Under the pieces are notes generated by a model. The model made no database searches. It had not been told where the DNA came from and was given only the letters and a program-made list of their open reading frames with translations. This document shows, piece by piece, positions 1-59,815 of a stretch of DNA of 59,815 bases (position 1 is the first letter of the stretch; every line of letters starts with the position of its first letter). The position numbers were made by a program, and so were the translations under genes. Origin of the DNA: Alphaproteobacteria bacterium (lineage in GTDB: Bacteria > Pseudomonadota > Alphaproteobacteria > Elsterales > Elsteraceae); contig JAAFIC010000009.1 of the NCBI GenBank assembly GCA_013298565.1, positions 1-59,815 of the forward strand. The letters are read 5' to 3'.

Positions 1-1046
1 TTGCTGTCATGCAACTGGTCTATGGTCCGCTGTCCGATGTTAAAGGGCGGCGACTGGCCCTCCTGCTCGGTCTCGTGGTGTTTGTTATCGGCAATATCCT
101 CTGCACGACCGCGACCAGCATCGAGCAGTTGATCGTCGGGCGCGTGGTGCAGGCGCTGGGGGCCTGCGTTGGCCCTGTTGTGGCCCGAGCGGTCGTGCGG
201 GATGCCTTTGGCGTTGCCGGTGCTGCGACCGTGATGGCGAGCGTTGCTGCCGGGATTTCGCTTGCGCCCGCCATTGGCCCTACCGTTGGCGGCCTGCTGC
301 ACACCGCCTTCGGCTGGCAAGCGACCTTTGCGTTGATGACCCTCTTGGGCAGCGCCCTGCTGTTCATCATTTGGCGCTGGCTACCTGAAACTAATCCGCA
401 GAAGGGCGTTCACGCTTTCAATTTCGGCGTCATGCGCCGCAGCTATCGGGAGTTGATCGGCAACCGCACGTTTATGCTCTACAATATCGCTATCGCGCTC
501 GGGTTTTCTGGCATGTTCGCCTACATCACGGGGTCGCCCTTTCTGTTCATTCGGCTTTTCGAGTTAAGCCCGGCGCAGTTCGGGCTTTTAACGATGGTGA
601 ACGCCCTCGGGTTCATGAGCGGCAGCCTGATCGCCCGCAAGAAGGCCGAAGCCTGGGGCAACGTCCGCACCGCGCAAATCGGTACGATCATTTCCATTAT
701 CGGCGGCGGCTGGCTATTGCTTCAAGCGAGCTTGGGATTTTTAACGATTCCCGGCGTTATCTCCGGCGTCTTCACCTTCCTTCTTGGGCTGGGTACGCTC
801 GTGCCTGCCGCCTTTGCCGGGTCGATTGCCGCCGCCCCTCATTTAGCCGGTGCGGGTTCTGGGTTAGTGGGTTTTAGCCAGATGGCGATGTCGGCAGTAC
901 TGTCTTACCTCGTGGCGCATATCAACCGGGCCGATCAAGTGCCGTTGATGGCGGTGATTTTTGTTGCGGCAATCGGCAGTCTTCTCGCCACTCTGTGCCT
1001 ACGCGGCCCACCTAAAACCGTTCGTCCTACGGAAAATCAAGCCTAG
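1..1046 (+). CDS. MFS drug-efflux transporter, Bcr/CflA type (5'-truncated by window edge)
   Basis: Inner-membrane proton-driven exporter of the major facilitator superfamily, probably exporting drugs or small metabolites. The frame is open to the first base of the window. The first internal Met is at base 9, inside the second membrane helix just before the motif-A loop (GPLSDVKGRR), so about 45–50 N-terminal residues lie upstream. Alternating hydrophobic helices run to the end, with the antiporter-like stretch LAPAIGPTVGGLL after the fourth helix. Family members have about 400 residues and 12 helices, and the visible part fits helices 2–12. It is followed 50 bp later by tsaD on the same strand. 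Substrate not predictable. Confidence 0.85.
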   Translation, partial: AVMQLVYGPLSDVKGRRLALLLGLVVFVIGNILCTTATSIEQLIVGRVVQALGACVGPVVARAVVRDAFGVAGAATVMASVAAGISLAPAIGPTVGGLLHTAFGWQATFALMTLLGSALLFIIWRWLPETNPQKGVHAFNFGVMRRSYRELIGNRTFMLYNIAIALGFSGMFAYITGSPFLFIRLFELSPAQFGLLTMVNALGFMSGSLIARKKAEAWGNVRTAQIGTIISIIGGGWLLLQASLGFLTIPGVISGVFTFLLGLGTLVPAAFAGSIAAAPHLAGAGSGLVGFSQMAMSAVLSYLVAHINRADQVPLMAVIFVAAIGSLLATLCLRGPPKTVRPTENQA

Positions 1047-1096
1047 TCGTGGTTTTCCGCTTGTTTCTGAAGCGGATCGCTCGATAAGTCTAGGGG

Positions 1097-2125
1097 ATGC
1101 GTATTGTCTTAGGGATCGAGAGTAGTTGTGACGAAACCGCCGCCGCCGTCGTGACGGAGGATCGGCGGATTCTCGCTAATATTGTGCTCTCCCAGCTTGA
1201 GGATCACCGCGCCTATGGCGGCGTTGTGCCCGAAATTGCGGCGCGCGCGCATCTCGATCATATCGAGCGGGTTGTGCGAGACGCGATGAGCACGGCGGGC
1301 CTCGGGTTTGCCGATTTGGCGGGTGTTGCCGCCACCACGGGGCCGGGATTGATCGGCGGGGTTATCGTCGGCGCGACGGTCGCAAAAAGCCTAGCGATGG
1401 TTCACGACAAACCCTTTATCGCCATCAATCACCTAGAGGGCCATGCGCTCACCTGCCGCCTAACCGATGCTGTGCCGTTTCCGTTTCTGTTGCTGCTGGT
1501 GTCGGGCGGGCATAGTCAGTTTCTCTCGGTCGCGGGCGTCGGCGCCTACACGCGGCTGGGGGGGACGCTTGATGACGCCGTTGGCGAAGCCTTCGACAAA
1601 ACCGCAAAAATGCTTGGCCTCGGCTTTCCGGGTGGCCCTGCGGTAGAACAGGCAGCGCTATCGGGCGATGCCACACGCTTTGCCCTGCCGCGCCCCTTGC
1701 TGGGCCGACCGGGTGCCGATTTGTCGCTCTCCGGCCTCAAGACTGCCGTACGCCTCGCGGCGGAAAAACTACCCGCGCCCGTTTCGGGGCAAGATTTGTC
1801 CGATCTTGCGGCCAGCTTTCAGGCCGCTGTGGGCGATGTTTTGGCGGATCGGCTGAAAAATGCCCTCACGGTCTTTCGGGCGGCCCACCCCAGCGGCAGG
1901 CATGTAGTGATCGCAGGCGGGGTTGCTGCCAATAAAGCACTGCGCGCCCGGCTTCAGTCGGTCGTGATCACTCAAGGGTTGGCGCTTATTGCGCCGCCGT
2001 TGCAGCTCTGCACCGATAATGGCGCGATGATCGCTTGGGCAGGGTTGGAGCGCTTGGCCTTGGGCGAGAGTCATGGCCTCGATCACCCCTGCCGTCCGCG
2101 CTGGCCCTTGGATGAGGCGGCATAA
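1097..2125 (+). CDS. tsaD: tRNA N6-adenosine threonylcarbamoyltransferase TsaD
   Basis: Transfers the threonylcarbamoyl group to A37 of ANN-decoding tRNAs (t6A synthesis) in the cytoplasm, working with TsaB, TsaC and TsaE. 342 residues, normal length. The N-terminal ASKHA ATPase signature ESSCDETA is at residues 8–15, the metal-binding HLEGH motif at 112–116 and a second glycine-rich loop (LVSGGHSQ) near 134. The C-terminal [11 protein letters not shown] stretch is intact. The stop codon overlaps the gpsA start by one base (TAATG), so the two are translationally coupled. The tsaD–gpsA order is common in alphaproteobacteria. Confidence 0.97.
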
Positions 2126-3171
2126 TGAATCCCCAGATGACTGACCCCGATTTTGCGCCTCACCCGCTGTCCCCGCCCGATTTCGGGATCGTCGGCGCGG
2201 GAGCCTGGGGAACGGCGTTGGCCCAAACTTTGGCGCGGGCAGGCAATTCGGTCTTGCTGTGGGGCCGGGATTCGGCGTTGATCCGCATTCTGAACAGCCG
2301 CCGCGAGAACACCCGCTACCTGCCCGGTATCCCCCTGCTGGACGGGATTACCTTCACCAACCGCCTGTCGGAAATCGCCGAAGCCAAACACGCCATTCTG
2401 CTGGTAACACCCGCGCAAGGGCTGCGCTCGGCCTGCCTGCACCTGTCGCCGTTTCTCGATCCCTATCGCGGCGTTCCTTTAGTCGTCGCCACAAAGGGGC
2501 TTGATAGCGAGTCCGATCAGCCGCTGTCCGCGTTGGTGAGAGACTTGATCCCCGCCCATCCGGTCGCAGTATTGTCGGGTCCGAACTTCGCGAAGGAAGT
2601 TGCGGTTGGCCTTCCGGCGGCCACTGTGATCGCCGCGCAGAGGGTGGCGCTGGCCGAAACGCTGGCCGATTTGATCGGCTCGGCCAGTTTCCGCCCCTAC
2701 GCCTCGTCCGACCCGGTGGGGGTGGAGATGTGTGGGGCGTTCAAGAATGTGCTGGCGATTGCCTGCGGTATCGCTCAGGGCCGCCACTTGGGCGACAATG
2801 CCCGCGCGGGCCTGATTACGCGCGGGATGGCGGAGCTAATGCGCCTCGGCAAAGCCATGAGCCTTCACACCGAAACCCTCATCGGCCTGTCAGGCTTGGG
2901 CGATATTGTGCTGACCTGCAACGGCTTGCAATCGCGCAATTATACGCTCGGCATCGCTTTGGGCGAGGGTATGAAGCTGCCCGATATTCTCGCCCAACGC
3001 CGCAGCGTTACCGAAGGCGTCTATACAGCAGCCGCCCTGCACCGCATCAGTTTGAAGGCTGGGGTCGATATGCCTATTGTTGCGGCGGTCGATTCCGTTC
3101 TTATGGGGCAAGCTGGCGTGGAAGATGTAATCGCCCAGTTGCTCGCGCGGCCCTTGCGCCGCGAGGTATAA
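2125..3171 (+). CDS. gpsA: Glycerol-3-phosphate dehydrogenase [NAD(P)+] GpsA
   Basis: Reduces dihydroxyacetone phosphate to sn-glycerol-3-phosphate for phospholipid synthesis. The Rossmann loop GAGAWGTALA lies at residues 24–33. The SGPNFAKEVA and CGAFKNVLAIACG segments carry the two conserved lysines of the family. 348 residues are encoded from the ATG that overlaps the tsaD stop. An in-frame Met at residue 5 is an alternative start that would remove an otherwise unremarkable leader. Its product also feeds the catabolic GlpD encoded 27 kb away in this window. A cluster of hairpins starts 8 bp after the stop. Confidence 0.96.
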   Translation: MNPQMTDPDFAPHPLSPPDFGIVGAGAWGTALAQTLARAGNSVLLWGRDSALIRILNSRRENTRYLPGIPLLDGITFTNRLSEIAEAKHAILLVTPAQGLRSACLHLSPFLDPYRGVPLVVATKGLDSESDQPLSALVRDLIPAHPVAVLSGPNFAKEVAVGLPAATVIAAQRVALAETLADLIGSASFRPYASSDPVGVEMCGAFKNVLAIACGIAQGRHLGDNARAGLITRGMAELMRLGKAMSLHTETLIGLSGLGDIVLTCNGLQSRNYTLGIALGEGMKLPDILAQRRSVTEGVYTAAALHRISLKAGVDMPIVAAVDSVLMGQAGVEDVIAQLLARPLRREV

Positions 3172-3178
3172 TAGTAAG

Positions 3179-3298
3179 CCTTGATGATTTATACTCATCA
3201 AGGTTCGGCAAGGCGCGACTGCGCCGCACAGCTCCCAGCGTGCTTGGCACGTCAAACGTGCCGGGTGCTGCGGGAGGCACGGGTTTCGGAGAAACCCG
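3179..3298 (+). repeat. Four consecutive perfect hairpins between gpsA and the EVE gene
   Basis: Four separate perfect inverted repeats are packed into 120 bases. Stem 1 is CCTTGATGA / TCATCAAGG (3179–3203). Stem 2 is GGCGC / GCGCC with a 4-base loop (3212–3225). Stem 3 is GGCACGT / ACGTGCC with a 3-base loop (3246–3262). Stem 4 is CGGGTTTC / GAAACCCG with a 3-base loop (3280–3298). None is followed by a clear T tract, so a simple Rho-independent terminator is not supported. It may be a structured mRNA spacer or a small RNA. Confidence 0.6.
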
Positions 3299-3337
3299 CC
3301 CGCCGTTTGAGGGCCGAATTTATATAAGAGGTGCAGC

Positions 3338-3745
3338 ATGGCCCATTGGTTGATGAAATCTGAGCCGTTCAAATATTCTTGGGAACAAATGCAACAGGAT
3401 GGCCGCACCCATTGGGATGGCGTGCGGAACTATCAGGCTAGTAACGCGCTCAAAGCCATGCGCCTCGGCGACGAATGTTTCTTTTATCACTCCAACGAAG
3501 GGCTGGCGATTGTTGGCATTGTTGAGATTGTGAAAGAATATTATCCCGATCCGTCCGATCCTGCGGGAAAGTTCGGCATGGTCGATGTCGCCCCTCGCCG
3601 CAGCGTGCCGGTGCCGGTAACATTGGCGGCGATTAAGGCCGAGCCTGCCTTGGCAGACCTTCCCCTAGTGCGCCAGTCGCGCCTTTCCGTAAGCCCTGTG
3701 CCGGACGATGCCTGGGCGCTCTTGTGCCGCATGGGCGGACTTTAG
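3338..3745 (+). CDS. EVE domain-containing protein
   Basis: 135-residue single-domain protein of the EVE (PUA-like) fold. The family is proposed to bind modified bases in RNA or DNA. The N-terminal MAHWLMKSEP and WDGVRNYQA segments, followed by the basic HSNEG region, are the family core. A purine-rich Shine–Dalgarno (AAGAGG) precedes the ATG. The gene is separated from gpsA by a run of hairpins. EVE proteins in proteobacteria often sit near core metabolic genes, and here the context gives no specific role. Confidence 0.88.
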   Translation: MAHWLMKSEPFKYSWEQMQQDGRTHWDGVRNYQASNALKAMRLGDECFFYHSNEGLAIVGIVEIVKEYYPDPSDPAGKFGMVDVAPRRSVPVPVTLAAIKAEPALADLPLVRQSRLSVSPVPDDAWALLCRMGGL

Positions 3746-3891
3746 AGCGCGTTGATGGCTCAGAATGATCACTGTCAAAAGTCTGCTGCACTGCGGTCAT
3801 ACCTTTGTCATGAGTCACTGATAAGTATGCCTCGTTATTGTCATGGGGTTGGTTCCGCCGGAGCCTTCCCACGGACAGTGAGGGGTAGATC

Positions 3892-4014
3892 ATGCAGAAG
3901 CTGCAAACATTTATCGGTCTGGTCGGACGGGTTAGAGCACGGGCGCGGCATGTTAGCGACAGCCGCCGCTTTCAGGGTTGGCACAAGGAACGCCAAACGC
4001 GGCGCGCGGCCTAG
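3892..4014 (+). CDS. Possible 40-aa basic small protein in the 3746–4050 gap
   Basis: The 305-bp space between the EVE gene and tag holds no recognised gene. The best candidate is this short frame, which has a good Shine–Dalgarno (GAGGGG) 8 bases before the ATG. It encodes 40 residues rich in arginine (RVRARARH, SRR, RQTRRAA). A seven-T run follows the stop, then an inverted repeat GGCCTCA / TGAGGCC (4026–4045). A longer overlapping frame (3752–4054) has no family resemblance and a poor start. The small ORF is unrecognised and may be chance. Confidence 0.3.
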   Translation: MQKLQTFIGLVGRVRARARHVSDSRRFQGWHKERQTRRAA

Positions 4015-4050
4015 TTTTTTTGTGCGGCCTCAGCACAGTGAGGCCAGCAG

Positions 4051-4632
4051 ATGACCAGCTACTGCGCGATGTCCAAAGGCCATCCCGTTCACGGCCCCTT
4101 CCACGACACCGACCACGGCCTACCCGTGACCGATGAGGCGCTTCTGTTCGAGCGCCTCTGCCTCGAAATCGCCCAAGCCGGCCTATCGTGGGAAACGGCG
4201 CTCAAACGCCGCGACGGGATGCGCGCGGCCCTCAGCCAGTATCATATTGATACAATCGCCGCCTATGGACCAGACGATATCGCCCGGCTCATGCAGGATG
4301 TGCGCGTTATTCGCAACCGCCTGAAGCTGGAAGCCTATGCCCACAACGCGCGGCAGATTCAGGCTTTTCGGGCCGAAGGTGGCTTTGCCGCATGGCTCGG
4401 GCGGTGGGCCTCGGCCCCCGATGGCCCCAAGGATCGCATCGCCTGGGTTAAGCTCTTCAAGACGCAGTTCCGCTTCACGGGGGGCGAAATTGTGAATGAG
4501 TTTTTGATGGGCCTATCCATTTTACCCGGCGCGCATCAAGCCGATTGCCCCGTTGGTCACAGGCTTTATGCCCGGCTAGAGGGCCTCTCCCCGCACGATA
4601 GCAGCCTTCCGCCCTGGCCGATTCGACGTTAA
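4051..4632 (+). CDS. tag: DNA-3-methyladenine glycosylase I
   Basis: Removes 3-methyladenine from alkylated DNA, starting base-excision repair. 193 residues. The QAGLSWETALKRR segment (about residues 37–49) matches the family core with its conserved Glu and Trp. The zinc site is represented by the N-terminal Cys5 and the C-terminal His-x3-Cys (HQADC). The N-terminus is unusual (SYCAMSKGHPVHGPFHDTDHG) compared with the common CxW start of Tag, so this is a divergent subgroup. It is transcribed alone between the EVE gene and IHF-beta. Confidence 0.9.
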   Translation: MTSYCAMSKGHPVHGPFHDTDHGLPVTDEALLFERLCLEIAQAGLSWETALKRRDGMRAALSQYHIDTIAAYGPDDIARLMQDVRVIRNRLKLEAYAHNARQIQAFRAEGGFAAWLGRWASAPDGPKDRIAWVKLFKTQFRFTGGEIVNEFLMGLSILPGAHQADCPVGHRLYARLEGLSPHDSSLPPWPIRR

Positions 4633-4737
4633 ACCATAAAAAACTCAATAAACCAAAGGGCTTACCCCTTGACGGAGAGGCGGGAGCCGGGCAGGGTAGA
4701 TGCTAGCGTAGGCGTGGGCGCAAAGGGAGTCTGCCGG

Positions 4738-5055
4738 GTGACTAAATCAGAACTAATCCTGCGGCTGGCAGCCCTCAACCCCCATCTCTATCAACGAGAT
4801 GTGGAGCGGATTGTCTCAACGATCTTCGATGAAATTACGGCTGCCTTAGCAGAAGGGCACCGGGTGGAGTTGCGCGGCTTCGGGGCGTTTTCGGTGAAGC
4901 GGCGCGATGCGCGCATCGGGCGGAACCCCCGGACTGGAACTGCGGTGGAAGTAGCGGAAAAATATGTTCCGTTCTTCAAAACCGGCAAACAGTTGCGCGA
5001 CCGGCTGAACGGCGGTGTCGATACCCCCGAAGACGATGATGACGACGATGTTTAA
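4738..5055 (+). CDS. ihfB: Integration host factor subunit beta
   Basis: DNA-bending HU/IHF family protein. It forms a heterodimer with IHF-alpha, which is not in this window. The start is assigned to GTG at 4738 because the product then begins [10 protein letters not shown], the canonical IHF-beta N-terminus, and an AAAGGGAG Shine–Dalgarno lies 9 bases upstream. A longer frame from 4669 would add an uncharacteristic leader. The beta-arm tip GRNPRTG carries the intercalating proline. 105 residues, ending in an acidic tail ([11 protein letters not shown]). It is followed 33 bp later by lapA. Confidence 0.95.
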
Positions 5056-5088
5056 CCGCACTGCCGGGCCGAGTGCGCGGGCTAAACG

Positions 5089-5382
5089 ATGCCGCGCCTA
5101 ATCCGGCTGCTGTCCCTATTCATCACCCTTCCGGTCACGCTGCTGGTGGTGGTGTTTGCGGTCGCCAACCGTCATCCGGTTTCGGTGGATTTTTGGCCGT
5201 TTGCCTTAGCGATGGATATTCCGCTTTACGCCCTCGCCCTCGGCACTCTGGCGCTGGGGTGCTTGCTAGGGGCGCTGCTCACGTGGTTGCCGCTTCTGTT
5301 AGCGCGCCGCGCGCTGACGAGTGCCCGCGCGAAGATAGAAGCGCTGGAGGCCGAAAAGGCTGCCCAGAAAGCCCTTCTATGA
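5089..5382 (+). CDS. lapA: LapA family (DUF1049) inner-membrane protein
   Basis: 97-residue membrane protein with two hydrophobic helices (about residues 8–26 and 45–70) joined by the short periplasmic segment ANRHPVSVDFWPF, followed by a charged cytoplasmic coiled coil. The N..pV.v.f.P pattern is typical of the lipopolysaccharide assembly protein A domain. In enterobacteria LapA works with LapB in control of LPS synthesis. No lapB is adjacent here. An IHF-beta–lapA gene pair is common in proteobacteria. The stop overlaps the next ATG (ATGA), so translational coupling is likely. Confidence 0.88.
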   Translation: MPRLIRLLSLFITLPVTLLVVVFAVANRHPVSVDFWPFALAMDIPLYALALGTLALGCLLGALLTWLPLLLARRALTSARAKIEALEAEKAAQKALL

Positions 5383-6320
5383 CGGCCCCGCGCTGGTTCG
5401 ATGCTGCCGCCGTTCGCGCGCGGCTACCCTTCCCGGCGCTGGTGAACCGCTTGGCGGCAGCCTTTGCCGACCCGAGCATGATTGTGCCGATGCGCCATCA
5501 TCACACTATTCCGGTCCCCGGCGCGCCAGACGCAACCTTGCTGCTGATGCCCGCGTGGCGCACCGGCACGCACATTGGGCTGAAATCGGTCACGGTTTTC
5601 CCCGGTAATAGCCGCGTCAGCCTGCCCTCGATTATGGGCGTTTATCTGCTGCTCTCCGGCGAAACGGGGGCGCCGATTGCCATGCTGGATGGGCCGATGC
5701 TCACCGTTCGCCGTACCGCTGCCGCCTCGGCCCTAGCGGCGCGCTTTCTTGCGCGCCCCGACGCTCACCGCCTCACGGTTATTGGCACGGGCGCGCTCGC
5801 CCCGCATCTCGCCGAAGCCCACGCCAGCGTGCGCCAGATTACCCACATCACGATCGTTGGACGCGATCTTGAGAAAGCGCGGCAAACCGCCGCCCTTCTC
5901 AGCGGCCTCTCGGCAACCATTGAGGCTACAACCGATATTGCCGCCGCTATTCGCAGCGCGCATATCGTCTCCTGCGCTACTCTCGCTCAAGAGCCAGTGA
6001 TTCACGGAGCTTGGCTGGCCCCCGGCACTCACGTCGATCTCGTTGGTGGCTTTACCCCGACGATGCGCGAGGCCGATGATGCCGCCATCCTGCGCGCTGA
6101 ACTCTACTGCGACACGCGCGCCGGGGCGACTCATGAAGCGGGCGATTTGGTGCAGCCGTTGCGCGCCGGGCTGATCTCCGAAACCAGCGTGCGCGGTGAT
6201 CTGTTCGAGCTTGTGCGCGGCACGGCACCCTTACGCTCCGGCAGCGCGGCAATCACCCTGTTCAAATCCGTTGGCACGGCGATTGAAGATTTGGCAGCGG
6301 CGGAACTAGCGGTCGAGTGA
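5379..6320 (+). CDS. Ornithine cyclodeaminase / mu-crystallin family protein
   Basis: NAD(P)-dependent enzyme of 313 residues. The family includes ornithine cyclodeaminase, alanine dehydrogenase and delta1-pyrroline-2-carboxylate reductase. The ATG overlaps the lapA stop and gives a normal-length N-terminus. A longer frame reading back to 5073 is a shadow of lapA. The substrate-binding half contains HIGLKSVTVFPGN and LDGPMLTVRRTAA (the conserved Lys and Arg). The Rossmann half has VIGTGALAPHLAEA (about residues 129–142). The exact reaction cannot be read from sequence, and pyrroline-2-carboxylate reductase is as likely as true OCD. It is convergent with pgk, with one base between the stops. 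Confidence 0.88.
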   Translation: MTAPRWFDAAAVRARLPFPALVNRLAAAFADPSMIVPMRHHHTIPVPGAPDATLLLMPAWRTGTHIGLKSVTVFPGNSRVSLPSIMGVYLLLSGETGAPIAMLDGPMLTVRRTAAASALAARFLARPDAHRLTVIGTGALAPHLAEAHASVRQITHITIVGRDLEKARQTAALLSGLSATIEATTDIAAAIRSAHIVSCATLAQEPVIHGAWLAPGTHVDLVGGFTPTMREADDAAILRAELYCDTRAGATHEAGDLVQPLRAGLISETSVRGDLFELVRGTAPLRSGSAAITLFKSVGTAIEDLAAAELAVE

Positions 6321-6321
6321 A

Positions 6322-7521
6322 TTACCCCTCAAGCGCGGCAACCCCCGGCAGCGTCTTGCCTTCCAACCATTCCAAGAACGCGCCGCCTGCGGTGGAGATA
6401 TAGGTGAACTTATCCACCACGCCCGCTGCCGCCAGTGCCGCGACCGTATCGCCACCGCCGGCAACGGATACGAGCTTTCCGGCCTGGGTAAGATCTGCGG
6501 CGGCTTGAGCGAGAAGGACGGTTCCGGCATCGAAGGGCGGAATCTCGAAGGCTCCCGCCGGGCCGTTCCACACGAGGGTCGAGGCGGCTGCAAAGGCTTT
6601 GCGCGCTTCTATAACGCTGGCGGGGCCAATATCGAGGGCCATTTTACCGTCGGGGATTGCGCCTGCGGCCACAATCTCGAACGCCGCCCCGGCCTTGAAC
6701 TCGGACGCGACGGCGAGATCGACTGGCAGAATGATCTTGCAGCCAACGGTTGCAGCCTTCGCTAGGATCGACCGCGCGGTTTCCGCCATATCCTTCTCGC
6801 ACAGGGAGGTCCCAACCGGGTGGCCTTGCGCGTAGAGGAAGGTATTCGCCATCGCCCCACCAATTACCAGCGCGCCAACGCGGGCGACGAGATTGGTGAG
6901 AATATCGAGCTTGGTGGAAACCTTCGCGCCGCCAACCATAGCCACGGTTTTAGCTTGCTCCCCGCCGCCAAGGGCTTTGGTCAGGGCTTCAAGCTCGGCC
7001 TGCATCAAGCGCCCGGCAACAGCAGGCAGTTTGCGGGCAAGGCCCGCTGTGGAGGCGTGGGCGCGGTGGGCAGCGGAGAACGCATCATTCACCCAAATAT
7101 CGCCCAGGGCCGCAAGCGCGGACACGAAAGCGGGATCGTTCTTTTCTTCGCCCGCGTGAAAGCGCAGGTTTTCCAGCAGCAGTACGCCGCCCGGCTGAAG
7201 GGCTGCCACAGCGGCTTCGGCCTTCGGGCCAATGCAGTCTTCGGCAAAGGCCACGCCTCGCCCACCCAAGGCTTTGGCGAGCGAAGCCACCAGATGCGAC
7301 AGGCTGTTTTCGCTATCCGGCCCTTTCGGACGCCCAAAATGGGACAGCACGATCACTTTCGCGCCCTTATCAGCCAGTTCGGTCAGGGTTATCGCAGCAC
7401 GCTCGATCCGCGTGGCATCAGTAACGGCCCCGTCTTTCATGGGCACATTGAGATCGACGCGCACGAGAACGCGCTTGCCTGCAACCTCAATTTGATCGAG
7501 CGACCGAAAGCCTGCCATCAT
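6322..7521 (-). CDS. pgk: Phosphoglycerate kinase
   Basis: Glycolytic and gluconeogenic kinase interconverting 1,3-bisphosphoglycerate + ADP and 3-phosphoglycerate + ATP. 399 residues, normal length. The PGK signature [11 protein letters not shown] is near residue 20. SHFGRPKG and the hinge region KVSTKLDIL are intact. The nucleotide-binding GGGDTVAAL stretch is near the C-terminus. An in-frame second Met at residue 2 makes the exact start ambiguous by one codon. The gap gene often found beside pgk is not adjacent; a small membrane protein gene lies just upstream on the same strand. Confidence 0.97.
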
Positions 7522-7532
7522 TATTTCCCTTT

Positions 7533-8006
7533 TTAATAGATACGGAGGGCCAGCAAATTGGCCTGCGTAATCGCGTTCAGTGTTACTTGATTGGCTTTGG
7601 CCGCTCCGTGGGCGCGGCGCACGATGGCAACGAAATCTTCCAGCCGCGAATCGAATTTGATCTCGCGCGTGCCGGATTTAACCGTTAGTTCCATCCAGCC
7701 GTTCAAGCGATCGCGGCGCAGAGAATAGTAATTTAGATTGAAGCGTGACAGCTCGGTCCAGCGGAACGAAACCGTATTCAACCCGCGCATGAAGATACCT
7801 TCGTCGTCGATGCCAACGACCGTGCGGTGCCGGATGTAGGTTTGTGCGACGAAGTAGAAGCACAGCAGACCAATAGAGGCCAACATGAGACCTATCGGCC
7901 AGTCCGGGCGCAGAAAAGCAATAGGACCGAGCGTGGCGACCATGCCAAGGCTCGCCCGGATATAATCGCCGTACAGCGCCCTAATATCGTAGCGATGGAG
8001 ACTCAC
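7533..8006 (-). CDS. Hypothetical membrane protein with PH-like domain
   Basis: 157 residues beginning at a GTG that overlaps the xth stop (GTGA). Two hydrophobic helices (about residues 18–33 and 37–54) are followed by a soluble part with the pattern [23 protein letters not shown]. That resembles bacterial pleckstrin-homology-like (bPH) modules attached to membrane hairpins. No catalytic motif was seen. It lies between xth and pgk on the same strand, with short gaps, and is probably co-transcribed. Function unknown. Confidence 0.72.
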
Positions 8007-8806
8007 GCAGGCACCGTTAAGCGCACGAGGACGGGAACATGGTCGGAGGCTTTTTCGATACCGCGCCAGGGACGCAAGATATCGGCCCCGTGCAGCCGGT
8101 CTTTCAACGGCGGCGTGACCCAGATGTGATCCAAGCGGCGGCCCTTATCGGCCAAGTCCCAATCTTTGGCGCGGTAGGACCACCAAGAATAGAGCTTTTG
8201 GTCGGCAGGCACGAAGTGGCGCACCGCATCGACCCAACTTAGCCCGTTTTGCCACGCAGCCATACGCGCCACTTCGATAGGGGTGTGGCTCACCACGTCC
8301 AGCAGCTTCTTGTGCGACCACACATCCTGCTCTAGCGGCGCGATGTTAAGATCGCCCACCAGCATCATCGGATGATCGGCACTGCGATTGCGCGCGAACC
8401 AGTCGGTTACTTCATCGAGAAAGCGTAGCTTGTGGGCGAATTTTTCGTTCTGCTCCGGGTCGGGAATATCGCCGCCGGCTGGAACGTAGAGATTGTGTAG
8501 CTCAAACCCCGCCACTTCCGCCGCGATATGGCGGCTATCTTGCCGCGCGCACACCTCAAGCGTATGCGTGCGGGTGAGCGGCAGGCGGGAGAGAATGGCG
8601 ACACCGTTATAGGCTTTCATGCCCTTGACGGCTTGATACGGATACCCCGCCTGAGTAAAGGCCGCGCCGGGGAAGTTTGCGTCTTCCGTCTTGATTTCCT
8701 GCAAGCACAGCACGTCGGGCGCGGCCTCGCTGAGAAAGCGCAACACACTCTCTAGGCGCAAACGCACGGAATTGATATTCCAGGTCGCAACGGTCAGCGA
8801 GGTCAT
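8003..8806 (-). CDS. xth: Exodeoxyribonuclease III / AP endonuclease
   Basis: Mg2+-dependent AP endonuclease and 3'-5' exonuclease of base-excision repair. 267 residues. Exonuclease–endonuclease–phosphatase fold landmarks are all present: ATWNINSVRLR (residues 8–18), the catalytic LQEIKTED Glu, VGDLNIAP (Asp and Asn), RLDHIWV, and the terminal SDHVPV with the catalytic His. It is the first gene of a probable xth–PH-like–pgk transcript on the minus strand, divergent from gpmI. The 283-bp divergent spacer (8807–9089) holds no recognisable gene. Confidence 0.96.
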   Translation of the reverse strand: MTSLTVATWNINSVRLRLESVLRFLSEAAPDVLCLQEIKTEDANFPGAAFTQAGYPYQAVKGMKAYNGVAILSRLPLTRTHTLEVCARQDSRHIAAEVAGFELHNLYVPAGGDIPDPEQNEKFAHKLRFLDEVTDWFARNRSADHPMMLVGDLNIAPLEQDVWSHKKLLDVVSHTPIEVARMAAWQNGLSWVDAVRHFVPADQKLYSWWSYRAKDWDLADKGRRLDHIWVTPPLKDRLHGADILRPWRGIEKASDHVPVLVRLTVPA

Positions 8807-9089
8807 GAGAACTTCCGGCAGGGGGCGATGAACGGGCGGTCAGCGGACAAGGGTGGAAGAGGTGCTTAGCACACCAGGGGCGTCTAAGCCCGTGATCTTT
8901 AAGGAACCTATCGCCTTCATAGAGCCTACCCTTACGCGCGGGATTATCGAGACGCTAAAAACACTTCTTTATGGCGGGTTGCACTGCATCCGTCCATAGC
9001 GGTGAGCGCGTTTTGATCCTATATAAAGCGAGTAAAGTGCGGGAAGCGCCTTGCTGCCCCAAGGTTATTTTGCGGAAAGGAAGCCGATC

Positions 9090-10646
9090 ATGCCCCAGCG
9101 TCCCGTAGTTCTGTGCATTCTCGACGGCTGGGGCCTGCGCCGGGATAGCGACAATAACGCGATTGCCCTGGCAAATACGCCCACCTTCGACCGGTTGATG
9201 CACACCTACCCCACCGGACGGCTGAATGCGTCGGAACGCTTCGTTGGCTTGCCCGCAGGGCAGATGGGCAATTCGGAAGTGGGGCACATGAACCTTGGCG
9301 CGGGCCGCATCGTTGTGCCCGATCTGCCGCGTATTGATAATGCCTTGCTCGATGGGTCGTTGGCGGCAAAGCCCGGCCTGAACCAATTCATCGCGACTCT
9401 GAGAACCTCGGGCGGCACCGCGCATCTGCTCGGGTTGATGTCCGATGGGGGGGTGCATAGCCACCAGGATCATCTTATCGGCGTCGCCAAGCTCATCGCA
9501 GCGCAGGGCGTGCCGGTCGCAATCCACGCTTTCACCGATGGCCGCGACACGCCGCCGCAAAGCGCGCTGGGTTTCCTTAGTCACGTCGAAGCTGCTTTGG
9601 TGGGCGTTGCGGGTATTCGTCTGGCCACCGTCAGCGGGCGCTTCTTCGCTATGGACCGCGATCAGCGCTGGGACCGCGTTGAGGCCGCCTATCAGGCCAT
9701 CGTGTCAGCGCAGGGCGCGCGGGCCGACAGCGCACAGGCCGCAATCGAGCAATCCTACACCGCAGGTGTCTTAGACGAGTTCATCCAACCAACCGTTATC
9801 GCCGCTTACGCCGGAATGAACGATGGCGACGGGGTGATGATGGTCAACTTTCGTGCCGACCGAGCGCGCGAGTTGCTCACCGCCGTGGTTGATCCCGCCT
9901 TCGAGGGCTTCCCCCGCACGCGCACCGTGGCGTTTGCGGCAACGCTTGGGATGGTAGAGTATTCGAGCGCGCTGAACGCCTTCTTCCCCGCACTGTTTCC
10001 GCCCGAAGATATTCCCGATACGTTCGGTGCCGTGGTGTCGAAGGCGGGCAAAACCCAGTTGCGGATCGCCGAAACAGAGAAATATGCCCATGTTACGTTC
10101 TTCTTCAATGGCGGGGTGGAAGCCGCGTTTCCGGGCGAAGAGCGGATTTTGGTACCAAGCCCGAAGGTGAAAACCTACGATCTTCAACCGGCTATGTCGG
10201 CGATCGAGCTGACAGATAAACTGGTGGCGGCGATTGAGAGCGGGCGCCTCGATGCCATCGTCGTGAATTACGCCAATACCGATATGGTTGGCCACTCCGG
10301 CATTCTCAGCGCGGCGATTGAGGCGGTGGAAACCGTCGATACCTGCCTTGCGCGGCTCGAAACCGCTGTGCGCGCCGCAGGCGGGGCGATGCTGATAACA
10401 GCCGATCACGGCAATGCCGAACAGATGATTGATCCGATCACGCGGGAGCCGCATACGGCTCACACGCTCAATCTTGTGCCAACCATCCTCGTCAACGGCC
10501 CTGCCTGGGTCAAAAGCCTGCGCGAAGGGGCCTTGGCCGATGTTGCCCCTACCCTGCTGGTGCTGCTCGGGCTGGCGCAACCAGCTGCGATGACGGGGAC
10601 CAGTCTGCTATTGGATGCCGACGCGACCCAGGTGGCAACAGAATAG
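9090..10646 (+). CDS. gpmI: 2,3-bisphosphoglycerate-independent phosphoglycerate mutase
   Basis: Metal-dependent (Mn/Zn) interconversion of 3- and 2-phosphoglycerate. 518 residues from the ATG at 9090, preceded by the Shine–Dalgarno GGAAAGGA. An in-frame start at 9051 would add a 13-residue leader before the conserved PVVLCILDGWG start. The catalytic serine lies in GNSEVGHMNLGAGR. The DGRDTPP, VNFRADRARE, NTDMVGHSG and TADHGNAE segments carry the metal and substrate ligands. It heads the operon gpmI–envC–ctpA–YibQ-like–rppH, an order conserved in alphaproteobacteria. Confidence 0.96.
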   Translation: MPQRPVVLCILDGWGLRRDSDNNAIALANTPTFDRLMHTYPTGRLNASERFVGLPAGQMGNSEVGHMNLGAGRIVVPDLPRIDNALLDGSLAAKPGLNQFIATLRTSGGTAHLLGLMSDGGVHSHQDHLIGVAKLIAAQGVPVAIHAFTDGRDTPPQSALGFLSHVEAALVGVAGIRLATVSGRFFAMDRDQRWDRVEAAYQAIVSAQGARADSAQAAIEQSYTAGVLDEFIQPTVIAAYAGMNDGDGVMMVNFRADRARELLTAVVDPAFEGFPRTRTVAFAATLGMVEYSSALNAFFPALFPPEDIPDTFGAVVSKAGKTQLRIAETEKYAHVTFFFNGGVEAAFPGEERILVPSPKVKTYDLQPAMSAIELTDKLVAAIESGRLDAIVVNYANTDMVGHSGILSAAIEAVETVDTCLARLETAVRAAGGAMLITADHGNAEQMIDPITREPHTAHTLNLVPTILVNGPAWVKSLREGALADVAPTLLVLLGLAQPAAMTGTSLLLDADATQVATE

Positions 10647-10647
10647 C

Positions 10648-11883
10648 ATGATGCGCGGGCGGCAGTTTTGGGGGCGGGTTGGGGCGGGGGCGTTATTCGC
10701 CCTCGGTCTTCTCGTCGCGCTCCCCGCCCCCGCCCAACAGCGCAGCCCCGAAGAGCAAAAAGCGCTCGAACTCAAACGCCTTGAAAGCGATGTAGCGGCG
10801 GCGCGCGCCAAGCAGCAGCAGTTGGCCCAGCAGCAAAAAGCCGTTCACGCCGAAGTCGAGCAGTTGCGCGCGCAACTCACTGTCGCTGGACGGTCGGCGA
10901 GTGAGAACGAAAAAGCTCTCACCGATCTTGAAGGCGCGTTGCGCGATCTGGAGACCGATGCCGACGATAAGCGCGTGACCATTGCGCTGCGCCGGGCGGA
11001 GTTGCTGGAGTTGCTCGCCACCAGCCAGCGCCTCGCGCAGTTTCCCCCCGTGGCGATGCTGATGCAGCCGGGCGATCCGCAAGACGCTATTCGCGCCGGG
11101 CTTATCATCGGCGGGACAGTGCCAGCCGTGCAGGAGCGCTTACAGGTTTTGCGGAGCGAGTTGGACGAGCTTGCCAAGGTGGATGATACCATTCGCCGTC
11201 AGCGCGACCGTGTTTCCACTCAAGTTCGCGGGTTGGCGCAGGAGCGCACCCATATCGCTGCCCTGCTAAAGCGCAAAGAAACCTTGGAAGATCAGCTTGA
11301 CGTGGAGGCCGATAAATCGGGCACGAAGCTGAAGCAGCTTGCCGGATCGGCCAAAGATTTGCGCGAGTTGCTGGATAAGTTGATTGCCGATCGGCAGGCC
11401 GACGAACGCCGCCGCGCCGAAGAAGCAGGCCGGGCGGCAGTACGCCGGGAACAGGCGGCGGGCCATGTCGATCTTGGCGATGCGCGTGTCACACCCAAGG
11501 GCGGGCGCACGCTGCCCGTAAGCGGTAAGATCACTGGGGCCTATGGTCAGGCAACCGATGTGGGCGTAACCGCGCGCGGGCTTTCGATTGAAACCCGCAA
11601 CGGCGCCCTTGTTTTGTCACCAGCGGCGGGCAAAATCATTTTCTCCGGGCCATTTCGCGGCTATGGGCTGATCTTGATTGTAGAACATAGGGATGGGTAT
11701 CATAGTTTGCTCGCTGGATTAGGCAGGCTGGACGCTACGGTTGGGCGTTCGGTCGATCCGGGGGAGCCGCTTGGGGCAATGGGTGAGGGTGGCGACCGTG
11801 CGCCGGTATTGTATTTCGAGCTGCGTCGCCAAGGGCTTACTTTGAACCCACAGACCTGGGTTGCGGCGCAACGAGCCAATTAG
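10648..11883 (+). CDS. envC: Murein hydrolase activator EnvC-like (degenerate M23/LytM)
   Basis: Periplasmic coiled-coil protein of 411 residues. The start at 10648 places a good signal peptide (hydrophobic core, cleavage near PAPAQQ) at the N-terminus. The frame also extends back into gpmI. Long coiled coils cover roughly residues 30–130 and 170–270. The C-terminal 110 residues are a LytM domain. The zinc ligands of active M23 peptidases are missing: the HxxxD motif reads ARGLSIET and HxH reads LYFEL. This matches EnvC, which activates amidases instead of cutting murein itself. Two bases separate it from the gpmI stop. Confidence 0.9.
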   Translation: MMRGRQFWGRVGAGALFALGLLVALPAPAQQRSPEEQKALELKRLESDVAAARAKQQQLAQQQKAVHAEVEQLRAQLTVAGRSASENEKALTDLEGALRDLETDADDKRVTIALRRAELLELLATSQRLAQFPPVAMLMQPGDPQDAIRAGLIIGGTVPAVQERLQVLRSELDELAKVDDTIRRQRDRVSTQVRGLAQERTHIAALLKRKETLEDQLDVEADKSGTKLKQLAGSAKDLRELLDKLIADRQADERRRAEEAGRAAVRREQAAGHVDLGDARVTPKGGRTLPVSGKITGAYGQATDVGVTARGLSIETRNGALVLSPAAGKIIFSGPFRGYGLILIVEHRDGYHSLLAGLGRLDATVGRSVDPGEPLGAMGEGGDRAPVLYFELRRQGLTLNPQTWVAAQRAN

Positions 11884-11891
11884 GAGTGGTC

Positions 11892-13274
11892 ATGGAACGA
11901 CGTCGCCCCCTTTCGTCCGAAACTCGCCCGGCCACGCCGTCGCGGCTGCGCTATCTGGCGCGCGGGGCCGCTATCGGTCTGCTCATCGGGTCGGGGGTCG
12001 TGATCGGTCAGGCGATCAGCATTTCCGAAACCTTTGCCCAAACCAAAACGTCCGACACCTATCGCCAACTCGATCTGTTTAGCCAGGTCTTCGAGCGCGT
12101 CCGGGCGGATTATGTGGATAAGGTCACGGATCAGCAGCTTATCGAGTCTGCGATCAATGGGATGCTGACTGCGCTCGATCCGCACTCCTCTTATATGAAT
12201 GCCAAGAGCTTTCAGGAAATGCAGGTCCAGACCACCGGCGAGTTCGGCGGTTTGGGGCTTGAAGTGAGCCAGGATCAAGGCGTTATCAAAGTCGTCTCCC
12301 CTATCGACGATACGCCCGCCAGCAAGGCCGGGCTAAAGCCGAGCGATTTGATTACCCACATCAATGGCGAAGCGGTTCTGGGACTCACGCTGCAAGAATC
12401 GGTCGAAAAAATGCGCGGCCCCGTGAATAGCGACGTGCGCCTGACCATTCGCCGCGAGGGCCGCGATGCCTTCGATGTGACGCTGACCCGCGCCGTGATT
12501 AAAGTGGAAAGCGTTCGCTCGCGGCTTGAGGGCGATGACATCGGCTACCTTCGTATCACCAGCTTCACCAAACAGAGTGATGCGGGCGTGCAGGCGGCGA
12601 TGAAGAAGTTCAAGGAACAGGCCGGGCCGAAGCTGAAGGGCATTGTGCTCGATCTGCGCCGCAACCCCGGCGGGTTGCTCGATCAAGCGGTTGACGTATC
12701 CGATGAGTTTTTGGAGCAGGGGGAAATTACCTCTACCTCCAGCCCGCGCCGCCCGGAAGGGGCGACGCGCTTTAATGCCAAGCCGGGCGATCTTGCGGGC
12801 GGTCTGCCGATTGTCGTGTTGATCGACGATGGCTCGGCCTCGGCGTCCGAGATCGTGGCTGGCGCGCTGCAAGATCATAAGCGCGCGGTGATTATGGGCC
12901 AAAAATCCTTCGGAAAAGGCTCAGTGCAAACCGTCATGCCGCTTGGGCCGGGCAATGGCGCGATGCGCCTAACCACCGCGCTTTACTACACGCCCTCGGG
13001 CCGCTCGATCCAAGCGAAGGGCATAGAGCCGGATATTCTGGTGCCGTTGGCGCGCGTTGAGATGCTCTCTGTGGGCGAGCGGCGCAGTGAAGCCAGCCTG
13101 CGCGGTGCTATCCGCAATCCGAACGAGCGCGGGGCCGCCCCAGCCGCACCAACGCCCGCTGCGAATGGCGAGCCAGCCCCTCTGGTGTTAGGGTCTTCCG
13201 ACGATTATCAGCTTGCCCGTGCGGTCGATCTGCTGCGCGGTATTTCGATTTACGTTAACCGCGCGCCGAACTGA
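11892..13274 (+). CDS. ctpA: Carboxy-terminal processing protease CtpA (S41)
   Basis: Periplasmic serine protease acting on C-termini of envelope proteins. 460 residues from the ATG at 11892, chosen over an in-frame GTG at 11886 because TAGGAG lies 5 bases before it. N-terminal membrane anchor or signal helix at about residues 18–38, then a PDZ domain (about 90–170) with GLGLEVS. The S41 core follows, with the catalytic serine in DDGSASASEI and the general-base lysine in QKSFGKGSVQT. The C-terminus has a short Ala/Pro-rich linker. It lies 8 bp downstream of the envC-like gene; proteases of this type often control murein hydrolases. Confidence 0.95.
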   Translation: MERRRPLSSETRPATPSRLRYLARGAAIGLLIGSGVVIGQAISISETFAQTKTSDTYRQLDLFSQVFERVRADYVDKVTDQQLIESAINGMLTALDPHSSYMNAKSFQEMQVQTTGEFGGLGLEVSQDQGVIKVVSPIDDTPASKAGLKPSDLITHINGEAVLGLTLQESVEKMRGPVNSDVRLTIRREGRDAFDVTLTRAVIKVESVRSRLEGDDIGYLRITSFTKQSDAGVQAAMKKFKEQAGPKLKGIVLDLRRNPGGLLDQAVDVSDEFLEQGEITSTSSPRRPEGATRFNAKPGDLAGGLPIVVLIDDGSASASEIVAGALQDHKRAVIMGQKSFGKGSVQTVMPLGPGNGAMRLTTALYYTPSGRSIQAKGIEPDILVPLARVEMLSVGERRSEASLRGAIRNPNERGAAPAAPTPAANGEPAPLVLGSSDDYQLARAVDLLRGISIYVNRAPN

Positions 13275-13297
13275 GCCGCGTCTTGACAGTTTTATTA

Positions 13298-13340
13298 AGC
13301 AAAGGCTAGTCGCGGGTGCCCCACCCGCTCGGGATTTGCT
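13298..13340. repeat. Dispersed palindromic repeat, copy 1
   Basis: 43-bp element that can fold into a long hairpin: the ends AGCAAA and TTTGCT are complementary, and CGGGTG pairs with CACCCG inside. A near-identical 45-bp copy lies at 44752–44796. It sits in the short gap between ctpA and the YibQ-like gene. Confidence 0.6.
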
Positions 13341-13365
13341 CTAGCTTCAGAGGTATTGCGCCGCT

Positions 13366-14526
13366 ATGACCAGCATGACCGACCCGCGCGACGCGCCGCA
13401 GAACCGGGGCGGCGGCATTCTCGCCGCCGCCTGGCTGTTGCTCATCGCCCTTTTTGCCGGGATGGGGGCGTGGGTGTTCGCTATAACGCGCGATGCGCCA
13501 GAGCCGTCGCGCCCGCGTGACGTGCCGACGGCAACGCTGACGCTTCCGGCGGCAAAACCGCAACCGGCCCCGGCGGTGATCCCGCAGGCTAAACCCGTTC
13601 AGGCCGCGCCGATCCTCACGTCGGTGCAACCCGTTCCCGTGCCGCCGCCGGTAGCGCTGCTGACCGCGCCCCCCCCCGCGCCTGCCCTGCCGGGGGCACC
13701 GCTCGCCCCCGTGGAACCTGGTTTGTTGCGCGATAGTGCTTATGGGCCGATCCCGCGCCTGTCCGCCGACCGCAAACGCGCGCCCTGGCAGGTCTATGCC
13801 GCGCCGTTCGAGGCCCCAGACGCCAAACCGCGTATTGCGGTCGTCGTCACGGGTCTCGGCCTTGCCCGTGATGTGACTGAGCGGGCGATTGCGCTGCTGC
13901 CGCCGCAAATCTCTCTGAGTTTCAGCCCGTATGCGGCGGAAACACCGAACGCGGTGATTGCCGCCCGCCAACGCGGGCATGAAGCCTTGCTGGATCTGGC
14001 GTTGGAGCCGGAAAACTACCCGCGTATTGATCCCGGTCCCGCTACCTTAATTGGGGCCTTTTCCGGGGCCGATAATGTTGCAAGACTCGATTGGGTATTA
14101 GCGCGGGCGCAAGGCACTATCGGTGTCGTCGCGCAATACGGCCCGTCCTTCGGGGCAAGCGCGATGGCAATGGCCCCCATAGCCCAAGCCTTGCGCGAGC
14201 GCGGACTGATGTATGTCGATAATCAGGCCAGCAAGTATCCGGCCATGCTGCGTCTCGCGCGTGATTTCGCCGTGCCGTGGGCCTTTGCCAATGCCGCCAT
14301 TACCCCCGGTATTTCAGACGAGGCGACGGCCCTGGTTGCAACGCTGCATTCCCTGGAAAAAGCCTCCACGGTTCAGCGCTCTATGCTGGCGCTCGTGCCG
14401 GTTAGCCCGGTTGCGATCCAAACGATTGCCGCTTGGGCAAAAACTGTCGAGCCGCGCGGCTTTGCTCTGGCCCCGGTCAGCGCGATTGCCAGCCGTCAAG
14501 ACGAGTGGGACGCGGGCCGGAAATGA
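13366..14526 (+). CDS. Divergent polysaccharide deacetylase family protein (YibQ-like)
   Basis: 386 residues. A single membrane anchor lies at about residues 18–40, then a long Pro/Ala-rich periplasmic linker (about 45–120), then a NodB-like fold. The family normally starts its core with IDDLG. Here the equivalent is VTGLGL, so the metal-ligand aspartates appear lost, although SFSPYA and RGHEALLDL remain. It is likely a non-catalytic or altered member. It sits in the conserved operon between ctpA and rppH and its stop overlaps the rppH start (ATGA). A murein- or envelope-related role is inferred from neighbours. Confidence 0.82.
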   Translation: MTSMTDPRDAPQNRGGGILAAAWLLLIALFAGMGAWVFAITRDAPEPSRPRDVPTATLTLPAAKPQPAPAVIPQAKPVQAAPILTSVQPVPVPPPVALLTAPPPAPALPGAPLAPVEPGLLRDSAYGPIPRLSADRKRAPWQVYAAPFEAPDAKPRIAVVVTGLGLARDVTERAIALLPPQISLSFSPYAAETPNAVIAARQRGHEALLDLALEPENYPRIDPGPATLIGAFSGADNVARLDWVLARAQGTIGVVAQYGPSFGASAMAMAPIAQALRERGLMYVDNQASKYPAMLRLARDFAVPWAFANAAITPGISDEATALVATLHSLEKASTVQRSMLALVPVSPVAIQTIAAWAKTVEPRGFALAPVSAIASRQDEWDAGRK

Positions 14527-15014
14527 CCGCAACCCGCGAAGTCAATGGCGCGCGCTACCGTTTGGGCGTCGGTATCATGCTGGTCAATTCTGAGGGCCGC
14601 ATTTTTGTCGGCGAGCGCGACGACACCCCCGGCGCGTGGCAAATGCCGCAAGGCGGTATCGACGAGGGGGAAGACCCGCGTGCGGCAGCCTTGCGCGAAT
14701 TGGGCGAGGAAATCGGCACCAACGCCGCCCATATCGTCGCCGAAAGCGCAGATTGGCTACGGTACGATTTCCCCGATTTTCTGGCGGGAAAAGCCTTCAA
14801 GGGCAAATACGCCGGGCAGATGCAAAAATGGTATCTGCTGCGCTTCGATGGAGTCGATAGCGACATTCGCCTGGATGCCCACGAGCAGGAGTTTGTGCAG
14901 TGGCGCTGGGCCAGCCCAAACGAAGTGCTTGCCGCTATCGTCCCGTTCAAGCGCGGATTGTACGAGGCGATTCTGGCTGAATTTGCCCCGAACTTACCCC
15001 AAAAACCGCTCTAA
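14523..15014 (+). CDS. rppH: RNA pyrophosphohydrolase RppH (Nudix)
   Basis: Converts 5'-triphosphate mRNA ends to monophosphate, triggering RNase E-dependent decay. 163 residues. The Nudix box GGIDEGEDPRAAALRELGEE is complete (about residues 43–62). YRLGVGIMLVN at the N-terminus and the QKWYLLRFDG and EFVQWRW segments are typical of RppH/Ap4A hydrolases. The start overlaps the previous stop. The 3' end overlaps the convergent TonB-like gene by 4 bases. Confidence 0.94.
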   Translation: MTATREVNGARYRLGVGIMLVNSEGRIFVGERDDTPGAWQMPQGGIDEGEDPRAAALRELGEEIGTNAAHIVAESADWLRYDFPDFLAGKAFKGKYAGQMQKWYLLRFDGVDSDIRLDAHEQEFVQWRWASPNEVLAAIVPFKRGLYEAILAEFAPNLPQKPL

Positions 15015-15736
15015 TCGTAGAGTCCGAACGGTACATCGACGTCCGCCCATCCCGGCACCGGCTGCCCATCCTGTTCGGCGGGGTAGAGCGTCCAGCCGTT
15101 TGCCGCCGTTACCGCCGCATGATCGAGCGGGCGGTGGCCGGAGCTTTTGAGAATAATGGCCTCCAGCACGCGGCCTGCGGGACTTACGTGCAGTCTTAAA
15201 CGCACGACGCCTTCGATTTCATCGCGCCGCGCTTGGGGCGGGTAGAGTGCCGGAGTGCGGGTGCGGAAGCGGACTGTGCTCATCCAAACAGGGTCGGCAG
15301 GCGCGGGCAGTGTTGCTGTGATATCGAGCGGCATCGCGGGCGCGGAACTGTCGGCAGGATTTGCTGCGACGGTGGGGGCTACGGGGGCAGCTAGGGGGGC
15401 GGCGGGCCTGGGAGCCGGTTTCGCGCGGGCGGGCGATGGCAAAGGGGCGACGTTGAGCGCCGGAGTGTTGAGTATCGGGCGCGGGAGGTCCGGTGCGGCG
15501 GTTTCCGAGCGCACTGGCGGCAAAATCTCGGCAGGCTCTGGATCAATGACGGCGCTGGGTTGGCTCAACGTCAGCAGCGCTACGGTTAGAAGCGGCGGAC
15601 TCTGAACGGGCGGGTTAGGCCGCACTCCGGTTGCCTGCACGAAGCCCGCGAGAACCACGCCGTGTAGCACAAGGGAGCCGAGCACCCCCAGCGGACCAAG
15701 ACCGCGCGCGAGGCGGCTTGCGGGCAGTGCCGACAT
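15011..15736 (-). CDS. TonB-family energy transducer
   Basis: 241 residues from ATG 15736, which overlaps the kinase stop (TGATG). One N-terminal transmembrane helix (LGSLVLHGVVLAGFVQATG) contains the His typical of TonB helices. A Pro/Ala-rich periplasmic spacer follows. The C-terminal 90 residues form a TonB domain (PALYPPQARRDEIEGVVRL). TonB couples the ExbB/ExbD proton-motive complex to outer-membrane receptors. No exbBD or receptor gene is nearby, so its partner is unknown. Placement directly behind a sensor kinase is unusual. Confidence 0.85.
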   Translation of the reverse strand: MSALPASRLARGLGPLGVLGSLVLHGVVLAGFVQATGVRPNPPVQSPPLLTVALLTLSQPSAVIDPEPAEILPPVRSETAAPDLPRPILNTPALNVAPLPSPARAKPAPRPAAPLAAPVAPTVAANPADSSAPAMPLDITATLPAPADPVWMSTVRFRTRTPALYPPQARRDEIEGVVRLRLHVSPAGRVLEAIILKSSGHRPLDHAAVTAANGWTLYPAEQDGQPVPGWADVDVPFGLYD

Positions 15737-18543
15737 CACAGGCCAACATCCACCGCAGGGCTACCGAAAGCCTCTTGCTCCCACGCTTCCAGAGCAACCA
15801 AACCATCGCGGTGAGTTGCCCGCAGAATAGGCAGGCTGGCACTGTCTTGCGGATTGGATTCAAGCGCGCGCGCATGGGTACGCAGGCGAGCGAACCCATA
15901 ATTTCCGGCGGCCCCTGCCAGCTTATGCGCGGCATCGGCGCGGCCCGAGGCATTGGGCGCGTCGGCAAGATCGGTCAAATAGCGCTCCAGCACACTGCGG
16001 CAGACGGCGAGCAGGCGGCGGGTTTCTTCTTCCCCCAAGGCTTCCCACAACTCGTTCAACGGTTGGGGGTCGAGCAGCGGTGGGCCGTTGTCCGTAGAGG
16101 CGGCGGGCACGGGCGGCAACTCGCTGCGCCAGCTATTCGGCATCCCCGCACCCTCTTGATCCCACAGCATCTCGCCGCAGGAAATCAGGGACAAAGCCCG
16201 GTCGAGCCGCGCCGAATCAATCGGCTTGCCCAACACGCCCGACATGCCCGCGCGGCGGCAGGCGGCGAAAGTATCGGGCATGAGATTGGCGGTCACGGCC
16301 AGAATTGGCAAGGGTTCCGCCCGTTCGGTGGCGCGGGCGAGAAGGCGACGCGACACTTCGTAGCCATCCATCCCCGGCAAGCGGAGATCAACCAACACAG
16401 CATCGACCCGGTGGCTTTCAAAGGCAGTCAGCGCTTCTAGCCCATCTTTGGCGATAACGACGCGGTGGCCGGAGCGGCGCAGCAGACCAGAGAGAACCTG
16501 CCGGTTCACCTCCTCATCTTCAACCAGCAGGATCACCAACGCGGGAGCCGTTCGGGGCCGACTGGCGGCACGCGCGGTGGGGGCGGCGCTGGGGCGGGTA
16601 AAGCCGAGATCAATCCAAAAGCGGCTGCCCGCGCCCAGCGTACTTTCGACCCCCATGCGCCCGCCCATGCCTTCCACCAAACGCTTCCCGATAGCAAGGC
16701 CCAAGCCGGAGCCGCCAAAGCGCCGGGCGGTGCCGCTTTCCACTTGATAAAATGCCTCGAACAGGCGGGTTAGCGCGTCGGGTGGAATGCCAATGCCGGT
16801 ATCTTCAACCGTAAAGCGCAGCGCAATCTGCTCTAGGGCCGATTCCTGCACGGGCGCGCGGGTAACGGTGAGGTGCACGGCCCCGCGCGGGGTGAATTTC
16901 ACGGCATTGCCGAGCAGGTTGAACAGCACCTGACGCAGCCGCGCGGGATCGCCCAGCAAATGCTGCGGCAGATCAGGCTCCAGCGTGAGATCGACGCACA
17001 ACCCCCTGATTTCTGCCGTCACCCGCGTGAGATCGACCAGCCCGCGCACCAGCGTGCCAAGGTTGAAATCGCGGTTATCGAAACTCACGTGCCCGGCTTC
17101 GATGCGCGAAATATCGAGCAGATCATCAAGCAGCACCGACAGCATTTCGCCGGACTGGCGAATAGTCGAAACATAGGCGCGGGCGGTAGCCGACAGGGTT
17201 TCGGCCTCCAAAAGCTCGGTTAGCCCAATGATGCCGTTCATCGGTGTGCGAAGCTCGTGGCTCATCACGGCAAGAAACTCGGTTTTAGCGTACGTCGCGG
17301 CCTCGGCCTGATCTTTGGCACCGCGCAACTCGGCAGTGCGGTCGTCCACCATGCGCCTCAGACCAGTTTGATAGGCGTAGATTTTCCCCGCCATATCGTT
17401 GAACACTTCCGCGAGACCAGCCACTTCCCGGCTGCCCTGAACCGGCGCAGGCAAGGGCGCTTGCGTGCCGCCCAAGGCGCGCGCAGCTTGGGAGAGCGCG
17501 GCCAGCGGGGCCGCAATCCCGCGCGCAATTAGCACCGTGGTGAGCAGGGTGAGCAACAGCGCGCCGATCATCGTCAGCGTTCCCGCCGTCTTCAGCCGTT
17601 CCACCGTGCTGAGGGTTTCGGCTTGGTCGGCCTTTACGATCAGGCCCCAGCGGAAGGTGGGCAGGTAGCGCCACGCCGCAATCACCGGCTGGTCGCGATA
17701 ATCCAGCAGAATATCAGTACCGCGCTCGCCAGACAGGGCTTTGGCCATAGCCCCGCCGAGGGGGGTATTGAAATAGAGCGACCCCACCTCCTGCCGGTGC
17801 CGAGTGGAGCCGAACAGCAGAGCCGCAGCAACGCCCTTGCCGCCGACGATGGCTTCACCAGAGCGCCCGAGGGCAGCCGTATCGCCGATAATATCAATCA
17901 CGGTTTGCTTATCAATCTGCAAGGCCACCACGCCAATCAGCGTGCTATCTTCCAGCACTGGTGCCGCGACGAAGGCGGCAAGATCGCCCGAGCGCTCCAG
18001 GTAGGAGAAATCCGACACTTCGGCTTCCAACAGCGTGCGCGCCCGGTCGAACACACTCGCGAGCACACTGGTCCGCCCCTGCCCGCGCGCAAGGTTGATG
18101 CCGATGGGAAATTTATCAACCGCGCCAAACATCACAGTGCCGTCGGCGGCGATGATGAAAATATCGGCAGCTCCCATCGCGGTGCGGTAGCGCGCGAGAT
18201 CGGCCCCATGCCGCTCTTCCGCCTGTTGACGGCGCAGCAGGTTACTGAAATCGGACACGGCGGCAATCACCGACGGCATCCGCGCGAGCAGGCTAACTTC
18301 GGCCAAGCGGTCGCGCGCGAAACTCTCGATGCGGGCGGCTTTTTGATCGGCCAGGGCGGCCATCCGCGCGCGGGTTTCGGTTTCCAGCGCGGCTTGCGTA
18401 GCAGTAAAATAAAGCCAAACGAGCGACATCAGCGGCAGCACCGCCAACAACAATGTTCCCAGCGCAATTTCGGCGGCAAGCGGAAAACGGGCGCGCCGCC
18501 AGCCCTGGCGACGGGTGGGGCGGAAGGGCTGAAACTCGCTCAT
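15736..18543 (-). CDS. Hybrid sensor histidine kinase (TorS-like architecture)
   Basis: 935 residues from ATG 18543, which overlaps the stop of the upstream binding-protein gene (ATGA); a longer in-frame start lies inside that gene. Order: TM1 (about 22–46), a periplasmic dCache-like sensor, TM2 (about 330–352), HAMP, HisKA with [16 protein letters not shown], an HATPase with DTGIGI and [13 protein letters not shown], a receiver with [12 protein letters not shown] and [12 protein letters not shown], and a C-terminal HPt with AHKLAGAAG. This is a full internal phosphorelay. Co-transcription with a type-I periplasmic binding protein suggests that protein presents the ligand. No separate response regulator is in the window. 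Confidence 0.93.
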
Positions 18544-19856
18544 TGGCTCGTCCGAGGATCGGCGCGCGGTGGCTCCCACTGCCCGCCCCAGGCAGTATAG
18601 AGCAGGTCCACGGCGCGCTGCCACGCATCGGTGCTTTGCAGGCCGGGAAAGGGAACGGGGCGCACCGGGCGGCCACTTTCCCAGCTAATATCGATCTGCC
18701 CATCGTCGGCAATCACGCCGATGCGGACGGTTTTCCAGGCATAGAAGGTAACGGGATCGACCGAGATCACCCCACCGGGTGCGTTGATTGACAGCCCCCC
18801 TAACACAGGGCGAACGTCTTTCCAGGCGACCGATTGCGCGTCCTGCACCGCCCGCGCCCAGAGGTGAATGCCGATATAGGCGGCCTCCATCGCGGCGGTG
18901 ACGGGAACATCGTAGCCGTGGTCTTGGCGCAGGCTTTCCTTAAAGTTTTGGCTGGCGGCGGTGGCAATACTGCCGAAATAGCTTTGCGCCACATAATCGC
19001 CCGCCATAAGCTGCGGCCCAATGGCGCGAATATCGTCTTCGGCCAGCGCAAAGGACATGACTGGCGTGTGGGTTGGCCTGATCCCCGCTGCGCGCAAAGC
19101 GGTCATCAACGGCCCGTTGATCGTTCCGGTGGCGAAGTTGAAAATCACGTCGGGCTGGCCGGCTTGAATACGCGCCGTGACCGCACCGAAATCTTGCGTA
19201 TCGCTAGTGATATAGTCCTCGCCAACCAGTTGGCCGCGCAAGGCGGTAATTTGCAGGCGCGTGAGTTCCGCCGCAATGCGCGCGTTCACCCCATCGCTAC
19301 CGACGAAGAAAATCCGCCGCCCGAAGGTATCCATCGACCATTTGATGACAGGAATGATCTGTTGGTTCGGGGCCGAGCCGAGGGCCAAGATATTCGGCGA
19401 TTCCTCCATCCCCTCGGTGGGATAAGGATAGACCAGCACCGCGTCTGCCGCTTCCACCAGGGGGCGTAAACTTTTGCGACAGCCAGACGTGGCGCACCCG
19501 AACAACGCCGGGACTTTATCCCGCGCCAGCAGCCGTTGCGCGCCTGCAAACGCCGTCGCACTGTCCGAGTTGGTATCGACGATCACGGGTTCGAGGGGGC
19601 GGTTCAGCACCCCACCGTTGTCGTTTATCTCTTGAATAGCAAGGCGCTGTGCGTTTTCCACATTGCGGTCGGCCACCGACAGCGGCCCCGTGCGCGCGAT
19701 TAAGAGGCCGATGCGGATGGAACGGGCGGTGGCGGGAGGGCCTTCAAGCGCAATCCTCACCGCCCCCATCGCCGCGAGCGTGGCGAAAACGGTAACAAAC
19801 ACCCCAATCATGAACCCATTGCGCCGCCGCTTAACCATCGCCCCCACCCTATCCAT
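18540..19856 (-). CDS. Membrane-anchored type-I periplasmic binding protein (UrtA/AmiC-like)
   Basis: 438 residues. An N-terminal hydrophobic helix (about residues 15–33) without an obvious cleavage site suggests a tethered protein. The rest is a Peripla_BP_5/6 fold beginning [31 protein letters not shown] and [14 protein letters not shown] resemble urea/amide-binding UrtA and AmiC. No permease or ATPase is adjacent. The gene overlaps the hybrid kinase by four bases. The most likely role is as a sensory subunit for that kinase, analogous to the separate binding proteins used by TorS-type kinases. Ligand unknown; short amides or urea are guesses from family resemblance. Confidence 0.82.
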
Positions 19857-19992
19857 GAGTGCATTCTGCGGCAGGGCTGGAGGGGCGTCTAGGCTAGAAG
19901 ATGCTGATGACCAGGGCGGTGGCGATTCAACCAGCCTTCAAGACGGGGAGAAATGCTATACTCCTTTTTATTCTTCTACCGCGACCGAGTGT

Positions 19993-20436
19993 ATGATGAC
20001 GCCCCCGGAAAAACCCCGTTGGTTCTATCGTCTTGAAAATTATGGGCGGGCTTTCAGCCTGCTGCGGGAAGCCATGACGATCATGGAAAGCCGCCCGTTG
20101 ACCCAGCTTGAGAAGGAAGGGGTGATCCAGCGGTTTGAATTTACCTGGGAACTGGCTTGGAAACTGATGAAGGATTATCTTGAAGCGAGTGGCGTCGCGC
20201 TGGAAACGATTACCCCGGCAGCGGTCATTCGGGCGGGTTTTGCCGCTAAGATCATTCAGGCAGGCGATATCTGGATGCAGGCACTCGATGCCCGCACCAA
20301 GATGGCCCATACGTATAATTTCAAAATCTTTGAAAAAATCATCGAGGATATTCGCGGCCTCTATTTTGCGCGCCTTGAGGAACTCTACACCGTCATGATC
20401 GAACGGGCCGTACTTGAAGGAGGGGGCAATGGGTGA
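19993..20436 (+). CDS. hepT: HepT-like HEPN ribonuclease toxin (HI0074 family)
   Basis: 147 residues, helical, with the HEPN motif R101-x4-H106-x-Y108 (RTKMAHTY). In HepT toxins the Arg and His form the RNase site, and the Tyr is the residue AMPylated by the partner MntA. The family was earlier called nucleotidyltransferase substrate-binding protein. The start is the ATG at 19993, the first of two tandem-overlapping ATGs; the long upstream frame is antisense to the binding-protein gene. It overlaps the following mntA by 8 bases, as in type VII toxin–antitoxin pairs. Confidence 0.85.
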   Translation: MMTPPEKPRWFYRLENYGRAFSLLREAMTIMESRPLTQLEKEGVIQRFEFTWELAWKLMKDYLEASGVALETITPAAVIRAGFAAKIIQAGDIWMQALDARTKMAHTYNFKIFEKIIEDIRGLYFARLEELYTVMIERAVLEGGGNG

Positions 20437-20767
20437 TCACGGTCTCTCCGACCGTCAGATTGCTATGATCGCGGCAGTGCTGGCTCCCTTTTCCGCGCAG
20501 ATCGAGCGCGTAGGGCTGTTCGGCTCCCGCGCGACCGGGACTCAAAAACCAGGATCGGACATCGACCTTGTGCTCTACGGTTCCCTAACCGAAGCGACGG
20601 TGGATCGGCTGTGGACGCGGTTTACCGACAGTCTGCTGCCCTTTTCCGTTGATATCGTCGCCTATTCGCTTATTCAGTGGCCCGCTTTGCAGCGGCATAT
20701 CGATGCCGTGATGCGGCCTCTGCTCTCTCGGGACGATCTCCTGCGGATAAGCCGGAAGGTGGTGTGA
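20429..20767 (+). CDS. mntA: MntA-like minimal nucleotidyltransferase antitoxin
   Basis: 112 residues. The start at ATG 20429 is preceded by the strong Shine–Dalgarno AAGGAGGGGG. The nucleotidyltransferase signature GS-x10-DxD is exact: G32-S33, then D44-I45-D46 (GSRATGTQKPGSDID). MntA neutralises HepT by transferring AMP to the Tyr of its R-x4-H-x-Y motif. It overlaps the toxin gene, so the pair is translationally coupled. A second, unrelated TA pair follows 44 bp downstream on the other strand. Confidence 0.87.
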   Translation: MGDHGLSDRQIAMIAAVLAPFSAQIERVGLFGSRATGTQKPGSDIDLVLYGSLTEATVDRLWTRFTDSLLPFSVDIVAYSLIQWPALQRHIDAVMRPLLSRDDLLRISRKVV

Positions 20768-20811
20768 GCGTGCATCCTTGTTGCCGCTGGGCCACATAGT
20801 CGCGATTTGCG

Positions 20812-21093
20812 TTAACCGAACAGTTCGCTGTGAGACCCGAGGCGTGCTAGCCGGAGAGTATGATTTTCATATTTGCGGTAAATCAGCAGAAGATCGGGTT
20901 TGATATGGCATTCCCGATAGCCAACCCATTCCCCGATCAAGGCGTGATCGCGATAGGGCGGGTCTAACGCTTCATCGGTTGCTAAAGCGACCAGCACAGG
21001 CTGCAATGCGGTATCCAGTGTGGCGCGATGTTGCCCTTTGGCCTCGCGCTTATAGTCGCGTTTGAACGCCGAGGATCGATCAAGTGTCCGCAC
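20812..21093 (-). CDS. yafQ: YafQ-like type II toxin (RelE superfamily mRNA interferase)
   Basis: 93 residues, the size of YafQ. The N-terminal SSAFKRDYKREAKG and the C-terminal PDLLLIYRKYEN plus RLGSHSELF are characteristic; the terminal SHSELF carries the catalytic His region. YafQ cleaves mRNA on the ribosome. The gene overlaps its antitoxin by 14 bases and is downstream of it, the usual order. Confidence 0.9.
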   Translation of the reverse strand: MRTLDRSSAFKRDYKREAKGQHRATLDTALQPVLVALATDEALDPPYRDHALIGEWVGYRECHIKPDLLLIYRKYENHTLRLARLGSHSELFG

Positions 21094-21346
21094 GAAGATC
21101 CGCCATCAGAGCTTCGACGGTGGCAAATTGTTTGCCCTTGCCCGCCTCAAGCTCGGCAATGGCTTTGCGCGTGGTCGGATTGGGCACCTTTACTTGAAAC
21201 GGCAGGCAATTTTCCTCGGCGATACGGATCATCAGCAGCCGGATTGCGTCGGAAATCGACAGCCCCATCGCCCCGAGCGCTTCTGCCGCCCGCTGTTTCG
21301 TATCGCTATCGATGCGCGCACGCACGTAAGTATCAGCGGGAATCAT
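21080..21346 (-). CDS. dinJ: DinJ/RelB antitoxin
   Basis: 88-residue antitoxin. An N-terminal ribbon-helix-helix (YVRARIDSDTKQRAAEALGAMGLSIS in two pieces, about residues 7–32) binds the operator. A C-terminal tail wraps the toxin. The AIRLLMIRIAEENCLPF stretch is the RelB/DinJ hallmark. It is first in a two-gene operon with yafQ and is normally autoregulated by the complex. Operator repeats were not resolved. Confidence 0.9.
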   Translation of the reverse strand: MIPADTYVRARIDSDTKQRAAEALGAMGLSISDAIRLLMIRIAEENCLPFQVKVPNPTTRKAIAELEAGKGKQFATVEALMADLRADT

Positions 21347-21428
21347 AGCGTGCTTCCTTCCATCGGCATACAGACGATGTAGTCGCGGCGTAACTACACG
21401 TCAAGGAGCCTGAAGAGATTACTGACCC

Positions 21429-22154
21429 CTACAGCGCGCTCGCGAGCGCTGGGGGATTGGCGCGGTAGGCGTCCCAGCCGTTGGCGCGCAACTGGCAGGC
21501 TGGGCAGGTGCCGCAGCCGAAGCCCCAGGGGTGCAGATGCTCGCGGTCGCCCAAGTAGCAGCTATGGCTATCGCGCCGGATGAGTTCGACGAGATCGACG
21601 CCGCCAAGGGCTTCCGCGAGTTCCCAGGTAGCGGCTTTATCGAGCCACATCAGGGGCGTGTGCAGCACGAAGCGCCGATCCATGCCAAGACCGAGGGCGA
21701 CTTGCACGGCTTTGATCGTATCGTCACGGCAGTCGGGATAGCCGGAATAATCGGTTTCGCACATACCGCCCACCAGGTGCCGCGCGCCGCGACGGTAGGC
21801 AAGAGCGGCGGCAACGGTGAACATGAGAATATTGCGCCCCGGCACGAACGTATTCGGTAGGCCCGTTGCAGAAAATTGAATTTCAGTATCAGACGTGAGC
21901 GCCGTATCGCTGATCGTGCCGACAACGCCGAGATCGAGCAAGTGATCCTGCCCCAGCTTGGAGCGCCACTGCGGAAACTGGGCCGCGATTTCGGCGCGCA
22001 AGGTATCGCGGCACGCAAGCTCGATCTTATGGCGCTGACCGTAATCGAAGCCGATAGTTTCGACGTGATCGAAGCGGTCCAAGGCCCACGCGAGGCAAGT
22101 GGCGGAATCTTGCCCGCCGGAGAACAACACCAGCGCGGTTTCGGGAATAGCCAT
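21429..22154 (-). CDS. queC: 7-cyano-7-deazaguanine synthase QueC
   Basis: Converts 7-carboxy-7-deazaguanine to preQ0 using ATP and ammonia, in the queuosine pathway. 241 residues. The PP-loop [10 protein letters not shown] is at residues 10–19, and [14 protein letters not shown] is the substrate loop. The zinc-binding cysteines are in CYLGDREH...GCGTCPAC near the C-terminus. The ATG overlaps the queD stop by one base (TAATG). Last gene of the queE-queD-queC operon. Confidence 0.96.
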
Positions 22155-22525
22155 TAGCGCGTCTCCGGGCCGAAGTAGGTGCTTTTATCGCCGCTCGCCT
22201 GCCGCCAAACCGAAACGCGGCTTAGGCCGGGCAGCGTGGGGGCGAGGCTATTCCAAAGATAAACGCACAGGTTTTCCAAGGTTGCCGGGCCAAGGCCGGG
22301 CACGTCATCGAGAAAACGGTGATCCAACTCGGCGCGCACGGCATCAAGCGCCTCGGCAAAACGCCCGAGATCAAGCACCATCCCCGTCACCGGGTCGGGC
22401 GGGCCGCGCACGGTGATTTCGGCATAATAGGTGTGGCCGTGAATGCGCCGGCTGCTCTCGGTTTCGATACTCCGCTCAAGGGTATGCGCGGCCTCGAAGT
22501 AGAATTGCTTAGAGAGTTCAAACAC
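22154..22525 (-). CDS. queD: 6-carboxy-tetrahydropterin synthase QueD (Ser in place of the usual catalytic Cys)
   Basis: Second-step enzyme of queuosine synthesis. 123 residues when begun at GTG 22525, two bases after the queE stop; a longer in-frame start lies inside queE and gives an untypical leader. The zinc histidines are H14 (FEAAHTL), H29 and H31 (RIHGHTY). In E. coli QueD a catalytic cysteine precedes the HGH motif by four residues; here that position is Ser25 (SRRIHGH). The remaining fold signature ([23 protein letters not shown]-like PATLENL) is intact. The neighbouring queE and queC make the assignment firm. Confidence 0.92.
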
Positions 22526-22527
22526 GG

Positions 22528-23184
22528 CTACGGAATCCCGATCATCTTGTGCGTTTGCAGGCTTAAACGCCAGCGCGGGTGCGCTTGGCAGTAGGCGACA
22601 GCCACAGCGGTATGGTGGTTTCGCATCACGCCGCCGTCGTTCAGACCGTCCATCGGTTGCAGCCAATAATGGCTGAAAGCGCCGGCGTCCAGCGTCTCGA
22701 AACTCTCGGGCATAAGCGCTGATTGCGGGAAGACCAGTTTTAGCTCGTGGCCGCGCCGCTGCACGAAGGGCGCGCCTGCTTTGGGGCTAACGCAAATCCA
22801 GTCAATCCCGTCCGGCGCGGGCAGGCTGCCGTTGGTTTCCACCGCAAGCGTGAAGCCTTCCGCCTTCATCGCCGCGATCAACGGCGCATCGAGTTGCAAT
22901 AAAGGCTCACCGCCCGTGAACACCACATAGCGATACGCGCGCTCCGGCCCCCACAGCGCGGCGAGATGGGCGGCAAGACCCTCCGCCCGCGCAAACTTGC
23001 CACCGCCGCTGCCATCGGTGCCAACGAAATCGGTATCGCAAAATTGACAAACGGCCTCAGAGCGGTCGGTTTCCCGGCCACTCCACAGATTGCATCCGGC
23101 GAAGCGACAAAACACCGCAGCACGCCCCGCCTGTGCCCCTTCCCCTTGCAGGGTTTTGAAGGCTTCCTTGACGCTATAAGACAT
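22528..23184 (-). CDS. queE: 7-carboxy-7-deazaguanine synthase QueE
   Basis: Radical SAM enzyme forming 7-carboxy-7-deazaguanine from carboxytetrahydropterin. 218 residues. The [4Fe-4S] cluster motif has the long CX14CX2C spacing (C in GCNLW, then CQFC). This is the variant seen in many proteobacterial QueE enzymes. SAM-binding FTGGEPLLQLD and the ETNGSLP strand follow. First gene of the queE-queD-queC operon. No preQ1 riboswitch was recognised in the short leader. Confidence 0.95.
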   Translation of the reverse strand: MSYSVKEAFKTLQGEGAQAGRAAVFCRFAGCNLWSGRETDRSEAVCQFCDTDFVGTDGSGGGKFARAEGLAAHLAALWGPERAYRYVVFTGGEPLLQLDAPLIAAMKAEGFTLAVETNGSLPAPDGIDWICVSPKAGAPFVQRRGHELKLVFPQSALMPESFETLDAGAFSHYWLQPMDGLNDGGVMRNHHTAVAVAYCQAHPRWRLSLQTHKMIGIP

Positions 23185-23295
23185 GGGATAATCCTTTATT
23201 CTTGCCTTATAGCGAAGCGAAGGCCGGGAGGGCAGAGGGCTGCTGTGCAGGCTGCCATGCTTGACGCTTCTGCGCGCCCAGCATATGTGAACCCT

Positions 23296-23826
23296 ATGGC
23301 CTTACTTCCCATTCTGACCGCTCCAGACCCGCGCCTGAAGCAAAGAGCAACCCCCATCGGCACCGTCACGCCCGAAGTGCGCCGCCTGATGGACGATATG
23401 CTCGACACGATGTATGCCGCGCCCGGTATCGGTCTTGCCGCGCCGCAAGTCGGTGTGCTGCGCCGCGTGATTGTGCTCGATCTTTCGCCGGAGGCTGAAA
23501 AACGCAACCCCTTGCGAATGGCGGACCCCGAACTCGTGTGGGTATCGGACCACGACGCGACGTTCGAGGAAGGCTGCCTCTCAGTCCCGCAGCATTATTC
23601 AGACGTGGCCCGCCCCGCCGAAATTCGCGTGCGGTACAAGGACGAGAATAATAGGGAGCAGGAACTTGCGGCGTCCGGTCTGCTATCAACCTGCATTCAG
23701 CACGAGATGGATCATCTCGAAGGTATTCTGTTCATTGATCATATCTCGGCACTGAAGCGGAATATCATTCTACGGAAACTGCTGAAGCTGAAGAAATCCG
23801 GCAGCTCTGCCGCGCCCGTCGCGTAA
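23296..23826 (+). CDS. def: Peptide deformylase
   Basis: Fe2+ enzyme removing the N-formyl group from new proteins. 176 residues from ATG 23296; the frame is open further upstream through the queE antisense strand, but the protein clearly begins [14 protein letters not shown]. All three motifs are present: [16 protein letters not shown] (metal Cys) and QHEMDHLEG (metal His pair and catalytic Glu). A basic C-terminal extension ([11 protein letters not shown]) is present. It is followed 11 bp later by fmt. Confidence 0.96.
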
Positions 23827-23837
23827 AGGCCGCATCA

Positions 23838-24746
23838 ATGCGCCTTGCTTTTATGGGAACCCCCGTTTTTGCGGCTCAGGCGCTCGCATCGCTGATTGCG
23901 GCGGGGCACGAGATTGTTGCCGTTTATGCTCAACCCGCCCGCCCGGCAGGGCGCGGGCAAAAGCCGCAGCCCTCCCCGGTGGAAACTTTAGCGCGGAAAC
24001 ATGGCCTGCCCGTCTTCACCCCCGTTAGCCTAAAGGGGCTAGAGGAGCAGGCGGCTTTCGCCGCGCTGAAGCTCGATGCCGCCGTGGTCGCCGCCTATGG
24101 GTTGATCCTGCCGCGCGCGATTCTGGGTGCCCCGAAACGGGGTTGCTTTAATATCCACGGCTCAGTGCTGCCGCGTTGGCGCGGGGCCGCGCCGATCCAG
24201 CGGGCGATTTTGGCGGGCGATGCCGAAACTGGCATAACGATCATGCAGATGGAAGCGGGCTTGGATACCGGGCCGATGCTGCTGAAAGAGACGCTGCCGA
24301 TCACAGGCACGACGACGGGCGGCGAATTGCATGATGCGCTGGCCGAGATGGGCGCACGGTTGATGGTGCAGTATCTCGCACATCCCGATGCCTACCCGCC
24401 CCTGGTGCAGCCCGAAGAGGGCGTGACCTATGCCGCCAAGATAAATAAGACCGAACTAAAGCTCGACTGGTCCTTACCTGCCGAACAGTTGGATCGCCTC
24501 ATCCGCTGTTTCGCCCCGCGTCCGGGGGCCTGGACGGAGATCAATGGCGAGCGGGTGAAAGTGCTCGCGGCGGAAAAAGTTGCGCGGGCGGGAGTGCCCG
24601 GCACGACGCTCGATGCGGATTTGACGGTGGCGACGGGTGATGGGGCCGTGCGCCTCACTCATTTACAACGCCCCGGCAAAGCCCCCATTCTGGCCGAAGA
24701 TCTGCTGCGCGGCTGGCCGATTCCGGCGGGTACGCGCCTCGTTTAA
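23838..24746 (+). CDS. fmt: Methionyl-tRNA formyltransferase
   Basis: Formylates initiator Met-tRNA using 10-formyl-tetrahydrofolate. 302 residues. N-terminal [16 protein letters not shown] begins the Rossmann domain. The catalytic core has [21 protein letters not shown] (Asn, His) and DTGPML (Asp). The C-terminal OB-like tRNA-binding domain begins near residue 205. The family consensus HASLLPRWRG reads [10 protein letters not shown] here, a mild variant. The def–fmt pair is a standard operon. Confidence 0.96.
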
Positions 24747-24836
24747 TCACCAGGAATAATTTCTGCATCAATTTTTAGGTCGTAGTATATCTTAAAACGT
24801 GTAATCAAAAAGTGCAGCGACGAAAGTGGATTGACC

Positions 24837-25568
24837 ATGGTTCGAGCCAAGCCAATGGGCGGAGCGCCAGAGCAGGGTCCAAAGATCGAGACGGGGGACC
24901 GTGAGGCGGTGTTTGGACGGATTCAGAGTCCCCGAACAGTGGGCGTATCGACACAGGCGGGCCTTGCAAGTGGTGGCGGCGGACCCCATGATCCTAATAT
25001 GGAAGCACGGGTTGCAAAAGTAGAAGCGGCTGTCGAGCACATTCAACGCGATGTCGCTGAGGTGAAAACCGATCTGCGCGCCTTCAGGGCTGAGGTTCGT
25101 GCTGACTTTAAGGAAGTCCGCGACGAGTTTAAGGCAGTGCGCGAGGAATTTAAGTCAGATATCGGATCGCTTAGGGCTGAGGTTCGTACTGGCTTCAAGG
25201 AAGTCCGCGACGAGCTTAAGTCAGATATCGGATCGCTTAGGGCTGAGGTTCGTACTGGCTTCAAGGAAGTCCGCGACGAGCTTAAGTCAGATATCGGATC
25301 GCTTAGAGGTGAGGTTCATACTGGCTTCAACGAAGGGCGCGACGAATTTAAGTCAGATATTGGATCGCTGAGGGCTGAGGTTCACGCTGGCTTCAAGGAA
25401 GTGCGCGACGAGTTCAAGTTGGTCGATGAAAAATTTAAGTTGGTTGATGAAAAATTTAAGTCGATGCACGGTCAAATGCGGGCTGATTTTCTTATTCTGG
25501 CAGGAATGATTATCGCTGTTGCTGTGGGTCTCGCGGGTCTTATGGCGAAAGGCTTTAAGTGGCTTTAG
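24837..25568 (+). CDS. Coiled-coil protein with C-terminal membrane anchor and internal 22-aa repeats
   Basis: 243 residues from ATG 24837; an in-frame TTG two codons upstream is less likely. Residues 1–55 are low-complexity and probably disordered. About residues 56–210 form a continuous heptad-rich coiled coil made largely of a 22-residue unit (KSDIGSLRAEVRTGFKEVRDEL). A single hydrophobic helix (FLILAGMIIAVAVGLAGLMA) ends the protein. The design resembles DUF1640/CCDC90-like tail-anchored coiled coils. Repeat copies are almost identical at DNA level, so copy number is probably variable between strains. Function unknown; a structural or adaptor role is a guess. Confidence 0.72.
   Translation: MVRAKPMGGAPEQGPKIETGDREAVFGRIQSPRTVGVSTQAGLASGGGGPHDPNMEARVAKVEAAVEHIQRDVAEVKTDLRAFRAEVRADFKEVRDEFKAVREEFKSDIGSLRAEVRTGFKEVRDELKSDIGSLRAEVRTGFKEVRDELKSDIGSLRGEVHTGFNEGRDEFKSDIGSLRAEVHAGFKEVRDEFKLVDEKFKLVDEKFKSMHGQMRADFLILAGMIIAVAVGLAGLMAKGFKWL
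25152..25415 (+). repeat. Four tandem 66-bp in-frame repeats
   Basis: Four head-to-tail 66-bp units begin at 25152, 25218, 25284 and 25350, each starting AAGTCAGATAT. The second unit is nearly identical to the first and the fourth is the most diverged. Partial units flank both ends. The unit is 22 codons, so gain or loss keeps the frame. Confidence 0.9.
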
Positions 25569-25607
25569 GATAAGTCTTCTGTCCCCTAAATCTATGAAAG
25601 AAATAAA

Positions 25608-26348
25608 ATGTCTTCTCCCGTCGTTCTCATCACCGGCGCGGGTCGCGGCATTGGCGCGGCTACGGCCAAAATTCTGACTGAACAGGGCGTGAAAGTTGGC
25701 GTGCTCGCGCGCCGCAGGGCCGATGCCGAAGCAGTGGTGGCTGGGCTTTCCGCTGGGTCAGCGCTGGCGTTGGGCTGCGACATGCGCGATAGGGTTGGGC
25801 TGCGCGAGGCATTGGAGGCGCTGGAGGAGGCTTTCGGCCCACTTACGGGGCTAATCAACAATGCCGCCATCATCGGCCCCTTGGAAAAGCTGCATGAGGC
25901 GGACCCGGACGCTTGGGCCGAAACCATCGACGTTAACCTGTCGGCGACCCTATGGGTTATTCAAGCCGTGTTGCCGGGGTTTATCGAACGGGGGAGCGGG
26001 ACGATCATCAATATCTCCTCCGGCGCGGCCCATAAGCCGATTGCAGGTTGGAGCGCCTATTGCGCTAGCAAGGCTGGGCTGGCAATGCTCACGCAATCCT
26101 TGCACCTTGAATATGCGGCGGCGGGGGTGCGGGTTTTCGGGATTGCGCCGGGGGTGGTCGATACAGGAATGCAAACCGCTATTCGCGCTTCAGATCACGC
26201 GCCGGAGCGGCTTCGCGACCGCAGCAACTTGTCGCAGCCGGAGACACCCGCCAAGATAATCGTAGCGCTATTATTTTCTGAGTCTGAGGCGTTTCGCGGG
26301 CAAGAACTTGATATTCGCAGTGAGCATTTGCAAAATATTGTAAAGTAG
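25608..26348 (+). CDS. Short-chain dehydrogenase/reductase (classical SDR)
   Basis: 246-residue NAD(P)-dependent oxidoreductase. The cofactor loop TGAGRGIG is at residues 8–15, the NNAA strand at 82–85, the catalytic Ser in NISSGAAHKP and the YCASK tetrad motif near 151–155. RR following the second beta strand (LARRRADA) suggests NADPH preference. Substrate cannot be inferred. It lies alone between the coiled-coil gene and a chemoreceptor. Confidence 0.9.
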   Translation: MSSPVVLITGAGRGIGAATAKILTEQGVKVGVLARRRADAEAVVAGLSAGSALALGCDMRDRVGLREALEALEEAFGPLTGLINNAAIIGPLEKLHEADPDAWAETIDVNLSATLWVIQAVLPGFIERGSGTIINISSGAAHKPIAGWSAYCASKAGLAMLTQSLHLEYAAAGVRVFGIAPGVVDTGMQTAIRASDHAPERLRDRSNLSQPETPAKIIVALLFSESEAFRGQELDIRSEHLQNIVK

Positions 26349-26513
26349 TAGGGATTCATTTCAGCTCTCAAAGTTTCAAACGAGCGAGAGAGGCCGATGC
26401 GGCATTGTCATAAACCGCTAAGAGTGGCACTCTCTTTCGCATGAACAGGCTAAAACGAAAAATAGCCTGAAAAAACGAAAGCGCACTGAAGCCGCGCTTC
26501 GGGGGAGAGAATT

Positions 26514-28655
26514 ATGACCACTCAAACGGCCCCCTCCCGCTTTGGGATTAAAGCCCGTCTCTATGGAACTTTTGCGCTTATTGCCTGCCTTACGGCGCTG
26601 AATGGTGGCGCATCCTTTCTATCTCTGACCGATACGGTGCGCGGGATCGGCGATCTTGGCGGTACGGTTTTGCCGGCAGTCGTGACCTCTCTTGAACTGG
26701 CACAGGTAACAGCCACCTTGCGGGCGGAAGCGCCGGGACTCGCCCGCGTTGAAACAGCGGACGAGCTGAAGGCGATTAACCAAGCGGTAAGCAGTTTAGT
26801 CGTGAGCCAAAAGGAAAAACTCCAACGGCTGAAGGCAACTATACAAAACGTAGACGCCGCTGATAAAATAACAACCTTAAGTGCTGATAATGAAATTCTG
26901 ATAAAACAATTAGCAGATTTAGGTGCACAACAGATTTTTGTGCAAGAGAGACTCGATAAAATAACTCTCGATACAATGTTCGATTTTGAAGATTTCAACG
27001 ATTATATTCGCCCGCTGATCGAAACCACGGAAATTGATCTGAAGCGCACTGTGCGCGGCCTTAACGAGGGCGGACCGAAAACCAGCGAGTTGGCGCAGAA
27101 GCTCTACACCACCGACCTGCCAACCCTGCGGGCTTTGCTCGATATTCAATCGAACACCAACCTTGCCATTGGTATGATCACGTCTGGGGCGAGCGTGCCT
27201 TTCGGCAGCAGCTACGATAATTTGCAACAGCGCTACAATTGGGCAGAGCTTCGCCTGAATAGCGCGGTCGAATCCTACCCAGATCTCACGGATCGGGCGA
27301 AACTAACCGCGCTGACCGGCGCTATTTTAAGGCGCGCGCAAGGGGTGGAGGGAGTATTCGAGACGCGCATTCGCCAAGAAAAATTGGCCGAGCAACTGAC
27401 GCAAGCCGAGGCCAATTTAGTCGCAGGCTCAGAAGCGCTGAGCCAGATCGTTGCAGATTTGGTGGCGGCGCAGCAGGCAACGGCGGGCAGTACCGCGACC
27501 CAAACGAAAGCACAGGCAAGCTTGTCGATCAGTCTGCAACTCGGGCTGAGTGCGGTGATGATCGTGTCGATTTTCTTGCTGGGGTGGCTCTATGTGGGCC
27601 GTTCGATCATGCGGCGCTTGCAGCAGTTGGCCAATGCAATGCGGCAGATTGCGGGTGGCCAACTTGACACAGAGATCAACACGCGCGGCGGGGACGAAGT
27701 GACGGCGATGTCGCAGGCCCTGCTGGTGTTCCGCGATACCGCGCGCGCCGTGACGGAAACCAATGCGCGGATCGACGTGGAGCGCACTCAGGCCAGCCAG
27801 CAACGGCGCGCCGCCATGCTGTCGATGGCGACGATGTTCGAGGCCGATGTGCAGCAGGTTGCCACGCGCGTTTCGGGCGCGGTGGAGAAGGTTTATGGCA
27901 GCGTCCGCGCTATGAGCGATTTGACCGAGCAGAACCGCACGAAGGTCGATAAAGCCGTGGAAGCGGCGCAGCAGGCCAATCAAAGCGTTGGGCAAGCGGC
28001 AGCAGCGGCAGGGCAACTGTCGCAATCCATCGCCGAAATCGCCCAACGGGTAAGTGAGTCAGCGCACATGTCGGGTACCGCTGTGCAAACCGTGATGGAA
28101 ACGCGCACGACGGTCGAGGGCCTGTCGGTAGCAGCGCAGAAGATTGGCACTGTCGTCGATCTTATTCATCAGGTCGCGGCACAAACCAATCTGCTGGCGC
28201 TGAATGCCACCATCGAGGCGGCGCGGGCGGGGGATGCGGGTAAGGGATTTGCCGTGGTCGCGGGCGAGGTTAAATCGCTCGCCACGCAAACCGCAAAAGC
28301 CACCGACGAGATTGCGGCGCAGATTGCTCAAGTGCAGGCGATTGCCAAAACCGTCTCCAACTCCATCCAGACGGTTCAGTCCGCCATCGTTGGGATTGAA
28401 GGGATCGCTAATACGATTGCGGCGGCGGTGGACGAGCAAGATGCTTCTACCCGCGAAATCGCACGCGGGCTGCACATCGCCGCCGAAAGCAGCACGGAAG
28501 CCGCCACCATTTTGGGCGATGTCACTCAAGCCGCTGCCACCGTTGGTCAATCCGCTCACGACAGCCTTTCGGCGGCGCAAGTGCTGCGCGACGATACCGG
28601 CCATTTGTCGGACGAGGTGGATCGTTTCGTTTCTAAAGTCCGAACCGCTGTGTAA
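26514..28655 (+). CDS. Methyl-accepting chemotaxis protein
   Basis: 713-residue chemoreceptor. TM1 is at about residues 17–36, then a long helical periplasmic domain to about 335 (four-helix-bundle-like, TorS/HBM style by length), then TM2 ([20 protein letters not shown]). A HAMP domain contains [16 protein letters not shown]. The signalling hairpin tip reads [20 protein letters not shown] with the CheA/CheW-contacting Glu and Arg. Its leader has two small hairpins (26447–26468 and 26488–26500), the second just before the Shine–Dalgarno GGGGGAGAG. Ligand unknown. Confidence 0.94.
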
Positions 28656-28709
28656 GACTGAAAAGGCGCTTAAAAAGCGCAGTTTCAAAAAGTCTTGAGG
28701 GGGGTAGCG

Positions 28710-29543
28710 ATGGTGCGCGGCACGCTGCAAGCGTTTCGTTCAGATGTGCGGACGCAAAGCTTAACAAATGACCGGCAGCAAGAGATTCTTAAACTGGCGC
28801 GGGCCAATGGGCGCGTAACTGTGGAAGATTTGGCGGCCCGGTTCGAGGTTACGCCGCAAACCATTCGCAAGGACTTGAACGATCTTTGCGAGCGGCGATT
28901 GCTCTCGCGCGTGCATGGGGGCGCCATCATTTCTTCAGGGGTGAGCAATCTCGCCTACCAGGCCCGGCGGTTCGTAGCCCAGACGGAGAAAGAGGCGATT
29001 GGAATCGCTGCCGCACGCCACATCCCCAACCGCGCCTCGCTATTCATCAACATCGGCACGACCACCGAAGAGGTCGCTAAAGCCTTAAGCCAGCACGAAG
29101 ATTTATTGGTCATCACCAATAATCTCAATGTCGCAACCTTGCTCTACCCCAACCCGCATATCGACGTGATCGTTGCGGGCGGCCCGGTGCGGCGGGTTGA
29201 TGGTGCCGTAGTGGGGGAGGCAACGGTGCAGTTCATCAATCAGTTCAAGGTGGATTATGCCGTTATCGGCGCGTCGGCGATTGATGAGGAAGGCGCGCTG
29301 CTGGATTTCGATTACCGCGAGGTGCGCGTATCCCGCGCCATTATCGAAAACGCCCGCCATGTAATCTTGGTGGCGGATAAAATGAAGTTCGCGCGAACCG
29401 CCCCAGTTCGGATTGGTCATGTTTCAGAAATCGACTTATTTGTGACGGATCGGTTGCCGGATGGGAAAATCACAGAAATATGCCGGGAAAACTCAGTAGA
29501 GGTACTGGAAGTAGGCAGCGTTGAAGAAGAACCCGTCGCTTAG
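28710..29543 (+). CDS. glpR: DeoR-family glycerol-3-phosphate regulon repressor GlpR
   Basis: 277 residues from ATG 28710, just after the Shine–Dalgarno GAGGGGGG; a TTG at 28695 is in frame but weaker. An N-terminal DeoR winged helix (QQEILKLARANGRVTVEDLA, then FEVTPQTIRKDLN) is followed by the sugar-phosphate-sensing domain (INIGTTTEEVAKAL, VIGASAIDEEGALLDFD). Position immediately upstream of glpD and the glpSTPQUV transporter supports the GlpR assignment; in Rhizobium the same order is known. Glycerol-3-phosphate is the expected inducer. Confidence 0.92.
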   Translation: MVRGTLQAFRSDVRTQSLTNDRQQEILKLARANGRVTVEDLAARFEVTPQTIRKDLNDLCERRLLSRVHGGAIISSGVSNLAYQARRFVAQTEKEAIGIAAARHIPNRASLFINIGTTTEEVAKALSQHEDLLVITNNLNVATLLYPNPHIDVIVAGGPVRRVDGAVVGEATVQFINQFKVDYAVIGASAIDEEGALLDFDYREVRVSRAIIENARHVILVADKMKFARTAPVRIGHVSEIDLFVTDRLPDGKITEICRENSVEVLEVGSVEEEPVA

Positions 29544-29667
29544 TATTTTAATTAAAATATCGCATTGCAGCAGAGCGAATCCCTCTTGAGTTCGGATTAA
29601 GGCGCGAATACGATCAAACGAAATAAGGAAGCGCGCGGGTGAATAGCCTGAGTTTGGGAGAAAACGG

Positions 29668-31191
29668 ATGGGGCAGGTCTATGACCTTGCAATCATCGGC
29701 GGTGGGATTAACGGATGCGGCATTGCGCGCGACGCAATTGGTCGAGGTCTAAAAACCTATCTGTGCGAGCAAAATGATTTAGCCAGCGGCACGTCTTCGT
29801 GGTCAACGAAGCTGATTCACGGCGGCTTGCGCTATCTGGAGCATTACGAGTTTCGGTTAGTGCGCGAAGCGCTGATCGAACGGGAAATTTTGTGGGCGCT
29901 GGCCCCGCATATTATCTGGCCACTGCGCTTTGTGCTGCCGCATCACAAGGGGTTGCGCCCGCAATGGCTGCTGCGCCTTGGGCTGTTTCTCTATGATAAT
30001 CTTGGTGGGCGGAAACTGTTGCCCGGCACACGCACGCTCGATTTGCGCCGCGATGCCGCAGGCTCCCCGCTCAAGCCAGGGTTCGCGCGGGCTTTTGAGT
30101 ATTCCGACTGCTGGGTGCAGGATTCGCGCCTTGTGGTGCTAAACGCGATGGATGCAAAAGCGCGGGGGGCCACGGTCGAAACCGGCACACGCTTTGTTTC
30201 GGCTGAACGCCGGGCTGACCGTTGGGTGCTGGAGCTGGAAACGGCGGCAGGCGCGCGGCGGCAGATAACCGCAAAAGCCCTCGTGAATGCGGCAGGGCCG
30301 TGGGTTGCCGATGTGCTTACTCAGCGCATTCGCACCAACACCAATGCGAAGGTTCGTTTGGTGCAAGGCTCGCACATTGTCGTGCGCAAGCTCTTCGATC
30401 ACGACCGTTGCTATATTTTCCAGAACGGCGACGGGCGCATTATCTTCGCCATTCCCTACGAGCAGGATTTTACCCTCATCGGCACCACCGATCAGGATTA
30501 TGCGGGCGACCCGGCCCTGGTGGCGGCAACGCCGCAGGAGATCGCTTATCTCTGTTCGGCAGCGTCCGAGTATTTCGCCCGGCCCATCACCGAAACGGAT
30601 GTGGTCTGGACCTATTCCGGCGTGCGCCCGCTGTATGACGACGGTGCCTCCAAAGCCCAGGAAGCGACGCGCGATTATGTGCTGACCCTCGATGCGCCCG
30701 GCACTGCCGCGCCCTTGCTCTCCGTCTTTGGCGGCAAGATCACCACCTATCGGCGCTTGGCGGAAGCGGTTCTGGATAAGCTCGGCCCGCACCTGTCGTC
30801 CGCGACGCAAAAACCGAAGGGCTGGACAGCGCACGAGCCGCTGCCGGGGGGCGATTTTCCGCCAACGGGGTTCGATGAATTATTGCGTGGTCTTCAGCAG
30901 CGCTACCCCTTTCTTAAGGCCGCGCACGCTTGGCGGCTTGCCCGCACCTATGGCACGCGCGCCGATCTGTTATTGGGCGGGGCGAAGAGCCTGGCTGATC
31001 TCGGTCAGAGTTTCGGGGCCGATCTAACGGAACGCGAGGTTCTTTATTTAATGCGGGAAGAATGGGCGCTTACCGCAGATGATATTCTCTGGCGGCGCAG
31101 TAAACTCGGGCTGAAGGTTGCCCCCACCGACGTGGCGGCGCTGATGCGCTTCATGGGGGCGGTGGGTGCCGCGCAGGATGGTGCGGCATGA
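29668..31191 (+). CDS. glpD: Glycerol-3-phosphate dehydrogenase (FAD, quinone-linked)
   Basis: Oxidises glycerol-3-phosphate to dihydroxyacetone phosphate at the inner membrane and passes electrons to quinone. 507 residues. The FAD loop AIIGGGINGCGIARDA is at residues 8–23, followed by the signature SSWSTKLIHGGLRYLEHYEF. Further landmarks are GTTDQDY, SGVRPLYDD and GGKITTYRRLAE. It overlaps glpS by four bases, so enzyme and transporter are co-expressed. The 124-bp spacer after glpR is the likely promoter/operator region, but no clear operator could be named. Confidence 0.96.
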   Translation: MGQVYDLAIIGGGINGCGIARDAIGRGLKTYLCEQNDLASGTSSWSTKLIHGGLRYLEHYEFRLVREALIEREILWALAPHIIWPLRFVLPHHKGLRPQWLLRLGLFLYDNLGGRKLLPGTRTLDLRRDAAGSPLKPGFARAFEYSDCWVQDSRLVVLNAMDAKARGATVETGTRFVSAERRADRWVLELETAAGARRQITAKALVNAAGPWVADVLTQRIRTNTNAKVRLVQGSHIVVRKLFDHDRCYIFQNGDGRIIFAIPYEQDFTLIGTTDQDYAGDPALVAATPQEIAYLCSAASEYFARPITETDVVWTYSGVRPLYDDGASKAQEATRDYVLTLDAPGTAAPLLSVFGGKITTYRRLAEAVLDKLGPHLSSATQKPKGWTAHEPLPGGDFPPTGFDELLRGLQQRYPFLKAAHAWRLARTYGTRADLLLGGAKSLADLGQSFGADLTEREVLYLMREEWALTADDILWRRSKLGLKVAPTDVAALMRFMGAVGAAQDGAA

Positions 31192-32270
31192 GCCTGAGCT
31201 TGAAGAATATCTCCAAGCGCGTGATGGGGGAGGATCACCTGCAAGATGTGACGCTCACGCTAACGCGCGGCACGGTTAATGTGCTGTTGGGGCCAACGCT
31301 CGCGGGTAAAACCAGCCTGATGCGGCTGATGGCGGGGTTGGATAAATCCACCGCTGGCACGATGAGTTTCGACGGGCACGATATAACCGGCCTGCCCGTT
31401 CGGAAACGCTCCGTGGCGATGGTCTATCAGCAGTTCATCAACTACCCAACACTGTCGGTGTTTGAGAATATCGTATCGCCGCTGCGCGTGGCGGGACTGA
31501 GTAAAGCCGAGATCGAGACGCGCGGGCAGGAAGCGGCGGCGCTACTGCGGCTCACGCCTTACTTGCAGCGCACGCCCTTACAGCTTTCCGGCGGCCAACA
31601 GCAGCGCACGGCTATTGCCCGCGCGCTGGTGAAAGGGGCCGATTTGGTGCTGATGGACGAGCCACTGGCTAACCTCGACTACAAACTGCGCGAGGAGCTG
31701 CGGGAAGAACTGCCGCGTATCTTCGGCGCGACGGGGAGCATCTTCGTCTATGCCACCACCGAGCCTACCGAAGCGTTGTTGCTCGGCGGGCACACGGCGA
31801 CGCTGTGGGAAGGGCGGGTAACGCAGTTCGGGCGCACGGCAGATATTTACCGCGTGCCGCAAGATTTGATTACGGCGAAAGTTCTGTCCGATCCGCCGCT
31901 GAACACGGTTTCCGTCTGGAAAAGCGGTAATACTTACCGCCTGCCCGATGGCACCCAGTTTGAAACCGGGCGATTCGCTGTTCCCGATGGGGCCTATATC
32001 TTTGGCTTCCGCGCCCACCATGCGGCGCTAACGGAAAGCGGCCTTGGCCACCTTAACCTCTCCGGGCATGTGGCCGTTTCAGAAATAACCGGCTCTGAAA
32101 GCTATATCCACGTCGATGCGGCAACAGACCGTTGGGTTGCCCTGGCGCGCGGTGTTGTTAAGGTCGATCCTGGTGCGCCTATTCGCCTGTCGCTGGACCC
32201 CAAGCGACTGTATCTCTTCTCCCCCGCCGGTGTGCTCGTTGAAGCCGCCGACGCGGCCCTTGCAGCGTGA
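31188..32270 (+). CDS. glpS: Glycerol ABC importer ATPase GlpS
   Basis: 360-residue ATPase, one of two in the GlpSTPQV glycerol importer. The Walker A is atypical but valid (GPTLAGKTS). The Q-loop is in VYQQFINYPTLSV, the signature LSGGQQQRTAIARAL is canonical and the Walker B is LVLMDEPLANLDY. The switch His position reads ATTEPTEAL instead of the usual TH-D pattern, so one catalytic site may be weak. A C-terminal TOBE-like regulatory domain spans about 240–350. It is followed by glpT after 7 bases. Confidence 0.92.
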   Translation: MSLSLKNISKRVMGEDHLQDVTLTLTRGTVNVLLGPTLAGKTSLMRLMAGLDKSTAGTMSFDGHDITGLPVRKRSVAMVYQQFINYPTLSVFENIVSPLRVAGLSKAEIETRGQEAAALLRLTPYLQRTPLQLSGGQQQRTAIARALVKGADLVLMDEPLANLDYKLREELREELPRIFGATGSIFVYATTEPTEALLLGGHTATLWEGRVTQFGRTADIYRVPQDLITAKVLSDPPLNTVSVWKSGNTYRLPDGTQFETGRFAVPDGAYIFGFRAHHAALTESGLGHLNLSGHVAVSEITGSESYIHVDAATDRWVALARGVVKVDPGAPIRLSLDPKRLYLFSPAGVLVEAADAALAA

Positions 32271-32277
32271 GGCGATC

Positions 32278-33387
32278 ATGGCACGCATAGACCTGCAAGA
32301 CCTTGCCCATTCCTACCATCCCAACCCGGCTTCGGACGCGGATTACGCACTGAAACCGATGACGCGGACGTGGGATGACGGCGGCGCGTATGCCCTTCTC
32401 GGCCCGTCCGGCTGCGGCAAGACGACATTGCTCAACATCATCTCCGGGCTGATTATCCCGTCGCGCGGCAAAATTCTGTTCGATGGGGCGGATATTTCTA
32501 CCCTGCCGACCGAAAAGCGCAACATTGCCCAGGTGTTCCAGTTCCCGGTTATCTACGACACGATGAGCGTTTACGATAATCTGGCTTTCCCGCTGCGAAA
32601 CCGCCGTGTGCCAGAAAAAGAGGTGGACGCGCGGGTGCGCGAGATTGCCGGAATGCTCGATTTGGGCCGCGACCTGTCGCGCCCGGCAACGGGGCTTACG
32701 GCAGACGCGAAACAGAAAATCTCGCTCGGGCGTGGTCTTGTTCGCTCGGACGTATCGGCGATTTTGTTCGATGAACCGCTGACCGTGATCGACCCGCACC
32801 TGAAGTGGGAATTGCGCTCCAAGATTAAGGAGTTGCATCGACGCCTGCCGCTCACGCTGATTTACGTCACCCACGATCAGACCGAAGCGCTGACCATCGC
32901 CGATCAAGTGGTGGTGATGTACGACGGCGGGGTGATGCAAAGCGGTTCGCCGGAAGATTTGTTCGAGCGGCCCGATCATACCTTCGTTGGTAAATTCATC
33001 GGCTCGCCAGGGATGAATATTCTGCCCTGCCGCCTGGACGGCACGACTGCCACCGTCGGCGATCAGGCAATTGCCGTGCCCAACGTGGGCAGGCCCACGG
33101 GCAACGGCCCGCTGGAACTCGGTATTCGCCCAGAATACGTTACCCTTGCGCCCGTTGGCATTGGTTTGCCCGTGCAAATCAAGCGCATTGACGATCTCGG
33201 GCGCTCCCGCATCGCGCGGGTGGAACTCTCTGGGCAAGCCCTGATTGCCACCGTGCCGGAAGGCGCGTCGATCACTGGGACCGAGGCCAGTGTGCTGCTC
33301 GATCCGCGCGCGCTGCACCTTTATGAAGGCGGCTTCCGCCGCGCCCCGACTCAAGAGGTGCGTCCCCAAGAGGTGCATCATGGATAA
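32278..33387 (+). CDS. glpT: Glycerol ABC importer ATPase GlpT
   Basis: 369 residues from ATG 32278; an in-frame start at 32116 is inside glpS. The Walker A GPSGCGKTTLL, Walker B ILFDEPLTVIDPH and switch THDQTEAL are canonical. The ABC signature is degenerate, reading TADAKQKISLGRG in place of LSGGQ. GlpS has the reverse pattern (good signature, odd switch), so the two subunits probably form one strong and one weak composite ATP site. A C-terminal TOBE domain is present. It overlaps glpP by 8 bases. This gene is unrelated to the E. coli GlpT antiporter. Confidence 0.92.
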   Translation: MARIDLQDLAHSYHPNPASDADYALKPMTRTWDDGGAYALLGPSGCGKTTLLNIISGLIIPSRGKILFDGADISTLPTEKRNIAQVFQFPVIYDTMSVYDNLAFPLRNRRVPEKEVDARVREIAGMLDLGRDLSRPATGLTADAKQKISLGRGLVRSDVSAILFDEPLTVIDPHLKWELRSKIKELHRRLPLTLIYVTHDQTEALTIADQVVVMYDGGVMQSGSPEDLFERPDHTFVGKFIGSPGMNILPCRLDGTTATVGDQAIAVPNVGRPTGNGPLELGIRPEYVTLAPVGIGLPVQIKRIDDLGRSRIARVELSGQALIATVPEGASITGTEASVLLDPRALHLYEGGFRRAPTQEVRPQEVHHG

Positions 33388-34270
33388 AACCGAAAACAAC
33401 AAAGCCTGGTGGCTGGTTCTGCCCGTTTTCCTGGTCGTCGCCTTCAGCGCTATTTTGCCGCTGATGACGGTGGTGAATTATTCGATGCAAGACACGTTCG
33501 GGAATAATCAATTCTTCTGGAACGGTGTCGGCTGGTTCATCGAACTTCTCGACCCCAGCACGGACCTTGGCGGGCGCTTCTTCGATGCCCTCTGGCGGAA
33601 CCTCATGTTCTCCGGGATTATTCTTGCAATCGAAGTGCCGCTGGGGATTGCCGTGGCGCTGGCCATGCCGCGCCAGGGCTGGACGGTGGCGGCGTGCCTG
33701 ATTGTTATGGCGCTTCCCCTGCTCGTGCCGTGGAACGTGGTGGGGACGATTTGGCAGGTTTTCGCCAGATCAGACATCGGCTTGTTCGGGGCGGTCGTGA
33801 ACGGTCTTGGCATTCCCTTCAACTATTCCCAGAACGCGCTGTCGGCCTGGGTGACGATTGTGCTGATGGACGTATGGCACTGGACCTCGCTGGTCGCCTT
33901 GCTGTCCTACGCCGGGTTAAAATCAATCCCCGACGCCTATTATCAGGCCGCGCGCATTGATGGTGCCTCGGGCTGGGCCGTGTTCCGCAAGATTCAACTG
34001 CCCAAAATGCGCCGCGTGTTGCTCATCGCCGTCTTGCTGCGCTTCATGGATAGTTTCATGATCTACACTGAACCGTTCGTGGTCACGGGGGGCGGCCCTG
34101 GTAACTCAACGACTTTCCTCTCTATAGATCTGGTGAAGCTGGCGCTGGGGCAGTTCGACCTTGGCAAAGCTGCCGCCGTTTCGATTGTCTATAACCTCAT
34201 CATTCTGGCGGTCTGCTGGGTCTTCTATACTGTGATAACCCAGATGGATGCCAAAGGGCGGAGGAGTTAA
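33380..34270 (+). CDS. glpP: Glycerol ABC importer permease GlpP
   Basis: 296-residue MalF-like inner-membrane permease with six predicted helices. The cytoplasmic EAA loop reads YYQAARIDGASGWAVFRKIQLP (in part). The start is ATG 33380, overlapping the end of glpT; the frame is open further upstream but antisense-like. It pairs with GlpQ to form the translocation path. The next gene begins three bases after the stop. Confidence 0.93.
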   Translation: MDKTENNKAWWLVLPVFLVVAFSAILPLMTVVNYSMQDTFGNNQFFWNGVGWFIELLDPSTDLGGRFFDALWRNLMFSGIILAIEVPLGIAVALAMPRQGWTVAACLIVMALPLLVPWNVVGTIWQVFARSDIGLFGAVVNGLGIPFNYSQNALSAWVTIVLMDVWHWTSLVALLSYAGLKSIPDAYYQAARIDGASGWAVFRKIQLPKMRRVLLIAVLLRFMDSFMIYTEPFVVTGGGPGNSTTFLSIDLVKLALGQFDLGKAAAVSIVYNLIILAVCWVFYTVITQMDAKGRRS

Positions 34271-34273
34271 ACC

Positions 34274-35071
34274 ATGCTCACGCGCCGCTTCGTTATGGGG
34301 TTCTACCTCGTTTTTCTGATGTTGCCGATCTATTGGCTCATCAACATGAGTTTGAAGACGAATGCCGAAATTATCAGTGGCTACACCCTCTGGCCTCATA
34401 CGCTGACCTTCGCCAATTACATCAAGATTTTTACCGACTCGTCTTGGTATTCGGGCTACCTGAACTCGTTGCAATATGTAGCGATCAATACAGTGCTATC
34501 CATCTCGCTGGCCCTGCCCGCCGCCTACGCTTTCTCGCGGTATCGGTTTTTGGGCGATAAGCATTTGTTTTTTTGGCTGCTCTCGAACCGTATGGCCCCG
34601 CCGGCTGTGTTTGCGCTGCCGTTCTTCAATCTCTATTCGGCGATTGGGCTGTTCGATACGCCGTTGGCGGTGGCCCTCGCGCATTGCCTATTCAATATCC
34701 CGCTTGCCGTGTGGATTTTGGAGGGCTTCATGTCGGGCGTGCCGAAGGAGATTGATGAAACCGCCTATATCGACGGCTATTCCTTCCCGCGCTTTTTTAC
34801 GAAGATCTTCATGCCGATGATTGCCTCGGGTATCGGGGTGTCGGCTTTCTTCTGCTTCATGTTTTCGTGGGTGGAACTGCTGCTGGCGCGCACGCTAACC
34901 AGTGTGGATACAAAACCCATCGCCGCGACCATGACGCGCACTATCTCCGCTGCGGGAATGGATTGGGGCCTGCTTGCTGCCGCAGGTGTGCTAACGATGG
35001 TACCAGGGGCAATCGTTATCTGGTTCGTCCGCAATTACATCGCCAAGGGCTTTGCCCTGGGCCGCGTTTAG
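34274..35071 (+). CDS. glpQ: Glycerol ABC importer permease GlpQ
   Basis: 265-residue MalG-like permease with six helices. The EAA loop is represented by KEIDETAYIDGYSFPRFFTK. MAPPAVFALPFFNLYS is typical of the second permease in glycerol and polyol importers. It forms the heterodimer with GlpP. The stop codon overlaps the first base pairs of a two-tier hairpin (35070–35108). Not related to the glycerophosphodiesterase also called GlpQ. Confidence 0.92.
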   Translation: MLTRRFVMGFYLVFLMLPIYWLINMSLKTNAEIISGYTLWPHTLTFANYIKIFTDSSWYSGYLNSLQYVAINTVLSISLALPAAYAFSRYRFLGDKHLFFWLLSNRMAPPAVFALPFFNLYSAIGLFDTPLAVALAHCLFNIPLAVWILEGFMSGVPKEIDETAYIDGYSFPRFFTKIFMPMIASGIGVSAFFCFMFSWVELLLARTLTSVDTKPIAATMTRTISAAGMDWGLLAAAGVLTMVPGAIVIWFVRNYIAKGFALGRV

Positions 35072-35156
35072 AGAAGGTATAAGTTTCGATGAAACTCAAA
35101 CCTTCTCTAAGTCTTGCGTTGTCGTGTTTTTCGGGCGTCAGACGATTCCGTCTGAC
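35070..35156 (+). promoter_or_regulatory. Two intercistronic hairpins between glpQ and glpU
   Basis: Hairpin A (35070–35108) pairs AGAGAAGGT with ACCTTCTCT and has an inner AGTTTC / GAAACT stem. Hairpin B (35137–35156) pairs GTCAGACG with CGTCTGAC around a 4-base loop. Neither is followed by a clean T tract; a short GTTTTT lies between them. They may stop or pause transcription, or protect an mRNA end, so that the permease section and the glpU–glpV section are expressed at different levels. Confidence 0.55.
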
Positions 35157-35182
35157 TGCAAAACACTAGAGGAGCGCCCCCC

Positions 35183-35464
35183 ATGTCGCATTTCGCCTGG
35201 ATGGCCTGGACGTGGCAAACCGCCCTCTTTTTCGGCGGCATTGCCAGCCTGCTGATTACCTTAACCGTTTTGGCCCTGTTACGGCCCGAGATTGAGCGCG
35301 TGGGGGTGTTACGCTTCCCCACCACGCGGGGCGACCGCCTGTTCATCTCGCTGCTTGGCAGTGCCTTTATCCATCTCGCTTGGCTAGGGCTGATTTCGCC
35401 CGACGTCTGGTGGGCCTCGGGAGTTGCCTTCCTGTATGCCGCAGCGGTGTTCCGCTGGGTATAG
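35183..35464 (+). CDS. glpU: DUF2160 membrane protein GlpU
   Basis: 93-residue integral membrane protein with three hydrophobic segments (about residues 13–32, 50–68, 74–90) and a conserved RGDRLFISLLGSAFIHLAWLGL stretch (in part). DUF2160 genes lie between the permease and binding-protein genes in glycerol ABC clusters, where the product is called GlpU. Its role is not established. A good Shine–Dalgarno (AGGAG) precedes the ATG. Confidence 0.87.
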   Translation: MSHFAWMAWTWQTALFFGGIASLLITLTVLALLRPEIERVGVLRFPTTRGDRLFISLLGSAFIHLAWLGLISPDVWWASGVAFLYAAAVFRWV

Positions 35465-35528
35465 GGGCGACTTCGCTTACAAGAAGACCGGATAATCCGG
35501 CGGACTAAAACTCAACAGGAGGAAGCCG

Positions 35529-37271
35529 ATGACTCGTAATTTAATCGTTTCCGTCTCGACTGCGGCGATGTTATTCGCCTCGGCCTCGGCGCTGGCGGAT
35601 ATGGATGCTGCCAAGCGTTGGATTGACGGCGAGTTCCAGCCTTCGACAATCTCGAAAGAAGAGCAGTTGAAGGAAATGGAGTGGTTCATTAAAGCCGCTC
35701 AAGCCTTCAAAGGCATGGAAATTAACGTGGTGTCGGAAACGATCACCACCCATGAATACGAATCCAAAGTGCTGGCGAAAGCCTTTACCGAAATCACGGG
35801 CATTAAGGTTACGCACGATCTCATCCAAGAAGGCGATGTGGTCGAAAAAATCCAGACTCAGATGCAGTCCGGCAAGAATATCTATGATGCCTGGATCAAC
35901 GACTCGGACCTGATCGGAACGCATTTCCGCTATCAGCAGGCCGTGCCGCTCAGTGACTGGATGACCGGCGAAGGTAAGGATGTCACCCTGCCCTCGCTTG
36001 ATGTTAAAGATTTCATTGGCACAGCCTTCACCACTGGCCCGGACGGTAAGCTGTACCAGCTTCCCGACCAACAGTTCGCCAACCTTTATTGGTTCCGGTA
36101 TGATTGGTTCAACCGTGCCGATCTGAAGGCAAAGTTCAAGGCGAAATACGGTTACGATCTGGGCGTTCCGGTCAACTGGTCGGCCTATGAAGACATCGCT
36201 GAATTCTTCACCAATGACGTGAAAGAAATCGACGGCGTTAAAGTCTATGGCCATATGGACTACGGTAAGAAAGACCCGTCCTTGGGTTGGCGCTTCACCG
36301 ATGCGTGGCTCTCGATGGCAGGGAACGGCGATCGCGGCTTGCCGAACGGTTTGCCGGTCGATGAGTGGGGCATTCGGATGGAGGGTTGCCGTCCTACCGG
36401 CTCGTCCATCGAACGGGGTGGCGACACTAATGGTCCAGCAGCAGTCTATTCCATCACTAAATACCTGGAATGGCTGAAGAAATACGCTCCGCCGCAGTCG
36501 CAGGGCATGACGTTCTCGGAAGCGGGTCCGCTTCCGGCGCAAGGCAATATCGCCCAGCAAATGTTCTGGTACACCGCCTTCACGGCAGACATGGTTAAGC
36601 CGGGTTTGGCGGTTGTGAATGCCGATGGTACGCCGAAATGGCGCATGGCACCCTCGCCGAAAGGCTCCTATTGGAAAGAGGGTATGAAGCTCGGTTATCA
36701 AGATGCCGGTTCTTGGACCCTGCTGAAATCGACCCCGGTGGATCGTCGTAAGGCCGCGTGGCTCTACGCTCAGTTCACGGTATCGAAGACTGCCAGCCTC
36801 AAGAAAAGCCATGTGGGCCTGACCTTCGTTCGTCAGTCCGACATTTGGGATAAGAGCTTTACCGAGCGCGCGCCGAAACTGGGTGGCCTGATCGAATTCT
36901 ACCGCTCGCCCGCGCGCGTGCAGTGGACGCCGACCGGGAACAACGTGCCGGATTATCCGAAGCTGGCGCAACTTTGGTGGCAGAACATCGGCGATGCGTC
37001 GTCGGGTGCTAAAACCCCGCAAGCGGCGATGGATGCCCTTGCGGCAGCCCAAGATTCGGTCATGGAACGTCTGGAGCGCTCGGGCGTTCAAGGCGAGTGC
37101 GGGCCGAAGTTGAACCCGAAAACCACGGCGGAAGAGTGGCACAAGAAGGCCGAAACCGCTGGCACGCTCGCGCCGCAGCGCAAGCTCGCCAACGAAAAGC
37201 CGAAGGGTGAAACCATCGACTACGACACGCTGATTAAATCCTGGCCGGCAACCCCGCCAACTAAGGGCTAA
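35529..37271 (+). CDS. glpV: Glycerol ABC importer substrate-binding protein GlpV
   Basis: 580-residue periplasmic protein with a clear signal peptide (LIVSVSTAAMLFASASALA, cleavage near residue 24). It is longer than most solute-binding proteins of the MalE class, as is usual for this subfamily. The stretch WFIKAAQAFKGMEINVVSET starts the mature binding fold. The gene has its own Shine–Dalgarno (CAGGAGG) and ends the operon, with a strong Rho-independent terminator 20 bp downstream. Confidence 0.92.
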   Translation: MTRNLIVSVSTAAMLFASASALADMDAAKRWIDGEFQPSTISKEEQLKEMEWFIKAAQAFKGMEINVVSETITTHEYESKVLAKAFTEITGIKVTHDLIQEGDVVEKIQTQMQSGKNIYDAWINDSDLIGTHFRYQQAVPLSDWMTGEGKDVTLPSLDVKDFIGTAFTTGPDGKLYQLPDQQFANLYWFRYDWFNRADLKAKFKAKYGYDLGVPVNWSAYEDIAEFFTNDVKEIDGVKVYGHMDYGKKDPSLGWRFTDAWLSMAGNGDRGLPNGLPVDEWGIRMEGCRPTGSSIERGGDTNGPAAVYSITKYLEWLKKYAPPQSQGMTFSEAGPLPAQGNIAQQMFWYTAFTADMVKPGLAVVNADGTPKWRMAPSPKGSYWKEGMKLGYQDAGSWTLLKSTPVDRRKAAWLYAQFTVSKTASLKKSHVGLTFVRQSDIWDKSFTERAPKLGGLIEFYRSPARVQWTPTGNNVPDYPKLAQLWWQNIGDASSGAKTPQAAMDALAAAQDSVMERLERSGVQGECGPKLNPKTTAEEWHKKAETAGTLAPQRKLANEKPKGETIDYDTLIKSWPATPPTKG

Positions 37272-37290
37272 TCTTGCGATTATAACAGGA

Positions 37291-37323
37291 GGGCGCTTCT
37301 CGGAAGGGAAGCGCCCTTTTTTT
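37291..37323 (+). terminator. Rho-independent terminator of the glp operon
   Basis: Perfect 9-bp stem GGGCGCTTC / GAAGCGCCC with an 8-base loop, followed directly by seven T residues. It ends just before the convergent higA gene. Confidence 0.93.
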
Positions 37324-37326
37324 ACC

Positions 37327-37644
37327 CTAGGCCGCGCGGGATCGAACCACGGCGGCGATATGCGCGCCATCTTGGGCTTGGGCAATCGCCAGATCGTAGG
37401 CCGTCTGAAGGTTCAGCCACAGGCGGGCGGAGGTGCCGAAGTATCGGGCCAGTCGCAACGCCGTATCGGCACTCACGCCGCGTTTACCCGCAACAATATC
37501 GGCCATACGGCTTTGCGGAACGTCGAGGGCGCGCGCCAAGGCTGAAACCGAAACCTTGATTTCGGCCAACTCATCCGCCAGCACTTCGCCGGGATGGATT
37601 GGCGGGAGCTTCACGGCCTCAATGGTAATCGACGATTTCGACAT
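37327..37644 (-). CDS. higA: HigA-type antitoxin (XRE/VapI family)
   Basis: 105 residues from ATG 37644, which has AGGGAG nine bases upstream; an in-frame ATG at 37653 lacks room for a ribosome site. The N-terminal PPIHPGEVLADEL is the HigA hallmark. It is followed by a Cro-like HTH (SALARALDVPQSRMADIVAGKRGVSA in two pieces) and a terminal ARYFGTSARLWLNLQTAYDL. A functional partner toxin is absent: upstream lies only the C-terminal part of a higB gene that overlaps this start by 26 bases. The antitoxin appears to be an orphan. Confidence 0.9.
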   Translation of the reverse strand: MSKSSITIEAVKLPPIHPGEVLADELAEIKVSVSALARALDVPQSRMADIVAGKRGVSADTALRLARYFGTSARLWLNLQTAYDLAIAQAQDGAHIAAVVRSRAA

Positions 37645-37765
37645 CGTAGGCATCTCCCTCGCTGAAGGTGAAACATAGCCGCCACTGGGTATTGATGCGA
37701 ATGCTGAACTGGCCTTTTCGATATAGCAATCCCTCATCTTTCTCAGATGGATAGCCCGGCCCCCC
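37619..37765 (-). pseudogene. higB: higB toxin remnant (C-terminal about 45 residues only)
   Basis: A reading frame ending at 37619 encodes FSIRINTQWRLCF and FSEGDAYDVEIVDYH, the unmistakable C-terminus of HigB/RelE-type toxins, overlapping the higA start as in intact higBA operons. Upstream, the frame runs unbroken only to the TAA that is also the lacK stop codon (37766–37768). No HigB N-terminus (about 45 residues) or start codon is present. The toxin gene has therefore been cut, apparently at the junction with the lac operon. Confidence 0.8.
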
Positions 37766-38857
37766 TTACAGCGTCGGCAGCGCCTGTTCAGCCGCATCGA
37801 ACAAATGCAAATGGCTGGGATCGACCCAGGCGGTCACGCGGCTGCCAACGGAAAGGGCCGTATCGCCGGGCGCTTCCACTGTGGTCCAGGTGCCATCGGG
37901 GAGGGTGCCGTACAGAAACGTCTGGCTGCCGAGCCGCTCCACGGCTTGCACCTGAAGCGTCAACCGCGCCCCCTCGGCTGCCGTAAGGCTAAGATGCTCC
38001 GGGCGGACGCCCAAGGTAAGCGCGCTGCCTTGCGCCAAGCCCGCGCGGGGCAGCCGGGGGACGCGCACGCTTTGGCCTTCCGGCAGCAGAACGCTCACGC
38101 CCGCTTCGCTGAGATTCTCGACCGTAACCGGCAGAAAGTTCATGGCGGGCGAGCCGATGAAGCTCGCGACGAACCTATTGGCCGGGGCATGGTAAAGCTC
38201 TAGCGGCGCACCAACCTGCTCGATCCGCCCGGCGCGCAGCACGACGATTTTATCGGCCAGCGTCATCGCTTCCACTTGATCGTGGGTGACGTAGATCATC
38301 GTGGCGTTCAGTTCGCGGTGCAGGCGGGCGATTTCTATTCGCATTTGCACCCGCAAGGACGTATCGAGGTTCGACAGTGGCTCGTCGAACAGAAACACTT
38401 TGGGGTCGCGCACAATGCAGCGACCAATAGCAACCCGCTGGCGCTGCCCGCCGGAAAGTTGGCGCGGCCTACGGTCCAGCAAAGGTTCAAGCTGCAAAAT
38501 CCGCGCGGCTTCTGCCACTCGGCGTTCCACGTCGGCTTTCGGGGTTTTCGCCATTCGCAGACCGAACGACATGTTTTCGGCGACCGTCATGTGCGGGTAC
38601 AGCGCGTAGGACTGAAACACCATCGAGGTGCCGCGTTCAACCGGCTGAAGATCGTTGGCGCGGGTGCCGTCGATCAACAGATCGCCGGAGGAAATTTCCT
38701 CAAGCCCGGCAATCATCCGCAGCAGTGTCGATTTACCGCAGCCGGACGGGCCGACGAACACAACGAACTCGCGCGAGGCGATACTAAGATCAATACCATG
38801 AAGAACGTCGATAGTGCCGAAGCGCTTCGTGAGGCGGGCAAGCGTTACATCGGCCAT
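37766..38857 (-). CDS. lacK: Galactoside ABC importer ATPase LacK (UgpC/MalK type)
   Basis: 363 residues from ATG 38857, which has GGAGAAG upstream; an ATG at 38890 is inside the preceding gene. Walker [13 protein letters not shown]-loop [10 protein letters not shown], signature [13 protein letters not shown], Walker [13 protein letters not shown] and the switch His in THDQVEAM are all canonical. A C-terminal MalK-like regulatory domain is present. Last gene of the operon lacE–F–G–alpha-galactosidase–beta-galactosidase–lacK. The order matches Agrobacterium lacEFGZK with one gene inserted. Confidence 0.92.
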
Positions 38858-38858
38858 T

Positions 38859-40856
38859 TTAATCTTCTCCCTCAAGATCATCAAACCCATGCGGCACCCA
38901 GGCCGCGATTTGCTGCGGCATCACCTGTGCGCCGCCAAGGCGATAGCGCACGCCGGTCGGCCCCTGCCACGGCTCGGGGCCGTAATTGAACGCAAACGTC
39001 AGCGGGCCACGACGGCGCAGGCGCACGCTGTCGGGCACTGGGTGCAAGGCTATGCCTTGGGCCTCCGCCCAAACCGCCAGCGTTTCCCGCAGAAAATCGC
39101 CATCAGGCAGCCCGTGCCAACTATACACGCGGCCCATGCCGTGCGGCTGCTCGCGCACGGCGGGCCAACCGTCGCTGAACCGGGCGAGCACGGCGGCGCT
39201 ACCCTCGGTCGCCTCGCGCCAGCCGCGCGTTTGATAGGTTTTGCCCTGCCAAAGCACGGTTTCGGCGAAGGCAGGATCGAGCGATTCAACCCGCGTGACA
39301 CAGAAGCCTGCAAGATCGGCCAAGCGCCCTGGCGGCAGATTGGCCGGGATATGCAGGTTTTCGGTTTTGGAGCCTGCGCGCGGCCCTAACACCAGCGTCG
39401 CCCCTGCCGCAACCGCTCCGGTCAAGCGTTGCGCCAGCGTGTCCGAAATCATCGGGGAGGCAGGGGCGAGGATCAGGCGGTAGCCGTCCAGCGGCGCATC
39501 GGGGCTAACAAAATCAACATCAAGCCCCAAGCGGCGGACGGCCTGATACCAGTCGAACACCAGATGCTTGAAGGAATACTCCCGCCCCTGCGGATGGGCC
39601 GTTAGCAACCAGTCGGCTTCATAATCGAACAGCAGGGCCACCGGGGCGCGGGCGCTGTCTGGCATCGGCAGCGTGGCGGCTTCTTGGGCCACCGCTTCAG
39701 CCTCGAAGAACCCCGGTGCGGGGTGGCTGTCGGGGCGCAGCAAGCCTGCGTGCATCTGTTCTTGCGCGAAGGGGGCTTGCCGCCAGCGGAAATAGGCCAC
39801 CACTTCAGCCCCGTGCGCGAAGGCTTCCCACGTCCACAGTCGCACCATGCCGGGCAGTGGCGCGGGATTGTGGAAGGCCCAATTGACCGGGCCGGGTTGC
39901 TGCTCCATCACCCACCAGCGCCCACGCCCAACCGCGCGGTAGAGATCATGGTGGAAGGCCGCAATATCCGGGTGGCCGGTGCGTTGCCAGCGTTGGCGTT
40001 CGGCAGCGGGCAGGCGTAGCAGCGTGTCGGTAAAGCCGAGCGGGTAGGAATCCCAGGTGGCGAAATCGAGATCGTTTGCCACCTTGAAATGATCGAACTC
40101 GGTGATGAAGCCCATGTAATTATGGCTCAAATCCTGCCCCGGCGCATGGCGGCGCAGAATATCGGCTTTCAGGCGATTGAAGCTAACCACTTGGTCGGAG
40201 GCGAAGCGGTAATAGTCCAGCCACGCGCTCGGGTTGGCTTCGGTCACGGTCAGGTTCGGCAACTCAGCTTCGGCGAAATCGCCAAGCTCCATGCTCCAGA
40301 ATACCGTTCCCCAGGCTTTATTCAGCGCGTCGATACTGCCGTAACGGGCGCGCAACCAGTCTTGAAAGGCCGCGCGGGCAGCGGGGGAATAGGAGCGCAC
40401 GGTATCGTGGCAGCCATACTCATTATCGAGTTGCCACGCCATGATATGCGGGTTGGTGCCGTAGCGTTTCGCCAGCACTTCGGTAATGCGCGCCACTTCC
40501 ACCCGGTAGCCTTGGTGGCTGAAATCATAATGGCGGCGCGAGCCAAACCCGCGCGGGCGGCCCTCGCGGTCGTGAGCGATCATATCCGGCAGGCGGTCCA
40601 CCAGCCATTTCGGCGGCGTGGTGGTCGGGGTGCCGAGCACGATTTTCAGCCCAGCGGTGCCCAAGGTCTCAATCGCCCGGTCGAGCCACGCAAAGCAATA
40701 GTCGCCAGGGCGAGGCTCTAGGCGGCTCCAGGCGAATTCGCCAATGCGGACGATGCGAATGCCGACATCGACCATGCGCCGCGCGTCTTCGGCCCACTGG
40801 GGTTCTGGCCAGTGTTCGGGATAATAACAAACGCCTAGGGTTGCGGTGGTGCTCAT
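38859..40856 (-). CDS. lacZ: Beta-galactosidase, glycoside hydrolase family 42
   Basis: 665 residues, no signal peptide, so it acts in the cytoplasm on imported galactosides. The GH42 N-terminus [12 protein letters not shown] is clear. The acid/base Glu is E146 in QLDNEYGC, and the nucleophile Glu lies in [11 protein letters not shown] near residue 315. A trimerisation domain and a small C-terminal beta domain complete the normal length. Position between the alpha-galactosidase and lacK genes supports a role in lactose or other beta-galactoside use. Unrelated to the GH2 LacZ of E. coli. Confidence 0.93.
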
Positions 40857-42913
40857 GATTGGGGTTCTAGCCAGAAAAGAAGCGCCGCATCGGGCGCACG
40901 AAGATCGAACAGCAGGCCGGTCTGCGACAAGGTTTCGGCGGATACAATCAACCCGTCCAGAGCATCGGGAAGGCTGAACGGGGGCCGCGTCGTGATTCTG
41001 TAACGCTGGCCTGCGGGTAGCCCCGGTAGCCTCACTGTCAGCGGCGTTTGGCTGTAGGCACGCGGGTAGAGGGTAATCCGTGCCGTGCTGGTTTGCGGAT
41101 CGTACAGCATCCAGCCAATAGCCCGCGCTTCCGGCAACGCCAGATACCGGGTTTCAGCGCGGGATTGCCAAACGCGGTCGGCTTTGAACTGAGCGATCAG
41201 CGCCCGCAAGGTTTCGCGCTCGACAGGCTCTAGCCCGCGAATATCCCATTCGATCCCCAGATGCCCCGCCAGCGCCACGGCCCCGCGCGTGAGTAAGGGC
41301 AAGCGCCGCCCGCTGGTGTGGCATTCCGGGGGGCCGATGTGGCTGCCCATCACCTCGGGCGGGAAGAACAGGCTAAAGCCGCGTTGAATGTCGGCCCGGT
41401 CGCGCGCGTCGTTGCTGTCGGAGGTCCAAACCCGATCCGTCCGGCGCAGAATGCCCCAATCGGCCCGCGCGCCGCCGCTGGCGCAGCTTTCGATTTCAAC
41501 GCGGGGATGGGCGGCGCGCAGCCGGTCTAGCAGACTATAAAGCGCGCGGGTTTGCGCGGGCGTTACCCAGCCGTTGATAGGGCTGAAGGCGGGGGCAAGG
41601 TCGCGGTTCATATCCCATTTCAGGTAGGCAATCGGGTGATCGCGCAACAGCGCATCAAGCCGGGCGAACAGATACTCCCCCACGTCGGGCCGCGTGAGAT
41701 CGAGCACTAATTGATTGCGCGCTGTAGGCCGCTCGGTTTGGGGAACGTGCAGGCACCAGTCCGGGTGAGCGCGATACAGGTCGCTGTCGGGGTTGACCAT
41801 CTCCGGCTCAACCCACAGGCCCATATCCATCCCCGCCGCCTGGATTTCCGCCGCGAGCGGGCCGAGACCTTGGGGGTACAGCGCCGGATCGGCTTCCCAA
41901 TCCCCCAAGCCCGCAGTATCGGCGCGGCGACCCCGGAACCAGCCGTCATCGAGCACAAACCGCTCAACGCCAATCTCGGCGGCAGCGGCAATCAAAGCCG
42001 ATAAGGCGGCGCGGTCGTGATTGAAATAGAGGGCTTCCCACGTATTGAGATGCACCGGGCGCGGCGGCAGGGGGGCTGGGTGAATAACGTCGCGCACATG
42101 CCGATGGGTTTGGCGGCGCAGATCATTCAAGCCATCGGCCACGAAGATCACCGCGTCGGGGCTATCATAAACCGCGCCCGGCGCAAGGGTAAGCGCGCCG
42201 CCCGCAAACGCTTCCCCCGCTTGCAGAACGCGCTGACCATCGGGGAGCGCTTCAACCCGCAAGGCCGTATCGCCTGACCACGCAAGATGCACAGCGGTGA
42301 GTGCGCCCGCCGCGTCTGAAAAGCCGGGGGTGCCACAAATGAGCGCCGGGAACCCGTCATGCCCCGGTCGCCCCCGTCGGCCAAACCGCTCGAATGCTCC
42401 GGCAGGCAAGGCGAGGCGCGGGGTTTGGTACTCGTTGCACCAAGTCCCCGTAAACGTCAGCACCTCGCTCGCCTCATCGGGCAGCGGCAGGGTCACAGCA
42501 GCGCAGTGCAGCAGCGTTAGCGGATGGGGGCCAAGATTGGTAACGCGCACCGAAACCGTTAACCCGCCGCTTGCCGCGAGGGAATAGCGCTGCTCCCACC
42601 GCAGCCCGTCTGCCGTGAGCGTTACGCGCGCGTCGGCCTCGTTCCCCGTCAGCGCCACGCTCTGCCAGCGGATTGGGGGCAGCCCGAGGCGGCTCAGGCT
42701 GGGTTTGCCCCAAAAGCCCCACCCTTCGACCGGGCAGAGACTGAGGAAAGGCGGTGCATCCAACGCGGCATTCGGGACAGACCGGGCGTGCAGCGCCTCC
42801 AGCGTCTCGGTATCCGGCAGCGGGGGGCCGAAATGGTACCAGCGCGGCGCGCTTTCTTCCCCCCGTAGAACAAGTTGGCGCGCCCCGACCGTAAGGCAGA
42901 CCTGCGCCGTCAT
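40853..42913 (-). CDS. Alpha-galactosidase, glycoside hydrolase family 36
   Basis: 686 residues from ATG 42913, overlapping the lacG stop (ATGA); the longer frame is a shadow of lacG. The GH36 core shows NTWEALYFNH, LDDGWF, LWVEPEMV, the nucleophile Asp in YLKWDMNR and the acid/base Asp in TSDSNDARDR. No signal peptide, so cytoplasmic. It overlaps both neighbours by four bases, so it is a fixed part of the operon. Together with the GH42 enzyme it would let the cell use alpha- and beta-galactosides (melibiose or raffinose-type sugars and lactose-type sugars) through one importer. Confidence 0.93.
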   Translation of the reverse strand: MTAQVCLTVGARQLVLRGEESAPRWYHFGPPLPDTETLEALHARSVPNAALDAPPFLSLCPVEGWGFWGKPSLSRLGLPPIRWQSVALTGNEADARVTLTADGLRWEQRYSLAASGGLTVSVRVTNLGPHPLTLLHCAAVTLPLPDEASEVLTFTGTWCNEYQTPRLALPAGAFERFGRRGRPGHDGFPALICGTPGFSDAAGALTAVHLAWSGDTALRVEALPDGQRVLQAGEAFAGGALTLAPGAVYDSPDAVIFVADGLNDLRRQTHRHVRDVIHPAPLPPRPVHLNTWEALYFNHDRAALSALIAAAAEIGVERFVLDDGWFRGRRADTAGLGDWEADPALYPQGLGPLAAEIQAAGMDMGLWVEPEMVNPDSDLYRAHPDWCLHVPQTERPTARNQLVLDLTRPDVGEYLFARLDALLRDHPIAYLKWDMNRDLAPAFSPINGWVTPAQTRALYSLLDRLRAAHPRVEIESCASGGARADWGILRRTDRVWTSDSNDARDRADIQRGFSLFFPPEVMGSHIGPPECHTSGRRLPLLTRGAVALAGHLGIEWDIRGLEPVERETLRALIAQFKADRVWQSRAETRYLALPEARAIGWMLYDPQTSTARITLYPRAYSQTPLTVRLPGLPAGQRYRITTRPPFSLPDALDGLIVSAETLSQTGLLFDLRAPDAALLFWLEPQS

Positions 42914-43761
42914 TCCTTCGTCGCCCCGAGCGTTAGCCCGGCGATGAAGTGGCGCTGCATTAGGAAGAAGATCGAGACGGGCAACAGCGCGGCCACAATC
43001 GAACCCGCTGAAATCAACTGCCAGGACGACACCCACATGCCTTTCAGCGACTGCAACCCCGCCGTGACCGGGCGCGCCGCATCGGTTTGCGCCAGCACCA
43101 GCGCCCAAAAATAATCATTCCAAACGAACGTGAAGATCAGCACCGACAGAGCGGCCAAGGCCGGGCGGACCAGCGGCAGGATAATGCGGAAGAAGATGTT
43201 GATTTCCGACACACCTTCCATCCGCGCCGCCTCGATCAACGCATCGGGCAGCGCCTTGATGAAGTTCCGCATGAACAAAGTGCAGAAGCCGGATTGGAAA
43301 GCGACGTGGAAGGCAATAAGCCCCCAAATCGTATCGTACATCCCCAAGCTAATCGTAAGATCGCGCACCGGGATCATCAGAATTTGAAACGGAATGAAGT
43401 TCCCGGCAATGAACATTGCGAACAGCAGAACATTGCCGCGAAATTTATATTTTGCCAGCGCGAACCCCGCCATTGCCGCCAGCGCAATCGAACCGATCAC
43501 CGTTGGCACTGTAATCAGGATCGAGTTCAGCAAAAAAGTCGCCATCGGTGTCGTGGTGAAGACGGCGCTATAGTTTTCGATGAGCAAAAACTTCGACGGC
43601 CAACCCCACAGGTTGCCCTTATTAATGTCTTCCAGCGAACGCACAGAGGTAAGCGCAATGGCCATCAGGGGAATGAGCCATAGCCCAAGCGCGATAATCA
43701 CCGCCACTCGGTAACTCATAACAGTCCAAGCGCCTTTGGTATGGATTGGGGCGGGGAACAT
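42910..43761 (-). CDS. lacG: Galactoside ABC importer permease LacG (MalG type)
   Basis: 283 residues with six membrane helices. The EAA loop is EAARMEGVSEINIFFRIILP. The MFPAPIHTKGAWT leader is short, and an internal Met at residue 15 could also serve as start. The stop overlaps the alpha-galactosidase ATG and the start overlaps the lacF stop by one base. It forms the channel together with LacF. Confidence 0.92.
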   Translation of the reverse strand: MFPAPIHTKGAWTVMSYRVAVIIALGLWLIPLMAIALTSVRSLEDINKGNLWGWPSKFLLIENYSAVFTTTPMATFLLNSILITVPTVIGSIALAAMAGFALAKYKFRGNVLLFAMFIAGNFIPFQILMIPVRDLTISLGMYDTIWGLIAFHVAFQSGFCTLFMRNFIKALPDALIEAARMEGVSEINIFFRIILPLVRPALAALSVLIFTFVWNDYFWALVLAQTDAARPVTAGLQSLKGMWVSSWQLISAGSIVAALLPVSIFFLMQRHFIAGLTLGATKE

Positions 43762-44675
43762 TATTCGGCCTCCTTCCGCAGCATCGAGACGAGGAAGAAC
43801 GCGATATACACATCCATAATCAGAAAGAGCACCGTTGCGATAGCCGCGCCGTAGCCCATGCGGTAGGCGAAAATCGCCTGCTCATACATGAAATACCCCA
43901 GCACGGTGGAGCTATCGTAAGGACCGCCATTGGTCATAATCGCCACCAGATCGAAACTTCGCAGTGCGCCAATAACGGTTACGACCACGGCAATGAAGGT
44001 AGCAGGGCGCAGTTGCGGCAGAATAATGTTCCAGAACAACGGAAAGCCCTTGCAGCCGTCCATCCGGGCGGCTTCCACCAACTCCGGGTTCACATTATTA
44101 AGGCCGGTCAAATAGAGAATCATGCAGTAGGCAATTTGTGGCCACAGCCCGGCAACGATGATGGCATACGTCACCATATGTTCATCACCCAAGGGGGCGA
44201 TACCGGGCAGCCCAACAGCGTTCAGCACAACATTGAGCAATCCGAAGTTCGGATCGTAAAACCACGAAAAAATGACCCCGACGACGACTTGAGAAATCAC
44301 AAACGGAAAAAAGAACAGCGCTTTTACAAGCCGCATTCCGCGCAGTTGCTGATTGAGAAACAAGGCAAGCATCAGCCCGCCCACGGGGGCAAGCAAGTAG
44401 AGCACTAACCATTTTATGTTATTAGAGAGAGCAACATAGAATTTATCATCGGAAAATAATTCCCGGTAATTATCCAGCCCGATAAAAACCTTGGGGCTTA
44501 ATCCATCCCACTCATGAAAGCTAATCCAGACGCTCGACAGGATCGGCCAGACCACGAACAGGCAAAACGCTAGCAGCGCCGGGGTTAAAAACAGCAGCGG
44601 CGCAAGGGTTTTTTCGTGACGCCGCCACAGGCTGCGGCGCTGCGGCGCGCGCGGGAGGCTAAGGGAAGAGGACAT
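43761..44675 (-). CDS. lacF: Galactoside ABC importer permease LacF (MalF type)
   Basis: 304 residues. A short basic N-terminus is followed by six helices; WISFHEWDGLSPKVFIGLDN (20 residues) is the characteristic periplasmic loop after helix 1. The EAA loop reads VEAARMDGCKGFPLFWNIILP (in part). Separated from lacE by a 195-bp spacer holding two hairpins, then translationally coupled to lacG. Confidence 0.92.
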   Translation of the reverse strand: MSSSLSLPRAPQRRSLWRRHEKTLAPLLFLTPALLAFCLFVVWPILSSVWISFHEWDGLSPKVFIGLDNYRELFSDDKFYVALSNNIKWLVLYLLAPVGGLMLALFLNQQLRGMRLVKALFFFPFVISQVVVGVIFSWFYDPNFGLLNVVLNAVGLPGIAPLGDEHMVTYAIIVAGLWPQIAYCMILYLTGLNNVNPELVEAARMDGCKGFPLFWNIILPQLRPATFIAVVVTVIGALRSFDLVAIMTNGGPYDSSTVLGYFMYEQAIFAYRMGYGAAIATVLFLIMDVYIAFFLVSMLRKEAE

Positions 44676-44751
44676 TATCGTTTCCTCAAGAGCTAGAGCG
44701 TTTTTCGTTCACATTCGTTCACGACAAAGGCTCTAGTTTTCTGTTTTGGTT

Positions 44752-44796
44752 AGCAAATGCGTCGTCGCGGGTGATTCCACCCGCTCGGGATTTGCT
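44752..44796. repeat. Dispersed palindromic repeat, copy 2
   Basis: 45-bp copy of the element at 13298–13340. The ends AGCAAA / TTTGCT and the inner CGGGTG / CACCCG arms are conserved, with differences mainly in the loop and outer stem. It is in the lacE–lacF spacer. Next to it, CTAGAGC (44693–44699) and GCTCTAG (44730–44736) form another inverted repeat. Confidence 0.6.
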
Positions 44797-44821
44797 TTAG
44801 AACCGCGCGAAGGCGGCAAAG

Positions 44822-44851
44822 CCCCCGGCGCGCGCAACGGCACGCCGGGGG
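44822..44851 (-). promoter_or_regulatory. Strong hairpin just after lacE (probable attenuator/mRNA-end hairpin)
   Basis: Perfect 9-bp GC stem (CCCCCGGCG / CGCCGGGGG) about 20 bases past the lacE stop, without a long T tract. Such hairpins after binding-protein genes usually protect the upstream message or partly stop transcription. The binding protein is then made in excess over the permeases. Confidence 0.6.
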
Positions 44852-44870
44852 AAGGGAGAGGCCCTAATGT

Positions 44871-46100
44871 TTACTGTTTGAAAACCTGCTTCCGGCGCGC
44901 TTCTAAGCGCTCCATGATGGCATCGGCGCGATCCGGGACAATCATGAACTCCTGGAACGCTTTCATGCCTTCCTGGGCCAGGTTGGGGTCCGTGTCGCGG
45001 TCATAGAACTGCGCGGTGCCTGCGGCACTGGAGAGCATTTTATAGCCCGCTTGCAAGAAACGATCATCGCTGGCGGTCGCGTTCTTATTCGTCGGAATTT
45101 GCCGCAGCACGCCGTTAAGCTGAGTTTGCACATCGGCCCGCATGTAGAAGGCCAGGAATTTCTTCGCATCAGCCTTATTTTTGGCGCGAGTCGGGATATG
45201 GATTGTATCCGTTGGCGCGTCTTCATACATCGGCTGATTGGTGATTTTTGGGAACTGGAAGAAATCCATCTTATCGCGCACATCCGCCGGGAATTCCGGC
45301 GTGATGAAATTGCCGATGAGGTACATCGCGCCCTTGCCTTGATAGAACAAAGGTTGCGATTCTTGCCACGTGTAGGAGGCGTGGTTTTCAATGAAGTAGC
45401 CGGGGCGCACCAACTCGGCCCACTTATCGAACACGGCCTTCACGCCCGCATCGGTATAGGGTACCTGACCGGCCATCAGCTTCATGTGATAGTCCATGCC
45501 ATTAACGCGCAGGTTGAGGTAATCGAACCAGCCTGCGGTCGGCCACAAGGCTTTCGAGCCGATAACGATGGGCGCAACGCCGCTGGCTTTCAGCTTGGCG
45601 CAGGCATCGAGAAACTCGGCCCAGGTTTTCGGCGCTTGCATAATGCCTGCTTTTTCAAACAGGTCTTTGCGATAATACATGCCCCAATTGTAATAGGTAT
45701 AGGGAACGCCATATTGCTTGCCGTCCACCGTGACCGAATCAACGGTGGAGGGCATTGCCTCGGCCCCTTTATTGGCCGTCCAAACATCGCTTACATCTTC
45801 AAACAGCTTACGATCGACGAAGAACTTCATCCGCTCGCCCGCATACCAATAGACGACATCGGGCGACTCACCCGCGAGCCAATTGCGAATCGAGGTCTTG
45901 TAGCTTTCTTTATCGAAAACATTCAGCTTTACATCAATATCCGGGTTTTCTTTTTTGAACTGCTCGATCAGCGTTTCCATCCCCTTGCGCGGGGCCGGAT
46001 CGGATTGATCGGAGTTAATCACCAGCGTGCCAGCCAAAGCCGTGCCGCTCAGCGCCATAGCGAAAACTGTTGCCGTTGTCAGTCGCAGTAAAAGGCTCAT
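44871..46100 (-). CDS. lacE: Galactoside ABC importer substrate-binding protein LacE
   Basis: 409 residues from ATG 46100, with AGGGGGG five bases upstream; a second ATG lies one codon earlier. The signal peptide is LTTATVFAMALSGTALAG, with cleavage near residue 24. The mature protein is a MalE-type (family 1) binding protein: LVINSDQSDPAPRKGMETLI, SPDVVYWYAGERM and YNWGMYYRKD. First gene of the six-gene galactoside operon. A dyad upstream is a plausible operator. No LacI-family regulator is in the window. Confidence 0.92.
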   Translation of the reverse strand: MSLLLRLTTATVFAMALSGTALAGTLVINSDQSDPAPRKGMETLIEQFKKENPDIDVKLNVFDKESYKTSIRNWLAGESPDVVYWYAGERMKFFVDRKLFEDVSDVWTANKGAEAMPSTVDSVTVDGKQYGVPYTYYNWGMYYRKDLFEKAGIMQAPKTWAEFLDACAKLKASGVAPIVIGSKALWPTAGWFDYLNLRVNGMDYHMKLMAGQVPYTDAGVKAVFDKWAELVRPGYFIENHASYTWQESQPLFYQGKGAMYLIGNFITPEFPADVRDKMDFFQFPKITNQPMYEDAPTDTIHIPTRAKNKADAKKFLAFYMRADVQTQLNGVLRQIPTNKNATASDDRFLQAGYKMLSSAAGTAQFYDRDTDPNLAQEGMKAFQEFMIVPDRADAIMERLEARRKQVFKQ

Positions 46101-46162
46101 CATACCCCCCTCATGTTTTATGACGCCTGTTTGCATCTTTAGCGGTTGGATGGGCCGAAGCG

Positions 46163-46194
46163 CGGTTTGCCCACACTATTGCCCCCGCAAACCG
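46163..46194 (-). promoter_or_regulatory. Candidate operator upstream of lacE
   Basis: Perfect inverted repeat CGGTTTGC / GCAAACCG with 16 bases between the arms, 63 bases upstream of the lacE start codon. The arm spacing allows binding by a dimeric regulator. The regulator is unknown, and the assignment is positional only. Confidence 0.4.
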
Positions 46195-46706
46195 ATAAGA
46201 TCGCGCTAAGTCCTGCTGCTTTTTGCCGCAGCTCTCTCAGCCAAAAAACGCTAGCAGGTATTGTATGATGAATAAAGCGTAATTTGAACCTCTGGAGCGA
46301 GAGGAATTTACTGCCGTTGATTGAATGATAGGGCGGCGTTATGGCGATTTTTTGGCTGTGCTATCCTGCTTAGAGCGTCTTGCGTAAAGGTTGACGCAAG
46401 ACGCTCTAGTTTCATCTTAGCCCTCGCCGGGCGGGCGCATCCGCGCCCTTGGCCGCAGCCTCAATGGCTGCTCTTATAGCTGCGTGCGATTAATCGCACG
46501 CAGCTATAATGGGCGTCACAGGGCATTCCCTCCAGCATTCTCGACACCGACCACGTCTCCACCGAAGGCCAGGCGACGGTAGCCGTGGAGCGGCTGGAAG
46601 CACACAACCTGAAGATGAGACCGAAACAGAAATAACTTGGGAAAACGAGGCATTTGAGGAGTGGGAAAATTTCCGCCTCAAATTCTGCTAAGTCATTGAA
46701 AAGTAA
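46195..46706. other. 512-bp gap with large palindromes and a possible gene fragment
   Basis: No intact gene seen. It contains a 15-bp-stem hairpin (46371–46385 / 46394–46408, loop 8), a 36-bp perfect palindrome (46474–46509), and an inverted repeat ATTTGAGG / CCTCAAAT (46652–46683) next to the tRNA fragment. Between the last two, a frame from about 46514 to 46634 reads like the tail of a lost protein (LDTDHVSTEGQATVAVERLE ... RPKQK, then stop), without a start. This is probably the old chromosomal flank of the tRNA site. Confidence 0.5.
46474..46509. repeat. 36-bp perfect palindrome
   Basis: Every base from 46474 to 46509 pairs about the centre between 46491 and 46492. Half-site: TTATAGCTGCGTGCGATT. 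Too long to be a typical terminator and with no T tract. It could be a protein-binding site, a fold-back element end or a bidirectional terminator-like structure. Confidence 0.85.
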
Positions 46707-46759
46707 TGGTGCCGACTCGCGGAATTGAACCGCGGACCTACTGATTACGAATCAGTTGG
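46707..46759 (-). tRNA. 3' half of tRNA-Thr(CGT): integration-site (att) copy
   Basis: On the minus strand the sequence reads through an anticodon stem-loop (ACTGA TTCGTAA TCAGT, anticodon CGT), variable loop AGGTC, T arm CGCGG/CCGCG with TTCAATT, acceptor strand AGTCGGC, discriminator A and CCA. Upstream of the anticodon stem there is no D arm and no GCCGACT acceptor strand, so it is not a whole gene. Orientation puts the chromosome on the left and the integrated element on the right; the intact tRNA should lie beyond the right edge. Confidence 0.85.
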
Positions 46760-46849
46760 CATAGTGCCATAAGAATGGCGGAAAATATTGACTCTGAATG
46801 GGAAAATAGTCAGTCTTGGGTAAATTTTGGGTAAAATGGATAGTCGAGA

Positions 46850-47965
46850 ATGGCGCGCCTCAAGCACCCGGACCCTGCCAAAGCCCCGCCCGCCGCTTAC
46901 GGGCGTCCGCCCCAATCGGAATGGATCGGCCCGTACCAAATCCGGGTGCGTTGGCGCAAAAAGGGCATGCCTTCGGTCTCGAAGGTGGTCGAGTCCTGGC
47001 CGCAAGCCTGGGATTGGTATGAGGCCAAGGAAGCCGAATTCACGCTACGGGGAACGATAGCGAACAAGAAGGAAGCGGAGAGAACCACCTTTGCCGAAGC
47101 GCTGGACCTCTATCTCGCGTCCGGCGAGGTCGACAGGAAGCGCTCGGGCGACCGGGAGAAATGGCGCATCGAGACCCTGAAAGCCGAGCCGTGGGCAGCG
47201 AGTTTCCTCAATACCCTGAGCGTCGTGGAACTTCAGCGCTGGGTAGATGAGCGGCATCGCGGCGGCTGGTCGCCGTCGACCATCGGCAGCTTCCTCGCCA
47301 CCATTTCAAAAACCTTCCAGCACCTCCATAAGCGCCCCGGCTTCGAGGGACTCGGCAATCCGGTCCGCGCCGTCAGTCGCCCCAAGCAGCGCCCCGGCCG
47401 CAAAGCGCATCTTACGGAAGCGCAGGAAGCGGAATTACTGGCCATCATCGACGCGCGAAAAGGGCTGCGCTCAACCTATTGGCTCGGCCCGTTGGTCCGC
47501 TTGGCGCTCGCCACCGGCATGCGGCAGGGCGAATTGCGCGAGTTGCTGTGGTCGGACATCCGCCTGTCCGAATCCTGGCTTCAGGTGCGCGAAAGCAAAG
47601 ACACGAAGGGCGGAACCCGGATTCGCGACGTGCCGCTAACGCCCGACGCGGTGGCACTGCTGAAGGCGCTGAAACGGGAGCTGCCGCGCCGCCTCGACGG
47701 TCGCTTGTTCCCGCCCATTGACGTCCAAACCGCCTCAAAAGCCTTTGCCCGCGTCGCCGCTCAGGCAGGCTTGCCGGACCTGACCTTTCATGACCTACGC
47801 CATGTGGCGGTGACCCGCTTGGCCGAGGTCGTGTCTAGTCCGTTGGAACTTGCCGAATTCAGCGGTCACCGGGATTTGCAGACGCTGAAGCGCTATCACA
47901 ATCCAAGGGCCGCCGATTTGGCACGGAAGGTAGCGCGGCGGATTGAGGAGAGTGCAGGGAAATAA
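46850..47965 (+). CDS. int: Tyrosine recombinase / integrase
   Basis: 371-residue site-specific recombinase of the phage integrase type. An N-terminal arm- and core-binding region covers roughly residues 1–190. The catalytic domain has the first Arg in ATGMRQGELRELLW, HxxR in FHDLRHVAVTR, the His in FSGHRDLQT and the nucleophile Tyr in LKRYHNP. It begins about 90 bp from the tRNA-Thr fragment, the usual place for an island integrase. Short GGGTAAA repeats (46818–46835) just before the gene may be arm sites. It probably catalyses insertion and excision of the island to the right. Confidence 0.94.
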   Translation: MARLKHPDPAKAPPAAYGRPPQSEWIGPYQIRVRWRKKGMPSVSKVVESWPQAWDWYEAKEAEFTLRGTIANKKEAERTTFAEALDLYLASGEVDRKRSGDREKWRIETLKAEPWAASFLNTLSVVELQRWVDERHRGGWSPSTIGSFLATISKTFQHLHKRPGFEGLGNPVRAVSRPKQRPGRKAHLTEAQEAELLAIIDARKGLRSTYWLGPLVRLALATGMRQGELRELLWSDIRLSESWLQVRESKDTKGGTRIRDVPLTPDAVALLKALKRELPRRLDGRLFPPIDVQTASKAFARVAAQAGLPDLTFHDLRHVAVTRLAEVVSSPLELAEFSGHRDLQTLKRYHNPRAADLARKVARRIEESAGK

Positions 47966-47992
47966 AGCGGTAAGGAAAAGATGGGAGCGAAC

Positions 47993-49027
47993 CTAAGCAG
48001 TTGCGAGCCAGCCCTTGTCGCGTAACGTGTCCAAGGCCAAGGCGATCTGGTCTTCCGAAAAACGCTTTTTGCGTTCATTCCAGGCATAGATTTTAGCGAC
48101 CGCTTCTTGCGTGTCGGCGGCGTGCTCGCGGCTTGCGACCCAGTGGGCGGTGGCGAGGAGTTCAAGACCGAAAGGTGTCTCAAAGCCCTCGACCAAATCC
48201 GCAACCCGTTCGAAGCGCAAAACAGTGTCGGCCTTGTCGGCAAGAAAGGCTGAGGCGTCTTCCACCGCGCCGGGGACCAACTCAAGCCGCTTTTCGGGTG
48301 CGTCGCCGCCATCAGAATAGCCCGTCAGAAGGTGCCCTTCGATGGTCCGCATGACATGCCGCAGGTTCTCGGCATAAGGGCCATACAGCGCTTTAGTGTA
48401 GTTCAGACGCAGTGGCTCCCCTGCCTCCTGCATAAAATACATTAGCTTATGAAGCTCAAGCAGCGTCACGAACGGGTCCATAAGCCCATTGAGGTAGCGG
48501 TGCGTAAGCACGACAAGGGCCGCCCTGCCGGACGTCATGGCGGGCACGTCGCGGGATTTGGTGACGGCGGGCGCGCCGGTGGGTTCATAAATCATCACCG
48601 CCACACCGCTTAGATCGCGCAGGGCTTCGACGATACGCGGGCGCACGTCCGCCCAATTCAATCCGCCTAGACCAGACCCGAGCGGTGGAATGGCAATCGA
48701 CCGAATCCCGCGTGTCCGAACCTCCTCAACGAGCGCCATCAGACCGGAGTCGATATCTTCCATCCGGCTCTTACCCCGCCAGTGGCGCTTCGTGGGGAAA
48801 TTAACGATGAATTTGGGATTGGTCAGCGTGCCCGTCTCGAAAACAAACATCTTCCCGGGGCGTAACTCTTCCCGCGCACAGGCAGTTTCATAGGCTTTGA
48901 AGTTTTCAGGAAAGTTATTTTTGAACTGAAGCGCAATACCGCGTCCCATAATGCCGACGCAATTGACCGTGTTGACGAGCGCTTCTGCATTCGCTTGCAA
49001 GATATCGCCAGATTTAAACTCGATCAT
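47993..49027 (-). CDS. darG: DarG-type macrodomain antitoxin (DNA ADP-ribosyl glycohydrolase)
   Basis: 344 residues. The N-terminal macrodomain (about 1–155) shows IEFKSGDILQANAEALVNTV, NCVGIMGRGIALQFK and the diphosphate loop IPPLGSGLGGLNW. The C-terminal helical domain (about 170–340; RYLNGLMDPFVTLLELHKLM) is the part that directly binds and blocks DarT. DarG removes ADP-ribose from thymidines in DNA. A perfect Shine–Dalgarno (GGAGGG) precedes it, 14 bases after the darT stop. It converges with the integrase gene (27-bp gap). Confidence 0.94.
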   Translation of the reverse strand: MIEFKSGDILQANAEALVNTVNCVGIMGRGIALQFKNNFPENFKAYETACAREELRPGKMFVFETGTLTNPKFIVNFPTKRHWRGKSRMEDIDSGLMALVEEVRTRGIRSIAIPPLGSGLGGLNWADVRPRIVEALRDLSGVAVMIYEPTGAPAVTKSRDVPAMTSGRAALVVLTHRYLNGLMDPFVTLLELHKLMYFMQEAGEPLRLNYTKALYGPYAENLRHVMRTIEGHLLTGYSDGGDAPEKRLELVPGAVEDASAFLADKADTVLRFERVADLVEGFETPFGLELLATAHWVASREHAADTQEAVAKIYAWNERKKRFSEDQIALALDTLRDKGWLATA

Positions 49028-49041
49028 TACGCCCTCCTGTC

Positions 49042-49689
49042 TTAATAGTACCAGTCTCTTCGGATCTCTATCCTCGGCCTATGGGCTGCTCCTGCAATCG
49101 CATCCGAGACGCTTTGTACAATGGCCGACGAATAAACGCCAATTCGCTCGACAAGATCCCACGGAAGTTTTCGCTCAATCAGAAACTCGGCCTGTTTAGC
49201 CTCCTGGACGTCCTGTTGAGAGAAGTCTCTCGCTTGGATTGCATCCCAATTAAGCGCGCTGAGGTCGCTTACCTCTGTGCGGAACTCCGCGTACCTGGCA
49301 CCAGCATTGGACAGCGATATCGCCCAGCGGTGTCCGTTCTTTGCCGCCCAGGCGACGGCCTGGTGCAAATCAACTTCCAGATGGACAATCGGCTGTTGAC
49401 CGCCGCGATAGGCTAGGCCTGCATTGTTTGCGCGATGGATGACATATAGCATTATTGACCTTGAACAAAAATAGAACGGAACGCAATCGCCGACGGTGAG
49501 GCTCATATGACCTGTGACCGGAAGCCGGAGCCGTCGTTGCTTGATCTCACTCATACCGATGGTCGTTCCACCCGTCCGCTGAACCATAACCGCATCCGCC
49601 CACAAGCAACCATCGCCGACAATCGACGCGAGGTTGTCCAGGTGGACGATGTGGTAGAGCTTGGGACTGGTCGGAACAGGCATCGGCAA
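49042..49689 (-). CDS. darT: DarT ADP-ribosyltransferase toxin (DUF4433)
   Basis: 215 residues. DarT adds ADP-ribose to thymidine in single-stranded DNA, halting replication; DarTG systems also act against phage. The NAD-binding N-terminus is YHIVHLDNL. The IKQRRLRLPV segment carries the conserved Arg, VPFYFCSRSIMLYVIH is the family core, and E168 in KQAEFLIE is the predicted catalytic Glu. All key residues appear present, so the toxin is likely active. It sits upstream of darG in the normal order. A 192-bp gap with no gene separates it from the next operon. Confidence 0.94.
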   Translation of the reverse strand: MPMPVPTSPKLYHIVHLDNLASIVGDGCLWADAVMVQRTGGTTIGMSEIKQRRLRLPVTGHMSLTVGDCVPFYFCSRSIMLYVIHRANNAGLAYRGGQQPIVHLEVDLHQAVAWAAKNGHRWAISLSNAGARYAEFRTEVSDLSALNWDAIQARDFSQQDVQEAKQAEFLIERKLPWDLVERIGVYSSAIVQSVSDAIAGAAHRPRIEIRRDWYY

Positions 49690-49881
49690 CTGGGCGCTTT
49701 CTGCGGAGGATGCCCCAGTTTAAGCACTCCTAACAGGCTTGTCTAAATATGGATTTTCCTGGAAAGGAGCCACATAACACAGCTATATCGCTGGGCGATA
49801 TTATAAGGCTGCAATCTCACACATCAACTTTTTGATTCCCACCACTGCGAAGCTATTGTTAACTGACTTGTCAACGAAAGC

Positions 49882-52200
49882 CTACCCCGGTTTCTTTAAA
49901 GGGTGCAAGCGGCGCGTATCGCCCCCATTATTCCAATAGGAGCCTGACTTATCTCGATTCGGTAAACCATGATTTGGGCAATGCATTGCATTGGCGAGCT
50001 GCTCTACCTGCCGAGCAAAGCGAATGCCATCATTGAGGGGGAGGTCAAAAGCACTAGCACTATAATGTGCCCCGAGGACATTCCGAATGTTGGCAATTGT
50101 TTTCAGTTCCTCCAGAATCGGCCCAAGGAGGATGATTTGAGGGGGTGACGAAGCATTAGCGCCTCGGTCGGGTATCTCAATCTTCAGGGCCGCCAGTAGT
50201 TTATCATTAACACCGGAAAGTAAATCGCCCAGAGTGTAGTTTCCGCCAGGGCGTCGAGGTAAAGCACAGCCATAGGTTAGTGTGATAAAATCTAAGAGCC
50301 ATTCAAGAATAACCCCGGCCTTAGCGCAGAGGGCCTGCACATCCGGCGATGGCATGCTTAATAGTGCCCTTAGACGTTCAATGTCGGGTATTGATTTGCC
50401 GAGCACTAAGCCATCACTAAGGGACCACTCGGTGAGTTCAACGAACTGACAGGCCTGATCCGGCTTCAGTAAACCCCACCGGTATTTTTCGCGCCATGGA
50501 CGATAGTGAGTGGTAACGATTGTGTGTTGAAACTGAGCGCTAATGTTATAAATCATGCCAATAACGCGCTCGACATGCGGCTCATCCACACTTCCCAACA
50601 CATCATCGAGAATCAGCACGGTCTCAGCAGCTTGATCGCGCCCGGCAAGCGCCAAAAATACGCACAGGCCCAGTGTGTCCAAATGCGACTGACTAAAATA
50701 GGCGGGCGGTGGTGCATTGTGGTTTGAAAAACCAGCGCTTAAATCGAGAGACGCGCGCTTCTTGGGGTCTAACTGGAGTGTGATCTTATCCAAGCCTTCA
50801 CCCGGATGGAGTTTTTCATAAAGCCGCCCAACCTGCTGCGCGATTTCAGTAATGATGCCATCGGTGAATTTCTGGCGTTCTGCCTGGCAATGATTGAGCG
50901 CTTCTTCCACTTTCGGCAGCAGTAAGGTCAATTCTTGCACACGCTTAGCGTTGGTTTCATAACGGTTCAGAGCTGACGCCAGATGATCCAGCGCTTTACT
51001 TTCATCGCGCCATTCGGCTTCAACCTCTGCCCATCGGGCAGCAAACGTCGCGTTAGCGGTCAGCCATTCCGGTAATTTTGTGGTATCCTTTGGGGGTATC
51101 GTGACGGGAAAATGGATATTTATTGGCCAAGAGTGTGTTTTGCTTGCCGCGAACGCGGTTTCGACCGCTAGATACTCTTCGACTGTCTGGCGCAGGGCTT
51201 GCCGTGTCTTCTCCAGTATTGCATGCTGTTTCAGACATTCGGCAGTGACAGTTCTTAAAATTTCCAACTGGTCAAGGCGCGTTTTAATGGCAGCGCTCAG
51301 TCCAACGATATTGTCTGGACTGGCGCAGAGCGGGCAGGAATCTGTATTTGGGTGTTTCTCAAGATAGGCATCGCCCGCCTCCAACACACTCAAATGATCT
51401 GCGGCATGCTCGCCTAAAGCGGCAAGGGCAACGCGCTGCCCTTGATCGGCAAGACCGGCAGCCGTTTGTGCCTCCTGAACCGCCTTTTGCCGGGTTTCTA
51501 GCCTGTCAGGATAGGTTTTGAGCGCTTCAAAATTTGTTCGTAATTTTCCAATAGCGGTAATGTGCGCCGTTAAGTCCGTCGTTGGTGCGCTCAATTTCCG
51601 TTTCGCCCAGGCAACGGGATTTAACTCGGCTGGTTTATCTACTCTCTCGTAAATATCATTTAGTGCACCGAGACTCTCTTGTTCCAGTTCGCGCGCCTGC
51701 TTTTTTTCAGCATCCAAAGATGTTACAAGCTGACGAAGTGATTGTTCCGAGCGCTCAAAATCTTCAATATCGATAAATCGTTTCATGGCCTCGTAGCGCT
51801 TGGCAGGGGCCTCTTCGATCAATTTCAGAATTTGCTGACGCCGCAAAAGCTGGATGTTAAGATTTGCCTGACTGGGGATAAGGGCCGCTGCCTTATTGCC
51901 CGCCATTTTACGAGAATATGTGCTCGTGCTGGTTTCTAGACAGACGGATAGCTCTGTTGAACGCTTTCCTGCGGTTGGCCAGAATTTTGCCAAACTACTG
52001 CCCATGCCGCGATCTTCCAAAGACCCTATACGCCCTTCGACCAAAAACTCAAAGGCATCGCAAATGGTCGTTTTGCCCGTGCCATTCTCGCCATAAATGA
52101 GGGTGAGTTTTTTGTTTTTTTCAAACTCAATCTTGAATGTCGCGGCGGACCCGCGAAATGCGGTCAGCGTGAGTGATTTTAGGGCTGGGGAGACGGCCAT
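49882..52200 (-). CDS. Rad50/RloC-like zinc-hook AAA ATPase with C-terminal HEPN-like motif
   Basis: 772 residues. The Walker A GENGTGKT is at 37–44. Long coiled coils (about 150–440) flank a CPLC zinc hook at 289–292. ABC-like signature region YFSQSHLDTLGL at 501–512, Walker B VLILDDVLGSVDE at 528–540 and H-loop TTHY at 563–566. The last 150 residues are a separate helical domain with IRNVLGAH, an R706-x5-H712 motif of the HEPN RNase type. The plan resembles RloC anticodon nucleases, but family identity is not proven. Third gene of a three-gene operon with the small protein and the SNF2 helicase. Probably a phage-defence effector. Confidence 0.8.
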   Translation of the reverse strand: MAVSPALKSLTLTAFRGSAATFKIEFEKNKKLTLIYGENGTGKTTICDAFEFLVEGRIGSLEDRGMGSSLAKFWPTAGKRSTELSVCLETSTSTYSRKMAGNKAAALIPSQANLNIQLLRRQQILKLIEEAPAKRYEAMKRFIDIEDFERSEQSLRQLVTSLDAEKKQARELEQESLGALNDIYERVDKPAELNPVAWAKRKLSAPTTDLTAHITAIGKLRTNFEALKTYPDRLETRQKAVQEAQTAAGLADQGQRVALAALGEHAADHLSVLEAGDAYLEKHPNTDSCPLCASPDNIVGLSAAIKTRLDQLEILRTVTAECLKQHAILEKTRQALRQTVEEYLAVETAFAASKTHSWPINIHFPVTIPPKDTTKLPEWLTANATFAARWAEVEAEWRDESKALDHLASALNRYETNAKRVQELTLLLPKVEEALNHCQAERQKFTDGIITEIAQQVGRLYEKLHPGEGLDKITLQLDPKKRASLDLSAGFSNHNAPPPAYFSQSHLDTLGLCVFLALAGRDQAAETVLILDDVLGSVDEPHVERVIGMIYNISAQFQHTIVTTHYRPWREKYRWGLLKPDQACQFVELTEWSLSDGLVLGKSIPDIERLRALLSMPSPDVQALCAKAGVILEWLLDFITLTYGCALPRRPGGNYTLGDLLSGVNDKLLAALKIEIPDRGANASSPPQIILLGPILEELKTIANIRNVLGAHYSASAFDLPLNDGIRFARQVEQLANAMHCPNHGLPNRDKSGSYWNNGGDTRRLHPLKKPG

Positions 52201-52205
52201 TAGAG

Positions 52206-52382
52206 TTACCCTTTCGTGCTCGCAAGGTCGATCTCATGTTTCCAGTCGGTCTCCCGCATGGTGCCTGCTTCGATCTTGGTGAGGAGCGCGCCGCGCTTTT
52301 CTGGGCGGATCAAACCTGATCGGATCAACCGATCTACCACCAACACAGCCAGTTGCGCTGACGGCGTAACCTTCTCGCTCAT
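52206..52382 (-). CDS. Small protein (58 aa) between helicase and ATPase genes
   Basis: 58 residues from ATG 52382, which overlaps the helicase stop (ATGA); the ATPase gene starts 5 bases after its stop. The tight coupling argues that it is real. Sequence is helical and charged (QLAVLVVDRLIRSGLIRPEK, then EAGTMRETDWKHEIDLAS), with no membrane segment or known motif. By position it may be a subunit linking helicase and ATPase, or an inhibitor of the HEPN effector. Not recognised. Confidence 0.75.
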   Translation of the reverse strand: MSEKVTPSAQLAVLVVDRLIRSGLIRPEKRGALLTKIEAGTMRETDWKHEIDLASTKG

Positions 52383-55252
52383 TGCACCCCCCATCGAATC
52401 GTGAATAGCGGCTTGGTATCAATCTTTTGTTCAAGATTTCTCTCGATTTGCGCGATAAGCTCTACCCGCTGTTCATCAACTTTATCTTGTGCGGTGAACA
52501 GTGAGCGGCGTTTTGTCGAGCGCTCTGTTTCAAGTGCTTTAACGGTTTTCTGCCCAGCTAATTTCTCTTCAAGTGTTAATGCTACGGAGGACGCCCTCTG
52601 CGCGTCTTTAATCTTGCGATCCAGTTCTTTCAATTCGCGCTCTAGCCCGACTTTTAAATCCTCGGCCCACGTGTAAAGTTTATCGACCTCAGCCCCGAAA
52701 AACTGCGCATTACGCCCGGAGATTTCCGCACAAACCCTACCTTGCTGGACAGACAGGGTTTCCAGAAGAACGGGCATGACCGTTTCCGGTACTATTGCAT
52801 TGCCAACCACGCTTCCGCCGATAGTCATAAGACGGGAAGCTGTTTCTTCAGCGAGTACAGCACCCTCATCGGTTATCCCAGTCAATAAAAGATGGTCTTC
52901 ATACTGGCCAAGAGAGTTGACCGATAATAGCGTGGCTATCAGCCAACCTGTTTTTCCAACGAGGGGCTCAATCTGCGAAATAAGGCCTTCATACTGCGCA
53001 TAATTAAATATGATCTCAGCCGCGAGTAATGTCCGTGACTTTGCGCGAGATACGATTGCGTCACCAAGAGGATGATTTAAACGGAACAGATGGGCGTCAC
53101 CCGTCCGCCGGGGCAACTCGTATAGCCCGGTTGGAATGTCGGTCCTGCTTATCCATGTCGGTATTCTGTTAAGCCGGAAAGAAGCGGTATCGATGAACTC
53201 AGCGTCTCCAGCCAGCTCGTATTTCGCGAGTTTCATCAACTTATGCTCAAATTGATTTAGGTAAAGATTAGTATCTTCACTACGAACTTTAAGTTTTTCA
53301 CGCACCTCATCATCAAAATTTTCTAATAATTTCCGGCGCGCATTAGTCATTGCCTCATTAATTTCAGGGCTTAAATCTTTTTGAAGCTGATCGAAAGCCG
53401 ATTTAATTTGATCTTTCTGGCGGCATTGCTGATAAATTCCCGCGATCCGCTTCTCGAAATCTACACCTGATTCAATCGACCCCAACACCTCATCACTCGC
53501 ACCAAAGACGCCTTCAAAGAGTTGAAATTTTTCAGAGAGCAACTGGTAAACGCGCTGGTCGGCCTCATTCTTGCGATTCAGGAAATTTATAACCACGACG
53601 TCATGCTTCTGGCCATATCGATGGCAGCGTCCAATCCGTTGTTCGATGCGTTGCGGATTCCAAGGAAGGTCGTAGTTCACGACCATAGAACAGAATTGAA
53701 GGTTAATGCCTTCTGCACCCGCTTCCGTGGCAATCATGATTCTGCCGCGTTCGCGAAAGTAATCGACAAGGGCGGAGCGCATATCAGCCGTTTTTGATCC
53801 GGTGACTTTATCCGATTCTTTGTGGCGGGATAGCCAATCCTTATAAATTTCCTTGGACCCGTCATCAGTGTTTGTGCCATTGAAAAGCACAATTCGATCT
53901 GAAAATGGGCTATTCGCCAAGAGTTTCAGTATATAGGTCTGAGTACGACGAGATTCGGTGAAGATAATTGCTTTTTCGTCTGCACCAAACTCACGTGCCT
54001 TAGCGAATCCAACCTCTAAGGCTTTCAGAAGAGCAAGCCCCTTAGAATTTTGTTCAATGGATGTTGCTAATGCGGCGTATTCACGAAGCTCGGCAATTTC
54101 AAATTCAAGCGCTCGCTGGTCTGATTCGGTGAGTGCATCTGCCTCATCATCAACCCACTCGTCCATCGTTTCATCTAGAGCTTCGTAATCGTCGCTTAAA
54201 TCCTCGGCAAGTGATGTCAGCCTGCTCCGGCCGAGGCGCTTCTCAAGTCTGTTAGAGATCGATGTTAGGGCTCCTGCGATGGCAAAACTCGAAGACGCTA
54301 ACAGTTTTCGCAGCACGAGCGTCATTAATGATCGCTGACTTGCCGGAAGCGCCTGAAGATTGTCTCGTTGTAAATATTCAGTGACTAAATTATAGAGGCG
54401 ATCTTCAGTGGCATCAGGATTAAATTCTTCAAGAATAGCGTGACGATTTGTGTAGGGAACATATGCCGTTACTTGCCTGCGTAGAGTGCGATGACAGATC
54501 GGTTTTAGCCGCTCTCGTAAAATCTCAAAGGTCCGTTCTTGGGAGAGGTTGGCAAATTGCTCACGAAAGCTCTTCAAATCTCCGAATGAATGCTCATCAA
54601 TAAAGGTAACTAAGCCATATAATTCTAACAGAGAGTTTTGCAAAGGTGTTGCCGTCAGAAGTAGCTTTTTACTTTCTGATAAGGCATCCTTAAGTGTGTT
54701 TGAGATTATATTTGAAGATTTATAAACATTTCTAAGCCTATGGGCTTCATCAATAACAACTAAATCCCAATTATTTGCTCGAATGTCGATGGCTTTGTTT
54801 CTTGCAAACTGATAAGAGCAAATTATAACGTTACTACTTGAGTCAAATGGTCGCAAATTACCTTCCTTAATTTCAAGATTATATGATTTTGACTCTATAA
54901 TTGTGCAGGGAATAAAAAATTTTTCGTTCAGTTCTTGATACCATTGCTTGCGGAGATTCGACGGGGCAATGATAAGAATGCGACGTTTGCCTTCGGCCCA
55001 ACGCTGCGAAATCACTAGTCCAGCTTCAATGGTTTTACCAAGGCCGACCTCATCCGCTAAAAGCGCACCTTTAGAAAGAGGGGAAGCAAATGCAAAAAGC
55101 GCTGCATCGACCTGGTGTGGGTTCATATCCACCTGAGCACCAGCAACGGCAACAGCGAGTTTCTCATTGCTGCTGGACGGTTGGCGCCTAACTAACTCGT
55201 AGGCAAGAAGCTTGGCATGAAATTCTGTTATAGAAATAGTGTTATTCTGCAT
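52379..55252 (-). CDS. SNF2-family DEAD/DEAH helicase/translocase (defence-type)
   Basis: 957 residues. RecA-like domain 1: DEVGLGKTIEAG (67–78), DEAH at 168–171, LLLTATPLQNS at 198–208. RecA-like domain 2: GAEGINLQFCSMVVNYDLPW and RIEQRIGRCHRYGQ. A long C-terminal region (about 560–957) is mixed helical, ending in coiled coil. The form resembles RapA and the DISARM DrmD helicase but no methylase or DUF1998/PLD partners are present. First gene of the operon; its upstream region is very AT-rich. Base composition is visibly lower in GC than the rest of the window, consistent with recent transfer. The proposed role is DNA or RNA sensing and translocation in a defence system. Confidence 0.85.
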   Translation of the reverse strand: MQNNTISITEFHAKLLAYELVRRQPSSSNEKLAVAVAGAQVDMNPHQVDAALFAFASPLSKGALLADEVGLGKTIEAGLVISQRWAEGKRRILIIAPSNLRKQWYQELNEKFFIPCTIIESKSYNLEIKEGNLRPFDSSSNVIICSYQFARNKAIDIRANNWDLVVIDEAHRLRNVYKSSNIISNTLKDALSESKKLLLTATPLQNSLLELYGLVTFIDEHSFGDLKSFREQFANLSQERTFEILRERLKPICHRTLRRQVTAYVPYTNRHAILEEFNPDATEDRLYNLVTEYLQRDNLQALPASQRSLMTLVLRKLLASSSFAIAGALTSISNRLEKRLGRSRLTSLAEDLSDDYEALDETMDEWVDDEADALTESDQRALEFEIAELREYAALATSIEQNSKGLALLKALEVGFAKAREFGADEKAIIFTESRRTQTYILKLLANSPFSDRIVLFNGTNTDDGSKEIYKDWLSRHKESDKVTGSKTADMRSALVDYFRERGRIMIATEAGAEGINLQFCSMVVNYDLPWNPQRIEQRIGRCHRYGQKHDVVVINFLNRKNEADQRVYQLLSEKFQLFEGVFGASDEVLGSIESGVDFEKRIAGIYQQCRQKDQIKSAFDQLQKDLSPEINEAMTNARRKLLENFDDEVREKLKVRSEDTNLYLNQFEHKLMKLAKYELAGDAEFIDTASFRLNRIPTWISRTDIPTGLYELPRRTGDAHLFRLNHPLGDAIVSRAKSRTLLAAEIIFNYAQYEGLISQIEPLVGKTGWLIATLLSVNSLGQYEDHLLLTGITDEGAVLAEETASRLMTIGGSVVGNAIVPETVMPVLLETLSVQQGRVCAEISGRNAQFFGAEVDKLYTWAEDLKVGLERELKELDRKIKDAQRASSVALTLEEKLAGQKTVKALETERSTKRRSLFTAQDKVDEQRVELIAQIERNLEQKIDTKPLFTIRWGVQ

Positions 55253-55723
55253 ACGCGCCTCTTCTTGTTTATAAACATAAGTAAGATCATATTTTTTAAA
55301 TTTTTCTAAATTTGCCTCATCTATGTTTAAAAAACACTCTCACTGAAATTTTTTTGAAAATATCTATTGAATTATTTATAGTATTAAAAAACATTTAAGG
55401 CCTCCAAGCATGTTTTTTTTCAACAAAAAGACTATGCATTTTGAGTCTAGATGCTTTTAATAAAAAAATCTAGCATGAATGCAATCTTGGATTATATTTA
55501 ATGCGAATAAAATTCCATTAACGCGGTGAGATTGCAAATTTGTGAGCTGTCAGGGCGCAGTCAGCATTCCCTTGAAAGCTTAAAGGACAATTTTATGGTG
55601 TGTTATTAATAACCAGAGTAGTTTTCTGCGACAGTTACAGCATAAAAATTTCTGAGCATAAGTGTATTTAGACTTATGACATTGCGATGCGAAGAATTTG
55701 AGCGAAGCCCATCACAATTGACT
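55253..55723. other. AT-rich divergent spacer, no gene recognised
   Basis: Strongly AT-rich, poly-A/T tracts around 55290–55480, and no ORF with family resemblance. It should contain the promoter of the SNF2 operon (leftward), but no single promoter can be named. A minus-strand frame at 55606–55914 overlaps the folded region to the right and does not look like a protein. Confidence 0.5.
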
Positions 55724-55866
55724 GGCCGGGGGCTATATACTCCTCCTTCAAAGTCCGGCCTCCGGCTGTGAACCCTTTTAGCGACGGGGCGTGAATGTCT
55801 TGCCACAAGCCCGGAGGTAGTTCGGCGGCGATAGCCGCGCGACTGTGCCTGAGGAGAACAACCTCC
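55724..55866. ncRNA. Structured GC-rich region A (possible RNA or IS200/605-type end remnant)
   Basis: An abrupt GC-rich block in AT-rich surroundings. Pairings seen: GGCCGG (55724–55729) with CCGGCC (55755–55760); GGAGGT (55813–55818) with ACCTCC (55861–55866), enclosing GCGGC-GATA-GCCGC (55825–55838). No protein family seen in any frame. Such blocks occur as omega-RNA-like ends of IS200/IS605 TnpB or IscB elements, but no tnpB or iscB gene is present. Strand not certain. Confidence 0.35.
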
Positions 55867-55993
55867 CCAAACCATTAAGGGCAGTTTCGTTGAACGAGAA
55901 TCACTCTGTTGCACCGCTCTTGCAGCACAGGCGGCAATCCCCTACCTTAAATAAACCGTTTAGCAGCGGCGAAAATCGGAGGGTTCCCCACTC

Positions 55994-56143
55994 TGTCGGG
56001 TGGCCCACCTCATATAAGACCTAACCTTTTCCGAAGGTGCGGGTGGCTCGCGTCCAAAACGAGTTGCACGTTCAGGGAAAGGGTGGGGCGTGTTTGACCC
56101 TTCGTTTTCCACGCTGCTAACCACCCGACACCAGGGGCGAGCC
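55994..56143 (+). ncRNA. Structured region B with possible pseudoknot, upstream of the JAB gene (HEARO/omega-RNA-like?)
   Basis: TGTCGGGTGG (55994–56003) is a perfect complement of CCACCCGACA (56121–56130). GGCTCGC (56045–56051) is a perfect complement of GCGAGCC (56137–56143). The two long-range helices interlock (pseudoknot) or compete. Inside are local stems ACCTT/AAGGT (56024–56038 region) and GGGAAAGGGT with ACCCTT..TTTTCC (about 56075–56110). HEARO RNAs lie immediately upstream of IscB genes in the same way, but the downstream gene here is not IscB. Identity is a hypothesis. Confidence 0.4.
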
Positions 56144-56180
56144 TTGATGGCTCCTGCCTTCCATGGGGAGGTTCCTGCGC

Positions 56181-56891
56181 GTGAAAAATATCGTTGAGTT
56201 AAGCGATGAAGCCCTTATGCAGATTGTGCTGAACGGCCTGGAAGCGTTCATCGTGCGGCATGATCACGTCAAGCGCAGCGGCATTGAAATGCACGGTCAC
56301 CTTCTGGGCCATTACACACAGATGACCCGAAAGAGGAAAATACAGGTTACGCACTTTAGTTGCGATACGTCGGCAACAATGATGCCCGCCTACGTGTCTT
56401 GGAAAAATGAATCTGACCTTTTAAAGCGTAGTCTGGTGGACGGTTTCGGCCTCTGTTATCTCGGCCAAATCCATTCCCATCCTTACCTCAATAGCGACTG
56501 GACCACGGTGGCGGACGCTCGGCGCATCGGGGCTGAGTTCAGTGATGTTGATATTGAAACCGGGCAGGCAACGCTGCAAGAATGTCATGCACGATATGGC
56601 GATGAATGGCACCTGGAGATGGTCGCCACCTTCTATCACACGAAAAATGCGATATTCGTCAAACAGTATGATGAGTTAAAACCGGAGTTCTCAATTGGGA
56701 ATGTTCGGTGTTTTCTTCGAGCTGATGTTTATGAAGTGATGGATGATGGAGATATAAAAAGAGACTACGCAATAATACGATCACCTTTCCTTGAAAATGG
56801 TCGGGAGAAACAGATCGACATTGGCCGCGTGGGTCTAAAGCCGGGCCGTAAATACACATTACATCGCCTGCACAATGGGGAAGCGATATGA
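56181..56891 (+). CDS. JAB/MPN (JAMM) metalloprotease-like protein
   Basis: 236 residues from GTG 56181, which has GGGGAGG nine bases upstream; ATG 56163 is in frame but has no ribosome site and falls at the end of the folded region. JAMM ligands are in place: E36 in SGIEMHGHLLGHY, H98-x-H100 in QIHSHPYLNSDW and D112. Spacing is HxHP-x7-T-x2-D, one residue longer than the common form. JAMM proteins cut ubiquitin-like conjugates; prokaryotic ones occur in Cap/Bil-type defence operons, but no E1 or E2 gene is seen. It overlaps the next gene by four bases. A C-terminal beta-rich extension (about 165–236) is unassigned. Confidence 0.75.
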   Translation: MKNIVELSDEALMQIVLNGLEAFIVRHDHVKRSGIEMHGHLLGHYTQMTRKRKIQVTHFSCDTSATMMPAYVSWKNESDLLKRSLVDGFGLCYLGQIHSHPYLNSDWTTVADARRIGAEFSDVDIETGQATLQECHARYGDEWHLEMVATFYHTKNAIFVKQYDELKPEFSIGNVRCFLRADVYEVMDDGDIKRDYAIIRSPFLENGREKQIDIGRVGLKPGRKYTLHRLHNGEAI

Positions 56892-57892
56892 ATCTCTATG
56901 CTTTGTTCGACCGATTTTATGATGACGAAGGGCAACCGAAAAGACTACCGATAGATCGCAAGTCTGGCCTTATCGCTGTCGGAACGATCAGCGTTACGCT
57001 CGATGAAGAACGGGGCGGGCTGCCGGTCAGTGTTTCTGTGTCGATCTATCCATCCGAGTCGGAATTCAAGGGCAGGATAGCGGATCATTATAATTATGGT
57101 GAGGATGCTCCGCGCGGCGTGGGACCGGATGATTTTTTATTTCTGCGGCGCTTTCTGTGGAAAGAAGCAGAAGGGCGGCAATTGGCGTCTGTAAAGGTGC
57201 CGGATAATTTTGGTGACTCGGATATCTTCACCGCCTGGATTCCACACTCCTACGCGGATATCGGCCAAATCGCGGAATGGTTTGAAGAGGACAAGCCAAC
57301 CAAGCGCGCCGTTAAGGAACGTCTGCTCGAACGCCAGCGTCAAATCCAGGATGTCGCCGGTTGTTATATCGCCTCTTCCGTGGCGCTCATAACGGCGGCA
57401 AAGCGCGATTTGCCGATTGTTGCTTTGGGGGAAGAATGGCGCGACGTTCGCCCCCTTGGGCACCCGTCCGACGCGCTGGACGCCCTCTATGAAGAGGACA
57501 TCCTCTATGAGGAAGAGGCGCGCCCCGAAAACATCCACCTCACGCCTCTGGACCGCGAGGCCCGCCTGAAAACACCTAAAGGGGAATGGTCATGGCCGTC
57601 GCTTCGGTTCTTCGGGGCGGTGCGCCCCGATGGCCTGTTGTGTTTGGGCAGGCGCGAAGGCCTTTGGCGCGCTACCTTCTACCCACAGGGGCAAGATCAG
57701 GAAATCCTTATGGCGGGATACGCCGCTCTCGATAGCGCCGGGGAAATCTCGTTGGATCGGTTTCACCCTAACTGTGCCCCCCAGCCGCCAGTTAAACTGC
57801 GAACCAATCTGATGTACCGTAGGCTGCAAGAGAGAACTGCATGCGTCTGGACTGGGGATTTTTTGAGGCATAGCGTGTATCAGTTTGAATAA
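56888..57892 (+). CDS. Unrecognised protein coupled to the JAB gene
   Basis: 334 residues starting at ATG 56888, inside the JAB stop overlap. No membrane segment, no ATPase loop, no E1/E2 ubiquitin-enzyme motif. Visible regions: a beta-rich N-terminus (about 1–120), a central helix (about 140–165) with ASSVALITAAKRDLP, a very acidic loop (ALDALYEEDILYEEEARPE) and a C-terminal domain with WSWPSLRFFGAVRPDG, in which residues may form a lectin- or nuclease-like beta sheet. Two Cys near the ends (NCAPQPP and TACVWTG). Its strict coupling to the JAB gene suggests a substrate, cofactor or effector of that protease. Function not known. Confidence 0.7.
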   Translation: MNLYALFDRFYDDEGQPKRLPIDRKSGLIAVGTISVTLDEERGGLPVSVSVSIYPSESEFKGRIADHYNYGEDAPRGVGPDDFLFLRRFLWKEAEGRQLASVKVPDNFGDSDIFTAWIPHSYADIGQIAEWFEEDKPTKRAVKERLLERQRQIQDVAGCYIASSVALITAAKRDLPIVALGEEWRDVRPLGHPSDALDALYEEDILYEEEARPENIHLTPLDREARLKTPKGEWSWPSLRFFGAVRPDGLLCLGRREGLWRATFYPQGQDQEILMAGYAALDSAGEISLDRFHPNCAPQPPVKLRTNLMYRRLQERTACVWTGDFLRHSVYQFE

Positions 57893-58061
57893 CGATGGGA
57901 AAATAGCTATCTTCACGGGTGTAGGGGATAACAAATTTGTATTTTTCTAGGCGCTCGGTCTTGGGAAAATTTTCGGCACGTATCAAGAGCATCGGGTGCG
58001 AACCCGTGTAGAATTAAGCAGATTGCACCAAAACCAGATGGCAAAACCGAAAGGTTATAGG

Positions 58062-58910
58062 ATGAAAATCCCAAAGATTATTATGGCTATTGATACTGCT
58101 TTTGTCGATGCCGACCCTCGCTCTACTTATGAGATTGGCTTTGCGATCATCGAAACAGAACGAGGAATTTTGCCTGAGAATATAAGGGTAAAACAATATT
58201 ATATTAAACCAGACCCCAATTACTCATATGAACGGAGTTTACACGGTAAAACGATTCGATCCGCGGGAGATAGGGTCGTGATCGGTAACGAAGCGCATTC
58301 AGGCGTCGAGATTAAGAAGGTACTCGATTTCCTGAATAAGGCGGCTGAAAAAGTCGATTGTTTTGCTGCCCATAATGCCCAGGCGGATCACTCGCGCTTG
58401 CGAAAACTTGCTCAAGAACATGGCATCTCTTGGCCGAATCACCCTTGGCTAAATACGATGACCCTGTTCCGCAAGCTCGAAGGCAGCAAGAAGGGTGCCC
58501 TTGATCAAGCACGCAGCCGTTATGATGGGATCTATCGGTTTGGGCCGAAATCCTCACAGGAGGATGCGCGCATTTCTTTGGCGATCCTGCTTGAGGCAAT
58601 TAAACGTAATCCAATCTTGCTGCAAGAATGTTATCACCAGCGTAATTTTACAGATCTTTCCGATATTGATTTGAAGATTCTTCAAGAGCGGCAAGCGTTA
58701 TTTGATGAACTGGAGGAGCGCATCAGCGACCCGGTGATCAAGCAGCGTATTGATCAAGTCTTTGCGAAACTGGGTATCAACATAGCCCTAGCCGATGGTT
58801 TGGATCATACTGAACGAGCTGAGTTTCTTGACTTGCGGAAAAGTGCGCTTATCAATCAGGTGGACACCCGCAAAAACCCTCGCTCATTGAGCGGGGCTGT
58901 GATTCACTGA
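58062..58910 (+). CDS. DnaQ-fold (DEDD) protein lacking key catalytic residues; 3' end probably truncated by IS
   Basis: 282 residues from ATG 58062, with AAGG eight bases before it; ATG 58038 and GTG 57996 are in-frame alternatives. An RNase H-like 3'-5' exonuclease fold is visible: motif I AIDTAFVD has D11 but Ala13 in place of the usual Glu, motif II HNAQADHSRLR has D109, and motif III SSQEDARIS has D168 but Lys163 where His or Tyr is expected. It is likely catalytically dead or altered. The last residues (about SLSGAVIH) appear to be encoded by the end of the IS5 element, so the native C-terminus is lost. It follows the JAB–334-aa pair after 169 bases. Confidence 0.65.
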   Translation: MKIPKIIMAIDTAFVDADPRSTYEIGFAIIETERGILPENIRVKQYYIKPDPNYSYERSLHGKTIRSAGDRVVIGNEAHSGVEIKKVLDFLNKAAEKVDCFAAHNAQADHSRLRKLAQEHGISWPNHPWLNTMTLFRKLEGSKKGALDQARSRYDGIYRFGPKSSQEDARISLAILLEAIKRNPILLQECYHQRNFTDLSDIDLKILQERQALFDELEERISDPVIKQRIDQVFAKLGINIALADGLDHTERAEFLDLRKSALINQVDTRKNPRSLSGAVIH

Positions 58911-59815
58911 GGGCGTCGCTGCTTGGAGCCTGCCGATGGACCCTCAATCGCTTTTCAGCCTGAACGATCACCTTAAAGCCTTGAGCGCGCACGGCGATCC
59001 GCTTGAGGTTTTGGAGCGGACGGTTGATTTCGAGTATTTCCGAGGCTGGCTTGTCGAGGGGCTTGGCTATGGCGATGGCAGCAAAGGCGGGCGGCCACCG
59101 TTTGATCCGGTGGCGATGTTCAAGATCTTGATCTTGCAAGCACAGCATAATCTCTCGGATGCGCGGACGGAGTTTATGATCCGGGATCGGCTAAGTTGGC
59201 TGCGGTTTCTGGGGTTTTCGCTGGGAGATCGTACGCCGGACGAGAACACCATCCGGCATTTTCGCAATCGGCTGACAGAAACGGGCACGCTGACGCGGGT
59301 GATGAAGGCCTTCGATTGGCAGTTGCAGAAGAAGGGTTATATCCCGATGGCAGGCCAGATCATCGATGCCTCGCTGGTCCCAGCCCCCAAACAGCGCAAT
59401 ACCGAAGGCGAGCAGCAGGCGATCAAGGCGGGCAAAACCGCTTCCGAAATCTGGCCGGACCAACCGGCGAAGGCCGCGCAGAAGGATACGGAGGCGCGCT
59501 GGACGCTGAAGATCGGCGGAAAACAGCGTTTCCGGCAGGATGGCACACCGCTTCCGCTGATCGCCGTTCCGGTGTTCGGCTATAAAACTCATATCAGTAT
59601 CGACCGGCGGTTCGGCTTCATCCGCGCCGCGGCTGTAACCTCCGCCGCCCACGCCGATGGCCGAATGCTGCCCCAGCTCATCGACCGCCAAAATACCAGC
59701 AGCGCCGTTTGGGCCGATACCGCCTACCGCTCCCAGAGGAACGAAGCCTGGCTCGCCGACCGGATGCTGACCAGCCACATTCATCGCAAGAAGCCCAAAG
59801 GTAAGCCGATGCCCC
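58893..59815 (+). mobile_element. IS5-family insertion sequence (right part outside window)
   Basis: Transposase gene plus its left flank. The probable left end is the GGGGCTGTGATTCACTGA stretch around 58893–58910, which also supplies the stop codon of the exonuclease-like gene. The right end and target duplication are not visible. Confidence 0.7.
58936..59815 (+). CDS. IS5-family transposase (3'-truncated by window edge)
   Basis: At least 293 residues, frame open to the window end. The N-terminal DUF772 helical region contains GRPPFDPVAMFKILILQAQ, and RTPDENTIRHFRNRL follows. The DDE catalytic domain shows the first Asp in IIDASLVPAPKQR, then FGYKTHISIDRRFGF and the second Asp in WADTAYRSQRNEAW. 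Start at ATG 58936. Proteins of this kind occur in IS5 elements widespread in alphaproteobacteria. No internal stop or frameshift is visible, so it may be active. Confidence 0.92.
   Translation, partial: MDPQSLFSLNDHLKALSAHGDPLEVLERTVDFEYFRGWLVEGLGYGDGSKGGRPPFDPVAMFKILILQAQHNLSDARTEFMIRDRLSWLRFLGFSLGDRTPDENTIRHFRNRLTETGTLTRVMKAFDWQLQKKGYIPMAGQIIDASLVPAPKQRNTEGEQQAIKAGKTASEIWPDQPAKAAQKDTEARWTLKIGGKQRFRQDGTPLPLIAVPVFGYKTHISIDRRFGFIRAAAVTSAAHADGRMLPQLIDRQNTSSAVWADTAYRSQRNEAWLADRMLTSHIHRKKPKGKPMP

Follow-up and report, generated by a model that had tools for sequence, protein, structure and literature searches.

A tRNA-Thr(CGT) 3' fragment beside an integrase gene as the probable attachment site of a tRNA-borne island in Elstera

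The question raised by this locus is whether the 3' part of a tRNA-Thr(CGT) gene, found next to an integrase gene, marks one end of an integrated island, and where the other end lies. The window, the whole stretch of 59,815 nucleotides analyzed here, is the complete contig C116 of a 126-contig, 3.02-Mb genome (G000; assembly 97% complete), and was compared with the genomes of an Elstera congener (G001) and of Elstera litoralis Dia-1 (G002). The fragment is probably an attR site created in an Elstera species by integration of a mobile element at tRNA-Thr(CGT), which would make the locus a standard tRNA island of the anticodon-loop kind. Both the island type and the integration route are already well known, and an ordinary tRNA-borne island leaves the general understanding of such islands unchanged. 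In a little-studied genus, the locus places one boundary of a defence-gene island with single-base precision, and a second example of the same integrase type at another tRNA makes a change of target easily testable.

The tRNA-Thr fragment and its intact counterpart

The minus strand of the window at 46705–46758 carried a copy of the 3' part of tRNA-Thr(CGT), which was a 54-bp exact repeat of positions 3949–4002 of C7, a 6-kb contig of the same genome. In an alignment with the intact tRNA-Thr(CGT) gene on C7 (3951–4025, minus strand), positions 46707–46758 were identical to positions 24–75 of the tRNA, and two further bases were common to both copies. An earlier sequence-only reading had described a 53-bp fragment starting at 46707; the fragment itself was found, but its size and start needed correction. 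As the reading had described, the fragment retained the anticodon arm, the T arm, and the CCA end, and the 5' half was absent. The variable loop and the 3' acceptor strand were also present, and the absent half comprised the 5' acceptor strand and the D arm. The anticodon was CGT, as in the reading and in the intact gene. The 5-bp arms of the anticodon stem were located at 46740–46744 and 46752–46756, on either side of a loop read from the sequence as TTCGTAA (46745–46751, minus strand), the presumed 7-bp crossover region. ARAGORN predicted no tRNA gene in the window, and the window gave no match to Rfam at the gathering score; therefore, the fragment is not an intact gene.

A 31-bp part of the fragment occurred once in the window and in none of 100 shuffled sequences, even when three mismatches were allowed. 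A genome-wide search with a 52-mer of the fragment, a check that the sequence-only reading had proposed, yielded two places in the 3.02-Mb genome with up to three mismatches: 46707–46758 in the window and 3951–4002 on C7, the latter within the sole intact tRNA-Thr(CGT) gene of the genome. A chance origin of the match was excluded. The tRNA gene and the displaced fragment are thus both present in one genome, on two contigs.

The integrase, its candidate arm sites, and a second locus at tRNA-Ser

The gene at 46850–47965 (plus strand) encoded a tyrosine recombinase of 371 amino acids that matched Pfam Phage_integrase (E = 2.4e-22) and the PHROG integrase family (E = 2.1e-53, residues 60–362). Its ATG was 92 bp from the edge of the fragment, close to the 90 bp given in the sequence-only reading. 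The reading frame was intact and included R225, H314xxR317, H340, and Y349, a full set of the catalytic residues of tyrosine integrases; the enzyme is presumably active. Between the fragment and the integrase gene there were two direct TTGGGTAAA repeats (46816–46836, plus strand; TTGGGTAAATTTTGGGTAAAA), which are candidate arm-type integrase binding sites. The same pair preceded the integrase of E. litoralis at nearly equal distance, and no such pair was detected ahead of the integrase at 19 other integrase loci. With one mismatch allowed, one of 385 genomes of the class, the window's own, contained the 21-bp repeat pair; E. litoralis is absent from this listing. A search of IMG/VR gave a single exact match.

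This match was on the phage-like contig 3300001598_000129 (4970–5300), where the TTGGGTAAATCTTGGGTAAAA repeat separates a distant integrase (22% identity to that of the window) from a tRNA-like 3' end that was read by eye and at which ARAGORN predicted no gene. The occurrence suggests that these arm sites may be convergent or widely shared, and it supports, short of proof, a role of the 21-bp repeat pair as a binding site. By protein search, no relatives of the integrase were detected in IMG/VR, and the matches in plasmids and phages were all below 60% identity. Searching genome contigs with the integrase recovered one locus, that of E. litoralis.

On the E. litoralis Dia-1 contig NZ_LAJY01000321.1 (C260), the N-terminal part of a 51%-identical integrase followed a 3' fragment of tRNA-Ser(GCT). 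As in the window, the tRNA fragment had the same orientation and distance relative to the integrase, with the same pair of TTGGGTAAA repeats between them; unlike in the window, the target was tRNA-Ser(GCT) and the contig stopped within the integrase gene. The 67-bp pattern of the tRNA-Ser fragment was exact on C260 and recurred with one mismatch on another E. litoralis contig (C47), where it continued as tRNA-Ser; the congener and the window's genome each had one copy. The DNA beyond the tRNA-Ser fragment in E. litoralis did not match the tRNA-Ser flank of either of these genomes. The single mismatch was at the 5' edge of the anticodon stem, where identity stopped, and in the tRNA-Thr case identity stopped within two bases of the same edge. 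The simplest reading of these end points is that the crossover took place in the anticodon loop, and fragment sequence 5' of that crossover would then be derived from the element. A review of archaeal recombinases (PMC8371274) describes the anticodon stem with its 7-bp loop as resembling the canonical core site. Such a crossover site is among the common ones: in the table of the Islander report (PMC4383910), the site was anticodon-centred in 2083 of 3919 islands, and 3760 of the 3919 had a 3' fragment.

To compare the layout more widely, 20 class-level integrase loci, including that of E. litoralis, were scanned for tRNAs. Thirteen had an intact tRNA with its 3' end facing the integrase start (the strands of tRNA and integrase were checked in eight loci, and two of the 13, with the same scores, come from one genome, G380). 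ARAGORN predicted no tRNA at the remaining seven, among them E. litoralis. The class-level integrases shared approximately 30–37% identity with that of the window, compared with 51% for E. litoralis, and most adjoined a tRNA gene. In contrast to the 13 loci, the integrase of the two Elstera loci did not adjoin the intact tRNA; it lay next to a displaced fragment, on the 5' side at which that fragment is truncated. The Elstera integrases would therefore be located at the opposite island end from most of their relatives, a modest oddity that we regard as a minor variant. We tentatively suggest that the two loci found so far represent a small Elstera integrase subclade, with the integrase at the displaced-fragment end and paired TTGGGTAAA arm sites, that could have been re-aimed between tRNA-Thr(CGT) and tRNA-Ser(GCT) by exchange of the tRNA sequence in attP; its core site would be inverted relative to the integrase gene in comparison with the wider family.

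The probable far end of the island on contig C7

The region to the right of the tRNA-Thr gene on C7, on its 5' side, was ordinary chromosome with 61–68% G+C. On the 3' side there were first genes for a Phd-like and a weakly PemK-like protein (59.5% G+C) and then 3 kb of 44–49% G+C (positions 1–3000, left of the tRNA), so that the DNA next to the 3' end of the tRNA has the look of a mobile element. In the window, the truncated side of the fragment is turned towards the integrase, and on C7 the 3' end of the tRNA faces the element-like side, both as required for a position of C7 to the right of the window. The sequence-only reading had the island extending rightwards past the window edge to an intact tRNA, and it gained support here, since the second copy was single and intact and faced mobile-element-like DNA with its 3' end, in keeping with the predicted orientation.

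From these findings, the following course of events may be proposed. The attP site of the element would have carried the part of the tRNA that runs from the anticodon stem through to the CCA end, and the integrase encoded at 46850–47965 would have recombined it with the chromosomal tRNA gene by a crossover in the 7-bp anticodon loop. With the 5' half completed by the copy that the element brought, an intact tRNA-Thr(CGT) gene would survive at the other end (attL, on C7), while the original 3' part would have been displaced to the far end, now 46705–46758. The element would read rightwards from 46759 with DarTG and other defence-like genes, over at least 13.1 kb in the window and 3.9 kb on C7. 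We infer that C116 and C7 bound one continuous element; if both belong together, their combined length is at least 17.0 kb (13,057 bp on C116 and 3,948 bp on C7), compared with the range of 2–200 kb used by Islander. The Islander scheme also places a tyrosine integrase gene inside the island, and such a gene is present here at 46850–47965. The tRNA islands described in the Islander report (PMC4383910) share with this locus a tyrosine integrase, an intact tRNA, a displaced 3' fragment, and presumably also an island between them; the present case differs in that the ends are on two contigs, so that continuity and length are deduced rather than measured.

The left end of C7 had a counterpart elsewhere in the genome. 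Positions 1–656 were 96% identical to a stretch of contig C105 that lies within a second element. This element (C105, 1–5531) is located at tRNA-Leu(CAA) and encodes an integrase with an Arm-DNA-bind_3 domain, an AlpA-like protein, and a 292-aa protein that had no Pfam match. The 292-aa protein showed 33% identity (E = 3e-47) with a 299-aa protein of C7, the AlpA-like proteins of the two contigs were weakly similar (E = 4e-6), and the gene order was the same on both. The main protein of the C7 element had no match in plasmids, nor did its C105 homologue in phages. On C7 the C105-like gene row adjoins tRNA-Thr and has no integrase; such a row would fit an element with its integrase at the opposite end, in the window, although this is an argument from layout and not a link. 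The insertion sequence at the end of the window had copies on contigs C15, C45, and C120, and the start of C7 is duplicated on C105. Both contig ends are therefore within repeats, and the gap between C116 and C7 is not uniquely closable. Contig C15 (1–4706) carried an HATPase_c gene and had 46–52% G+C over its first 4 kb, and each of its ends consisted partly of the insertion sequence that terminates the window; it is a candidate for the middle piece of the island.

The Phd/PemK-like pair bears on whether C7 and the window hold the same element. A decayed homologue of the pair was found beside tRNA-Thr in the congener (G001:C23, 11843–12250) at 78–81% identity, compared with 74–81% for other DNA shared by the two genomes. 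The pair may thus be older than the island, in which case the C7 tRNA would not directly bound the window island; a later island should then lie between the pair and the tRNA, and none does. Short of proof, we assign the pair to the right end of the element, with a remnant in the congener. That G001 has a related pair in this position is nevertheless one of two observations that would suit an array of islands, tandem or nested, at a single tRNA, in which the C7 element would be a different and perhaps older one and the fragment the outer end of the array; the other is that the left side of C7 resembles the tRNA-Leu element of C105 and nothing in the window. Since the islands of an array would have to be separated by a further tRNA fragment, whereas only two copies were present in the 97%-complete assembly, we regard this arrangement as unlikely.

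For the empty site, we placed the left-flank gene, the hemY-like right-flank gene, the whole of C7, 19.9 kb of the window, and the tRNA region of G001 in the congeners, and none was found. The flanks of tRNA-Thr were on unrelated contigs in the congeners, the order of tRNA-Thr, the hemY-like gene, and the cob genes differed between G000 and G001, with synteny lost to the left and to the right of the tRNA, and the E. litoralis assembly had no tRNA-Thr match. Because of these differences in gene order, no congener could serve as an island-free relative. The altered order, together with the insertion sequence at the contig end, would accord with a rearrangement that later parted the fragment and integrase from the tRNA, leaving the C7 tRNA as a now empty or independently occupied site. 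However, the repeat is still identical at 54 of 54 positions and the integrase frame is intact, which suggests a recent or maintained event and makes such a relic improbable.

The left flank and the cargo of the island

The G+C content was 60.1% to the left of the fragment and 51.6% to the right. The left flank held an operon of sugar ABC-transporter-like genes (37797–46136, minus strand), named from their translations and not by a family scan, of which 37797–46036 was colinear with G001:C17 at 75–81% identity; farther left, 27.5–37.3 kb of the window matched G001:C33 in order. An intergenic repeat at 46371–46509 had matches in E. litoralis and partly in G001. Judging from these matches, the DNA left of the fragment is native Elstera chromosome, in agreement with the proposal that the fragment is the left end of the island. 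That the fragment is instead the attP of an element that entered the locus by another way, and no scar of integration into tRNA-Thr, is barely credible: a fragment and integrase on the right side of an attP would presumably look alike, but the left side here is a native operon and an intergenic repeat common to congeners and not the other end of an element.

Two palindromes were located inside this intergenic repeat, which other Elstera genomes also contain: an imperfect one of 38 bp (46371–46408) and a perfect one of 36 bp (46474–46509). Beside the fragment, a short open frame at 46531–46635 began with SSILDTDHVS; it resembles the beginning of a VapC-type toxin fused to an end of different origin, and is probably a pseudogene remnant.

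To the right of the integrase, the minus strand encoded the antitoxin DarG, a macrodomain ADP-ribosyl glycohydrolase (47993–49027; NCBIfam NF048014, 459 bits with a cut-off of 250; PADLOC, E = 2.4e-136), and the toxin DarT, a DNA thymidine ADP-ribosyltransferase (49042–49689; NCBIfam NF048013, 240 bits with a cut-off of 150; Pfam DarT, E = 2.6e-62). The two genes were adjacent and both products scored above the curated cut-offs, which identifies a DarTG system. They were followed on the same strand by genes for a 772-aa SMC/RecF-like AAA ATPase (49882–52200; above the cut-off of Pfam AAA_23, and only weakly similar to defence families such as LmuB of PADLOC) and for a 957-aa SNF2-type helicase (52379–55252; Pfam SNF2-rel_dom) that was DrmD-like. 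A DISARM assignment was rejected, as the match to DISARM_DrmD_b of NCBIfam reached 687 bits, below the cut-off of 950, and DrmA, DrmB, or DrmC was the best match of none of the eight window proteins scanned, on a contig that ends at 59815.

The plus strand encoded a 242-aa protein weakly similar to the prokaryotic JAB domain (56163–56891; Pfam Prok-JAB, E = 0.026, below the cut-off) and, overlapping its gene by 4 bp, a 334-aa protein (56888–57892) to which no family was assigned, with no match in Pfam, PADLOC, or NCBIfam. A DEDDh exonuclease-like gene on the same strand (57996–58910; PHROG 192, E = 6.8e-5; PADLOC DEDDh, E = 4.6e-7) ran at its 3' end into the insertion sequence (58857–59815, plus strand; DDE_Tnp_1 and DUF772), which encodes a DDE transposase, is cut by the contig end, and is a 97% repeat of the ends of C15 and C120. 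A search of plasmids returned no matches for the 334-aa protein, two records for the JAB-like protein, 19 for the ATPase, and 988 for the helicase. In the region 49882–57892, the DrmD-like helicase is thus next to the SMC-like ATPase, with the JAB-like and 334-aa proteins on the opposite strand; no PADLOC system clearly fits these proteins, and the region may be an undescribed defence locus.

Follow-up and report, generated by a model that had tools for sequence, protein, structure and literature searches.

The described systems closest to the RNA considered here are sRNA-Xcc1 and the phage RNA C4. The first (RF02221) came to light in Xanthomonas campestris, where it is ~88 nt long and visible on Northern blots (PMC2996969), the sole member known as an expressed small RNA with defined ends. 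Integron cassettes carry copies that precede symE (PMC12444791), and the RNA is termed trans-acting in the title of a 2011 paper cited there. In Xylella, sRNA-Xcc1 copies were assigned hundreds of predicted trans targets, and even targets in plants, in keeping with a virulence view (PMC12189769). C4 of phages P1 and P7 binds with its loops a' and b' at a ribosome-binding site, and its precursor is cut by RNase P at the 5' side of the P1 stem (PMC5320573).

Here, we focus on a non-coding block at 55724-56160 of a 59,815-nt stretch of alphaproteobacterial DNA (the window), placed directly upstream of a gene with a JAB domain. With a probability of roughly 0.6, we read its core as an RNA of the sRNA-Xcc1 type, though a distant one, acting in the manner of the C4 antisense RNA of phages. 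A sequence-only reading had described the block as GC-rich, densely folded and without protein coding, with two perfect complementary pairs crossing each other. Both pairs were recovered at exactly these positions (55994-56003 with 56121-56130, 10 bp; 56045-56051 with 56137-56143, 7 bp), and their fates differ: the longer one is real and forms the closing helix P1 of the RNA, whereas the shorter one is at chance level, the block holding eight pairs of at least 7 bp against a mean of 5.7 in dinucleotide shuffles. Perfect pairs of at least 10 bp average ~0.1 per shuffle, and since 27 of 300 shuffles contain one, the 10-bp pair taken by itself is weak evidence.

The folding statistics support the idea of a dense fold for the 3' part of the block. 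The whole 451 nt fold only slightly better than shuffled sequence (z -1.87), a result equalled by about 8% of segments drawn at random from the window, whereas 55958-56130 reaches a z of -3.60 with none of 200 shuffles as good. The latter signal is due to a long imperfect helix between an upstream strand and the guide arm (helix A, Table 1), which the sequence-only reading had overlooked and which crosses its 10-bp pair. A second folded module suggested at 55813-55866 proved unexceptional. The block is indeed richer in GC (55-57%) than the left-hand spacer (27-34%); neighbouring genes, however, range from 45 to 60% and the window mean is 58%, so that the unusual part is the AT-rich spacer rather than the block. 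No protein reading of the block was found, and a read-through protein across it was looked for and not found.

Table 1. Coordinates of the putative RNA, its predicted pairing elements and the operon that follows it.
Feature	Position in window	Strand	Basis
Candidate anti-Shine-Dalgarno AACCTCCCCA	55860-55869	+	perfect complement of 56164-56173
Upstream lock strand, helix A partner of 56098-56120	55960-55983	+	folding; pairing in eight copies
Core of sRNA-Xcc1-type RNA (predicted mature form, P1 to CCA)	55994-56133	+	RF02221; models from window alone (R1), from 23 other members (R2) and from three genus copies (R3)
P1 5' strand, part of the 10-bp pair	55995-56003	+	pairs kept in three genus copies; covaries in 23 members
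P2, 56004-56008 CCCAC with 56083-56087 GTGGG	56004-56087	+	encloses ATANAANACC...GGGAAA and insert hairpin
P4 guide hairpin, 56088-56092 with 56110-56114, loop 56093-56109	56088-56114	+	predicted mature fold
Guide arm, partner of upstream lock strand	56098-56120	+	folding; pairing in eight copies
P1 3' strand (56121-56129), then A56130 and CCA (56131-56133), tRNA-acceptor-like	56121-56133	+	sequence
TGGGGAGGTT, contains likely JAB Shine-Dalgarno	56164-56173	+	sequence
JAB-domain gene, likely start GTG 56181 (longer ORF from ATG 56163)	56181-56891	+	homologue alignment
Second operon gene, 334 aa, no family	56888-57892	+	ORF overlapping JAB stop

At Rfam gathering thresholds the window has no match. 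With relaxed limits, the covariance-model search that the sequence-only reading had proposed returned a single family, sRNA-Xcc1, at 55994-56130 with 23 bits, below the gathering score of 53 bits and with an E-value of 0.067 to 0.29 that varied with the stretch searched. A covariance model built from the window sequence alone (R1) was run against 190 genomes of the class and found, besides the window itself, one locus, in a genome of the same genus (G002, E 3e-4); the two copies share GTCGGGTGGCCCAC and GCTAACCACCCG. The same locus is matched by RF02221 (30.9 bits, E 0.0074), and a phylum-wide search with that family showed that the genome of the window holds another copy, on contig C49 (27.3 bits, E 0.018), which R1 also recovered. 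We then have a trio of copies that can be set against the accepted members in both directions. A model from 23 other sRNA-Xcc1 members, with the trio left out (R2), picked out of 264 kb at E<=5 exactly G002 (E 0.0029), C49 (0.044) and the window (0.14, at 55994-56138) and nothing else. Conversely, a model from the trio (R3) found accepted members at their known positions (L043, L044, L047, L048, L053 and L062, with E-values of 3.3e-8 for L048, 6.2e-7 for L053 and 5.1e-6 for L062) and added five further alphaproteobacterial genomes. The single E-values are modest and come from a short calibration; the agreement of independent models nevertheless appears hard to explain by chance. Judged by these comparisons, there is a genuine structured RNA in the block, and it belongs distantly to sRNA-Xcc1.

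Two observations on the wider family may be added. One genome (G466) carries six sRNA-Xcc1 copies on contigs C4, C8, C23 and C86, several of them on one contig, which suggests arrays of RNA-plus-cargo units. Near the copy at L047 there are two matches to the TwoAYGGAY RNA (2372-2494 and 2791-2857).

The structure of the RNA is kept across its homologues. All pairs of P1 are retained in the trio, with one U-A changed to C-G and one U-A to U-G, and the helix covaries in the 23 other members. In all three genus copies NCCA follows directly after P1. The covariation analysis that had been suggested from the sequence showed pairs of P1, P2 and P4 kept with changes on both sides, one P4 pair being lost in the C49 copy, and these compensatory changes among homologues support the earlier view of a functional RNA. 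P2 encloses the conserved ATANAANACC...GGGAAA together with an insert hairpin specific to the window, and P4 of the window is the equivalent of the variable hairpin that in other members matches the neighbouring gene.

The upstream strand adds a second conformation. Folded without it, all three copies adopt the same shape, with a 9-bp P1 followed by N-CCA, P2 and the P4 hairpin. Folded with it, all three prefer helix A, by 3.9 to 10.8 kcal/mol over folds in which P1 is forced. None of 1000 shuffles pairs as well as the guide arm of the window does with its own upstream strand, and in eight alphaproteobacterial copies the pairing of guide arms with their own upstream strands is the best of 40320 permutations. 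Such own-versus-cross pairing, rather than column counts, was used to judge covariation of helix A because alignment A5 misaligns this helix. As the lock strand and P1 compete in these folding models, we infer that the RNA can change from a locked precursor to a form with P1 closed.

What the guide hairpin is directed against emerges from the family as a whole. Across 30 sRNA-Xcc1-type loci, the guide is complementary to its own 75 nt downstream above the level seen with those of other loci (z 6.1, 0 of 10000 permutations), although several of these loci come from related genomes and the permutation controls kinship only in part. Complementarity to the locus's own upstream DNA is weaker (z 3.5, 5 of 10000), and a control region 200-275 nt downstream gave no excess (z 0.4). 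The matched stretch often spans the Shine-Dalgarno and start region or adjoining bases, with gene starts assigned by a simple rule. Two phages outside the set follow the same pattern: in the Vibrio phage VPBES the guide TTTTCCTTGT is complementary to ACAAGGAAAA, and in 1152AP2 CCTTAGAG faces CTCTAAGG before ant and finds a match upstream again. Seven of the downstream proteins tested carry phage-regulator domains (P22_AR_N in two, Rha in two, and KilA-N, Bro-N and AlpA). Within the eight alphaproteobacterial copies the downstream pairing reaches only p ~0.045 (1822 of 40320), a value that two loci account for. In the alphaproteobacterial copies at L083 (1501-1605) and L082 (1501-1619) the guide has a strong match upstream and another at the start of the downstream gene. 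The literature consulted, mostly open access and with the 2011 sRNA-Xcc1 paper outside it, holds no statement that the variable hairpin matches the neighbouring gene.

In the window, the gene next door is identified as JAB by weak PADLOC JAB and Pfam Prok-JAB matches; in an alignment with homologues from Vibrio and Marinomonas the HSHP motif is kept and the GTG start fits. The second gene of the operon has no Pfam match and no relative in 385 genomes of the class. Between the window guide and the JAB start there is no significant pairing (p 0.57 by shuffling, 0.37 by cross-locus permutation), and the site ranks 1113 among 4782 in the window. A match of 10 nt with a bulge, read by eye, was dropped since neither shuffles nor cross-locus comparison nor whole-window ranks supported it. 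The RNA probably controls JAB because the guide of other members matches the start of the adjoining gene; because the window guide shows no detectable pairing there, this control is likely but unproven and a direct effect on JAB is a prediction. The leader of the JAB operon that the sequence-only reading had offered as one option is therefore plausible and is the function we prefer, through antisense of the C4 type, while the specific guide-JAB match did not reach significance. JAB relatives in Vibrio, Marinomonas and three further genomes (G283, G439 and G530) have no such RNA upstream, as expected if the RNA is a control element that moves between loci and not an integral component of JAB systems.

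The lack of significant pairing also gives room to a different view, namely that the RNA is a relative of sRNA-Xcc1 acting in trans, or a decaying remnant, and that its JAB neighbour is coincidental. The genus copies do precede unrelated genes (an ORF for a 50-aa membrane protein at C49, an MCP-like gene at G002), and the wording of the 2011 title points the same way. On the other hand, the guide hairpin, the P1-CCA end and the lock strand are all intact in the window copy and the family as a whole shows complementarity to its own loci, which makes this view unlikely, if worth keeping in mind. A plain cis leader would need no released antisense RNA at all, since JAB translation could be controlled by the candidate anti-Shine-Dalgarno. 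Its pairing with the likely Shine-Dalgarno is the second perfect 10-bp pair of the region, lies within the minimum-energy fold of 55800-56200 and closes a fold with a z of -2.28 (0 of 100). The pair was, however, chosen post hoc from the window sequence, and such a leader leaves both the conserved P1-CCA and lock architecture and the family relation unexplained. We regard it as improbable as a full account; the anti-Shine-Dalgarno is a second candidate route to JAB control.

An inverted repeat at the DNA level, be it a MITE or a recombination or attachment site, could account for the long imperfect repeat at 55960-56120 with no RNA function involved. This is very improbable: the helix sequences vary while the pairing stays, a related RNA from Xanthomonas is seen on Northern blots (PMC2996969), and DNA searches with the block found no second copy in its own genome, the family, the class, plasmids, phages or E. 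coli, the C49 copy being found only by the RNA models. A 27-bp DNA match in another genome (G290) lies inside a nadD-like ORF and is a chance match, and viral contigs scanned for exact patterns yielded either no match or one attributable to chance. A HEARO/omega RNA, as the sequence-only reading had considered, or an RNA for another RNA-guided nuclease was rejected. Such RNAs resemble the block merely in general appearance, pseudoknotted and structured and immediately ahead of an ORF; the block clearly matches another family, is not hit by the HEARO model (RF02033) even at an E-value limit of 10 and offers no sequence, structure or nuclease evidence for such a system, the window's own genome holding no HEARO or IscB N-terminal domain match and 240 class genomes including it no RRXRR/IscB in searches run without a positive control in the sample. 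A fluoride-riboswitch reading was likewise rejected.

The RNA sits in an island with defence-like genes, and beyond this position no link to a defence system is demonstrated. To the left, a gene with a DarT toxin domain (49042-49689, minus strand) adjoins a macro-domain gene (47993-49027, minus strand) in a DarTG-like pair, with an integrase gene at 46850-47965 beside it. The stretch 49882-55252 (minus strand) encodes an AAA/SMC-like ATPase with LmuB-like matches, as well as an SNF2 helicase of DrmD-like type. On plasmids, relatives of this helicase mostly stand beside genes for a DNA methyltransferase and a DEAD/DEAH helicase, in an arrangement like type III R-M; relatives of the divergent helicase are mostly found in islands of R-M type, preceded by a helix-turn-helix gene and with no sign of the RNA. 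After the JAB operon follow a DEDDh-type exonuclease-like gene (57996-58910, plus strand) and, at 58934-59815 (plus strand), an apparent insertion-sequence transposase, read by eye, inside which the contig ends. Tandem repeats of 21 and 66 bases at 25107-25461 are probably coding.

For the preferred reading, a C4-like antisense RNA of the sRNA-Xcc1 type, the following course of events can be proposed. The RNA would be transcribed together with the leader of the JAB operon. In the precursor, folding and conserved pairing suggest that the lock strand pairs with the guide arm and excludes P1. Once P1 forms, resembling a tRNA acceptor with its A-CCA end, RNase P may cut on its 5' side and yield a ~140-nt RNA with a free guide hairpin, which would then block translation of the neighbouring gene by pairing with its ribosome-binding region, as the family statistics indicate and as we predict for JAB. 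Alternatively, 55860-55869 inside the same leader might mask the Shine-Dalgarno of JAB in the window. Release of the RNA and its processing by RNase P are drawn by analogy with C4.

A broader proposal is more tentative and falls somewhat short of even odds in our judgement: sRNA-Xcc1 may be a second widespread class of C4-type antisense RNAs that silence the adjoining accessory gene with which they travel, and its alphaproteobacterial branch may have added a conserved lock strand competing with an acceptor-like P1, a processing-controlled switch that here would stand ahead of the JAB operon of a defence-like island. By the statistics, the most specific target of sRNA-Xcc1 copies is usually the gene next door, as against the current reading in terms of virulence, trans and plant targets. 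From the upstream lock and the acceptor-like P1 follows a specific hypothesis on what switches such RNAs on, and in the window an sRNA-Xcc1-type device precedes a non-phage gene.

With sRNA-Xcc1, the window copy shares the closing helix P1, the conserved ATACAANACC...GGGAA core, the variable guide hairpin that leads into the 3' strand of P1 and a place ahead of an accessory gene in mobile DNA. It differs in its sub-threshold score, in an insert of 51 nt where the model has 4, in its long upstream lock helix and in preceding a JAB gene instead of symE or a phage antirepressor. The comparison with C4 (RF01695, with c4-a1b1 as RF03163) is one of function. Searches with the C4 model, up to E 10 for the window and up to E 1 for its own genome, gave no match, and identity as a C4 RNA was rejected; the core sequences are unlike, and since Rfam keeps C4 and sRNA-Xcc1 as separate families in no common clan, a C4-like way of working is supported and membership in C4 is not. 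As a comparison case served a locus with the canonical leader of C4 immunity, in which c4-a1b1, isrK-like and C4 matches stand in a row (L073, G408:C111, 1385-1578). 24B_1 and sar (PMC12197685) are likewise phage small RNAs that repress antirepressor synthesis, likened here by description alone. What the window RNA has in common with C4 is the upstream position and the closing P1 stem, and its acceptor-like P1 with the A-CCA end makes maturation by RNase P plausible by analogy. As in C4, guide segments of the sRNA-Xcc1 family are complementary both to an upstream site and to the ribosome-binding site, the latter carried by the family and not significant for the window, and antirepressors are among the targets of other members; helix A gives the window the second complementary site upstream that a1b1 represents in C4.
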